Of a DNA stretch of 64,000 nucleotides, positions 1 through 64,000 are shown one piece after another. The stretch spans positions 14,073,201 through 14,137,200 of the forward strand of contig NC_092670.1 in the NCBI RefSeq assembly GCF_964355755.1, in the 5' to 3' direction. The translations under genes were made by a program, and so were the position numbers. Each line of letters begins with the position of its first letter. The stretch's first letter is position 1. The notes under the pieces are model-generated. The model did no database searches, was not told the DNA's origin, and worked only from the letters and a program-made list of their open reading frames with translations. This stretch comes from Antedon mediterranea (taxonomy: Eukaryota; Echinodermata; Crinoidea; Comatulida; Antedonidae).

Positions 1-77
1 GCTAACAACACAGTCCTGCTTTCATTTCTCATTACAATGTTTAATCCCACAATAATAACTTGTTTGCTATGTTGTAG

Positions 78-3000
78 GTGCTTGTGTGCTAGTGCACGGC
101 TCAGAAGGCCTAGATGCTACCTTACAAATAACATCACTAGCTCAAGTGATTCTTGACCCAGATTGCCGAACTATGCGAGGGTTAGTATGCCTATGCCTGT
201 TTTCTCGTTTCCTTAAATCACCTATATCTGGAGTAGAAGCATAATTATAAAGTTGAATTATAAGCCCCTCTTGAAAATAAAGTCCCAACAGCTACAGATG
301 TAGGATGGGTGACCAGTGCTTGTGTCACAACAACTCTCATACTGTAACTTGTTTACAAGCAGCATGGGGACTGCCCTGGATAGCCTAATTCTTTCTAAAA
401 GGAGACAGAGCCAGACAGTGGCAAGGAACTAATATAGACTTGTTGATTTGCTCTCAGAGAAAGAGCGAGAACATGTTTTGAGCCTGAATAACACACTTCT
501 CAATACTATATATACCAGTAACTCGTCATTAGCCTATGAGTATATATTCTGATGATGCCAATATAACAAATCCCATTATACACTTACAAAAATTTCTGTT
601 TCAAAATCTTGAAGAAGAAAAAATGTTGATTTATTACTATTATTATTTATAGATTCCAGGCTTTGATAGAAAGGGAGTGGATTCAAGCAGGCCATCCCTT
701 CACAAGTCGCTGTTACAAATCTGCATTTAACCCAGCAAAGTTTAAGTTTGTTGGACCTGTCTTCCTCCTGTTTCTTGACTGTGTTCATCAGGTAAGTTAT
801 TTATTTGGGCAATTCTTTTCTAATGCCTACCTCAATTTAAAGAGCTTTGAAACACCCACACCAACCAAATTATTGTGACATACATACAGTGATATGTGCA
901 GACATCATTGCTGGATCCAGGATAATATCAAGTCTAGTAAACCTAATTTCTTTATTTGCAGATTCATGAACAATTTCCGTGCTCTTTTGAATTTAGTGAT
1001 AGATTTTTGATATTTTTGTTTGAACATGCATATGCATCTCAGTATGGTAAGTACTAATGTATTATATACACAGATATAAAATGTATCGAGTCTAAAGAAC
1101 TCCATAAAGCTTATATAGAAGATGATGCTGATGTGATGTTTCTTTTTGGTTGTTAGTGATAGACAAGGATGTGAACTTCAGTTATATTAAATCATTTTCT
1201 TGTTTCAGGGACGTTCTTGTGCAATAACGATGCAGAACGAATGAAAGTAAAGCTTCCAACAAAAACGATGTCATTATGGTAAGAATGATTGAAAGGTCAT
1301 GTCCTTTCTCCAAAACAGTATTGTACGCTTACCAATTTCACTCACTCTCTCTTTGTTTGTGTTTTCTATCTAGGTAGTTTTGACCACTCAAATTGTCTTT
1401 TAAATTTCCTAGTAAAAATTCTGTCCCAGTAAAACAAATAGTGATTTTTTATATTCATGCTATGGTACAAATAAATTAATTTGGTTAATTACTGGACTGT
1501 ATTATTTTATTTTTTAACATCAAAGCCTTAGAATTATATCCTGTCCATTTGTATTTTCTCTGTGGCTGCGACACATCAGTTCCACGCCCCTTAACAGACA
1601 CAGCGTGGCACAAAGATGTACATACAGTAGTACAGTACTGTTGGTATTTGTCGCAGCCAGACATAAGATCAAAGGACAAGCTCAGTGTCCTGTTGTTAGA
1701 TCAAACAGGATTCAACCAAGCATCACAACTTCTCTCAATATGACCTTTTCTATGTTTTCTTCCAGGTCATATGTAAATAAGCCAAACATACTGGAGACAT
1801 TCCTAAATCCACTGTACCAGCCAAATAATGCGGTATTATGGCCAAGTGTAGCTGCTCAGAGTTTGGTAAGATTTAATGTAGGAATTATCAATAGTAGTGG
1901 TGATTAACATGCTTGCCTTCCAATCCCAATTCATGGGTTCAATCCTGACCTAGTATCAGGGTTTTTTTACTTTACTACTGTACCAGCCTCAAATAAGGCA
2001 CAAAAAAAAGTATATACTTGTTAAGGGTCACCGCCTTCCCCAGACAAAAAATTGTCTGAAAACTGCCATTCCTCCCCTGAAAATTATTCAGTGGTTGGCC
2101 TAAGTATGATAAATTATAGTTCATCCATTCTGTAATAAGTTTCTCGCTGTGGATGCATTCTCTGGGGTCCATATATATATTTTAAATCAGCATTCTGATT
2201 TTGTGTTAGACTGGCTTACTGAGCAAAGCTTTTTTTTTTCATTCAGACTTTATGGTCAAGTTTGTTTCAAAGATGGGAACTGGATTCAAGACCATTTGAT
2301 GATGCCTACATGGAGATAGGAAAAATAAGAGAACAAGACAAGACTCTAAAGTCACAGGTACAATGGTTAAGAAGGTAAGTGAATTTTGGACGAGTGCAAA
2401 AGAATATGGTAAAACAATATGATGTGCCCATATATGGACATGGTGATGTCATATCATTAAAGAGGTTTCGCAATCTTACAAATATGATAACGAAAAACGG
2501 ATACGTCATGCACACGTATTCGTTTTCTTAAACCAGTAAAAATCTGTTTCGCATGGAAACGAAATATTGAGGGTGCCGTCCAAAATATGACTCTGGTAAA
2601 TTTGAGCAAAGCGCAGGTACGTGTTGCTTGGTGGCCTAGGCCTAGCGTAACATAAAAGCGAGTGAGGACTTTAAAAACTGCTATTTATCAAAATTGACCT
2701 GGCATTTTAGTAAATTAATTTAGTAAATTACTTTCAATAAATCTATAATTATATTATTATAATCATGAATCATTCCTGATTCAAATGCAAAATGTGCAAC
2801 ACGAATACGCTTTATGAATATGAAATGGGGATCAGCTCAAAAGTTTCACAAATGTGTGACGTCGTAAGGTTGCGAAACCTCCCTACTACCATGATATTTG
2901 AGCACATCACACATTTGTTTGTAAAATTTGTTTGATAGTGTAAACAGACCTTTACATCACCACACAAACCAACATGTGAAGCATATTATATTTAAAATGC

Positions 3001-3137
3001 TTATTTGCAGATATGACAGAAATAGTATTTGAATTGAAAGTGAGAATGAATTTTAATTGGTTATCCTTTCCTTTTTTTTTAGGGAGTTGGCAGAGTTACA
3101 AAAAGAGGCATTACACAGAGGACTCATCAGTGAATAG
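78..3137 (+). CDS. MTMR9: Myotubularin-related protein 9, C-terminal part (partial at left edge)
   Basis: Seven exons with GT-AG introns and consistent phases: 78-180, 653-791, 962-1046, 1209-1278, 1766-1865, 2247-2374 and 3083-3137 (TAG stop). They encode the last 225 residues; the PH-GRAM domain and first half of the phosphatase domain lie outside the window. The joined protein follows vertebrate MTMR9 closely, as in the stretches [45 protein letters not shown] and [10 protein letters not shown]. The P-loop reads HGSEGLDAT where active myotubularins have HCSDGWDRT, so both the catalytic Cys and Arg are missing, as expected for this pseudophosphatase. The last two exons encode a charged helix with heptad-like spacing, ending [17 protein letters not shown], which fits the coiled coil used by MTMR9 to bind and stimulate MTMR6/7/8 on PI3P and PI(3,5)P2 membranes. 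Partner and membrane roles are family knowledge. Confidence 0.95.
1885..1990 (+). repeat. tRNA-derived SINE fragment
   Basis: The sequence carries a TTAACATGCTTGCCTTCCAA core followed by a perfect Pol III B-box-like GGTTCAATCC. The same core occurs on the minus strand at about 14210-14305 and more weakly at 30350-30430. It lies in the MTMR9 intron just after the exon ending at 1865. Confidence 0.5.
2405..2960. mobile_element. MITE (CTACACTATCAAAC family) interrupted by a second element
   Basis: The left part holds gatgtgcccatatatggaca and the right end holds gtttgatagtgta. These are the halves of a dispersed inverted-repeat family seen again near 30.5, 32.5, 34.9, 56.1 and 57.8 kb. The two halves are separated by the inserted element at 2462-2881. 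It lies inside the last-but-one MTMR9 intron. Confidence 0.55.
2462..2881. mobile_element. Short inverted-repeat DNA element nested in a MITE
   Basis: The ends are AGGTTTCGCAATCTTAC at 2463-2479 and its near-perfect reverse complement GTAAGGTTGCGAAACCT at 2864-2880. The roughly 420-bp body has no open frame of note. A target duplication is not clear. Size and inverted ends suggest a nonautonomous DNA transposon. Confidence 0.6.
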
Positions 3138-3982
3138 TGGACTGTCTAATACATTTTGTACAGTAAATATCATACCACCAGCATATATTGTGGTAAAGAA
3201 AATTACAGTATGGAACTTTGGCAGAAAAGCAGAACTTGGGCTGAAAACAGAACTCTGACCGAAAATCAGAAATTTGGCTGGACTTTGTGCCCATAAATGT
3301 CGAAGTAGTTATAGCTATTGGTATATATATATAATGTTTTAAAATTGTAAAAATGTACAGAATATGAACATATATTAGATGATGGTAAAACTAAAAAAAG
3401 TTCATGCACTGTTCTTTTAAAGGTCAGTGCAGGTTTGACATCACAAGGTCATCTACTGTATTTATTTCTTATATGTAGTTGATGCACAACTACTCGCGTT
3501 TTGATCGCTTACACGATTATATGTGTATCCCATGGTCTGTCATTCCTCTCGCAAACATGATACAAAAATACATCAATCGAAGGCTTAATGACAGATCATC
3601 GGGCTACCGAAACGATTAGCGAACGTAATGTCTACCCAAGACAAATTGCGTAATAGATGATGGCAGTATGACCAATAGTAGCTATACTGAACATGCTGAA
3701 TTTTAATTGGTGCAAAAAGGCACCAGTTGCCCTTTCACAAGGTCACAATGTAATAAAATACAGTAATATAATAAATATGAATAAAATTATTTTCAATATT
3801 GTATACTGTATGATTTATAATATAATGCAGCTAATAATTCAATGATTTATGTTTTGTGTGTTTGTCTGCAGTATTGTTTGAAGGTATACAATGAACGTTT
3901 ACATGCATTTTGTAAAGTACACATTTATTTACAGTTGTGTAAAATGAGAAGAAAAATTCAATTTTACTATTAAACAAATAAA
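3138..3982 (+). other. MTMR9 3' UTR, probable
   Basis: This stretch follows the MTMR9 stop and has no coding content. A canonical AATAAA lies near 3977 (within caaataaaatat), the best candidate for the polyadenylation signal. The exact cleavage site is inferred. Confidence 0.5.
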
Positions 3983-4508
3983 ATATAAAACTTTGCTTCT
4001 GTGGGCATAACCATTTTCATAGTATGTAAACAATCACATCTGAATGTATCCCTGTAATAGGACCCTTTTAACTATTGACCAGCTGCACTAGTAAATGAGC
4101 CTACAGTAGCTCATGGAACTTTCGCTAATCATACCCAACAGGCACATTAATGTGTTAGGCTAGGCCTAAAACAAACTTGGTTCATGTTGCTTGCTCTATA
4201 GTTGCATTCCACTGTTGGGGGAAGAGACCCCTCCTGGCTACGTGCTTAAGGTGAAGCAAACACACTATACTAAAAAACATGCATACTGTATCTGATATCT
4301 ATGACTGGAATATTCTCAACTACTATTGCCAATCAAACTGTTTTAGGGAAATTCTTGAGATTTTACCTTTACTTTTTTTTTAGCCAAATGTGTTTGTATG
4401 GCTTTGAGAATACATATGTACATGAAAGTTGCAACATATGCAATGTTTAGCTTATGCCAAGTTGCATTTCATTCCAAGTGACATCATCTGATATGCAAAT
4501 AACTTTGC

Positions 4509-4987
4509 TTTATTGTAAAGTTGATGGATATACAGTAGTACTTAGTGTGAACTAAAATTATCACAATATCAAAAATTAAAACTTCATTTTTTAATTACAA
4601 CACATTATTACATACAGGTATACTTAAAAGTTAGCTGGCATGATTTTACAATACAATTTCATAAAATATGTACATTTCAAAAATTTTAAAAAACAAAAAT
4701 TTAACACAAATTTCTATAGTAAATATGTTTTTTCAAACAAAACAACTCTTTCTGCTATAATAACATTGCCGGACAGGTTTCCTTACTTCCTGGACACATT
4801 TGATCTTTTATCATGCTCCTATTGAGTAAACAAAATCAAACAATTAGACAACACAATAACTGAAATGATTCTCAATTGCATTTTGGGTGAATTCAATCAA
4901 TTAAAATCTCAAGACAAGACAAAAAAACCCATCCATCCTGAGGAACAATGAAGGAATTATACAAACCTTATACTATACTATAACCAA
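4509..4987 (-). other. Probable 3' UTR of the BCLAF1/THRAP3-like gene
   Basis: There is no credible coding frame between the minus-strand stop at 4988 and an AATAAA on the minus strand near 4510. The end is inferred from that signal only. Confidence 0.35.
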
Positions 4988-7900
4988 CTAGATATCTATG
5001 GAAAGACCGGGATATTTAAGTACAGTACTTGCGGAAACACTAACCTTTCTACTAGTCTTTGTTCGTTTGTCAATAACCTTTGATGTCTTGCTACCTTTCT
5101 TGCCATCATACATATCATGTTTCCAGCTTGGTGAACTTCGTTTAGGACCACGATTAAAGAAAGCCGTTCCTCGACTGCTTCCACGACCAGAAAATCCCTT
5201 TCTACCCGCAAACCCACGACCAGCAAAGCTTGAACCTCTACTAAAACCACGGAAAGTAGAGCTGCCGCGTTTCCTGAATTTAGAAAATTCTGGTTTGGGC
5301 TTTGAAGAAAGAGCTTTATCCGTTCTTTCTCGGTCATCATGCTTTGGGGAAAAAGCAATATTGTAAGTTACATGTAACAATTGGTTAATTGTTTTTCAGT
5401 CAACTTCCAATAATAATTTTGACATCATACCTTATGCTTAACACCCGGCTAAAAAAATTCATCAAACTAACTCACCTCAAAATACTGATTACTTCTTGGT
5501 ATACTGGTTGGATCAAATTTCCATTTTTCGATCTCATTCAACTCCTTACGAAAATTTGGTAGTTTATTTTCGGATTGGTCTGCTAACTTCCTCAATCTAT
5601 CGTTCACAGAATGATCTTCTGACGGAGCACTCATCTTTCTAGAACCTTGCTGAGATTTTGATCGTGATCTCTGGTAACTTCTTTCTTTGCTACTCTCTTT
5701 ACGAGAGTGGTCTTTATTAGGAGATCTCCGTGACTTAATACAATGTCTCAGATCTCCTGTCGGCAAGCCATACATCTGGTCATCATTTCTTTGAGGCTGA
5801 AGGTTTCCCTGGACCACATTGTGTGGTTGATGATCAATCTGGTTATATGTTTGGTGCTGTTGTGGCTGCGGCGGTGGCGCTTGGTAAGGATTTTGGTTGT
5901 ACTTGGCTCCAGTTATACCAATTTCCTGATTTGACAATGAGCTATATTGAAACATTGTATTGTTACTCTGATAATGACCAACGTTACTGACTTGTTCCAT
6001 ATGGTGTTGTTTCTGCTGTGGTATATTCGGCATGTAACCAGTTGTGTCTTTAGTGTTTTTCACCGAAACCACTCTACGTTCTTCATCCATATTATCTTGA
6101 GTATCATAATACGATCTCTGCCGTAATTCTGGACGATCAAATATTGGCTTGGTACCTTCATCCTTCCTACGAGGAATCACCAGTGCCTCCACGTTAAATA
6201 TGTTACGTGGTGGAGATGGCTTTGCAGTATTAATGTTGATTCGTATTTCAGAAGGATCTATGTCATGGTGTTTCTTCCTGCTGCCTGTTCTTTGTGGTGG
6301 TTGTGGTGATGGAGATGAAGATCTGCTTTCATTTCTTTCTTTATATCTTTTTCCTTCTTTTCTTCTTTTTGACTGCTTATATTCATCTGAACCTCTTCTA
6401 TTTGCATCTTTTCCTCGACTTCTGTTGTCATACTGATCAGGTGAGGAACGTGGTTTCCTCTGAGCTTTTGCATCAGACTCTTCATTCCTGCTGCGTTTCT
6501 TTGGAGTAACAGATCTGTTTCTTTTATTTTCAGGGGAGTAAGATTCACGCCTATAACCATCTCTTTTAAGTTTTCTCTGATTTTCCTCTGGTGAATATGA
6601 TCGGTTGCGCTGTGTTTTCTTTGGTACTGGTGACACTTTTCGTTGTGGCTGGTCATATTTTGATCTATTCTGAGGTCTATATCTTGGAGATGAACTTTTA
6701 TTATATTGTGATGATCTCTTCCTATCCATAGATCTTGATCTTGACCTGGACGCAAACCTGAAAAACAAAATAAATGTAACATACATAAAAGTACTATACA
6801 CAAATTAATTAACTAAAGCACTTCAAGCAATTGAACAAAATGTTAACAAAACCTTACTAGAATGTTGCAACATCTCAGCGCTGTTGAAAGTCTACAGTTT
6901 TTACTGCTTTATACTACCATCCAGCAAACTAGCATCTTCTACAGTACTGTGGTACTGTATATCACACATATACAGGTACTAAATGCAAACTTTAATACCC
7001 TCCACAAACTCTAATGGATTAAGTGCCTTTTGTGTTAAAAGCATAGCATATGTATCTTTACCATTTCCTTATGCAGTATGTTACTGTTAAAATAAACATT
7101 TAGTTCTGCATTTAGTACCCTATTCTGTAATGCATCTTGCATGAAATAATTTTTTCAGTTTAGTAAATAATGAAGTCTTGCATGAAATATCTTTTCCATT
7201 AGAGTAAATGATGAGTCTTGCATGAATTACCCTTTTCCATTAGAGTAAACAATAGAGTCTTGCATGAAAGTACTCTTATCAATTAGAGTAAACGATGGAG
7301 GCTTGCATGAATTACTCTTTTCCATTAGAGTAAATGATGAGTCTTGCATGAATTACTCTTTTCCATTAGAGTAAACGATGGAGTCTTGCATGAAATACTG
7401 TTTTCCATTAGAGTAAATGATGGAGTCTTGCATGAAAGTACTCTTATCAATTAGAGTAAATGATGAGTCTTGCATAAATTACTCTTTTCCATTAGAGTAA
7501 ACGATGGAGTCTTGCATGAAATACTGTTTTCCATTAGAGTAAATGATGGAGTCTTGCATGAAAGTACTCTTATCCATTAGAGTAAATGATTGAGTCTTGC
7601 ATGTCTACTCTTATCCATTGGAGTAAACGATGGAGTATTGCATGAATTACTCTTTCTATTAGAGTAAACGATGGAGTCTTGCATGAAAGGACTCTTATCC
7701 ATTAGAGTAAACAATGGAGTCTTGCATGAAAGGACTCTTATCAATTAGAGTAAACGATGGAGTCTTGCATGAAAGTACTCTTATCAATTAGAGTAAACGA
7801 TGGAGTCTGCAATGAATTACTCTTTTTTATTAGAGTAAACGATGGAGTCTTGCATGAATTAGTCTTTCCATTAGAGTAAACAATGGAGTCTTGCATGAAG

Positions 7901-10239
7901 TACTCTTATCAATTAGAGTAAACAATGGAGTCTTGCATGAAGTACTCTTATCAATTAGAGTAAACGATGGAGTCTGCAATGAATTACTCTTTTTTATTAG
8001 AGTAAACAATGGAGTCTTGCATGAATTACTCTTATCCATTAGAGTAAACGATGGAGTCTTGCATGAAGTACTCTTATCCATTAGAGTATAAACGATGGAG
8101 TCTTACATTAATTACTCTTATACATTATAGTAAACGATTGAGTCTTGCAAAAAGATTGAGTTTTGCATGACTACTCTTTTTTGTTTGGGTAAAACATTGA
8201 ATTTTAAATCATGAAGAGTACAGATCGAGTCTTGCATAAATACAGTACTCTTCACTGTAAAGAGTAAACGATTGAGTTTTGCATAACCTACTCTTTTCCA
8301 TAAAGATACATAACCAATCAAACCTTGTTTATCACCCATTGCACCATCTACTGACATTGTCCCGAGTCCAATTGAAGTTCACTGCTAGTTTTAAGTGACT
8401 TGTTTTAATCTTTCATAATGTATACTGTCAAGTTTAGTTTCAATTCCAAACTCTCTGGTTGCATTCGATTTCCTCCATAGCTCTTACATCCTTTCATGTT
8501 TACCACAAAGTGATGATACTTATAGGATGCATAGAACTACTCTTCATCTCACCTTTTTGTGTTATGAATTATGATGACAGTATCTCCTCTCTCCTCAGGT
8601 GTCAAAAATTTATTATTCATCGAAGGCTCCTAACATCAAAATTTTCTACACTGTTGCTCTTCGTTTCTTCAAACATGTCTTATACAATACAATGATCTTC
8701 TTTTGTATGTTCTATCTGACAAGCTTAATACAAATTGTCCTTTTCGTTTTTCTTCTGATCTGCACTTATTCTAAGTATTATCCGTTTATTTTCTCAATGT
8801 GCCATTTTTACTCAAATAGTATGTCCTTTAATGTAGAAAGTTAAGGTTTGAATAGCACCCTTTCTTCCTATTTTCAAATGTTTCCATATGAAAATATCAC
8901 TGTTAAAAAATCTAAAAATATTTTTTCATTTGTCAATATTGTCGCTGCTGAGTATTTCTGGGGTCTATATGGTTTAAATTTGTCTGCATTTAAGTTTTTT
9001 TCATTTCAGAAGATCGAAAATTTTTTAGGCTTCTTCCTGTGTCCTCAACCTCCATGCTATACTCATATTGTTACGTTATATTTCCTCTTTGATTTGTTTG
9101 CTTTTACCTTCCATGTACAGTACAATACATCTTACACAAAATATAAAATTTCTTCTTCTTGTTCTTTTGCAGTGGCCTCTGTAATTTATCATATTCTGTT
9201 CTTGATTGATAAACAACACTTCCCTTTGAAGGTGATGTCCAGCTTCTTACATATTCCAGCCTCACCTCTAATTGTTTCCGATCTAAAATATCACCTCAAT
9301 CTTTTGCTGTTCTTGGTAGCAAGAATACTTTACTGGTGGTACATTCCTTAACAATAACATACTGCTCTCTGCTAATATGTTGTGGAATGACGACTAGTCT
9401 GATTCAATAAATCAATCTAGACACCAAAAACACAGCATGGTGACTGAGAAAACTGAAGCATCATGGTCAGCATAGGATATCTGTTGATCATTACAACACC
9501 ATCCATTGCTGTTTTATATTTTATTTGCCCGACACATCTAGAGATTAGCTAGCTAGGTCTAACACCTCCTTGCTGACTAGACTCTAGTAGGTCTAACCAC
9601 ATGTAGTTTGTTGTTACTTCAATTCCAAATGGAGCTTTCTTTCTCGCTCTGCTTTGACCTGATATTTAGTGCAAAGTGGTATATATGCCCATCTTTATTG
9701 AGCAACATCAGCACTTAAACCATGGCTGACAGTGAAATATATTTTCAATGTCTGCTCTATGGTGTGTTTCCAGATTCTACCATACCACATCATTGACCAT
9801 GGTATGGATGTCAGAAGAGACATCTCTTCAACCTTTGGTGTAGTAATCACACAATAGGCTTTTTTTCTTTCAAAAATTTATTCTCAAAAACATTATCTTC
9901 ACTTGCTGCCATGACAACCACAGTACAGTATTTCTTTAAGCACTGCGGTTAAGTCTACACTTAATCCATCAACTTATTCTGAATGAAATAAAAGAACATC
10001 ATAAGTGTAAAGTATTCAATATGATTCTGCAATCAATTCCATATCTTCTCAGAAATGTATATTTTATTACAATTTGTAAATTTCGATGGAATTTTGATTC
10101 TGGAATTCAATTGTTGTTGGAGATTAATTACATTATTTCTATTGTTTATTAGTTACCTTTTTTTTGTACCATACCTATCACCTTGTGGGGATCCTGAACT
10201 TGAATTCCTGCGCCGTTTAGGAGAATTCCAGCGTGGCAT
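4988..10239 (-). CDS. BCLAF1/THRAP3-family SR-rich nuclear protein
   Basis: Three coding exons join in phase on the minus strand: 10239-10175 (ATG, 22 codons), 6757-5476 and 5341-4988, giving about 566 residues. The first exon ends GGDR-type phase AG|G and continues directly into FASRSRSRSMDRKRSS. Residues about 23-180 are Arg/Ser/Lys rich with SPRY- and YSPE-type repeats; the middle is Gln/Pro rich. The diagnostic part is C-terminal: WKFDPTSIPRSNQYFE followed across an intron by HDDRE, then an Arg/Gly/Phe-rich segment and SPSWKHDMYDG. This order matches the THRAP3/BCLAF1 tail (WDP..TPKS..YYLHDDRE, RG-rich, SPKW.HDK). Vertebrate members (over 900 residues) act in mRNA splicing and export complexes; this one is much shorter. 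A GTTAGT donor-like site just after SRK (about 5045) leaves open that the true last exon lies further downstream. I cannot say which paralogue it corresponds to; the split into BCLAF1 and THRAP3 may be vertebrate-specific. Confidence 0.82.
6758..10174 (-). other. Large first intron of the BCLAF1/THRAP3-like gene
   Basis: The intron is bounded on the minus strand by GTATGG (donor at 10174) and TTTTTTCAG (acceptor at 6758). It holds the minisatellite at about 7130-8320, then 1.2 kb of pyrimidine-rich sequence (8400-9600) in which one plus-strand frame stays open for 167 codons (8848-9351) without recognisable motifs. The rest shows nothing I can name. Confidence 0.75.
7130..8320. repeat. Minisatellite, about 42-bp unit, roughly two dozen copies
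   Basis: The consensus unit is built from GAGTCTTGCATGAA, then TACTCTTATC and CATTAGAGTAAACGATG. Spacing is mostly 42-45 bp and the copies diverge towards both edges. Because many units are 42 bp, spurious frames run through the array on both strands (for example 7830-8081 minus); these are not genes. It lies within the first intron of the BCLAF1/THRAP3-like gene. Confidence 0.9.
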
Positions 10240-10499
10240 TGTGACTTTAATCTTTAAAGGCTAGTTCCGAACAAAAATTAGGCCTTGGCCTTATACAGAG
10301 AGGTGTTTTTTTTTACCTGCATAAAGTAATGATACAAAATAATTTACAATATGTTACAATCTTGCTGGTGTTAGGTGCAGTTAGGACCCAGGCCTAAATA
10401 ATAATAATTAAACAATTTGAATTGAAACATAACATCCTACTTTGGTTACTATACTTGGTAGATAGACCCGGTCTGTAGTCCCCGACTACAGAAAAATTA

Positions 10500-10790
10500 G
10501 TTTTATTTAGCTAGGCCTAGGGGGCCTAGGCCTAGACTTTATATTATTAATGCGCCATCAATTCAAGATTGAAGACTACGACAAGCTAGGCCTTTTTCGC
10601 CTGGCTTTTTAGCTACTACCTAGGGCTTAAGCTAGCGTTCTTCTTTTGGCCCTCACTCCTCCTAGCCTTGGGTGGGAGGCCTAGCCGAGACAAGAGTAGT
10701 TAGCCTGCCTAGCTAGGCACTTTGGCCTGGGCTAGGCCCTCTCCTAGTTAGCTAGCTAGTAGTATAGAGGCCTAGCCAGGCCTTTGTTTG
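10500..10790. repeat. GGCCTAG-rich low-complexity stretch
   Basis: The motif AGGCCTAGG and variants (CTAGGCCT, GCCTAGC) recur densely here, raising GC well above the surroundings. The same motif is scattered singly through the window. Its nature is unknown; it lies just upstream of the first coding exon of the BCLAF1/THRAP3-like gene. Confidence 0.5.
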
Positions 10791-11103
10791 CGGCCCTATT
10801 TATATATACAGTATAATGTGGTATTCGTAGCGTAAGCTTTCGAATTACATCAACTTTAAACTCATAAACTTATATAAGTATTTAAGTTAAGTTTTTTAGT
10901 ACAGTATTACCACAAAATAAAACAGAAACCGCAGCAAACGCACGCATATCATACACGTCGTCTTCGTAGTTTTTTGTTGCGTGTCATCAGCGGCTGGAGA
11001 GGAAGTCTAAGCAGATGTCTAAGCACGTTATTATTAGAGGGGGCTATGTCGTTTTTGTTAATCACAATTAATTTGAGTACAGTAGGAGGTGGCCTTGTTT
11101 TTG

Positions 11104-11451
11104 TTTACAAGATGTATTGTCCCCCTGAAAAAATAATTCTGAATCTTTTTTTTTTTATATTCCACTTTAATGTAACATATTAGTTATCCACTTTGACCAA
11201 TTGGAACAAAAAAAATGTATTTACCTGAAAAAAATGTAATTTATAGCAAGAAATGGTCAAATTGGCTGCCAGCCAATGGATTTTTGGTTGAATTTAACCA
11301 TTTGGCATTTATTTTGTCATTTTATAGGTGAAAATAATTTGTTTTTCTACATGGAAGTGATTAACTTTATTAAAGCTACAAAATAACATATTCAAAGTCT
11401 AATTTCTAATTAATCTTCATTTTTCATATTTTTGTGAGACAACATCTTTAA
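11104..11451. mobile_element. TTAA-type MITE, copy 1
   Basis: The left end reads AGATGTATTGTCCCCCTGA; the right end reads ACAACATCT followed by TTAA. The interior shares GGCTGCCAGCCAATGG and flanking sequence with the copy at 22714-23069. The left TTAA is decayed here. No coding content. Confidence 0.7.
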
Positions 11452-12558
11452 GTGTATACAAAATAAATGTTTGGCATGTTTTTAATAAATTACATACTTA
11501 ACATATATCTCAATGGAAGTTTTTTACCTGTTTGGTTTGGGATATCCTTGCTATCAGACTTAATTTTTTTTGTTATTGTACTACTTTTTTAAATCTTTTT
11601 ATTTTGTAATAATGATTATATTGTTTGCCTTTATGTATGTGTAACTGATAGCTACATAAAGTCAAATCAACTATTTAAACAAAATCTAATCTATTTCCTT
11701 CTTCACAAGCCCAAAAGTGGAAACAAATATTAAATAGTTATTAAATCTATCTACCACAGTAATTAAGTTCATACTCAAAGTTATAGTAAATAAAAAGTAA
11801 CAATGCATATCATAATGTTTACATACTACAGTGTAGTATTAAATATTATATAGTTTATAATGTAACGGATTTTTATCAGAGACCCATAAATATTTTATTA
11901 TTTATGGCTCTCTGATAGAAATAGTAACATTAAAAAATGTTGCTATAGCCCCCTCTCTATGTTTGTTTGACGTGCAAACCTGGATGGACAGTACCATTAT
12001 ATGTGGAGGGGAAAACATTTATAAAAATAACAAAAATATGTAGACCAACAAAAGGTGATTCTAAACAACAAAGGTGGTTCGTGTCGAAATTAACAAAAAG
12101 GTTTGTACAGTTAGTTTGTTTTTGTTTCGTATCAAATATTTAAGGACGTTTTTAAACGAAAAACTGGAATTATATCTGTAAAATGTAAACAATAACCGTG
12201 AGTATTAAGCCTCTTAGTCGTAATACCAAAAACTCACCGTCTTTTTCCTCCTATCCTATCTGGTCCTGAGACGACGCACAGTGTAGTGTAGTGTACATTC
12301 CTCTAGCCTGTTTCTTACTAAAATAAAGTCACAGTGTACGGCCTAACTTTCCGTTGCTGCTGTATTTGATCTAGCTTGCTAACCTTTTATCTTGAGTTTT
12401 TGTGTCTTAATTTGTTGTGTTTTTTTTACTAACTTCTAGCTAGGCCTATACTAACAAAAGAAAATCTTTTAATTTAAATAACATTTTGTTAAGTTCAACT
12501 TGAGATTCCGAAATACTTTACTGGTTCTACAGTGCATTTATTTTCAGCTGACTTTAGA

Positions 12559-12603
12559 CCCGGGGGTGGGGGGATCCTACCCGGGGGTGGGGGGATCCTA
12601 CCC
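12559..12603. repeat. GC-rich 22-bp tandem duplication
   Basis: The block CCCGGGGGTGGGGGGATCC is repeated twice head to tail. It is unusual in this AT-rich sequence and lies within the likely promoter or leader region of the Vac8-like gene. Confidence 0.7.
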
Positions 12604-13382
12604 TTGAATCAATGAAAACTTACGAACTGTCTCCTGTTGTCTTGGTAGTTCAAGTCTCATAGTATTTTTCAGTAGCGTTAGTGCCGCATGTCTCGAAGTA
12701 GCAATCTCTTACTGGTGGCCGGTATCAGTAAGTGCTGTTACAGCAGCCCAGCAGTTATTGTTATCATATTTAAAAATTATGTAAAAAAAAAAACTGTACT
12801 TAATTAATGAATATAGTATGCAAATTATTTGTTTTCTCAAAGTATAAACGATAAAGAATAACTAGTGCTGCTATTACTGTAGCATACTTTGCTTAGCAAA
12901 TCATGCGTTATGTAATAAATGGCTGTTTTTGTTAATACCATACATGCCAACACTCCGTGCTCCCGTTTTTCCACATTTTCTCCCGTTTTACAAAGTTAAC
13001 TGAATTTTGGTTTATTTGTGGTTTCTGCATTAAAATATACAGTAAGAAAAAGGCTTGCACACAAGCAAACTTACGATATTTAAGCCATGTACGACCATCT
13101 GTGGTCATTTTTTAAACTTCAGATGTTGGCATGTATGTACTGTAATACAATTATAAAAATCATTTTCATTAATACTTGTCCTTTTAATAATGAGTGTCCC
13201 CTAAATAGAGGTAAATTATCTAACTGTTAGTCTTGGTTTAACCTTTCTTAAATAAAGTCTTGAAAAATAATGAATATTTTTAACCTCTGTGCAGGTTTTG
13301 TTATTAAAAAAGAAATATTTTTTTTTAAACAGAACATTATTTTTTAGCTATTCTTATCTTGACAGATTTAAAAACTGGAATT

Positions 13383-16300
13383 ATGGACACTATTTTAGAG
13401 AGCTGCTTATCATATTGTTGCTACTGCTGCAGTTGCTATGGCGACCCACGACATGCCAATTTATATGAGCCGCTACTGATGGAGGAGGAAAAAGACGCAG
13501 CAAATGATTTACTCTCCTACCTAAATACAGGTATGTAACTTGCTCATTAATATTCATGATTTAACTACGCATATCATTACAGAAGAATTTTTGTATATAT
13601 TTTTATTTTAGAGTTTTTGATAACCACATCACGGACTAACTTAGATCTATTATAATGCAAAATACAACACTATATAATTATACAAAAACTGCGTACAAAA
13701 TGGAAAACATATTTTAAATGTTGCGCATTAAGACAGACAAAAATCGATCAAAGTAGAAAACAGTATTTCCAGAAAAAGTTGCATGGTAGTCGACGGGAGC
13801 AACCATTCTAGAACCGGCAGGCTACAGTGTCATGTTTGATCCAACTTGGGTTAATTTAAGCCTAAAATAGTCATTGACTAGCTGTTGACATTAGTAGGCC
13901 CTATTTATTTGTATACAGTACTATCAAAATCATAACCAAACACATGTAATTTTTTTTTTCCCATACACATTCAATTAGTGACAAACTTACCAATTAAAGA
14001 ATGAGATAAACGATATGATTTATCATGCTTAAACTAAAGTCTTATTTGAGACTGAGAGAGTGCAGATGGAAACCAAACATAAACATATATTTCCATACAC
14101 ATTCAACTAGTGACAAACTTGCCATTTAAAGGATAAGATGAGAAACTATGATTTATCATGCTTATTACAACTAAGTCTCAGTAGAAATTGTTGTGAGTTA
14201 CATACAACACTGGCACTACAGTAGTAGGTCAGGATTGAACCATGGACATGGAATTGGAAGGCAAGCATGTTAACCACCAAGCCATAGCGCCAATACATTT
14301 CTTATTTCTTTAGATTATTAAATATAAAGTCTGATATCAAATTAGATAAAATGACATGTTATGACGCCCATCAGTCACAGATGCTCGAATTCAATTTTCT
14401 AAATAATTTTAATATTTATGGGTCTGTAAAACTCATTAGTAGTCTGACACAACTCATCAGTATAGCTCAAGTAGAATTCTAAATAACACACAGTTGTACA
14501 CTATTCAGAATTTAAAATTGTATGCATTCCTAATTTTTCCCCAGGGTTGAAAAAATTGCGTGATTATTGTTTGTATGTAATGTGCCATTAGGTTGGCTAT
14601 TTTAAATGCAATAAGCCTTGTAAGTAGGATGTATAACTGTAATTATTTTACTCCTTCTATTGTTTATTAAAAATTAATGCAACAACATTTAAGATATCAT
14701 ACTTATTTTCAACGCTTTATTAACTAGGTTTTTGTAAAATAGTATTTTCTTATTTAAATTTATTGTTGTTTGTATCCTCAATGCCTTGTTGTATTAGGTT
14801 CATATAATTTATAAGAAACATTAGAAATTTTAAACCTGGAGTTACTGTACTCTTTAATTTAAGGCAATGATAGCTACAGTATACCTACAACAAGTGCACA
14901 ATGGCCTTAGTGTAGTATATTGCAGGTTTAATTTGAATAAAAACAATTTATATAATTAAATGTTGTCATTAAATAATAAATATTTTGCAACGCATGACTG
15001 GTTTTGCGTGTATGGAAAAAATGTCATAATTTTAATCATATATTATGCTAATTAGGTTATATGCATTATCATGCATATAACTTCTTGATTCTGTCAAAAT
15101 CTTTATTAGTTATCCGCATTGAGCGGATAACTCCTTGTAACTGTCCTGTTACTTTTTTTTTTTCTTTCCTTCTCCCCCATTTTTGTGTCTCGCGTATCTC
15201 AAAAACTTGTAAACATAACATGTTATAACTTTGTCAGCATGAGGGAATTCACGTGAAGTTGTGCACCTCCTATTTTTTAATTATGTCAGAGTTGCGCAAC
15301 ATGGCTTACGCGCGATTTTATGAATTTCACATATTTAACATAGGTCAAAAACCAAATAACATTTTAAATTGAAACTTTGCAAAAGTTTAATTTATATCAT
15401 GCGCTAACTTTTTGTTGAAAAAAAATGCGTGTTTTACAAAAAGTTACGCGCGTACGCGCATTTAAAATTTCAAAATGCGCAAAATTAATTTCTAATCAAC
15501 TTTCTACGCGTTTCATGTCATTTTGAGCATGACAAAAATTCCCAGGCGCGCGCAAATTTTTACGCGCGCGGAGCACACGTACCGTTAAAAACAGATTTTT
15601 TCGCGTGATTTATGTTTTTTCAACCTTTTCTAGTAATTTTACCAACTTTTAAACAATTTCGACTTCAAATTACGTCATACGGGCACGTCGAATTGGATAA
15701 TTTATGTGCGTTTTTGATGAAAAAGTTCAAAAATTTGTCAAAATTTGTCAAAATTATACCTTTTTTTAAACAGTCGGAGTTTCTAAACTAAACGGTAAAA
15801 GTTATTTTTATTACGTATTTTGGAAGATGATGAGTTGTAGATCATGTATCATGCATCAATACGGCTTACCGGACATTGTGACGTCATCGTATGGCCATGC
15901 GAATATAAAAAATAGAATTTTTGTATCTTTCATCATAGCTCATCACATTTAATAGAGCGCATCTCCAATTATCTGTTTTCCATTTTCACCCCGATTTTTA
16001 TATTATCTAGGTCAATCAACTATCTTTCGCATGAGTTAAAATATTTTAATTTTTATGACGTCATCATGTCTAAAAATGAAAATAACGTGGGTCACTTATT
16101 TTCATCTTTACAGTAAATGTCAATCTGTTATAGCTCGTCAGAATAAAACGTGATAATCATGATTAAAACGTTTTCTGGAAGCTATTGGATTGTAGATACG
16201 AATTCATGTAAACATTTTGCCAATCGGATGTTGTGACGTCATCATATTGCCAGTTGAATAAAAAAAGTCGTATTTTCATATTTTGCGTAATAGTTCATCA

Positions 16301-19300
16301 CATTTAAAATGGCGCGCATCTATATTTTACGTATTCAAATTTCTTCCACACGTTAATATGTTGTTGCTGAGATAATTTCCTTCCGAAATTGCTATCTTAG
16401 TGTTTCATTTTGATACCGAAGCCGTGTTAAAAATAAGTATAAACGGGGGGACCCGTAATTTCACCTATTCTACACTGTATGTAACATGTATACAGATTAT
16501 ACCGTTTGCACTGTATATACTATATGACACAAAATTGACAGAATTCAGCACTAACAGCATATGATATTCTTCAGTTCAGGTCATAATGTCATAATCTTTT
16601 TCCGTGTGCAAAATTCCAACGTATGACGTGCGTGTGGCGTTTGTCGTGCGGATAACTAACTCGTCAAAGTGACGAGTTTCATGTCTAGTTTATTTATTTA
16701 TTTATTCTTTCCTTAGCACTATTTTGTCCGTGAATTATCTTGATATCAGTTTCATCTATCTAAGTCAATTTTTCAGAGTATATTCCTTATGGCCAGGAAT
16801 CGATGTGGTTATATTTTCACGATGCGTAATCAAAAATTACGCGGTCTACGCGCGATTTTACGAAATCACGTTTGTAATCATATCTTCACAAGCATGAATC
16901 ACAATTAAACAAAATTTGGTACTCATAAATTTCAGGTCATATTTTATCATATGGCAATACAATTACGTGCGTAGCGCATATAACGCTTGCGTACGCGCGC
17001 TTAAAATGTTCAAAATTGTCAAAATTTATTTTCGATGAAATTAGAGTACGTTTCAGGCAATTTTAAGCGTTTAAAAAATTGCCATGAGTGCGCAGATTTT
17101 TGCACGCGCACTGCGCGTTATACTTTAATGCGCACTCTTTTTGTCCAATTTCGGTTGTACAACCTTTCTTTAATAATATCATCATATTTTATTCACTTTT
17201 CAACGCGTAATTGCCTTATACGAGCACGTCAAAAGTGACAGGCTACGCACGTGTAAGTTAACAAAATGGTGAAAATATGCTAAATTTTAAAATTAATATA
17301 GATCGTCAGAATGCTCGGGAACACATATTTTTTATTTCATTTTCTTGAAGTGTATGTATCTTATGTATGATTTATTATTAAACTAAGAAAACAAAAGTTG
17401 ATTAAGCCATAATTAATTGCATATTAAATTTAAAAAAATTCATTTCGACAATCAAACAAATTATGACATTTTCTTAGGCCAAAATAACAAACTTAACATT
17501 AACTTTCTTCCTTCAAAAGTTCATATATTAAAGTTAAAAGTATATAGTTTGACAGTGCATCATTTTTGTACATTTTTAGAGATGTCATCATAGTAAAAAA
17601 TTATAATTCATTGCGGTATGTAATAATCTATCTGCACCAAAGTGGTTACTGCATAGTAAATACACGGAGGAATTTTTCTACAATTTTTAGTCAGTTGTGT
17701 ATGGCTCGGTGGTGTGTGCTCGTGTCTATGGCCCTCAAGGTACCGAGATCGAGTCTCACCTTGGGAAACGAAATAAGATTTTTTTTTATTATCCGTATTG
17801 TTTGTTCAAATTCATTTCTTAGTGTATATATTATACACATGATTTATAATGAAATCTAGATAAAAAATAACTTATGTCTTTATTATTATGTAACAGCAAA
17901 TTTGGTTTATGACATTATACGCAGAGGGATCTTTGATCGGATTGTGATACCGGCTATTGTATTCGCGTTAGCAAGGTCCTATCATATATTATAAATAATT
18001 AAAGAATCTGAGAAAATCAATGAATCAAAATATCTTTTAAAAATCAATTATCTTTATTTAAATCAATGCATATAACCTATAATTCGTCATAGTGACGAAT
18101 TAAATCTAGTTGATTTTTATGTTCATACATCTTAAACCAATCAGAAAATGTCATTATGAGGATGTTTCAGCTAAAGATGAACTTTGCTTGACCGTTGAAT
18201 TGCTAAGAAATCCGTAATTAGGTTAAACCAACAGCCATTGCGATAGAAACTTGTTATTGGATAATGCATGTATCTCCTCGCAATTCTAATTTTCTTCTAC
18301 AAGCGATACTTAAACTCGTTATGATCAGTCCTAACGAATGGAATTGTCCTATTCAGTGCAAAAATATGATTTGAAATTTAGAGTTTTAGCTTTTTTACTG
18401 TTTATTGTACTGTAACGAATTCAAGGTGTACAGTAACAATAACGTCGAAGTTACATTACATCCTATAAAAACATTTTTTTTACTAGTGGAAACATAAAAT
18501 TTGCGCCGTATGTTAAAACATCATTTTCATCGAGGGGCCTATAAGCACTGTATGCTTGGCTTCTATACCCAGGAAAATCCTGGGAATCAAGTAAACAAGT
18601 AAATAAACAAGTAATAGAAAATTATTACTGTATGAGTATTAAAATAAAATTCTAATCTAACCAACTTGAATAGATTCTAGTCATTTGATTGGATCATTGT
18701 GGGTCACATGATATAAATGAATGTTATGTAGCACCAGGGAAGAGTTAAATAATTTAACTCTTCCCTGGTAGCACTCACTCTTGATGTTATGTACTGTAGC
18801 AATCTCTTCTTTAACACTTTCTTCAGAGCCTACTAACAATCTCAGCTCTTTGATCTGTCACAATTTTGATTCAAATTCAATACAAACAAGGGATTGATGA
18901 ATACTGTGTACTAATTTTAAGATAATTTAATTAAGATAATAATTTTCAAAATCCTACTGATGGTCGACTCTACCAATGTGGACATCAGTGACCTTGTTTC
19001 CATTGTATCATTATGGTTGAAACCAAATGTGAGACCATTCAGACCCGGAGAGTTTCCTGTTGTCTTCAGACAGTCCAGTTCGACTGCTGTTCAACCACTG
19101 GGGGGGGGGTACGGGGGTTTGTACGTCGGAGAGTTCCGCTTGGCCTCCCCCTTTTTTTACTTTCGTCCGGATGTCTGGGGGTGTCGCATTCTTAAAAAAT
19201 GGCATGTGACGCTCTATAAATAGTGAAGAAATTACACCAAATTATACAACACTGCAGTAGTTCAGAAACACAAGAGATTAGCCGGAAATGCGATTTGCGA

Positions 19301-22300
19301 CCATCTAGAGAAAAAAAATTTGAGGGTATGGTTCCACTAAACAACTTAAACAAACCACCCCACTGTCAAAACTGGTTACGGCCCAGCAAACCGTTGCTTG
19401 TTATCAAATTTTGTCATTAAGTCTACCCAGGCTGCAATCAATACACCTTTAATGACTCCACTATCATGATGTGTATAAAATTGATCGTCAGTTCGAAAGA
19501 AGTTCAGTAGTTTCATTAAATAGTACCCTGGTTGCTTCTGTCGTATAATAACATTGATTTTACAATTTGCAAACTAAGTCAAATGTAAAAAACGAATACC
19601 AAAGGTCAGTTCAGTAGTTCCCTGGAATTCTTATAAGTTATATTAAAGATTCAGTATTCTAATTATTACAAGGATAGGAAATATCCACACTCCTGAAAGC
19701 CTAGACAGCATTTTTTCATTTTATATTACTTTAATTATTTCTTACTAAAATACCACACAGTACATTTTAAGTCCCACACTCAGGCTTTTTGGCTCAACCA
19801 AAAATCTCATCTCCACTTAAAACTTGAATCAGAAGTAATTATTGCGTGCTTCTATAGGTGTGATCCAAGGGAAACCTGAACTTCCCCTTTTGAAATTCTG
19901 AAAAATACAGTGCAGAGGATAGGACATTAGCTCTTCATTTCACAATCTCTAAAGCTTGGTTCCCACTAGAACGTAACGCATGGACGTAAATGCAACGCAA
20001 GCGTGTTGACCAATGACAAGAGAAGTTATAGACAGTTTAGCAATCACAAGCGAATAAACCATCGCTTGTGATTGGTCAATTCACTTGCTTTGCGTTACGT
20101 CCTTGCGTTGTGTCGCTAGTGGGAACCACGCTTTAGGTCCTCTGCTGAATCTCTCCTCCCCTCTCTTATTTCAAAATTCTTGATCAGCCTCTGGTATATG
20201 TTCATGCCAGTAGACTTTTAGATAGATAGCTGTACAGATATTTTTAATGTGGGCTTATTATAGTATAACATGATGATGGGCTTTTTATCCATTACATTTA
20301 ATTGTAGTAATTATGTACTTACTGTATTTATTCATTAAATATCAGTTTGGATGTTGAGTCAATCAGGTCTCATGTTTCTAGGTTTCATGTATTTTAATCA
20401 ACTAGATGGTACGCTCGCTTCGCTCGCGTACCATCTAGGTCGTGCCCACAGATGGTTCTCGAATACACGGTAATTTCAGCGTAACAAAACTGGCGATTTC
20501 AAATGTACGTACCGCGGGACTATAATACATAGTCGTTTACAGAAACGAATAAAGACACGATGATTTATGTAGTCAATTAAATTTGCACCCTGGGAATTAC
20601 TTCCGAAGGAGAAACTTACCACAAAATGAGTCCAAATTTTTGAATTTGTGTTTTGTATGTAACATTAGGGTTGAGGGATGGGAAAGCGGATAGGTACAAA
20701 GAGGAACAATTTTTAAATATATTCTTTATCCACTCAGTAACGAAATATTTTTTTCATGTTTTATAGGCCTATAAATAATATACCTCTAAATACAGTAAAA
20801 CATTTGTCAGTATAAAGTTTATTTGTATATCTAACAGTAGAGCCTATCCACAATCTCAGTAATAAAGTTTATTTGTATATTTTTATATTACATCTCTAAC
20901 AGTACGAACATTCACAGTAAGAAATGCTCGATTCAAATGAGGACAAAAAATAGTTAATAGGTATTTAATTTACAGTATTGTCAAAGTATTGCAAGTTTAT
21001 TCTCAAAGGGCCCATATATTTACCTACTGTATGTGTTAAACCAAGGGCTCATAAATTTACCTACTTGTGTTAAACCAAACTCTGGCAGAGTGAGAGATTG
21101 GGATGTTCCATTCATCGCAAATCAATACATTTGTATAATCGTATATTAAATCTATCAAAATAGTATTTTTTTAAGAAAATCGGCCTGTCTTCAACATTAT
21201 GATGCTGTACTCTAGCTGTTCAACCGGTTTTCAGCTATTAAAAACAATTATCGTAGGAGGAGATAGGAAAATGCGAAGCCTCCTCGCATTTTTCTGGCGG
21301 GTATTTTTCAAGATGGACATCCATTAGACAGTGTATACCACGATCGGGAAAACACCCCTATTTGGGGCAAATCGTTGAACCTAAATTCGTTTTAATCGTC
21401 AATAACTAATTATCTAACTTAATTTAATTAGTAAACAGGGTTACATCAGGTGGTTAAAATCAGTACCGAAAGTACGAACCAACTTTACATACCATCGAGT
21501 AAAAATTCTAGAAGTAAGGCGCGATTTACCAAATTTTGCCCTTACGTAAATTTATATATAGATGATTCTTTGTCGATAATTGTTGGGACTGTACAACGTT
21601 TGCATTTCTTTTGTTTCAACGGTGTCGTTATGCTTGCTTGATTCAATTTACTGTAGTTGTAGACACATGCTCAGCGCTATGTTTTTGTCTGGAGCAGACA
21701 ATAGTTTTCTATCTCTTTCAAATTTTGTGCACCAAAGTTAGTAAATCAGGTTTATCAATGGAATAATAGAAGGCACACCCTTATCTTGTTCTTTTATTTT
21801 ATCACATCCAACACTGAGTAAAGTATACAGTACCCACTAATTACAGGAAAGAAAATACAGTAATGATGCTTATCTCATAGGGAGTGGAATTGTTTATACA
21901 GCTATTGCACTAATTAAACTAATAATGTAACACTGGCTTCACTAAACTATTATTATTAATTATGGTATTATTTTAATTATTTCTAGTTTTGTTTAGTTTT
22001 TGCTAGTTCATAGCCCTTCCCATTGTTCAATAAGCCTACAGTATTGTTTTTTTATTTTTAAGAAATAAAACCCTCCACATAAATCCACTTGATAGAAAGA
22101 CAATACTACACTATTAATTATGGTATTTTTTTTAATTATTTCTAGTTTAAAGAGCTGAATTTGATTAGTTTTTGCTAGTTTATAGCCCTAATTCCCATGG
22201 TTCAATATTTTTTTATATTTTTTATTAATATGTAACAAAAAGAAAGAAAACCCTCAACAAAAATCCTCAACATGTACTTGATAGAAATATAAGACAAATT

Positions 22301-25300
22301 TTCAGGAATGAAATGTAGACTTGCTAATGAACCAAATATTACAACTTTTAATGATAGTAAATCCACATGTGGACTAATTGAATGAACATGTTTGTTACAA
22401 ATCCACCAACCATGAAATATACTCATTTATGATCGATTTTAAGCCAGAGGGAAGCATGATCAATACTCTGCACGCCGTAAAAATCAACGCTGGATTTCCT
22501 AATGCACTTTGGATGCTTCAGATTCCTGTGAGAATTTCGCCAGTTGTGATTTTTTTTTACAATCAATTTTATGAAAACAAAGATGAAGTGATTTCCATTT
22601 TAATATTTTCAAATTCACAGGCTCAGAGATTTAGAATTTTAGTATATCTACAGTACCTAACACACGTTGTTTTTAACTGTTCAGTGTTACTGTATTTTCA
22701 GGCTGCGTGCCATTTAAAGATGTATTGTCCCCCTGACAAACTAATTATTCTAATTTTTGTTGTTGAATATGGCATTTTAATTTCTTCTAATAGTTATCCA
22801 CTTTGACCAAAAATTAGATCGAAAACAATTTTGTTTACCTGAAAAAACTGTAATTTAAAGCAAAAAATAGTCAAATTGGCTGCCAGCCAATGGATTTTTG
22901 GTTGAATTAACCATTTATTTTATCATTTTATAATGGAAAACATTATTTGTTTCCATGTTTTTTTTTCTACGGAAGTGGTTAACTTTATTAAAACTACAAA
23001 ATAACCTATTCAAAGTCTGATTTAATTAATCTTCATTTTTTATGTTTTTGGGGGACAATACATCTTTAACTGATTACTGAAAAATTTTACAATCAATTTT
23101 ATAAAACAAAGATAGAGTTATTTCCATTTTTAATATTTTAAAATTCACATCAGAGATTTACAATTTTAGTATTATTATTTAGTATTCGCCTTAACACAGA
23201 ATTGATCGAGTGTTTTTAACCATTAGGCCTACTGTATTTTGAGGGTGCCTGCCATTTAACCGTTTTTTTTGCAGCAGAAACAGTACCTAAAGTTCGACTT
23301 ACTGTACCAGGAATTTTAGACAGGTTTTGACTTATCATTCTTATTCACACTATGGTTCACTAGTTTAGTATTATCTCATAGTCTTTGTTAAATTGCTATT
23401 GTTGATGCCAAGGCTTTAGTATGGCTTAAGTCTATTTAAAACTGACTTTTATAGTCTACTGTTTGACTTGATAACAAATAAAATATTCCTACTGTATCTC
23501 TTCCCTACAGAAATGACCCATAACATATCGATTAAAAGATAATTGTATGTTGCATTTTTTAAAGTGTGTTTTCATGGAGGGTCACTATTTCTCAGATAGG
23601 CGATACCTTGCATTAAAATAGTAAGTTTATTTATGATGATTAGGTTTTACCTTTCAAGGTCAATTTTATAACAACAGACATTAAAAATCTATAATTCTAG
23701 GTGTCAAACATTGAAAACATTTTACATTTATGTTTGAAATAGACTGACAGGTGCGATCAAGGATTTGTTTAACGGAAAAGCACTTGGTACTAAACATAGT
23801 CTTTCAAAAATACATCAAAAATGATTCCATAATTTCATTTTAGCTGGATCCACCTCTGTTTGTGGGTGTGGATAGGGAGGTGCCAAGAAATGGTGATGGT
23901 AGTTTGCAAGGATGCTTCCACTTGTGGGCATGCAGTAGTTTGTGGACTATACCAATTGTGGATAAGGGTGTCCATTGAATTTTCAATCTTTTTAGTTATA
24001 CAGTAGGTTTATCCAGGTACAGTAAGCGGCACTCATAGACTACTGTACCACCAACACTACTGTTGTTTTGTGTATAATTTGGAGATGGCTATTTAATAGT
24101 TCAATATGCCATCATAATTTCTTTCCATTGGTAGAATATGCAGGTGGTAAGATATACAGTGATAATTTCATTTTACAGTAGAAGAAAAATCATATACAGT
24201 GTGTCTATTGTTAGTTTTGGTTCAATCACAAAGCAGGTGGCAATCAGATGTAATCTATTTTTTGCACTCTATTGTTAAATACCTTTTAGGGCCATTTCAA
24301 AATTATTCTACTGCATTTACTGCAGTAAACTATACTTTTTTTACTCTTTAACCTGATTATGCTTATTTAGCAAGGTTTTTTGGGGTACACACTGTTTATT
24401 GCGACACCTCTAAAAAGTCTAGAATTAGGAAAACTAAAATCATTGGTTATTTCAGTGAAAAATATAGTTACTGCAGTAACTGCAGTAGAATAATTTTAAA
24501 CGATCCCTTATATTAATGTATTTACGAGTCAGCTTCAGTAATTTTTACTTCTTACCGTATCAAAGCTTTTGGATTCTAAAATATTATTATTGTTAAAAGA
24601 CAGAAAGTTTATGGTGCATAATTATTTTCTGTATTCAATAATTGCAATAGCTGACCTATTTCTTAATAATATAACTGAACCTTATCTTCTAAATAATCTA
24701 GCTCAAATATGAAAAAAGAAACCAATGATATCGATAGGTTTCCAATTCAGGTCTTCAGATCCAATGAATTGGTAGATATGAAATGTTTGATCTATTCCCG
24801 TATTGTGTGTAGATTTTAATTTTAGCCACCAGGAGCTTGGATACGGTTCCGTATCCCTGGACACAAATTTAATTTTCACCATATTTTTTCATATTGTCAT
24901 GTGTGTAATCTTTATCAAAAGCAGTAACAAAAGTATCTTTGTTTTTTGTTTTTTTTTCAGATAGTGGAGAAAAACCAACAATTAATGAAAGGCGTTTTCG
25001 TGCATTGTGTGTTTTAACATATTCTGAAAATGTGGATTTACAAAGATCAGCTGCTCTATGGCTTGCAGAAATTAGCGAAAAATGTAAGTTTGGTAAAAAT
25101 ATGTCTTCCTCTATCATTTTTGTCTTCATCATTATTATCATCATTGTCATCATCATCATCATTATCATCACCAAATGATACTGTACTTTACTCCTAACCT
25201 TGAAAATAAGAAGCTACTGTAGATTTATACTCTTCTTTGTACAGTACTTGGGGTGACCTCTTTAGTATTGGTCACCAGTATGGTCAACACACTGAACAAT

Positions 25301-28300
25301 TCCCTTTTCAAATAATAGACAGTATCAAGTTTAATGTGCCATGTATGTACATTGGACCAACAGCTTTACATCCCATTCAATGGGAGTTGAGTATCATTGC
25401 CTAGGGTTACAATGCAAGAAATATGTCACAGATAAATATTTAACCCATGTCTTTGACATGCCATAGTAGTAAGATCCGTTACCAGTATGCCACTAAATAA
25501 TATACTGATGCAACAACATAAAAAGTGTCATTTTTGTCCTGACGAATATTGTATTGTCAGAGCTGGTATTAAACTGTCAGAGCCGGTATTAAACTAAAAA
25601 AAAGAATTGAAAAAAAAACTTAATTGTAAATGTGCCATAATTATTTCTCTATCACTATATTTATGGTTAATTATCTTCCACTTTTTTTTCTAGTGTTACA
25701 GCCAATAACTATACGTTTGATGAAGCTGGTGATAGCCCTACTAGAATCTGGTGATATAGAGACACAAAAGGCAGCCTCGCTTGCTCTGAACAACCTTGCT
25801 GTGCATGGCCCAGGTAAAGATTCTTGACTACTCATTCCTTCCTCAACAGGAGCATGAAAAAAGATCAAATGTGTTCAGGAAGTGAAGAAGGCGATGTTAT
25901 TAAAGAAGCATTAATTATACCATCAATTCAACTGGATCACACAAGCGAAAAATGTCATGTACCTATTAGTGAACCTTTCGAACCTCATCCGAGGATTCTT
26001 CATCAGCACTAACTAGTCAGGCTGTCAGACAGTTTAGTGTGTATTCAGTAACATGACTGAGATGTAATGGGAAAGTCACATGATTCAATTCAAATTTCTT
26101 GTACTGTAGGTCTTGGGTAAGATGTGTCGCCCGAAGTCATTGGTTAGATCCGGAGAGGGCATCCTTCACTCCTCTAGAAGAAGCCTTTTTTAAAGAACCA
26201 TCATATTTTCTATTGAAATTTGTGAATGTTAACTTTTTGCTTCTAAAAATACATATGTTATAAATAATGTGAGCTACATTATTCTTTACAATAAATCTTG
26301 CAGATAGACAAAATGACTATGTGAGTCAGTGTACAGTAGACAGGCACCACAAACTTCTCCACACCGTGACATGTTTAGTTTTCTTGTGTAGGCTATAGCC
26401 TTTTATTGTGTGATACATGATGCATGTGCTGTCAATGACAGCGTCATTGTTATCAACTACTTTTAAAATAATATTGATATGCCGTGACAGTTTTCGTAGA
26501 TTCTCATGAATAAACATTGACAAGACATCCGAAAGTGGTAATGGAAATTCTCGATTTATAGGCTGTATATTTTCATATTAATAACCTTCAGCAGTCATGC
26601 TCGGCAGTGAGTCGTTTATATTATTCATTAGTGTCTGTAATATAACATAATGTCTGTGCATGCGATTAAATTGTACATTATTGTTATATTACCTACAGTA
26701 TGTATATTATGAAAAGCAAAAATCGTGGCCAGTTGGTCAACAATCATTTGACAATAAGTGGATTTCACCATCAGACATGGTATTTAAAACTCACTATATA
26801 TTTCATTCAATGTTCAATGTTATTCACCAAGCTACAGTTCCACTTTTAATCTGTTGCTATACAATACAATACAAATCTTTCTTTATTCTGGAATAGCTCT
26901 TTCAATACACAAGTACTGGTCTCCCAAGAGGCCAAGATTTGAAAAAAAATACAAGAAAAATAAAAGCTTATGTACAATAGAAATTATACAAGATTTTTAA
27001 ATTCAACTTGACTAAGTGTCTCATAATTTTTACGGATATGTACAGGAAGATTAATTAAACATTCTCTTTCCATGAATATTGTTCCATGCTGGAACATTTA
27101 GAGTTTTGGTTGATTGACTTCTTATATTTTTTGTGTGAAAAGTGTCCATAAATTTGAATGGATTTGTTAAATAAGATGATTTGAATCTCGCGTACATTGC
27201 ATAATATACTATTGTTGCGTTTTACATCTTAAATAAGAACCGTTATAAAAAATAATAATGTAGATCACGATATATATTAAAGCAACTAAACTGTTTTATT
27301 TTGTGCGTGTGTTGCGTTTTACATCCTAGGATGCGTTCAAGCAACACTCCATGCTAATTAATAAACATGTAGTTGGTAACCGATAACCACACATAGCTTT
27401 ATGTAGTACTACTAACTTGCGTTTGAGAAACAAATCACAGATTTTACAATTGGGTATTTTTAATTAAGTATCCCATAATTCCATTTGTTATTCACATACA
27501 TTTTTGTTAAATAATATTTAATAATGTAGCTCACGGTATTCATAACATTAAAACGGCTGACTAGGCCATTTCAGGTTTTAAAAGTTCATTCCCTTAATTT
27601 TCAATATGCACATAACCTTTTAAGAAATGTCTTTGAACATATCCTACAGCATACCTGTAAATGTAGTGCATGTTTGTTTAATAGTGTTTCTAAAATATGC
27701 AACATTTTTTTAAACATAAATCTTCAATCAACTGCCAATTAGCGATAATGAGAGTTTAGTTAGGCCTAATAGACCCCAAGGGAGTTGTTGGTTTGATTAA
27801 TATTATAATGCACTTTATCCAGCTATTGAAATGGATTTTGTACTCTGCACAAGAAAAGTACAATTACTGTACCAATTAACAAAAATCTTAATACCTCTTG
27901 CATGAATTTTGTGAGCGAACATATTAGCTTTTAAAAATGTATTTGTTTTTATATTTTTTTAATTATTTTTTGAGGGTACAAAAAGAAAGCATGTTAAAAA
28001 AAAACAAATTATGAAAAACAATCAACCATATTAATTAATATAAATGTTTGAATGGTTCTAGTGTTTTTTTAAAGAATTTACTGTGTAACTTTTCTTATTC
28101 CAGATTGTAATAAGGACATTATCATAAAAAGCGGTGGACTACGTGTTTTAATCCGATTGCTGCGCTCTTCCAGCCTGGAGGTGAAATGCAACGTATGTGG
28201 CTGTATAACATCACTGGCTACCTCAGGTAAGCAACCCATGTGCACATTTTAAATTAATCTCATGAATAATATGCTGCGATGCGTCTGTTAATTGGGAGCC

Positions 28301-31300
28301 TTCGATTTTCAACGACCTAACTAGGTCAGGTCAATAGATGTCATTGGTCGTTGACTGGACCTAAACCAGCAAAACTGTGTCGAGGCGTGGAGTGAGAAAT
28401 CACGTCCCAATATCCCTGAAAGCGCACAAACAATTGACATCACATACAATAGTTTGGTTGTCGGTCGTCGCAAAATTGTTACCGTTACTTTTTAAGAATA
28501 AATTATACAATTTCTTTGCAGTTATTAACCCACCCTGAGATATTGTATAATCCCACCTCTAGTCAAAATTTTCCACCAAATTTACAGTAGTTGGCAATTT
28601 TGCCTTTTTCGATACACAAAATTTGCCATACTAATGTCCATATCCAAATGCATATATTTTTATAAAATTCACTTTCAAAGTCACACTTTCTATTACAGTC
28701 CAGAGCACATACATAAAAGATACCTTCAACAGTTAAAAATAAACACAATTCATGTCTGTGGCACAAAAAAGAATCGAGTGAGTGAATGTCATGATTGAGT
28801 TGAGTTCAATACTCCTTTCAAGGTCGTATACATGTTATGTAACATTTAAAATTTAAATAACATTTGATATAAATTACTATTAATATTAATTATTATTTGT
28901 TTGTTTTTGTTTTATTTATTTATTCAACTTTATTTCATTAGTATCTACAATACAGCAGTACAGCTGACTCGAAGAGGCCCTCTACAGAAAATAACTCAAA
29001 ATACCTCAAAACATCAAATTCATAAATTGTTCATAGAAATTTAAATTTATGACTGTAGCACATATAAAATATATAAATTGTACCATTTTTAGTGGGTTTT
29101 TTCCAACTAAAATATACTTTCAATACAATACAGTGTTCTGCACTTTTTTACAAGAAGTAAACAAATAGAAATTAATACATTAAAAATGATAAGAAAAGGA
29201 GTTCAAAGGTGATGTAATTCCAAACAACTTTTAGAAAGTATTCTTCCATATTTACATAGAGAAAGAACAGAATATGAAATGTCGGTCATCACTATAGATC
29301 ATTTAAAATTTATTCTACTGCAGTTACTGCAGTAATTATATTTTGTTTACTTATTATACTGATAAATGGTAATATTTAGCAAGCTATTCATACACTAGGC
29401 TGTTTATTACAATGAATTTCTAATAAATTTCTACTAGTACTAGGGAGTTGTAATTACTGCAGTAATGAATAATCACATGATCCCTAAGATTTATTATACA
29501 TGCTTAAATACATTAACATGTGTTGTACAGGGAACCTCATAAATTCATTTTACATATACTATTCTAAATCTGTAATGCATTTATTGACTTTACCTGCTAA
29601 AGCTTGGTTCCCACTAGAACGTAACGCAAAGACGTAAATGCAACGCAAGCGTGTTAACCAATGACAAGCGAAGTTATAGACGGTTAGCAATCACAAGCGA
29701 ATAAGCCATCGCTTGTGATTGGTCAATTCACTTGCATTCTGTTACGTTGCAAGTGGGAACCACGCTTAACACAGAATACCAGTTACTGACTTTATCAACA
29801 AATTAAGTAAAGTGTAACTAAACTAATATGACACACCCCTGCAACACAGCCTATATCCTGTAGCATTAATTTCTAGTATTCTACAAAAACAATTAAATCT
29901 ACCAATACATATAATTTTGTTTTCAGACCTCAACAAACGTGAGATAGTTGTGAAAGGTGGCATTAAACCTCTGTTGACATTAGCAAAATCGCAAGACATT
30001 CGTGTTCGTCGAAATGCTGCTGGGGCACTCCTCAATCTGACCCACATTGGTATGTACTAAAAACGAAGAGTGTAGAATCAGTGGCTGAACGTAACCAAAA
30101 TGTCCTATATTTTGCATTGCACTGTTCGATATTGGCCAACTGCACACACACCCACTTCCAAACCTTGGATCCGCCTATGGGAATTAGAGTGTGATCTTTT
30201 GATCAAAAGTAAAATTTCAACTTATGCCTAATTCAATTACATCATTACTAGCATGTGAAAGCATTTTAACTTGATAAGATTATTTTGGGAGATATCCTTA
30301 ATAACATTGTTAGATTTTGTTAGACATTTGTGTTTGTGAATCCACTATTAATAGTGGTCTGTGTGGTTAACATACTTGTTTTCTCAGAATCCAAGGTTCA
30401 ATCATTTGCTCAACCAAAGATTTTTTTGTTATGAAATAAGTAAAAATACAGCTCTACAGTATCTACACTATCAAACTTGCTGTGACAAAAAAATGTGATG
30501 TGCCCATAAAGCACTGTCTACACTATCAAACTAGTTTGACAAAAAAAGTGTGATGTACCCAAATATGGTAGTGATACTGTACAGTATGCTCAAATATGGT
30601 AGTGATACAGGCCCGTATGCAGCATTTATAATGGGGGGGTGCGAGCGAAGCGAGCAACAATGGCTGGGGGCCAGGGGGCCGCCAAGGGCCCCCGGTCAGG
30701 GTCCAGGGGCCGAAGGCCCTGGAAAAATTTGCGTTATTTGACGTTCTAAAGACTGATGTAAGACTCTCTGTTGTGGCTTGGGCTAGTTGAACGATGGACA
30801 CCAGAACTTAACGCTTTCATGATGAGGCCAACTCAGCAGGGGTGGCGCCAGGATCTTCCCGACGCGGGGGCTACATTCCCCGACGAGGGGGCTATGCGAG
30901 CGAAGCGAGCATCACTAGGCTGAGGGCCAGGGGCCGCCAAGGGCCCCTGGTGGGAGTCCAGGGGGCGAAGCCCCCGGAAGCAACGCATTCTAGCGTCATT
31001 TGAGGTCTTTTTAATCAGATTTAGGGTAGCCATTTTTTCCATTTTTTATAATGCATAAATAAAATACTGCGTGCAAAAAAACGATGCGCGATGACGGTTT
31101 CAATCCATATTTTTCAATTTAAAAAATAAAAGTTCAAAGAAAATTTTGAAAAATAGAGTTGGAGGTCCCGGAAATTGGACTTATTATACTTCAAAACATG
31201 AAAAAAAATATATAAGTCCCTATCATGGGTTGTGACTGAGCTAAGAAATGTTTGAAAAATAGAGATGTTAGGTCCCGGAAAATGTACTTCTTGTTCTTCG

Positions 31301-34300
31301 AAATATGACCAGCTTTATTGTTGGGGCTGAGCTAAGAAAATGTTTAAAACTAGAGCTGCAGGTCTTCAAAAAATTGCATTTTATACTTTGGAAACATCAG
31401 GCCTAGAGGCTTAAAAAACGCAAGCGTAGACCTTTTTCAGTTGGGGAAAAAAGTTTATTCCTCCCAGGTGTATGCATGCGTACCATCTGGACTTCCCCGA
31501 GTGATGAGAAATTCATGACATACAGGATATTGAAAATGTAATAACTATAGCTATAATGTTGGCTAAGCGAAAATGGCATGTTTTTTTGTTTAGTAATGGA
31601 TGAAAAATTTATTTTAGGTGCCCCACGGTACAGAAGGTTATAAATTAAAAAATTGGTGAACAAACGAACAATTAACATAATTCGTTTTTGCTGTAGTGTA
31701 GCGTACGTCGACGCAGTACACGACGTAACCGTCGGTAAACTTCGCCTGGAAAATAACACATTACACATTTTGGTCCCTGGATGAAACTTGATATCACGCG
31801 TCTCGACCCAACGTTGAACGATTCGTACAAAGGGATACCGCCAGACAAGTGCGTACCTAGCTATTGTTTAGTAGTAAGTTAGATCGCTGGCAATAATGAA
31901 TGCATATAAAGTGCATAATATCACTCTGACGTACTCTCACGGTCAATGAAACGTCGCGGTTTTCTAGGCGCTGAAGCTAGCTACGAAGTGAACGCGAAAG
32001 TTTTTTACTGTATATTATATTCCCCGACAAAAAGTACACGTGTTCCCTGACGTTAAGTTGTCTGTATTTCTCCAGCAAACACTTTACCGCGTACCGCGTA
32101 CATGAAGCGCTAAGCTATTGCTTGTCGTCACATGATCGACTGCGCATGTTTTACATCGAGTTTGTAGTCAGTTCAGATTCCGTAATTTAATTACCGGTAT
32201 TTTTTCATTTTATATTAGCATATTTTTGTTTGTATACCATTGATAATGTAAATTTTGTATATATATAATGATATTGTCAAAAAATACCAACCGAGGAAAT
32301 AGTGGACCTTTTGGGACTTGGGAGGGTGCGTCTGCACCCAACGCACCCCCCCTGGATACGGGCCTGTGATATGACATCATCATGTCCATATATGGACACA
32401 TCTCAATTTTGTGTCACATAAAGTTTGATGGTGTAGACAGAGCTTTATATGGACACGATGACATCATATCACTACCATATTTAAGCATATCAGTACCATA
32501 TTTGGGCTTTCACTACCATATTAGGCACATCACATTTTTTGTCACATTATGTTTGATAGTGTAGACAGAGCTTAATAGATGTTCTTCTCTAAAATAATCA
32601 CATGTTGAATTGGTATTTTGCAGATGCTAATAGACAAGCACTGGTGTCAGATGGCGCTATACCTGTGTTTGTGTCCTTGCTCAGTTCTGAGGATACTGAT
32701 GTACAATATTACAGTTCTGCTGCCCTCAGTAATCTAGCAGTCGATGAATCTCATCGTAAACATGTCAGCAAAGAAGGAAACCACAGAGTGTTACGCTCTC
32801 TTATTTTTCTTCTTGACTCACCGATTGATAAGGTTTGATTTTTTGTTATCATTCAGAATAGTATTAGAGTATATCAAAACATGCAAACTTGCATAAATAG
32901 AATAAATCATGAATATATGTATACTAACAAAATTGTCTTATAATTGTGTTTTTTCTTAAAGGTCAAATGTCAAGCCTGCTTTGCTTTACGGAATTTGGCC
33001 TCAGATGGTATGTATATTATAAATTAATAATGTTCATCTCATATAGTGTTTATTGCACAATGCTTCTTAAAGCGCTTCACATTATTACCCCGGTCATTTT
33101 GTTGGATCAAACACGTATGAAAAAGTACTCCCACATTGCAGCTAGTCAGTGCAAAGTTGTGTCTTCATCTAACCGGGTACCCATTTATAAACCTGGGTGT
33201 ATTATACATAATACTTGTTATTTGGTAGCTTAATTTCATTATCTTTTTCAACACTGTGCGAATAACTGTCCTATGACTGATTTTTGTTTTATTTTTCAGA
33301 ATCTAATCAAGTAGCCATTGTAGATTTAGGATCACTTCCTCCATTACTAAGGATTATCAAGACCAGCAAAAAGGACACTTTGTCTGCTGCCGTAGCAGCT
33401 GTTCGTAACCTTTCAATACACAGACAGAATGAGGTACAAAATTAATCCTTTAAATGTAACTTTGTTTGTAAAATAATTCTTTACAGAACCGTTCAATTTT
33501 CTTATGGGGTGATTTTGTCTTTCTTGTCTGTGATTGTTTACAAAGTTCAAACAAATGTAATTTTTTTTTCTACATACAGACACCAATTGTACAAGAAGGA
33601 TTTTTACCGGAACTTTGTAGGTTGCTATATGAGCCTATGATATGGGAAGTGCACTGCCACGCTGCTGGTACATTAAGGAATTTAGCTGCAGGAGATCATG
33701 TAACGGTAATTGGTGTTTTAAAATCCTTTGTCCTCTAAAAAGCATACATTGTGTCTTTGCCCAAAACTGTGTCAAATTGAGCAATGTCAATCCATGCACA
33801 TAGTGTGACATGATGTAAGTTGTTTGTACTGTAGATCATCACAAATCAAAAGCTACCTACTAACTGTTAATGTTTTTCAATCACACTAAAGTTTTTAATG
33901 CCTCCTCTTCACAGACAATCTTAAGCTCTGGTGGTTTGGAGAGTTTAGTAAGTACCTTTATGGAGAGTACCTCACCGGCGTCAGTTCAGACTGAAGTGAC
34001 AGCGGCTCTTGCTGTCATGTCAAGTGATGGTAGGTGTATTATTCAATTCAATTTATTATATTATTTGCATAAAATAAATAGAAAAGTTGTGTTTCTCTGT
34101 GACTACAGAAAATAAAATACAAAAATAGTACAAATACCATGCCACACATCATTCTTTAACATTAAGTGCTGTAATGGCAGATTGGTAATATTACGGAATT
34201 TATTTGCACAAGAGGTGATGGACTGGAACTATCTGCCGCTCCTAAGAACTTTAAAAATATATTGCATGGGATGAGTTGGGTCTTGTAAAGTTGAATAAGT

Positions 34301-35465
34301 TTTCTTATTCTCTTATCAACAATAGTTTTGATTGAGCTCTGCTCAATTCAACTGACATGTGAAGCATAATTGACAATATGTTGGAGTTCAAATTATTATA
34401 TAACAAGAGGCCTAAAAGTGTTTGATTTTACAAATAAACAGAAATCAACTTCCATTTTCCTTTTTCTTCAGATGATGCCAAGCAAAAGTTATTAGAAAGT
34501 CATTCCGGGCGCTTCTTTAGTCGACTTGTTAACTTAGCTGTCAGTTCACCACACTCTGAAGTGCAATACAACAGCGCGGGCATTATCGGGCAAGTAGCGC
34601 TGCTAAGTAAGTATATTATTAAGTTGTCAAAAGTTTTTAAAAAAATAGAAGATATTTTTATTGTTTCTTTTTCATGATGCTAAAAGTATTAAATTTGTTT
34701 GTGAAACACAGTAAAAAACACACGCTACCGATTATTATATACCTCCTTGGTGGAGGTAAAACATACACTACAAAAGGATTTCTCTTAAGTGGTATTCACT
34801 TCGATAGAAATGTTTGACAAAATACAACTATATAAAATGTAAAATAAGAGAATTGCTCTTCATCTGTGCAAACTCCAAATTCATCATTGTTGGTTTTTGG
34901 TGATGTTTATTATAACATCTTAAGCTCTGTCTACACTATCAAACTTTATGTGACCAAAAAATGTGATGTGCCCATATATGGACATGATGATGTCATATCA
35001 CATATTATTTTCTTACTGTATTTTACTTCAATTGACACATTTATTCTCTTCAGCTATTCCGTCAGAACTTCTGAAAAATAATGTTGTTGGAATTCTCAAG
35101 TATTTGGAAAAGTTTCTTCGCAGCAAAGATACAAACTTCATCCACATTGCTCTATGGACTTGCGTTCAGTTATTGAAAGGTAAGTATTGAAATGTAAGGT
35201 TCCGGGTTTCAGTATCCTGGGAGTCTTGTTTCAGGCTGGATGTAGACATAAGACTTTAAAATGGATGATTGTCCTTGTCAGAGAAAAAAAAACATATTGA
35301 TATTTTAAACTTTCTAATAATTATTTTCATTTTGCAGATGAATCATTTCTGATGTCCTTCCGTGAAAGTAACATACCAGCCCAAGTTAAAACACTGCAAA
35401 TGATATCATCACTTCCTCTGCACATTAAGGAGCTTGCAGGCACTGTGCTGGAAGAGCATTGTTGA
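13383..35465 (+). CDS. VAC8: Vac8-like armadillo-repeat protein
   Basis: Thirteen coding exons with matching phases encode 551 residues: 13383-13530, 24961-25083, 25694-25813, 28104-28226, 29927-30049, 32624-32832, 32962-33007, 33300-33433, 33580-33705, 33915-34029, 34472-34606, 35054-35179 and 35338-35465. The protein aligns from end to end with yeast Vac8 (578 residues). The N-terminus has a Cys cluster ([12 protein letters not shown]), then armadillo repeats with Vac8-like stretches such as [32 protein letters not shown] and [14 protein letters not shown]. Arg292, Arg333 and Arg375 sit at the same 41 and 42 spacing as yeast Arg276/317/359, the groove triad that binds Nvj1 and Atg13. Fungal Vac8 is a palmitoylated vacuole-membrane adaptor; a lysosome-membrane adaptor role here is inference. 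Unlike yeast there is no Gly at position 2, so N-myristoylation is not expected. Exons 2-5 each hold one 40-41-residue repeat. Confidence 0.93.
13960..14165. repeat. Imperfect tandem duplication, about 125-bp period
   Basis: The sequence CCATACACATTCAA.TAGTGACAAACTT followed by GATTTATCATGCTTA occurs twice, at about 13970 and about 14093. No coding content. Confidence 0.7.
14205..14310 (-). repeat. tRNA-derived SINE fragment
   Basis: Read on the minus strand it has an A-box-like TGGCTTGGTGG, the shared core TTAACATGCTTGCCTTCCAA and a perfect B-box-like GGTTCAATCC. It shares this core with the copy at 1885-1990, so it belongs to one dispersed family. Confidence 0.6.
15108..16688 (+). mobile_element. 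Helitron-like nonautonomous element, copy 1
   Basis: The 3' end has a 9-bp stem hairpin (AACTCGTCA / TGACGAGTT, 16658-16678) followed six bases later by CTAG at 16685-16688 and then T, the usual Helitron 3' layout. Near the proposed 5' end is a hairpin of AGTTATCCGC and GCGGATAACT (15108-15132), and GCGGATAACT recurs just before the 3' hairpin. The body is rich in CpG words such as ACGCGCG, unlike the flanks. No Rep/helicase frame is present. The 5' boundary is uncertain. Confidence 0.5.
16689..18109 (+). mobile_element. Helitron-like nonautonomous element, copy 2
   Basis: The 3' end repeats the layout of copy 1: stem AATTCGTCA / TGACGAATT (18081-18101), then AAAT and CTAG (18106-18109) and T. 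The body resembles copy 1 in order and CpG-rich words (TACGCGCGATTTTA, GCGTACGCGCGC). The 5' boundary is not resolved; the start given is simply the end of copy 1. A tRNA-like segment at about 17700-17770 lies inside. Confidence 0.45.
17700..17772 (+). repeat. tRNA-like (SINE-type) segment
   Basis: An A-box-like TGGCTCGGTGG is followed at normal tRNA spacing by a B-box-like GAGATCGAGTCTC. I cannot fold a clean acceptor stem, so a decayed tRNA-derived repeat is more likely than a functional tRNA gene. Confidence 0.4.
18733..18769. repeat. Perfect foldback palindrome
   Basis: Two 18-base arms, ACCAGGGAAGAGTTAAAT and its exact complement, are separated by one base. Related foldbacks occur at 48535-48577 and 52683-52715. 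Confidence 0.85.
19950..20135. mobile_element. Palindromic MITE of about 180 bp, copy A
   Basis: The ends TAAAGCTTGGTTCCCACTAG and CTAGTGGGAACCACGCTTTA are inverted repeats, and the interior AATCACAAGCGA...TCGCTTGTGATT continues the palindrome. A second copy lies at 29598-29768. Confidence 0.85.
20402..20445 (-). mobile_element. Helitron-like 3' end on the minus strand
   Basis: On the minus strand a strong hairpin (arms GATGGTACGC and GCGTACCATC with a GCGAAGC-rich loop) runs into CTAG followed by TT, like the ends at 16688 and 18109. The element would extend rightwards from here; its other end was not found. Confidence 0.4.
20800..21080. repeat. Two short local duplications
   Basis: ATAAAGTTTATTTGTATAT occurs twice (about 20812 and 20862), and a second pair built on ATTTACCTACT..TGTGTTAAACCAA occurs at about 21018 and 21055. 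No coding content. Confidence 0.6.
21945..22290. repeat. Tandem duplication, about 165-bp period
   Basis: The blocks at about 21947-22100 and 22113-22290 share TTAATTATGGTATT, TTAATTATTTCTAGTTT, TAGTTTTTGCTAGTT, TATAGCCCT and AAAACCCTC in the same order. Confidence 0.7.
22547..23262. repeat. Duplicated 170-bp block split by a TTAA MITE
   Basis: Blocks 22547-22717 and about 23085-23262 share TTTTACAATCAATTTTAT, TTTCCATTTT, TCAGAGATTTA.AATTTTAGTAT and a terminal TGCCATTTAA. The first ends in the MITE; in the second the same site is empty (TGCCATTTAACCG). Confidence 0.75.
22714..23069. mobile_element. TTAA-type MITE, copy 2 (best preserved)
   Basis: It is flanked by TTAA on both sides with terminal inverted repeats AGATGTATTGTCCCCC and GGGGGACAATACATCT. 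The interior shares GGCTGCCAGCCAATGG with copies at 11104-11451, 40188-40454 and 47936-48150. TTAA duplications are typical of piggyBac- and Kolobok-mobilised elements. No coding content. Confidence 0.85.
24288..24509. mobile_element. CTGCAG-type MITE, copy A
   Basis: Inverted ends read AAATTATTCTACTGCA..TTACTGCAGTAA on the left and TTACTGCAGTAACTGCAG.AGAATAATTTT on the right. A related copy lies at 29296-29486 in another intron of the same gene. Confidence 0.7.
25113..25173. repeat. ATC/ATT microsatellite
   Basis: A run of TCATCATTATTATCATC-type trinucleotides follows exon 2 of the Vac8-like gene by about 30 bases. Frames that appear open on both strands here are low complexity. Confidence 0.85.
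25824..26012 (+). other. Unassigned short open frame in a Vac8-like intron
   Basis: A frame of about 50 codons from the ATG near 25854 has balanced, coding-like composition ([27 protein letters not shown]). A plausible acceptor, CCTCAACAG, precedes it. Its phase does not fit exon 3 of the Vac8-like gene, so splicing to it would stop the protein at once. It could be an alternative terminal exon or a gene remnant. No homology recognised. Confidence 0.2.
29296..29486. mobile_element. CTGCAG-type MITE, copy B
   Basis: It starts AGATCATTTAAAATTTATTC followed by TACTGCAGTTACTGCAGTAA and ends AATTACTGCAGTAATGAATA followed by ATCACATGATCCCT. Ends and an inner CTGTTTATT match the copy at 24288-24509. 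Confidence 0.65.
29598..29768. mobile_element. Palindromic MITE of about 180 bp, copy B
   Basis: It closely matches the copy at 19950-20135, including GGTTCCCACTAGAACGTAAC at the left and AAGTGGGAACCACGCTTA at the right. It lies about 160 bases upstream of exon 5 of the Vac8-like gene. Confidence 0.85.
30451..32574. mobile_element. CTACACTATCAAAC MITE, broken by insertion of the element at 30608-32366
   Basis: Left parts with CTACACTATCAAAC occur at about 30462 and 30518, followed by AAATGTGATG and ATATGGTAGTGATA. The right part (32367-32574) continues with TGATATGACATCATC and ends GTTTGATAGTGTAGACAGAG. Several nested half-copies are present, so the history is more than one insertion. Confidence 0.65.
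30608..32366. mobile_element. DNA transposon of 1.76 kb with 5-bp target duplication
   Basis: The left end CAGGCCCGTATGCAG and the right end, reversed, CAGGCCCGTATCCAG are terminal inverted repeats, each followed by a run of G and TGCG. The 5 bases TGATA flank both sides (30603-30607 and 32367-32371). The left interior has two GC-rich blocks with CGAGCGAAGCGAGCA and GGGGCCGCCAAGGGCCCC. No transposase frame is visible, so it is nonautonomous or decayed. A 5-bp duplication with CAG-starting ends would fit some hAT-related groups; the superfamily is not established. Confidence 0.75.
34917..35003. mobile_element. CTACACTATCAAAC MITE, left half only
   Basis: It begins AAGCTCTGTCTACACTATCA and runs through ATGTGATGTGCCCATATATG and ATGATGTCATATCACAT, then breaks off about 50 bases before exon 12 of the Vac8-like gene. 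Confidence 0.65.
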
Positions 35466-36315
35466 TGTGTTGTTTTAGGCTAGAAATGGTAGGCCTAGGC
35501 ACAGAATTCTAGCCGACAGGACAACGGTCTACCATAGCCAACAGGACAGGAGTCTACCATAGTCAACAGGACAGGAGTCTACCATAGCCAACGGGACAGG
35601 ATTCTACCATTAGCCAACAGGTTAGGAGTCTACCATAGCCAACAGGATGGGAGTGTACCATACCCAACATGACGGGAGTCTACTGTAGCTAACAGGACAA
35701 AGATCTATTATAGCCAACAGAACATGAGTCAAGCATAGCCAACAGCAACAGGACAGGAGTCTACTATAGCCGTCCGGACAGTCTCTATGCATCATATTCT
35801 ATTGGACATTGATATGGTCCTCACATGTGATACTATATCATAGAATTTGGCTAATAATATACTGGACAAATTGTAGTACTCAGAAACGGCTGCCTGTTCT
35901 TTGAATTTAATAATCCGGAGAAACTCTTAAACTCAAAACCAACCATGATAATGTTAAGATAATAAGATACATTTTACATGTCCTCTTGAAACCCTTTTTA
36001 CCAAAGCGTTTACTGGCACCGCCCAGAATAAAACCTTCCAGTAGAAATAGTAATGTATTAGTGTTTTGTATCGTAATACTGGTGTTGTATAACCTAGTGT
36101 TTTATATATTGTTTATGGTTGTAAATAGTTCTGTGTTGTGAATATACCAGCATGTAACAAAATACTGTAGTATTAGGCATTTTAGTACAGTAAGAGTTCA
36201 CATAGAGTGGGTTGTAAAAAGATGTAAATAAGGAACTCTTTTTATTGCTGTTGTATTCTTTATTATAAAAGAATGTAAATCCCAGTTGAAATAAACACTT
36301 TGGATTTGTGCTGGT
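35466..36315 (+). other. Vac8-like 3' UTR, probable
   Basis: It follows the TGA stop at 35463-35465. An AATAAA at about 36290-36295 is the nearest good polyadenylation signal; further AATAAA motifs occur near 36620 and 37905. The first 320 bases are mostly the 25-bp array. Confidence 0.55.
35509..35785 (+). repeat. 25-bp minisatellite in the Vac8-like 3' UTR
   Basis: About ten to eleven copies of a unit reading AGCCAACAGGACAGGAGTCT followed by ACCAT, increasingly diverged rightwards. It begins about 45 bases after the stop codon and would be transcribed. Confidence 0.9.
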
Positions 36316-38058
36316 GTATAATTCTATGGAAATTTGGTACTTATTTCATATTACTGTTTATAGAATAGAGGGAATACAGACACTCCCTCTTTGTTTTAAG
36401 TAATTTTAAACCTCCTTCAATGATTATTAAACTTTGATGATGCTTATTCAAATGAAATACAACTTACTAAAACTTACAGTATATTATAAATGGTACTATT
36501 TTATAATTAAGTTATTTATTGTTTTTATGTAAAAGAAATAAGCACCAAGTTGAGTAGAACACTTATTGAAATACTTGAAACAAACTGTCCTTGTATACAA
36601 TCATCATTATTGTTCACTAATAAAGCGAGTATACTTTTATGTAAATAGTGCATTTTTAATATTATTATTATACAATATTTATTACATATTTAAGTAGCGG
36701 GAAAGTGGCATTACAATATACTGTAGTTGTTAGCAATAAACTAGAGTGATAAATGGAGTTAATCTTTCAACTAGTATAGACGTCTGTACTGTAGATTATA
36801 AAATGGTAATGGATTGATTTTATTTTGTATACTAAACTCATGTTGTCCTTTGCGATAATAGCGCGGTTTTGTTTGGGGGCAGTATCCAAACGAGTAATCT
36901 GCACATGCACATAAGCGTCCAGTATATATGGTTTCGTCCAGTTATTGCGTCTGTATTTATTGATCTAACGATTGTCTACTATCCTGAAATGAAAGCTTGT
37001 TACTATTTTTTCGAGACTCAACAATAGCAGTCAATACCTATCATAAGCCTCACGTTGGCGCTTAATATTCTAATGTTGGTTACAACATGGCACCCATGAA
37101 CAAAGTTGTCGAAACTCTATTCCCACAGTAACTGATTAGCCATTTACCTGAGACAGCCTCCAAATAATCACCTTAATTCTAGGACTGTATTTTAATAAGA
37201 TTACAGTGATAGAAACAGGTTCAACTTGGTACATGATTAACAGTTGAATTTTCATTTCATTTTGAATGCACTTATGTATCAGTTACATTGAAGTCGGGTC
37301 GCAACCTTTAAGATCTAATTATTAGAAAAGTGTACAACTGTATAATAAAAGCACTGTACTGTATTTAAGATGTCCAGGGAATTACGTAAATAGCAATAAC
37401 TATGTATTGTTAGTTGGTTTTTAAAGAAGTAGCACATTAGTAGCATGTATATATTCCTCAAAGCTAAGAAGGATTGTTACCAACGGTGTATGTGGTCAGT
37501 TTTAATCAGGTTTTAATATTGGAGTGTTGAAGTGATGTGACAATGTGTGTTATGTTTTACTGTACCTCAAATTTTATCTAAATTTTGCACTTTTTTTATA
37601 TAAAATTTATTTTAACTTATTATGTAAATGTGTGTCCTAAATAGTGCCTGTACCCAGAACTATGTTTGATTTTTTTTCCTGCATTATTTTGTAAGCAAAC
37701 AATCCTTAATGAGGTCTTGTTTAGCATTTATAGAATTTACATTCTGTATACTGTATTATTACATTATATCAAAGATCTTATATACTAGTTATAAGATCTT
37801 TGATTATATATTGATTTTTATTTATTAACAATATTTACTACTGCCTTTGTTATTAATTTCTACAGTATTTAATTTTAAGTTTTTATTACATTTTTAATAA
37901 AGCAAATATTCCACCTTGAGTGAAATTTTACACATTTTCATTTATTATTATATATAATAAAAACATAATGTATTTATTTTCAATTCCTTAAGCAATAATA
38001 TCATTATTATATAATTTTAAAAAAAAAAAAAAAAACTGGGCACCCATTAAAAGTTGTA

Positions 38059-38360
38059 TTCTGTCTTTCGTACTTACTCCCTTACTTATTTTGGTACATA
38101 TGCCCTACTATACTTACATTTTAGCTATATTACTGAGATTTTCCAGTCTAATTATTTTATAAACTATGTTGAACTCGCTCCATCAATATCTGATATAGAT
38201 TAGATTTTTTAATTTTTTTTTCTTATATTTTAATTTATAGAAGTTTCTGTCTTTGTACTTACTCCCTTGCCTATTTTGGCACATACTTATTTTTAGCTGC
38301 GTTCGTTACTGAGAAATTTCAGTCTAATTATGTTATAACTATGTTGTACTTACTCCCACA
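38059..38360. repeat. Imperfect duplication, about 188-bp period
   Basis: Two blocks share TACTTACTCCCTT.C.TATTTTGG, CACATA, TACTGAGA..TTTCAGTCTAATTAT and ACTATGTTG in the same order (38059-38175 and 38247-38360). Confidence 0.65.
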
Positions 38361-39469
38361 AACTGTAATTCCCAGAAAAATTGAAAAACAGATTGTACTT
38401 ATAATTAATTATGTATGTTATTAATAACTAAAGGAAGTTTGTATGGTATATCCTGCCAATGTATATTATATATATACTCCATCCAGCAGTAATTTGATAC
38501 CAACATATTTATACTGTATTTATAGCACTTACTGAAGAGTACACTAGTACTGTAGTAAAGAATAAGCTCTTAGGAGTTTGTTTATAATGTACAGTACTTA
38601 AAATCTGGTTGCTTATCTTTACATCTCGTACTATAATCATAACATTTGATGGTTCATATGTGCATTGTATCATACACGATTTGAGTTGATTAGATAAGAA
38701 TATTTGTAATATTTGATCTAGTATATTCTCATAGATTCTGGTCTCAAAATTCACTACAAAAAAATAGAATAATATTGGCCTATTACAGTTGTGTTACATT
38801 GTCATATTAGATTATGCTGGGTCAAATAACAGTTTATAATAACAATTAATAATTATTGATTTAATTTACTAAAAGTCATAAATTAAGATTCAAATCTCTG
38901 TACCATAATGATTGCATCTGTTGCCAATATGGAAATAAAGACTATAGAGTTTTATACACATCCTATCATCTGTATACTCAGTCTAAAAAATATCTGTTGT
39001 ACAATAATAGGCCTATTATATATATATATATATTATATAAGATAACGGCATCATAGAAACTAGCTCTGCAGATTAAGCTTATATTAGTGTTGTGAAGGTT
39101 TACGCTCAACAATACATTATGTCCAAGGTCTATTCTGAGCAATTATTGCACATTATTTTAATGTATAATATATTGTCATACTATTATTATGTCCTATCTT
39201 TACCGCTAAGGTTTTTTAGTTCATCAATTATTGCATTGTCATCATTATTGAGCAATTAATTGTCTGAATAATACCTCCAAGGTCCATGCTGAACTGGCAG
39301 CCAATTATATTCTATTCCGATTCTCACATCAAACATTCCTCTGAAGTACATTTAATCACGTGTCCAACTTTTACCTACAATTATTGATGTAATGTCCAAT
39401 CAAGTAGTAGCACATACACACAATTTATTCTCATAATAGTTGGAATTACTAATTTATTTTTCATGTGCA

Positions 39470-39785
39470 GTGTAAGTTGGCAGAGATTCTGTACATTCTG
39501 TCCAGCCTACTGAAGAAGGAGGAGGGCTGGTATTTGGTTTTAAAGTGGAAAGCAGTACAGTTACTAAATAGTTCCCCCCCCCCCCCCCGATTCATTAGGC
39601 CTAGATACATGACATTATTTTGTAATTTTTTTTTGTACTTAATATTATATTATTTATCCTAAGGTGTGTTTGATGCAATGTTATGTAGGCATATGTATAC
39701 ATGAGCTGTATAAGAAAACAATGTGTGTAATGGTTTTGTTATTATATATTGATTGTAATAAAAAAAAGTTGTGAATAAAAAGGTT
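39470..39785 (+). other. Possible orphan terminal exon
   Basis: An acceptor-like TTTTTCATGTGCAG is followed by a 34-codon frame (KLAEILYILSSLLKKEEG...) and then, within 200 bases, by two AATAAA signals (about 39757 and 39774). No matching upstream exon was found. It could belong to an alternative 3' end of the Vac8-like transcript or be chance. Confidence 0.15.
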
Positions 39786-40187
39786 TTTGACCATTATTTA
39801 TTTTGTAATGTGTAGCATTTTGCTGCGAATACAATATTTGATTTAAAATGAGATTGAAGATAAGAGTACTTCTTCAATATTTGTGTGTGGATGTAGACAT
39901 TGTTTGTTCCTCGGTAAATACTCAGTTTTCTTTTTAGGTCGAGCCAATAATTTTAGGATTTTCGCAAATGGAAAGCAAAGAATTTAACTTGGGCTTAATC
40001 GAATCAGGAATCAGATGTAGAAGAAACTAATAGTGCATTTGTTGAAATTAATCAATATGTTTTGTGGTTGATTTATTGTAGGCCCTAATCATTCCACTAG
40101 ACTATATACAGCCGTTGAGTCAAAAAGTCTCAACCATATATGAGCATGGGCTGAATGACTGCTGCTAGATTGATTATTTGCAACAAC

Positions 40188-40454
40188 TTAAGATGTATTG
40201 TCCCCGAAAAACATGAAAAATGAAGATTAACAAAATCTGACTTGAATAGCCCATTTTTCAGTTTTAATAAAAGTTATTCACTTCCATAAAAAAAAAAAAA
40301 AAAATTAATGTTTCAATCAAACAACCACTGGCTGCTTTAAATTTTCAGGTAAATAATTTTGTTTCAATCCAAATTTTGGTCAAAGTGAATAACTAAATTA
40401 GATGGCATATTCAATTTCAGGGGTGGGAGGAGGGGGGGGCCAATATATCTTTAA
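40188..40454. mobile_element. TTAA-type MITE, copy 3 (inverted)
   Basis: It is flanked by TTAA on both sides and starts GATGTATTGTCCCCG. The interior is the reverse complement of copy 2 (for example AATGAAGATTAA, AAATCTGACTTGAATAG) and lacks its central part. Confidence 0.75.
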
Positions 40455-41429
40455 TTAATGTACTGTATTTACTTTTAAAAAATTGCTGACTTCATAATCA
40501 TACAGTAGACTAATGCAATTTAATATATATCACAGTTTATTTCCAAATAAACACAGTTTACTCAAAACTTATCAAAAGTACATCTGGATATTATGATAAA
40601 AAATAAATTGGATAATATGTTTAAGAATTATGCAATATCACATTTTTTTCACTACCAGGGGTTGTTGGTCGGTCACAAATTAAAACCACTTACATTGTTA
40701 GGTATCAATACATATGTTTCTGTCTATGGCCATGCAGTATACAGAACATTTAATTATATAAGTAACTGTCCAATGCTACCAAATTGACAACCTTGAAATT
40801 TCCCAAAATATTGGGTTTTCCAATACTAGGCTTTTCCAAAATATAAAGTTTTCCAAAATCATATTGAATATAATAAAAGAATTAAGTTATTTTTTAAGTT
40901 TTAACCAATTTGGTTTAAACTTCAAATTGAAACATAACAATTGAGAATTTAAACTATATGACTACTTTAAATATAATAATAATAATTCAAATTATTGGGG
41001 TTCAACATGGATTGCATTTAAATAAATTTCAACATTTTAATATGAATTTCAAACCAAGTTCCAAAATACACTAATAATATCAATGAATTCTCCTACAATT
41101 TTTAATTAAAATCAATTTATAATGAGCCTTAATTAATGTCTCAAACAATGTGATAAGGTAAACCTGTGAACATATGACATTATTTGTTTATAATATTACG
41201 ATAAAAAGTTTAGCATGATAGGCAATTATATGACATTGTGTACCCATCCATGTTGAGCCGAAATTGATGATTTAAAACCACTTCTTCCTCAACATGCAAA
41301 ACAACTGCTGTGCCTTTGTTTAATTATGTATTTATAAATACGTTAATAATCAATATCATAACCTTTATTTGTTCAAGTTTTTGAAAATGGCAAGATAAAC
41401 TACAGTACGTGGTATAAGTAGATAATAAT

Positions 41430-41795
41430 ACAGTATATTCACAAGACAATGCAAATGCTTTGGACTGTTTGATGATGTGGCATACACAGAGTACAAAAAA
41501 ATGTGTTGTGATAGTTCCTGCGACTACCTCAATTTGACATCACAACAAAATAGACATTATACAGAAATGCAAATGTTTTAGACTATTTGATAATGTGGCA
41601 TACACGGAATATACATTAAAGTGTTGTGATAGTTCCTGCGACTACCTCAATTTGACATCACAACAAAATAGATATACTGTACTGTAATGCAGATGCATAG
41701 GACAAATTGATGATGTGGCATACACAGAATATACAGAAACGTGTTGTGGTAGTTCCTGCGACTACCTCAATTTGACATCACCACAAAATCAACAT
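41430..41795. repeat. 119-bp tandem triplication
   Basis: Three units share GATGTGGCATACAC, GTGTTGTG.TAGTTCCTGC, GACTACCTCAATTTGACATC and ACAAAAT. Matching points lie at about 41475, 41593 and 41713, so the period is 118-120 bp. It lies roughly 1.1 kb beyond the stop of the minus-strand ZNF800-like gene. Confidence 0.88.
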
Positions 41796-42919
41796 TAGCA
41801 TTATTTCCTGGTTCAGACAAGATTAGAACCCAGAACTTGAAAGCAATTTGCTTCATTTAAAAGCTACTAATAATAACCTAATATAACCAGTACCAGCAGA
41901 ACACTATACAACTGTCATATTCTATTTCACCTACTTTTTTATCCAATATTTTTTCGTTAACAATTACAAAAGATAAGTGAATTTTCTGATCAAAAAAGGA
42001 TTCCAATCCAAACTGTGAGAATTAGTATCCATTTTAACAACAAACATCATCGGCTGCTACAACGCTTTAGATATAAATATTTATAACATAAGTAATAAGA
42101 TTATGTTTGTCTTTAAAAAATATAGTGCATAGTATAAAATAAGAAACTTGTGTTATAAAGCAAGTAGTCCCATTTGACCGGCCTTGATGGCAAATAGTCA
42201 GTCCTTGTCTTACAACCAAAGCCTATTAAACACATGGACTGCCTTATACATGAACATAATATGTAGTTATTAATACATGAACAGTGTTCACATTATGGAA
42301 GATCTATTCTCTAGATAATATTCATAAAAATAAAAGCACAATTTTTACATACATTGAGGTTTACTATTAAAACATATCAACGTAACCAATTCCTGAAATA
42401 TGCCTGGATCCAGGACTTTTTAGACAGGAAAAGCCCTAGCACTATCCACTGGTCCAGCAAAGCTTTAAACAGTTTAATGACCAATAATATTAATATTATT
42501 TGGACAGGTATACAATTTTTAAAACATTTTTATTTTCTTTAATATTTCTTTTATTTTTCAATAATAGCACACATCAATTTTGATTTCAAAGATCATTAAA
42601 TTATCATTCATTTGCTCCTCTTTATTTTCTGATAAAAAACAATCGCTTTTATTGATTGATTGAATAATACACACATGCAACATTCACATTTTTATTAAAA
42701 GCAATGAAGCTAAAAATAAATAGGTCAACATTTTTTTTTAAATACAAAACAGTATGATACTGAAATACTCTTACTACAGTGTCATTTTTAATTCAAAGCC
42801 TTAGTGTTTCTATAGTTACTGCTGTAGCTGCAGTACTAGGTTTTGCTAATTTTTATATAACATAATATAGATGATTGTTCTGATGTGAAATATCATGAAT
42901 GTTAAAAGGAACCCATTTT

Positions 42920-45553
42920 TTATTTGGTTGCTTTCATTTGTCCAATCAACTGGATCAGATGCTTTTCATCTTTAATATGATGCGAATGCTTCAAAACTAG
43001 ATGTCGCTTGAACCACGTGAAGTTGTGCGAAATGTAACCACAGAATTGACAATTATATGAATGCAATCCAAGATGGCGTTCAACGTGGCGTTTTACCGAC
43101 GACAAGTCGTTGAATCTTTTGAAACACTTCAAGCAACGCATATCCTGCATGTTAATCAATTTATATATGGACGCCTTCGAGCAGTCTTGAGTTCTTTCTA
43201 CCACAGTATTTGTACTTTTTTCCGGCTCAAAGTGCTTATGAATGTGTCGTCGCAATGTGCTTAGATATTGGAATTGTTTACTGCACTTTAAACACTTCAA
43301 ATTTTTTCTATCCATAAGCGAATCTTTGGAATCCTTGTCCTCCTCGAGTTTCTCCTTCTTGATCGCTACATCTTGCTTTTCCTTAGCAGTACGGAGTGGG
43401 GTGATTCGTACGTACGATGGTGTCATGTTTATTCGTGGTGATGATCGAACCGGTGACGGGGAATCTTTAGAAGGACTGCTGTGTGTGCTGCTAGGACTTT
43501 CCTTTTCTTTTGTCTTTTTGCCTTCAGATTTCTTTTCATCACCATTGTTTTCCTGGTTTGAATTAAGACTCTCTGTCAACTTCTTTGGTACGGTAGCAGA
43601 TGTTTTTGGATCTGGTTTTGGATCAGAAGATGGCAATTTCTTCTGTTCTGGAGACTTTTTTTCATCAGATTTTTTTGTTTCTGTGGAAAGCTTTTTTGGA
43701 ACCAAATTCTTCTTTTGCGATAGCTTTGATTCATTTTTCTTCACCTTTTTGTTATCAATACTAAAGTTTGATTCATTGGTTTCGTTTCTCTCTGACCGTA
43801 GGCTAAAGTTGACCCAGATGCCAACTTTCATTGACCGAATCGCTTCCGATATCTGTTGTATACTCCTAAACTGTCGGCCATGTTTACACATCATGTGACG
43901 TCTCATCTGCGTGTAGTCTCCGTTTTCATAACTACATCCTTTGCATTTATAGCGATTATATCCAAAATGGTTACAACAATGTTGCACCAATCGCCGCCAT
44001 GCTGACAAAGACTTCTTACATTTTCGACACTGCAGATTTTTCTCATCAACAATTGAGAAAACATTTCTTCGGGCCATTTCAACTTCTTCTGGATTCGTAT
44101 TCCTTTTCTCGTTCTTTGTTTTCTTATCCGGTTTTTGCATCACTCCTCCACCAGGTCGTTTACCTTTGCGATTGTGAATTTCTCTATGCCTGACTAGGTT
44201 ACGTTTGGAAGAGAACACTTTGCTACAGATCTCGCAGGTCGGTTCATTTTCATTTACGGATGTCTCCGTGCTATAATTGTTGTTGTTTTGGTGAGTTTTC
44301 TGGACGACTAGTTTGACTACTTCATCAACTTCTTTAACACCCTTATTGTGAACGTGCAATAGGTGACGTTTCATACGATACAACGCCGGCGTCTCGTAAT
44401 GACACGTGGGACATTTATATTTCGGCCTTTTATGAATTCTCATATGCCACGCTAAGGCTGTCCAATTTTTACATATTTTCTTACAGAATTTGCATTTATT
44501 AGGAACGCTTCTAGATGTTTCATTATCATTATTCTGTGTTTTTGTTAAACTAACAAATGGGATTTTTTCCTTTTTGTTAAGGGGTGAATTCTCTTTCTCT
44601 TTTTGACAGCTACCACTTTTTTCAGACACTACGCCCTGTAGATCACAGTCAACGTAAAAGTCAATATTTGAATTTTGCAGCTTGTTGTGAAGAGCGTCTC
44701 GTTTCTCAATGTTCTTCATGGTTGCTTTGCGTACTTGTCGCATTGTGATTTCGCCGATCAATCTAGTCGTGTCTAAATCGTTGTGCAGCAGCTGTACATG
44801 CTGAAAAGCACTGCTCCTGTCTAATTCGTCGTAATACATAATATTGCGGGGGATAATCACCTGCTGTTCAATGGCTTCAGATGTGGCAGGGATGTCGCGA
44901 AGTAAAAGATGGGGTTCACTTGAATCTCCTATAAGGTTAACTTGGGTACCTTTACTCTCGTTATTTGTTGCCCGTTTACGTTTTTTTATATTTTGCGAAG
45001 CATCGTCAGTAGGATTTACCACAACAGTTCTTTCATGGTTTTCCCACAACGCTTTGGATTTTTGCATACACATCTTCTGGTTTGTTGTGCAGCTGGAACG
45101 GACGTGATCCTTACAGTACAACTGTTTATGATCTAGAAAGTTGTTGACATTACGAAAAAGATTACGACACGATTTGCACTCAAGAATAACATCGGACTCG
45201 AAAAGGACCATTTGCCGTAAAAGTGGTGTACCGGATACGAATGCATCAAATAGATTTTGCGGGCTGGCCTTTTTACGCTCAATGCTAGATTTCATAACAA
45301 CGGTAGGGTCAGCCGGGTCAAGTTCGGATACATTCTTAGATAAACACTCATCATTGTTGTTATCAACCGGAACCATTGCACTTTCCGACAACGTCTGTTG
45401 GTCATTGTCATCCTTTTTACTCTCAACTTCCTCATCCGATGAAGTTAGGAGAATATAGTCGTCAAATGTTGGGTCACTTTGTTTCATTAGTTGACATGTT
45501 TTAGATGAAATACTAATAGTTGCAGTTTGGTTTTTGACATTTTCATCTGCCAT
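42920..45553 (-). CDS. ZNF800: ZNF800-like C2H2 zinc-finger protein
   Basis: One uninterrupted coding exon of 877 residues. The N-terminal third matches vertebrate ZNF800 in a characteristic C2HC-type element near residue 125: NLFDAFVSGTPLLRQM..., then ECKSCRNLFRNVNNFLDHK..YC, like the human SGTKQLKHI and ECKLCRSLFRG..NLITHKK..YC. C2H2 fingers follow near residues 352, 381, 438, 509, 538, 754, 806 and 836. Several second fingers have the form YKC..C.YE......RRH....H (381, 538, 836), paired with a preceding finger, suggesting internal duplication. A Lys/Ser/Pro-rich disordered linker spans about 590-740. ZNF800 is thought to be a nuclear DNA-binding repressor; targets here are unknown. An acceptor TTTTTAG lies eight bases before the ATG, so the 5' leader is spliced. 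Confidence 0.88.
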   Translation of the reverse strand: MADENVKNQTATISISSKTCQLMKQSDPTFDDYILLTSSDEEVESKKDDNDQQTLSESAMVPVDNNNDECLSKNVSELDPADPTVVMKSSIERKKASPQNLFDAFVSGTPLLRQMVLFESDVILECKSCRNLFRNVNNFLDHKQLYCKDHVRSSCTTNQKMCMQKSKALWENHERTVVVNPTDDASQNIKKRKRATNNESKGTQVNLIGDSSEPHLLLRDIPATSEAIEQQVIIPRNIMYYDELDRSSAFQHVQLLHNDLDTTRLIGEITMRQVRKATMKNIEKRDALHNKLQNSNIDFYVDCDLQGVVSEKSGSCQKEKENSPLNKKEKIPFVSLTKTQNNDNETSRSVPNKCKFCKKICKNWTALAWHMRIHKRPKYKCPTCHYETPALYRMKRHLLHVHNKGVKEVDEVVKLVVQKTHQNNNNYSTETSVNENEPTCEICSKVFSSKRNLVRHREIHNRKGKRPGGGVMQKPDKKTKNEKRNTNPEEVEMARRNVFSIVDEKNLQCRKCKKSLSAWRRLVQHCCNHFGYNRYKCKGCSYENGDYTQMRRHMMCKHGRQFRSIQQISEAIRSMKVGIWVNFSLRSERNETNESNFSIDNKKVKKNESKLSQKKNLVPKKLSTETKKSDEKKSPEQKKLPSSDPKPDPKTSATVPKKLTESLNSNQENNGDEKKSEGKKTKEKESPSSTHSSPSKDSPSPVRSSPRINMTPSYVRITPLRTAKEKQDVAIKKEKLEEDKDSKDSLMDRKNLKCLKCSKQFQYLSTLRRHIHKHFEPEKSTNTVVERTQDCSKASIYKLINMQDMRCLKCFKRFNDLSSVKRHVERHLGLHSYNCQFCGYISHNFTWFKRHLVLKHSHHIKDEKHLIQLIGQMKATK

Positions 45554-47145
45554 ACTCTAACCTAAAAATAGACAAAAAATTTTAAATAAAATGAGAAAAG
45601 TTCTTATAAAATATTTTAGGATTTTACATTCATTATCTTTCCAGATTTGAATTGACTTTAAATATTTTTTTTAATATTTCATACACTCGCAAACGATCAC
45701 CTAATAATTGTTCTCCGCAACAGAACACTTTTGGTGGTTCTTCAACCAACCTTCTCACCCGCACATTCCCCATGTATACATAATGTTAAGTTATCCATTA
45801 TAAATAAGGGCCCGTTTGCACTTTACAATTTGCATCATTTGTAATGATCATGTGGTGTGGGTTCCTTTGGGTATAAAATTTAATTTGCTGGATTTTTTAA
45901 TTAGTGTACTCCTTAAACAGCAAGCTAATTACCCACAAGGAGCAATTTTGACCTTACAGTACTAAGTGTAAAAAGATGCATGAAAAAATACCTTGCTGGG
46001 TAAATAAAAAGAACAGGTTGACTGGTTAATCCTAAGAGTAATTTAGGTTACATGTAATTGAGTTTAAATAAAGTCCGAACACAGCCCAAGTTCATCTCAT
46101 TGAGTGTTACCGGATGTACCAGGCATAGATGACAGAATCGGAACTAAAAACATTTTGCTTACTTTTTGTCACGCTTTATATTTGTATTCGGAACAACGGA
46201 CAAGACTATCCTTAATTTCATATGTTGTATGGTGCACTGACAGCGTATTAAATTGTATAATTAAGTGGACAGAATATAGTAAAGGGCCTACTACTGTAAT
46301 AACCAAAAGTTGGCACTGATCTTAAACTCACAATAAAAATGAAATTACTTTTATTTATATAAAATAATACATGATATAATTGACCAAGAACAGGCTGCAG
46401 AAGCGTTTTCAGAACAAAAACATAGTGTGTGAATAATGTGAGCACATTACATGGCGATAGAAATGTAAAATGTACAGTACTGTAGAAACTCAGAAATAAT
46501 ATAGATAAATAAATATCCTATATGATACAAAATAAAGTTAAGCTTATCAACTTGAATCTAATTTAAGCCTGACCTAGCCTTTTAAAAACTGGTATCAATA
46601 AATTGAATTCGAAAGTTTTGATTTCGAAAGAAAAGATTAAGAATTTCTGTCTCTAAAACTTTACCCTCTCTCTGCCTCTGGTTTGCATTTAATTAGAGCT
46701 TGTCAAATAAATATATGCTTTGGCAAATATGACGCCCTATTATTACACATTCGAAGATATGAGAAAGAAGTTGATAACAATCAACTTCATCAGGGTACAA
46801 CATTGAAACTTGGAGCGACTGTTCTGATCAAAATCAAAACTACGACAGGAACAGATCAGATCGACAATTGGGTGGCTAGTATGACGCACAGCGTCCGAAA
46901 CTCGACGAGTGTGCCGAACAACCGGTGATGAAAATCATTAAAATTTCTTTTATTAGACATAGATCCGACGAACAGACACAATTACTCAGTTCACTATACA
47001 CATCTAACTATTAAAACACTAGCTGATTTACTTACTAAGCGTTAATTATCAACAAATTTATGATTTTTCTTCTCCACTGTGTGGCGATTCAGCAGCTGCA
47101 ACTCGCTTTTCTTTCATGGCGGGTATTGTTCCGTTTTGTAAATTA
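45554..47145 (-). other. Probable spliced 5' leader of the ZNF800-like gene
   Basis: On the minus strand a GTAAGT donor at 47035-47030 and the acceptor at 45563-45562 would define an intron of about 1.47 kb and leave an eight-base leader before the ATG. The first exon would start near 47140. A small frame (ATG about 47118 to TAA about 47058) lies within it. A plus-strand frame at 46683-46928 in the intron shows no recognisable product. Confidence 0.45.
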
Positions 47146-47161
47146 CCCATCATGCACTGCG
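47146..47161 (+). promoter_or_regulatory. ZNF143/Staf (SBF) motif
   Basis: CCCATCATGCACTGCG fits the known CCCANNATGCAYYGCG binding consensus of ZNF143/Staf at every fixed position. It lies just upstream of the inferred first exon of the ZNF800-like gene, in a locally GC-richer stretch. Such motifs typically sit within 100 bases of start sites. Binding is inferred. Confidence 0.6.
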
Positions 47162-47935
47162 CGCAAGCTGATCGACACACACTTTTATAGGCCGAAACTG
47201 TTGTCGGTGTTGGAGCGAGCGTCTGGTCATAGTGCAGGACTGATTTAATCAGCAAACTGAAATACTAAGTCACTGCTCAATTAGCTAATAATTTAACGTA
47301 ATTACTACTTGTTTATGAACTTTCTGTTCTGATTTCTAAGCTTAGATCTTTCTAGTTTAAGTCTACTAAATACATTTATTTTAAATCAGCTCGGCAAAAC
47401 CTCATCTTTTACCAATTTGGTCGGTGTGACCAAACAAGTCACTTACTAAACTAATGTCCAGTTAGGTCAATTTAAGTCACTCTAACCGAACATGTTTTGA
47501 ATAATTATTTTAGGCCTATATTCTATGCCTATATTAATATTTTAAACAGAACATCCATTGTAGCCTACATACAGTATATTTTATTGATGTTGGCCAAGTA
47601 TAGCTATGTTTGTCGAATTAATTAAATTACGAAACGTGTTAGGCAATACGTGTGTTCGTGTTGGCCAATTAGATTTTTAGGTCATTATATACTGATGAAC
47701 GATTTAAAATATTTGTGCCAAAATGTTTTTAAATGGCATGAAGTTATACTTTGCTTTTGTTGTTTTTTTATCATTTTTACACGCATGTGTTGTGTTAAAT
47801 GAAATGTGCCGACATTCCGGTTTAATTCCATTTTTCCTACATAGGCATAATTTTATTATTATGCAATTCAGTGTAATCCTTTAATAGGTACCAACATGTT
47901 TAAAGTTAGGTTCTCTGCATTTAATTTTGGTGGGT

Positions 47936-48150
47936 AGTTTAAAGATTTTGTTCTCCAAAACATGAATGAAAATTAATAAAATCGAACAGAAATAATGTTT
48001 TCATAAGACAATTTTTAATAACAAAATTATACAAATTAAATAAAAATAAGACAAAATAAACGGTTAACTCTACCCAACAACCATTGCCTGTCAGACAATT
48101 TGACTATTTTTTCCAGGTAAATACAGCAGTTTTGATTTCAATCCAATTGA
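47936..48150. mobile_element. TTAA-type MITE, decayed copy 4
   Basis: It begins TTTAAAGATTTTGTTCTCC and continues AAAACATGAATGAAAATTAA, matching the orientation of copy 3; later TTTTTTCCAGGTAAATA matches the interior. The right terminus is lost. Confidence 0.5.
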
Positions 48151-48534
48151 GTATTTACGTGTGATGTGATACCTAACAATTATATTTCTAGCGCCCTCTC
48201 TATAAACGTGTCGCAAAGAATCTTGATTACTGTGTGTAGATCCGAATGTCCATCCTCTCCAAGATTCAATGTAACATGCTTCTTTTTCAATAGTAATAGC
48301 ATTTTTCTGTTTATTCATTGACGTTTTCAAACACTCTCCACAATCATACGGGAATGCGATTGTGGTGTTTCTTCAGCAACAAATATTTAAAAAAACATTA
48401 AAAAAAATGCCAATCGAGAAATTGAAAATATGCCTCCAGTACAATGTTGTCAAGCATGGTCTGTAAAATGTGTTAATATTAGAAATACTAAGTGAAGATT
48501 ATTCCGTACTCAAGTTCAAGTTTATTTACCTTGA

Positions 48535-48577
48535 TTTTTTTGGGGAAAAGGAGTTTTAACTCATTTATCCCAAAAAA
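48535..48577. repeat. Foldback repeat
   Basis: Arms TTTTTTGGGGAAAAGGAGTT and AACTCATTTATCCCAAAAAA pair with few mismatches around a short AT loop. Same style as 18733-18769. Confidence 0.65.
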
Positions 48578-49045
48578 TAATTAATTCAATTCAATTTCTT
48601 CTTATGCGTTGTAGGCCTACTTTAATTGTTGTTGTGTCACTCCTGAGCGACGATTTGGCACAGCGTTCCAATTATATGTGACTTAGAATCTCACTTTACC
48701 GTACTTAGCTAGAACTTTGAATATATGTCCGTTTGTTAGTTCAAACCATTAAGAGCTTACTTCATCAATTCTATCCGTCTTCTAAAATCTTATAAGGTCT
48801 ACTCTAATTATACTAACTAAATGAACTATAGCCGTTAATATTTATATTGTTAGTCATTACAAATGCTTAAATTATGTAGCGTATTTCTCTTAAATTGAAA
48901 CTGGTCACCATTAGATGGCATCCATGAAAGACTCGGGAAATTCACGCTTCATTCGGCCAAATCGTATCCTGTGGCAACAGTTCTCGCTTCATTAACACTG
49001 TCACAATAGGTACCATTTCAATATCCAGAAATTAACCTTTTCAAC

Positions 49046-49053
49046 TATAAATA
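49046..49053 (+). promoter_or_regulatory. TATA box, probable promoter of the two-pass sushi gene
   Basis: TATAAATA in the context CTATAAATAG lies about 300 bases upstream of the start codon at 49356. It predicts a start site near 49077. Confidence 0.45.
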
Positions 49054-49355
49054 GTGATATTCTATTCTATACACAGTGAATGCGTGTGACAAACTATGGA
49101 CTATCTTTATTATGTAAAAACCTGACGAAAAGAACTATTGGAATTGTTGTTCATAAGAACAATGTTACTGTAAAAGTTCCATTGACGGCGGAACAATTTG
49201 ATACGTACTGATCCATGACGGATAGTCTTATATTGGACTTCTGATCATTTATACCAGTAGGGCCTAATAATATGGAGTGTGTGTAGGTTTTGTGATTTAC
49301 TTATAACACAGGTGTAATGTTATAGGATAATTATAGTTAAGGACCCATAGACAAG

Positions 49356-52300
49356 ATGTCGTACCGACAGGTAAGTGGTTTTAATAAACACAATATTGAT
49401 TGAGAGTTATGTAAACGGTTGGATATGAACTCTCCATGGATAGAGTCATGCTTCTCAGTAAAGAGTTCGAATCATCAATTGGTTCAGTTTTTCTTTAATA
49501 CCGTAGTTCATAGGGAAACGAAAACATGTACATATGGTATGTAATTGTTAAGTGTGGCCCTTTAACCACAGTAGAACTGTAAGGGGACACCTTTGGGACC
49601 CAAAACGTGTCCCCTTAATAGAGGTATCCTCTGATTAGCCGTTTTTTAAACAAAACATTTAATACATAATATTCTCTTGAGAGTGTCCCCTGAATAGAGT
49701 TGTTATTGTCACAAGGGAGATGTTTGAATGTTTTGTATGAATTTAAACTAGTATTTCTGTATTAAAAGTTCTACGAACATAATGTTGAGTAACGGAGTGG
49801 TGTTCATTATAAATATAGTTAATTCAAATTATTGTGTGTATTGTAACGACCGTACAGAATGAGTCAACTATACCCCTATTGTTATTATTAGCAGCACAAA
49901 CCTTCCGCCCTTCGCACTATGAAATGCCTGATCGATGCTGAGCTTGTTGTCATTTTTTACCTTCAAAGGCCTGGTCGATATTATAAAGTAATACCACGAG
50001 TATCATTTGGAAATATCAAAACAAAAATATAATATGCGGTGACTGTAAATCAATATCTATGCTTGGCATACTCTACAAAAAATAAATTAAATTATGAATT
50101 TTGATTACATAAACATTGTTGAGTTTTAAATTCATTTTGCTGACGGCAAAATTAGAATTCGATTTATGTTAGTGATGTTGAGTGGAGTAGGATTGGCTAA
50201 GGCAGGGGAGCCACAAACACCCAATGTCAGCCCACGTCCTCATCCCGATATCAGTCTTTTGTGTCCTCAATAAACAAAGTGTCTTAGGCTTTCGGAAAGA
50301 GTGTCTTAGGATTTCGGAAAGAGAGGGTACTGTACGTACCCCGGTGTTTTTGTAGCCCCTATTGTTAATCGATATTGAGGTATATACTATTTTAATATAA
50401 TCATCATTATCGTTCTATGCAGAACCTAATTTCAGTATAGTCTGCGATGTCTATGATAATCTGCAATGGAGCTGCGATCAGGGAGGCCTATACACAATCA
50501 CTTTGATTACGAAAACCACGATAACGGTCCCAATCAGACGAAACCCGCACGATTTGACGAATCCACCATCTCTAATCGTAAACATTTTTTTAATTCAATC
50601 TAAAAGATTGATATTTTAATCTTTTGCTATAATGTTAAATCAAGACCCCTACATGACTTTGGATTGATAATCGAAAAAAAGTAATGATATCACATTAGGC
50701 CTACTGTGATACCATTCCTTTCAGTGTACTAGTTATAATTCGGGTTGTTATTTCCTTGTCAATGTTATTGTTCATGAATTCTGTCAGAAATTATTATTAT
50801 TTTCTATTTAAAAAATAACAATAAATGATAATGTACATGGTTTTCTAGTTAGTCGATCGATGGTTTCACATAATTTCCCCTTCGTATTTGGTTTCCAACA
50901 TTTCGTGTAACTTCTGTTCTGAATTAAAAAAAAACAGAATGATTTAGATTTGGATCGCAGCAGTTGCCATGTATTTCCTTAAAAACAATTTTGACAGATC
51001 ATTGACGTTTACAGAATTTGCGATAATAGAATAGAAACATCGTTATGTTCATTCCTTTTAGTTATAAAGGGTTATTGTACTTGGGAGTAACAGTACCCGA
51101 ATTTAGCATTCAATCAATAGGTTTAAATTCAATCGAAAGCAACTGTAGGAAAAACTAAAAATAACTTTTATAGAATTTTAACGTAGGCTCTAATACACAA
51201 CTTCTTTCATATCTGCGGTAAGAACAATATGCAGAAGAAAAATTGATGAATTTAGAATACAGTATTAGGCCTTATCGTATTTTGTAACCCATATTAAGGA
51301 GACACTTTCGGGATCATACAAAGTGTCTCCCGTAATGTTTCATGATAGTCTTAGTGTAAAAATATGTATTCCTCCTTTGATTCACATAGGAAAGTGTCGC
51401 CTTTAATAGGAGTGTGGCCTGAATAGGGTTTGGCCGTGTTAAAATATGTATTCCTCCTTTGATTCACATAGGAAAGTGTCGCCTTTAATAGGAGTGTGCC
51501 CTGAATAAGGTTTGGCCGTGTTAAAATATGTATTCCTCCTTTGATTCACATAGGAAAGTATCGCCTTTAATAGGAGTGTGCCCTGAATAGGGTTTTGCCG
51601 TGTTAAAACATGTATTCCTCCTTTGATTCACATAGGAAAGTGTCGCCTTTAATAGGAGTGTGCCCTGAATAGGGTTTGGCCGTGTTAAAATATGTATTCC
51701 TCCTTTGATTCACATAGGAAAGTGTCGCCTTTAATAGGAGTGTGCCCTGAATAGGGTTTGGCCGTGTTAAAATATGTATTCCTCGTTTCACACAGGGAAG
51801 TGTCACCTTCAGGTGTGTGCCCTGAATGGGGATTGCCCGTGTTAAATTATGTATTCCTCCTTTGATTCACATAGGAAAGTGTCGCCTTTAATAGGAGTGT
51901 GCCCTGAATAGGGTTTGGCCGTGTTAAATTATGTATTCCTCCTTTGATTCACATAGGAAAGTGTCGCCTTTAATAGGAGTGTGCCCTGAATTGGGTTTGG
52001 CCGTGTTAAAATATGTATTCCTCCTTTGATTCACATAGGAAAGTGTCGCCTTTAATAGGAGTGTGCCCTGAATAGGGTTTGGCCGTGTTAAAATATGTAT
52101 TCCTCGTTTCACACAGGGAAGTGTCACCTTCAGGTGTGTGCCCTGAATGGGGATTCCCCGTGTTAAAACATTATTAAACGATTGTGTGCAATAAATAATT
52201 CCCTTTTACTGATGATAATAGTGCATGTAACGTTATGATTGGATAACTAAATACCAATACAATAATACACATTACGAAACTAAAGCTAATTCTATTAAAA

Positions 52301-55300
52301 TATTGTAATATTATAATTTGTAATTTGTATGACTATACCTGTATATAGAACAATAATTGTATTACTCGCTTTCTAACCTTAGCATTTCAGTCATGCGGCA
52401 ATTTTAATTGTTAAAAGATGACAATTGATCATTGCAAAAATAAGAGTTGTTGTTGGTGGTGAGAGTTGTTATGCCTAGTAGCATTAATACTGTTGTCATT
52501 GCATCCATGGAACATGTTCTTCTGCGAAGTAGATAAAAAATACCAATGTAAAATAATTAATCAATTTTAGCCTATATAACGTCTGTTTTAAAATGTCGGT
52601 ATAGATATCATCATATTTTGGTAGAAATACTCAATTCAACACGTTTGTTAACGCCTAAATAAAGAACATGTACAGAGGTCTTACCACGGGGGAAACAATT
52701 AAATCCCTCCGTGGTCTAACAGTATAATTAGACCTGAATTACTTGTGCTACTAAGCTCCACTGTGACACAACACACATCACAAGCGAAAGATCATCCGAA
52801 CTTTCACTTGAGTAGTGCCCAACCGTCAAATCTTGTGAGAGCATTTTTCAACAAAAATATTTGCAACATCTGATGGGAAATTTGAATTTCATCAATGTTA
52901 CGTTAAGACGATGAAAACACTATAGGTACAGGAATAATGCAATGCTGATCGTGTAATGGCTCCTCGTTAAACCTATACAATTAGAAGTGTATCGTTCTTG
53001 CATAACTTCCATATCACATAATAACAAATTGCACAATTATCATAAAGGGTAAATTATGAACACAAATGGACACAACTATAACGGTGTTGTATAACAGTGC
53101 AGACAATTGTTCGCTTTCATTTTCAGGCCGTATTAATATTTACCGTAGCTGATCGTAAACCGTGTTTTTCATTTGTATAGTGTAATGCTTTATACTAACT
53201 CGTAGTTAATTGCTTCATGTCATGTTTAAAAGGTAAACTGAACCGAAGATAAAAGCAGTCATTATCCGTGTGATTCAGATCCAAGCTTTTAAAAAGGCCG
53301 GCCTAAAAGCATTGGTGATGTTGACCTAATGTTTTATTATTTTTAGGAGGCCGGACGCGATATTTCTCCAAATGACTTTCAAAGAAAATATGTATATCAT
53401 AGGGTAGACCTAGTTCAATGATGTTTAGCAATTAAGATATTTGGTTGAATTCTGAGGAACAGAAGCCCTCGTTTCAAAACCCATCGATTTGTAAAGCACT
53501 AACATTGGAGTTACCATGCTGAACTCATATTCATACAAATATTACAATTTAGTATTACCATATCCATTGCGTTTTATTGTCTCACTAATCTATGTATGCC
53601 ACCGATGAAAAGTTGTGGATTGATTGAATTAATTGATTGATTGATTTAATTATTATGATTGATATATTGTGATTTTTTTATCAGCTACTTTGGGACTCTC
53701 ATGATACACCTTAAGTTTATGCTTTCGCTTTTTTTTGTATTGGGTAAATTTTGTATTGTAATGAGTTAACGAACAATGTAGGTTATATTGCTCTCAAACT
53801 CTGTGCTTTTAAAAATACTGTTTGCTTGGGATGTTTAACTTGTGTGATGTTGGCCTATTCTTTAGAATTGTCAATTGTACTTTGTTGATTTACTCATGAA
53901 GTAAGGGCGAGCACTCACTGGCTTTTCAATGCTGTTGTTTATTCTTTTCAACAGTATAACAAATAAGATTGTCTACTGACTGGTTGCCACACTGTCAGGT
54001 CGTGTGAATTGAACATATTATAATTCGGTATTGCGAGAAGGTAGAACCTTAGACATAGGTCTACTCATCATTGATATTTTTTATTTATCATCAAGACGTA
54101 TATGATACAGTAGGATATAATAATTAGCTGATCTTCAGTTTTAATTACATGGATTGTTACCCTGGCTGTTACCGTACTTGTTGGTGATTACGCATACTCT
54201 TTATTTCTTTTTATTCGTGTAAAAACATATAAAGCAAACGGCGCCGTTTTCTGTTACGTGAAACGAACAAGACATGTACTGTTCATTTTAAATTTTTCGT
54301 AGCCTATTATAATGTAATGGTCGATGGACATCACAACGCTCAATTTGTATCATTAAAGTTCGTTAAATTATTCTAATTTATTTTTTGCAGGTTTATAATC
54401 CAGGTTATGCCATAAACGGACACGCTAGAGGAATAATGGATTCCCGTGGCTTTGCAATTCCTTATGTGGACAATGGCGGCCCAGCAGTGTTTTCATCAAA
54501 CTCAAGTCACGTACAACGTAACAGTTATCGACAGCCACTTAGATCATCTTATACACGTTCATATCAACTACATCCTACCATTCCAGAGGTGCTACCCCCT
54601 TCAACACCACCGCCGCCACCACCACTTCCACCACTGAGATCAAATTTCCATCCAACAAGAAACCTTTATAAACCAGTATCAATAAAAAGACCATCAGTGA
54701 AACAGCAACGACAACCACCAGCGCCGCCGCCACCACCACCTCCGCCTACAACAATGGCTTACATCCATCCGTTACCATCCCCTCGGTCAATGACACACCC
54801 AACCCAACCACCACCTCCACCTCCGGAATCATCATTATCATCATCATCCTCGACGACTAACGAAGACCAACATAGGAGTATGGAAGACATGATTGACGCG
54901 GCTGGCCCACCTGACTACGACTCAGATAGTGATAATGCTGAGGAGTCAGACGAAGGAGACGATAACAATGAAAGTTCAACCAATCGGGATAGTGAAGTTG
55001 AAGATACTCCGTCTGAACGCGTAGAACAAGAAACTGAAACTCAGACGCAGAATTTTAGCGATGATGAAAACGATGATGGGAATGATGACAGTGGTAATGA
55101 TCAAAATGATTTTGACAATGACGAAAACGATGACAGAAATGAAGAAGGCAGTGGAATAGACCAAAATGAAGGAGAACAGACGGTAATCACCCATGATGCT
55201 GGAGTTGGTACTGACGATATCGACAGGCCGCCATCCCGCCATGTAACCATTCACGAGAATCATAATGATCTTGGCTGGCAACGAAGAAGCCAACGCAGTC

Positions 55301-58031
55301 AGATGGAATGGGATGAGGTCGAAGCTCCTTGGGCAAGACTTTCCGGTAGACAACTGTCTGGCAAGAGGTTTCGAGACGATAGGCAGCACCCTCGATACTT
55401 ACCACCACCAAGAAAGGAACCTAGGGTTGAAGATAGATCTAAACACCGACGTGAAAACCATTACCATGTACATGAAAGTTCCCGCAATGGCAACATCGTT
55501 GACCCACGGCTACCGATTATAAATTCAGTTTATTCGAGGCCTTATCCCGATAACGGCGTACATAAAAAAAGGAACAAGCCACGAGCTATGTACTACGATA
55601 ACCCTCAATTCATCAATGAACGTACTATTCGTTATGAACCTCGACAAACGTATATTCCACCACAAAATGAGATGATGTACCAGCAGCAAAGACGTCTCGT
55701 GGACACCAGACGTAAACCAAAGAAAGAGAAGTCAACGTTAGCAGCTTGTACCGGATGTTGCGTCATTATGCTCTTGACGTTTGCCTTTCTGGTTCTGGTT
55801 GCTCTTTGTGCCGTTCTTGCGTACTATTATGTGGGTAAGTAAAATGAAAATTGAAAATATTTTTTAAGAAAATGTGATACCCAATTGTTGTGTGTGACGA
55901 GTGTGTATACATGAAGGATCCCCCACAGTTTATCGAACACACACCCCAAGCCTATGTCATGTTACTCTACATTGTCTACTTTTAACTTCGCCTGTATCAT
56001 AATTATCTAACTTCAAGTTTACTGTTTTCTTTTCCAGTTTTTGATGAAAACACAACGAACCGTAAGTAGGCCTATACTAAATAATACCTCATTCTACAGT
56101 TATTAAGATCTGTCTACACGATCAAACTTGTTTTGTCAAATTTGATAGTGTAGACAGAGCTTGTCGTGAAACAGTTTTATGTGTGCGGTTTCCAAAAAAA
56201 TGTGGTCATTTCTTGAATGTGATTCCTGACAACAAGTTGAGAGTTATCATATCCTCAATAAAACACTTACGCTCTATTGATTCATGTGGTGCCACGCCGT
56301 ATAAAGTATATTCTGTGAGAGCGAGTTTAAAATTATTCAAAAATGCATTTAAAAATCAAAATACATTATAATTATTTCAAACAATCAATTTTCTGTATGA
56401 TCAAATACGGGAGTGGCAAGTAAAGAAAATATTTTACTTTTATTGTTAATTGTTGAGTTATTTGATATGTATTATATCATTGGTGTTATATTTCGTAAAG
56501 CATACAAATGACGCAAGGTACGATATTTACACAGTGTGAAACTGCATTCGTACCCATTTAAATGTCTTTAAGTTCTACTTCAGACTACGGTTTTATAATT
56601 AATCGATATTTTTACCCTGTCCAATTTTATTTTCATCCTATCAAGCTCTTTTATTACGATATTAAGGTTCATTCTTATTTTGCTATGTACTATACCGATC
56701 AGAATTAATATAATGTGTGTGTGTGTGTGTCGACTAGCTGCTGGCAACTCCCCTTTCCTATGAGGAGCCATAAGCAGCAAAAGTGTGGGTCTGGCATACA
56801 CTCTTGCTATTTGAAAAATTGATCAGTTAATGCAAAAGAATAATATGTTTATAATGTGTAATTGTTGAGTACAGTTATATTATGTTTATTCTGTTATTAT
56901 ATATTATTATTATTATTATATACTGTTATACTTATTTAACTTCTATTTAATTTAATTTCTAACTTCTTCTCTTTAGATCCTTGCAGTAGTCGACCCAGTG
57001 TTGAGAATGGACGATACGCGGATGCCTCGGCATCAGCGACGAATACGGTTGGAGATCAACACGTATTCGAGTGCAACAACGGATATTCCACTGACCCGGA
57101 CCCACCATTCATAACGTGTGAAAGTGACTTAACTTGGGATTATAAACCACTATGCATAAGTATGTTAAAATTATCATAGTGAACATCAATTACAATTTGT
57201 TTTATCCATATACATATATTTTTTATATGCAACATTGGATCGGAAAATTACTAATAGCCTCGAATTTGAAACACAATGGAATCGATACATGTAAATGTTA
57301 CCATTGATATCCTTATACATGGAAGATGGTACGTATAGGCCTTACTAATAGTAAAGTTGGCCTAAAGTTAAATTGTGTGTGTCTTTTGGGGCCTTGAAAA
57401 ACTCGGAAACTTGGTACATCCAGAAAGATTCTCTGGTACTGAAAGCTTAACATAGGTTTTACCAAGTGTTAAGTATAAAGTAGAGATCATGAATAATATA
57501 TCACATTACTTATGGTATCTTGGCTTATACTCAAGCTTTCAGAATATTAGTTTTCATTTTTATTTGACATTTATTTTCCTTTTCTAGTACCAAATGATGA
57601 CTTATCGAATGAAGAAATCGGACTTCTAGCAGGTGAGAATAATTCTACGGCAAATTCCTTCATTGTTCTCTACAGTGGCGGATTTTAAGGTTCAAACTAC
57701 CATTCCTTCCCTATGTGTGTAGTTTATAGATCTTATTTGTCACTACTTATATTTAGGCCTTTAAAGCCCTGTCTACACTATCAAACGTTATGCGACAGTA
57801 TGTATAGACCAAGCGCCATCGCCACATCTTCGTTATTTGATGCCTTTCCAGTGCAAATATTCGTCGTGAATAGAATGTGTTTAACAGTGCATTAAATTGT
57901 AATAAATACTTTCTTCTTTTCATATAGGTGCAATTGGAGCTGGTGTTCTCGCACTCTTATTTTTAATCATTATGATACTCATGACTTGCGTGAATCTATT
58001 TTCTTCCCGGAATGATCAGTACAAAATTTAA
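49356..58031 (+). CDS. Two-pass membrane protein with a single sushi (CCP) domain
   Basis: Six exons in phase give 604 residues: 49356-49370 (MSYRQ), 54391-55834, 56038-56061, 56977-57159, 57588-57632 and 57928-58031. Residues 1-455 look disordered: Tyr/Pro-rich, two poly-proline tracts, a PPDY motif near 177, a long Asp/Glu/Asn stretch (about 180-280) and a basic, Gln- and Tyr-rich part. A hydrophobic segment (about 457-486, with CVIMLLTFAFLVLV) is followed by a sequon (Asn491), then a CCP module with Cys497, Cys527, Cys542, Trp548 and Cys554. A second hydrophobic segment (about 571-596) ends in the short tail SSRNDQYKI. By the positive-inside rule both ends should be cytosolic with the CCP domain outside. 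CCP modules bind proteins in complement and adhesion; no partner can be named. I do not recognise a family. No signal peptide is present. Confidence 0.85.
51363..52170. repeat. 82/75-bp tandem array, ten units
   Basis: Units start TATGTATTCCTCCTTTGATT and contain GTGTCGCCTTTAATAGGAG and GTGTGCCCTGAATAGGG. Starts lie at 51363, 51445, 51527, 51609, 51691, 51773, 51848, 51930, 52012 and 52094. Units 6 and 10 are a shorter, distinct 75-bp form (TCGTTTCACACAGGGAAG), so the order is five long, one short, three long, one short. Open frames on the minus strand are by-products of the repeat. Confidence 0.95.
52683..52715. repeat. Foldback repeat
   Basis: Arms ACCACGGGGGAAAC and AATCCCTCCGTGGT pair around AATTAA. 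Same style as 18733-18769 and 48535-48577. Confidence 0.65.
56104..56163. mobile_element. Minimal CTACACTATCAAAC element
   Basis: Only the inverted ends remain: GTCTACACGATCAAACTTG and AATTTGATAGTGTAGACAG, separated by about ten bases. It lies in an intron of the sushi-protein gene. A further half-copy is at about 57768-57790. Confidence 0.7.
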
Positions 58032-58700
58032 CTTAAATGGTAAGAGATTAGGCCTAATCATTTTATCAACCTAATTTAAACCATGAATTTACTCAAACTA
58101 AAGTTTAACTACTGAGAAATAGTTTTCGTCATCCGGAAGCAGTGTAATCGGTCAGGTGTTTGCCCATACTCTGACGTAATTTTAATTGAAAAAAAGAGAA
58201 AATGGTTCTCTGCTGGTGAGAAATCTAACCCATGACCACCAGAAAACTATCCTGAGTTTCTAGACGTCTTAGACCCCATTTACACTTACCATTTAGGGCG
58301 GCCTAGCAACAAAAGTGTAAATGGGGTCTAAGACAGCGAATGGTTAATGTGATTCGAGCCCAATGAGAAGGATGCAGCGGGTGATGATAATTTTACTGGA
58401 GTTTCAAACTATATCATGGCACACCATTTGGTTTAATCCTTATCTTTGCATTAATAATGTCGTTTTTGTCCACAGGAGTGACGTAGGCTATATGCTGTTT
58501 CAACTCTGATGCAACTCAAAATCTGAATACAGCTGAGAAGAAGAAGACACTTTTTGAATTTTAAATTTTAGTAGTAAACAATCTTGCAATAACGCAAGAT
58601 TAGGACAAACTACTACTATACGCACAACAATCGTTGAAGATTATGAACATCAAGAGACTATTCAATTATACCAAGGCTATCTACTATTCTCTTGATACCT
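58032..58700 (+). other. 3' UTR of the sushi-protein gene, possibly spliced
   Basis: A donor GTAAGA at 58040 and an acceptor TTGTCCACAG at 58475 could remove an intron within the 3' UTR. That stretch contains the 69-bp inverted repeat at 58266-58334. The transcript end is not clear. A 115-codon frame at 58722-59069 has no recognisable product. Confidence 0.3.
58266..58334. mobile_element. 69-bp inverted repeat (mini MITE)
   Basis: A 22-base arm beginning GTCTTAGACCCCATTTACAC is matched exactly by its complement ending GGGGTCTAAGAC, separated by 25 bases. No coding content. Confidence 0.8.
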
Positions 58701-59737
58701 TGAAGGAGGTACCCGATGTAATTGTATACGTTTGACGGCAAAAATAACACTGGTTTTGTTTGTTATATACAGGAGTCTTCCAGAATAGTAATTAGACCTT
58801 TTCATGATTCAAGAAATATTTATAGATTGAGAATATATATAATAGTTTTATTTTGTGACGTCATTTTGATACAATTCGGTACAATTACGTCATCAAAGGC
58901 CAATGACTTGTTTTTATATTGTACTAAATGTTTGTATAGAGACCGAATTTTATTAATGAAATGTTTATTTGAATGTATACCTCTCATACGTATTTGTCAT
59001 ATTAAATACTTTTATAGCTATATTTATAGATATTTAATCAAAGCAAAATGTCATTATTGGTTTAAATAATTCTTACGTTACTACTTCGATCCGGGATTTT
59101 TGGAGGATTGTGGTTTAGTGTGCAGGCCACACAATAGCCTTTAGAACCCTGCAAAGGAACTTAAAGTTTCATTAAGCCAGAGAGTTGTACAACTCCCTGA
59201 TTAAGCTATCTCTATTTGGTGAAAGTGGGATTAAATTGAAGGTGTGTGACGTGTGTGTTTTAAGTAAATAGGCCTACTCTTTTGGCAACAGCATCAGAGC
59301 ACCGACGAGTCAAGAAGACGTTTCGTCGGACCTCGTCGATCGTACGGAGGCTGTCTGAGTTTGCCTTTAACATGAGAACTTAGGCCTACTATAAATTAGG
59401 CCTAAATAATTAATAGTTCCTTTTCATAAAAGATGAGAAACTCCCTCCACCTATTTTTACCCTATGTTTTCTTCATTTGTTTTCTTGATGTATTATAATA
59501 TGTTCAGTTTAAAGTTTTATAACATAGAATTTAAAACGATAGCAACAAATATAAAATGCTATTTTTATATCATAAATTTATTGACATTTTTTATGACTTT
59601 TTACATAGTAGTTTCATCAATAATGTTGATGAGATTTTGATAATATAATTCATGGCAGCTATATGTCAATTATTGGTCATTATTTTTATATTTTTTTTAT
59701 ATTTTATTCAATCAAATTAATTAATTATTGGTCATTA

Positions 59738-60997
59738 GGCCAAATAAAAAAAAATACTTGTTAAGCGTCACACCCTCATAAATTTTCAGGGGCGGGGGGA
59801 CGGTTTTTTTTTTTTTTTTTTACTTTTTATGGAGGTATAATTTTGTGCGATGGACGTTTTGGCCCACTTTTTTTTAGGACGAAACGTCAAACTTTTAAAA
59901 TGCGAAACAGAACAAAATTGACTATGTATGAAATATTATTGCCGATGACAAAATTGAGTTTTGTATTGTTTATATCCAGACGTAATTAAAACATTAAATT
60001 TAATTGCCACCGAGCGAAATTGTAGGCCCTAGGCTAATCCGTCCAAGCTGCCACCCCCGCCTCACTCACTCGTCCGCCGTCTCTCGCTCGACTCATCTAT
60101 CCAGGAAATTCCCTATCGCGAGAAGCATGATGTTGGTCTCAATAATACTAAATAGTGGGCTGATTTTGAAAACAGCTTACGGCATTTCTTAAGTGAATTT
60201 TTATTCAACGTATTCATTCTTCTTTGATGAATCCTTTGCCAATTGCTGTGTAAATCAGTATTTAAAGTTGTGATGCGAAAAGTGTGTGTAATTATTCCAC
60301 ACAGGTAAACCAGGCATAAGAAAACGCATCGCCGGGCCCATCGCCCAACAGGACCTCGTGGCGTGCCGATCTCGAGCGCGAGATCATCGTAAACAAAATT
60401 GGTAGAGCCCATTATGTATGGGGTGTTTCCTATTTACGAACCTATAAAAAACGCGCCTCGACCACTGTGTAGGCAAAATATTTATTTCGTTAAATCCCTA
60501 AATTGATAATCGTGTATTCTGTAATCACGTGACTGATGATGTAATCCTCAGCGACGTACTAAATGCACGTGATTTAATGTGTTGGGGAAAAAGCCTGCTG
60601 TTTACCACATTACATGATTCGCGGTGCTATTCGCGTTTCCTTGACGTAAATCGGCGGCGTGTAAATGAAACAATTGTTTTCACCAAATTGCCGTTGTCGA
60701 CAAAGAGCGATCGGTGGCTAGCTAGCGTGGCTAAGCTAAGAAGTACGTATTTTTCAAAAATTACACCAGCCTAGCAAACATTTGCTAGTTTTTTGAAATT
60801 TTCAACTAGCAATTATGAAGAATCTACTAGCAAAATGCTAGTTGCTAGCGTGAATTTTGAGCCCTGCTCTGGAGCTGGGCCGGGCCGCTGAACTTTCCGT
60901 TATATATGGGTAAAAAAAAAAAAAAAATAAAAAGAGAGGCGGCTGGATAATCAGGAGCGGGCGGTGACGCTTAACAAGTATGTTTTTTTATTTGGCC
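59738..60997. mobile_element. Harbinger-like nonautonomous DNA element (1.26 kb)
   Basis: The left end GGCCAAATAAAAAAAAATAC is followed by TTGTTAAGCGTCAC; the right end carries GTGACGCTTAACAAGTAT and TTATTTGGCC. TTA flanks both sides (59735-59737 and 60998-61000), a 3-bp duplication typical of PIF/Harbinger. The interior is GC-richer, with no transposase frame; a plus-strand frame at 60529-60774 has no known motif. A related end fragment (TACTTGTTAAGGGTCAC) lies near 2015 in the MTMR9 gene. Confidence 0.7.
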
Positions 60998-61000
60998 TTA

Positions 61001-61620
61001 TTTTAACGTGGTGACATGAGGATTTATTGTATATGCCCCACAATTAAACCAATTTGTTGTATTTTTATCATATATGAGTGAATTATAGGAAAATATTGAG
61101 AGTTTTATAATATTTAGTATTTTTTAAATAAATCAATTTTGTACAAAAGATGGGAAACGTTTATTGAGCTTTTTTTTAAACGAAACAATACATATGACGA
61201 AACAATCTACAATTTAGCTAAAATATAGAATTAAATATGAACAAACAAAAGTACATCAAAATGCACATGCTGACTATTAATAATTTTTAATTATTATTGA
61301 ATACTTTAATTAGACACATTGTGATTTCTCACAGATTTCCTCATCTTTTTCTTTGTTAATTAATTATATTAATGTTACGCCATTACATAACTTACAGCAT
61401 ATACTCTGTTCTACAAAGGCAAATCATAAAATATTAAAAAATGTAGGCCTATAATTAATCTAATAGATGTTGTTAATCAAGATTTTTGTGGAATGTAACA
61501 CTGCCACCTAGCAGTCGGGGGAGAGAGATGAGGGAGATTTCTCTCCCCGGCGCGAGAGGGAATCATCGAAAAACGTGCGAGTCGTCGTCGCGAGAAAGAA
61601 AGCTGGGAAGATTTTTGCGT
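61001..61620. other. Region upstream of the glutaminase gene
   Basis: The first 450 bases are AT-rich with nothing recognisable. From about 61500 it becomes CpG- and GC-rich, with a hairpin of GGGGAGAGA and TCTCTCCCC, consistent with a promoter-proximal stretch. Confidence 0.4.
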
Positions 61621-61630
61621 GCAATATGTG

Positions 61631-61637
61631 TATAAAA
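61631..61637 (+). promoter_or_regulatory. TATA box candidate of the glutaminase gene
   Basis: TATAAAA lies about 120 bases before the start codon at 61753, downstream of a GC-rich stretch. It would place the start site near 61660. Confidence 0.4.
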
Positions 61638-61752
61638 CAGTCAATTTAAAAGCCTCCATACAATAAATATACTATATTTAATTAGAGTAACTCAAGAAAG
61701 TATTTGCGTATTAAAATCTATTTCAGGTACATAGTCAAACAGCACTGGTGCC

Positions 61753-63284
61753 ATGAATTTGCAACATATGTGTAGGCCCATGGGGGCTAGAATGATGTCT
61801 TCAATGTTTTGGAAACACACAGCAGGAAGAGGGCCACGCAGCCGCCGTTGCTATTTAGAAAGCAACCTGATATCACGGCCTAGCTGCTATCTTCGATTTA
61901 TATTCTCTTCATCATCGGTGATGACAAATATACCAAGCCAGCCTCCGGTTCTGTAAGTAATTTTATTTAGTCTGTGTTTTTCTTAGAAGGTGTACAATAT
62001 TTATGATTATTTTAAAAGTTTTTTTAATATGCGAAGCGGCCGCCAACCAAAGCGGTCGCTAGTTCAATAACGGTAATTTGTATGGAATGGAACGCTGTGT
62101 GCACTTTGATTGTTGTTGTTTTGTAATCTTTGATTGTCATTGTTTCGACAGTTTTTCTTTACCTCGGACGTAAATAACAATCTACATTATTATGTAATTT
62201 ATTCTCTTTTTATACAGATTGAATGTGATTCGATGATTACTTACTTTAACTGTTCTAAATGATATATGTTTAATAAAGTCAATAAAATACATTGTGGTGT
62301 TTGTATTGTATATTAATATAATATATAATAAGCCAATTATTAAGAATAAGACCATGGCGTTGACAACGACAATCAAAGATTAAAGCGCATATGGCGTTCC
62401 ATACAAATAACGATATTAAACTGGCGGCCGCTTTGGTTGGTGGCTGCTTCGACCATACTCCCCTAGGTAGGCCTTACCGTAATAATAATTTATAAACTTA
62501 AATCTCAAAAACGTATCCATTTTCATTTTTCAATTGGCTCTTTAATTTCTGAGACTGTAATAATTACTGTAGAATAAAAGATTAACTAACTAATTTCTTC
62601 TTTTTCTTCTGCAGATTGGAATGTCTTGAAGATAAGATATTTGACATTTGTTCAGATGACAAAAATACTCTTTTGATTGGTGATTTCTTTAAGGTACAAT
62701 ATTTAATTTTAATTGCTTAGCTTAAATCTAACTGTAAAATTGCATACAAAATTCCATAAAAAAAAGTAAATAGCAATATAGGCTAGATAGAAGATAGATA
62801 TAATATTTTCAGCATCACTGTCTTCCAAAATAACCATCTTTGATAGTCGTAAACTCTCCTAATACCAAACTAGAAACTTTTCCGAAAACCAGAATTTTTC
62901 TTCACAAGGGTTCAAATTCATTTTAACCATTAAAACACATTCCGAATACCAGACTTTCCGGAAAACCAGACATATTAGGAAAGCCCAAGAGTGTCTCATA
63001 TTGGGAGAGTTGACTGTTTTCGCTTTTTAAATGTTGTTTAGTCTTATTTTAATTAACAGGGAAGTGATATCACTGCTTTTCAGTAGTTGTTTGTTTAAAT
63101 ATATACTGTACTGTATATTCACATTTAGTTTTGTTCATTTGTAAATTTTAAAGTTATTGAAAGAAAAAGGATTACACTTGGAAGATCCACGCCTTCAAGA
63201 ATCGATCACCAAATTCAACAAAGTTGCCAAAGATCAAAACCTTCATCACAACACCTGTTATATTGATAAAGAAGAATTTAAAAA
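61753..63284 (+). CDS. GLS: Glutaminase, mitochondrial (GLS-type), 5' part
   Basis: Three exons are visible: 61753-61952, 62615-62693 and 63154-63284; the gene continues past the right edge, so the serine-dependent amidohydrolase domain and ankyrin repeats are not seen. The first exon encodes an Arg/Ser/Met-rich N-terminus without acidic residues until about residue 36 (RGPRSRRCYLES), as in mitochondrial presequences. The next part, LLECLEDKIFD through DFFKLLKEKGLHLEDPRL to YIDKEEFKK, follows the GLS EF-hand-like N-terminal domain (human SLEDLLFY, FITALKSTGLRTSDPRL, LDKDLFKK). Glutaminase converts glutamine to glutamate and ammonia in the mitochondrial matrix. The first ATG was chosen because it is in frame with no upstream ATG before the TATA box; Met10 is an alternative. 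Confidence 0.85.
62031..62455. mobile_element. MITE with long inverted ends in glutaminase intron 1
   Basis: About 85 bases at each end are imperfect inverted repeats: GCGAAGCGGCCGCCAACCAA on the left and TTGGTTGGTGGCTGCTTCG on the right, continuing through TTTGTATGGAA / TTCCATACAAA to AATCAAAG / CTTTGATT. The centre is AT-rich and noncoding. Target duplication unclear. Confidence 0.8.
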
Positions 63285-63336
63285 GTATAGCAATCTTGTT
63301 TTTTTTTTTACAGTAAAAATAAAACACTTATAATAA

Positions 63337-63765
63337 TGTAACGGGGTGTCCCCTGAATAGGATTGTCCCTTTAGCAGGGATGTGTCCCCTGAATAGAGTT
63401 GTCCCCTAATAGAATTGTTCCCTTTTGGGATGTCCCCTTAATAGGGTTGTCCCTTTAGCAGGGTGTGTCCCCTGAATTAGGTTGTCCCTAATAGAATTGT
63501 CCCTTAATTGGGACGTCCCCTAAATTGGCTTGTCCCTTAATTGGGACATCCCCTTAATAGGGGTGTGTCCCCTAAATTGGGTTGTCCCCTAATAGAATTG
63601 TCCCCTTAATTGGGATGTTACCCTTTAGCAGGGGTGTGTCCCCTAAATTGGGTTGTCCCCTAATAGAATTGTCCCTTAATAGGGTGGTCCCTTTAGCAGG
63701 GGTGTGTCCCCTTAATTGGGTTGTCCCTAATAGAATTGTCCCCTAAATTGGGACGTCTCCTTATT
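63337..63765. repeat. GTCCCCTAATAG-type tandem array
   Basis: Short units such as TTGTCCCCTAATAGAATTG, GTGTCCCCTAAATTGGG and CCCTTTAGCAGGGGTGTG recur in a higher-order order of roughly 90-110 bases. It lies in the glutaminase intron after the third visible exon. The rest of the window to 64000 shows no exon. Confidence 0.9.
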
Positions 63766-64000
63766 GAATAGAGGTTCTGCTTTATTGCATTGTGATGGAA
63801 TATACAGTCCATTTTTATTCAAAATTAAATGCATTACAGTGTGTATTTCATGTAATTTTCAGGAAATGGTAAATACTGTACATAGACTTATTCATCATAT
63901 CCTTTTTTGATATTTTCCAAATTAGTCACCTATCAATATTACCATAAGGCCTAAATTGTACACACTCAATTCAGTTGACCAGTGTAACAAACAGTAGATA

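Follow-up and report, generated by a model that had tools for sequence, protein, structure and literature searches.

A Vac8-like gene in the crinoid Antedon mediterranea and the conservation of its putative peptide-binding groove

Yeast Vac8 is a membrane-anchored vacuolar docking protein that acts as a hub for vacuole inheritance, nucleus–vacuole contact, and the initiation of autophagy. Its known binding partners, Nvj1 and Vac17, are fungal; in yeast, Nvj1 is described as lying along ARM1–12, and Arg276, Arg317, and Arg359 of Vac8 are the residues that we take to contact Nvj1 and Atg13. The apicomplexan ARO is an armadillo-only protein with an acylated N-terminus. Solved structures of yeast Vac8 (PDB 5xjg, 6kbm, 6kbn, 7ycj) serve for comparison, and PMC12734321 describes yeast Vac8 as myristoylated on a Gly and palmitoylated on Cys4, 5, and 7, and fungal Vac8 as having a large C-terminal loop.

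In animals, the name is already in use. A sequence-only reading of the locus described here, which knew of no clear one-to-one vertebrate counterpart, had implied that it was novel, and this part of the reading is not supported as it stood, since "vacuolar protein 8" labels exist in coral, snail, and chicken. Coral genes of this name stand under KEGG K08332 (39 copies in one KO), a published paper names a snail (Biomphalaria) gene "vacuolar protein 8", and chicken LOC421690 is called "Vacuolar protein 8-like" in print. Such labels can be loose, as the 39 coral copies in one KO suggest, and some are probably generic ARM matches; these genes are named after the same yeast protein and are likened to the Antedon gene by name only. 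Judged by annotation, animal members of the family have already been reported, perhaps a vertebrate one among them. A 2011 study names vac8p in fungi and plants where it discusses catenin relatives, and no functional study of an animal Vac8 was found in the extracts of the literature searched by full name.

Structure of the locus and similarity to yeast Vac8

The window analysed is a stretch of 64,000 nucleotides of the A. mediterranea genome, in which a Vac8-like gene occupies positions 13383–35465 of the forward strand (Table 1). The 551-residue protein, earlier assembled by hand, was rebuilt exactly from 13 exons with 1656 coding bases and one terminal stop; all 12 introns are GT-AG with matching phases, every junction having been tested by script on the raw sequence, and the shared runs quoted before, including FIHIALWT, are present in the protein.

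Table 1. Exons of the Vac8-like gene and an adjoining splice signal, in window coordinates
Feature	Position	Strand	Basis or remark
Exon 1, N-terminal cluster of six Cys (C8, C12, C13, C15, C16, C18), then H1-helix-like tail	13383..13530	+	Top of 258 donors against Vac8 H1
Exon 2, ARM1	24961..25083	+	Splice model; Vac8 alignment
Exon 3, ARM2	25694..25813	+	Splice model; Vac8 alignment
Exon 4, ARM3	28104..28226	+	Splice model; PF00514 match
Exon 5, ARM4	29927..30049	+	Splice model; PF00514 match
Exon 6, ARM5 and beginning of ARM6, LSNLAVDE	32624..32832	+	PF00514 match; top match of yeast Vac8 in genome
Exon 7 (46 nt), ARM6 helix 3, Arg292 = Vac8 Arg276	32962..33007	+	Splice model; alignment
Exon 8, ARM7, Arg333 = Vac8 Arg317	33300..33433	+	Splice model; alignment
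Exon 9, ARM8, Arg375 = Vac8 Arg359	33580..33705	+	Splice model; alignment
Exon 10, ARM9	33915..34029	+	Splice model; Vac8 alignment
Exon 11, ARM10/11	34472..34606	+	Splice model; Vac8 alignment
Exon 12, last ARM	35054..35179	+	Splice model; Vac8 alignment
Exon 13 with stop codon; C-terminus lacks the disordered loop of yeast	35338..35465	+	Residues 512–551 outside Vac8 alignment
Possible splice acceptor AG, just 5' of start codon	13364..13365	+	70% pyrimidine in preceding 20 bases; upstream frame open

Among solved structures (PDB chains), yeast Vac8 is the top relative of the protein (E about 1e-102, 348 bits) in one collinear stretch covering residues 33–511; the resemblance that had been claimed along the whole length stands for these residues, with residues 1–32 and 512–551 lying outside the alignment. 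Identity reaches 45% over 466 aligned positions in this comparison of one animal with one yeast sequence, and the two proteins are alike in an H1-like helix, collinear ARM repeats, and a Cys-rich N-terminus. The next natural armadillo family, behind a number of designed armadillo proteins, is ARMC4/ODAD2 (2.7e-26, 96 bits, residues 101–422), which has armadillo repeats in common with the Antedon protein but is about 1044 residues long and scores far lower. In the opposite direction, yeast Vac8 searched against the Antedon genome ranks this locus first, so that the two are reciprocal best matches within the scope of the PDB and the animal's own genome, and a search of that genome with the protein itself found no second copy of a Vac8-like gene. 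The orthology proposed earlier is borne out by the collinear match, the reciprocity, and the single copy, and at the level of sequence it is well supported that the Antedon gene is the clear single-copy counterpart and orthologue of yeast Vac8.

Profile searches returned no NCBIfam match and, in Pfam, only ARM/HEAT-type matches, which do not distinguish Vac8 from the remaining ARM families; no relatives were found in a scan of prokaryote genomes.

Several other features lie in the window. A minisatellite at 35510–35753, with a 25-base unit TAGCCAACAGGACAGGAGTCTACCA in about 9.7 copies, begins 45 bases past the stop codon, probably within the 3' untranslated region. A dispersed repeat, GATGTGCCCATATATGGACATGATGATGTCATATCAC, occurs in three near-identical copies at 2421–2457 (+), 32366–32402 (−), and 34965–35001 (+), with none expected by chance; two of the three are in introns of the Vac8-like gene, and the repeat resembles a member of a family of mobile elements. 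The downstream neighbour gene at 42920–45556 (−) has an 878-aa open frame with C2H2 zinc fingers. Further on, a 491-aa open frame at 54367–55842 (+), without a Pfam match, is proline-rich, then acidic, and ends in a hydrophobic segment, TGCCVIMLLTFAFLVLVALCAVLAYYYVGK; it may encode a tail-anchored membrane protein. Upstream, a 445-aa Arg/Ser-rich open frame at 5467–6804 (−) has no Pfam match and a BCLAF1/THRAP3-type likeness by eye only.

Conservation of the groove

Arg292, Arg333, and Arg375 align with Vac8 Arg276, Arg317, and Arg359, as had been proposed, and to judge by their helix-3 position they would face the concave groove. Their exact spacing of 41 and 42 residues, offered at that time as evidence, has no independent value, because the three occupy the same place in consecutive repeats of 41–42 residues, which is the armadillo period; each single Arg is also unremarkable, since 4 of 26 other ARM repeats of the genome carry Arg at the same helix-3 position.

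Groove-facing positions can be derived from the armadillo fold and the Trp/Asn ladder of importin-alpha, and we defined a groove stripe as the H3 positions −8, −7, −4, −1, 0, and +3 around the conserved Asn. In ARM2–8, 34 of the 42 stripe positions (81%) are identical to yeast Vac8, a figure whose exact size is somewhat favoured because the stripe was picked after the position table had been seen, a choice shared by the mispaired control, in which stripe identity drops to 62/252 (25%). Identity is 39/63 at the non-stripe positions of helix 3 and 63/161 (39%) in helices 1 and 2 of the same repeats. When only positions −7, −1, and +3 are counted, correctly paired repeats agree at 20 of 21, which no other pairing out of the 5040 attains. 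By subtraction and by inspection of the individual repeats, the stripe is fully identical in ARM1 (6/6) and identical at 7 of 18 positions in ARM9, ARM10, and the last ARM.

Judged by alignment, the ARM1–8 groove is conserved from yeast to the animal and its C-terminal part is not: the ARM1–8 stripe and the three arginines are common to both proteins, whereas the groove of ARM9–12 has diverged. The groove conservation expected from the three arginines appears to extend well beyond them, and by aligning it to a family whose complexes have been solved, we infer that the animal protein keeps the same groove.

The N-terminus and a proposed membrane adaptor

Exon 1 lies 11.4 kb from exon 2. We scored 258 phase-compatible, stop-free stretches upstream of exon 2, each with a GTA or GTG donor at its end, against the Vac8 H1 helix, using a yeast H1 segment that agrees with the solved-chain alignment from Ala21 onward. 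The last 16 residues of exon 1 scored 29, the next best stretch 18 (mean −2.3, sd 6.0), and residues 1–90 as the sole query against the PDB set retrieved Vac8 alone (residues 33–90, E 4e-6). Because of this best H1 match and this exclusive retrieval, exon 1 is, by its sequence, part of the Vac8-like gene despite the long intron, and an H1 helix is predicted ahead of ARM1 by sequence match alone.

All six cysteines of the cluster lie within residues 8–18 of the 551-residue model. The CCSC of the animal N-terminus resembles the acylated Cys4/5/7 region described for yeast (PMC12734321); the Cys cluster is longer in the animal, and Gly2 is absent from the model, which starts Met-Asp. If the modelled start is right, there would be no N-myristoylation. 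A loss of myristoylation is nevertheless no more than a possibility, because the putative acceptor upstream of the start codon lies in an open frame and leaves room for another first exon, which could join in phase 1. At the other end, the animal protein has about 40 residues past the last ARM and lacks the large loop of fungal Vac8.

We consider it likely that the animal orthologue is a cysteine-anchored ARM solenoid of the endomembranes whose groove clamps a peptide of a partner and thereby tethers the organelle or complex to which that partner belongs. In this model, S-acylated N-terminal cysteines would fix the solenoid to an endomembrane on its cytosolic side, the likeliest membrane being lysosomal or late endosomal. 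An extended peptide of the partner would be clamped by the concave groove, to which ARM6–8 supply the row of three arginines, and the partner's organelle or complex would thus be tethered to the membrane. Here we infer the fold, the lipid anchoring, the choice of membrane, and the adaptor function. ARO is similar in its armadillo make-up and its acylated N-terminus, the latter putative in the animal protein, a likeness drawn from description; ARO does not figure in the list of the 60 top solved matches.

Against this mechanism stand the missing Gly2 of the model and the stripe of ARM9, ARM10, and the last ARM, which is poorly kept relative to yeast Vac8. These differences, together with the longer Cys cluster and the fungal nature of Nvj1 and Vac17, would suit a genuine orthologue of Vac8 in descent that, like apicomplexan ARO, serves as a general acylated adaptor of the ARM type at another site (plasma membrane, cilium, or vesicles), with no role in the vacuole, lysosome, or autophagy. 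A Nematostella apical-organ gene, "Arm-repeat containing 4, yeast vacuolar protein 8", flagged as cilia-related, points the same way, but it is probably ARMC4. We regard such a function elsewhere as rather unlikely, given that the ARM1–8 groove matches yeast repeat by repeat, and it is from this repeat-by-repeat retention that we argue for a retained class of ligand in the tethering model. ATG13 exons were found in the genome with a segment of human ATG13 as query, the Pfam ATG13 profile having missed them; their presence in the same genome makes ATG13 a possible candidate ligand of the animal groove and no more.

Family membership and biological meaning

The arginine before the conserved H3 Asn in 4/26 other ARM repeats could suggest a generic armadillo likeness, with the gene belonging to another animal family (ANKAR, ARMC3/4, beta-catenin, importin-alpha). 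Small maximum-likelihood trees, built with beta-catenin and importin-alpha sequences together with the genome's exons of what we take, by recognition of their sequences, to be APC, ANKAR, and ARMC5, left the placement unsettled, with outgroup branches of 2–10 changes per column and unstable joins. These trees join APC or ANKAR to the protein without solid support, but they do so on branches of 3.7–10 changes per column, below the support threshold. In E-value, Vac8 and the next natural family lie about 76 orders of magnitude apart, and in pairwise BLAST comparisons Vac8 reaches 330 bits and 43% identity over 482 residues, whereas importin-alpha, beta-catenin, ANKAR, APC, and ARMC5 give at most 66 bits and at most 29% identity over shorter stretches. 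The best similarity is thus to none of ARMC4, ANKAR, beta-catenin, importin-alpha, or APC, the repeat register and groove signature agree with Vac8, and membership of another family is very improbable.

Fungal contamination or a recent fungal transfer is scarcely credible: the best solved match is fungal, in a set of structures where yeast seems to be the sole source of Vac8, yet the gene has twelve introns and just 45% identity to yeast Vac8, and it lies within a contig of 41 Mb in a genome whose 38 Wnt-family exon matches mark it as animal.

Overall, we favour the endomembrane tether. It could be supposed further that animals keep a palmitoyl-only, Vac8-type lysosomal docking hub whose ARM1–8 groove still accommodates an ancient ligand that fungi also have, for instance ATG13 or an unknown contact-site protein; this we hold to be unlikely, but if true, it would be an undescribed yeast-type lysosome tether in animals. 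Conservation of the ARM1–8 groove far exceeds that of the remaining protein, which would imply that fungi and animals share a constrained peptide ligand, and the interest of the gene lies in that ligand on the animal side.
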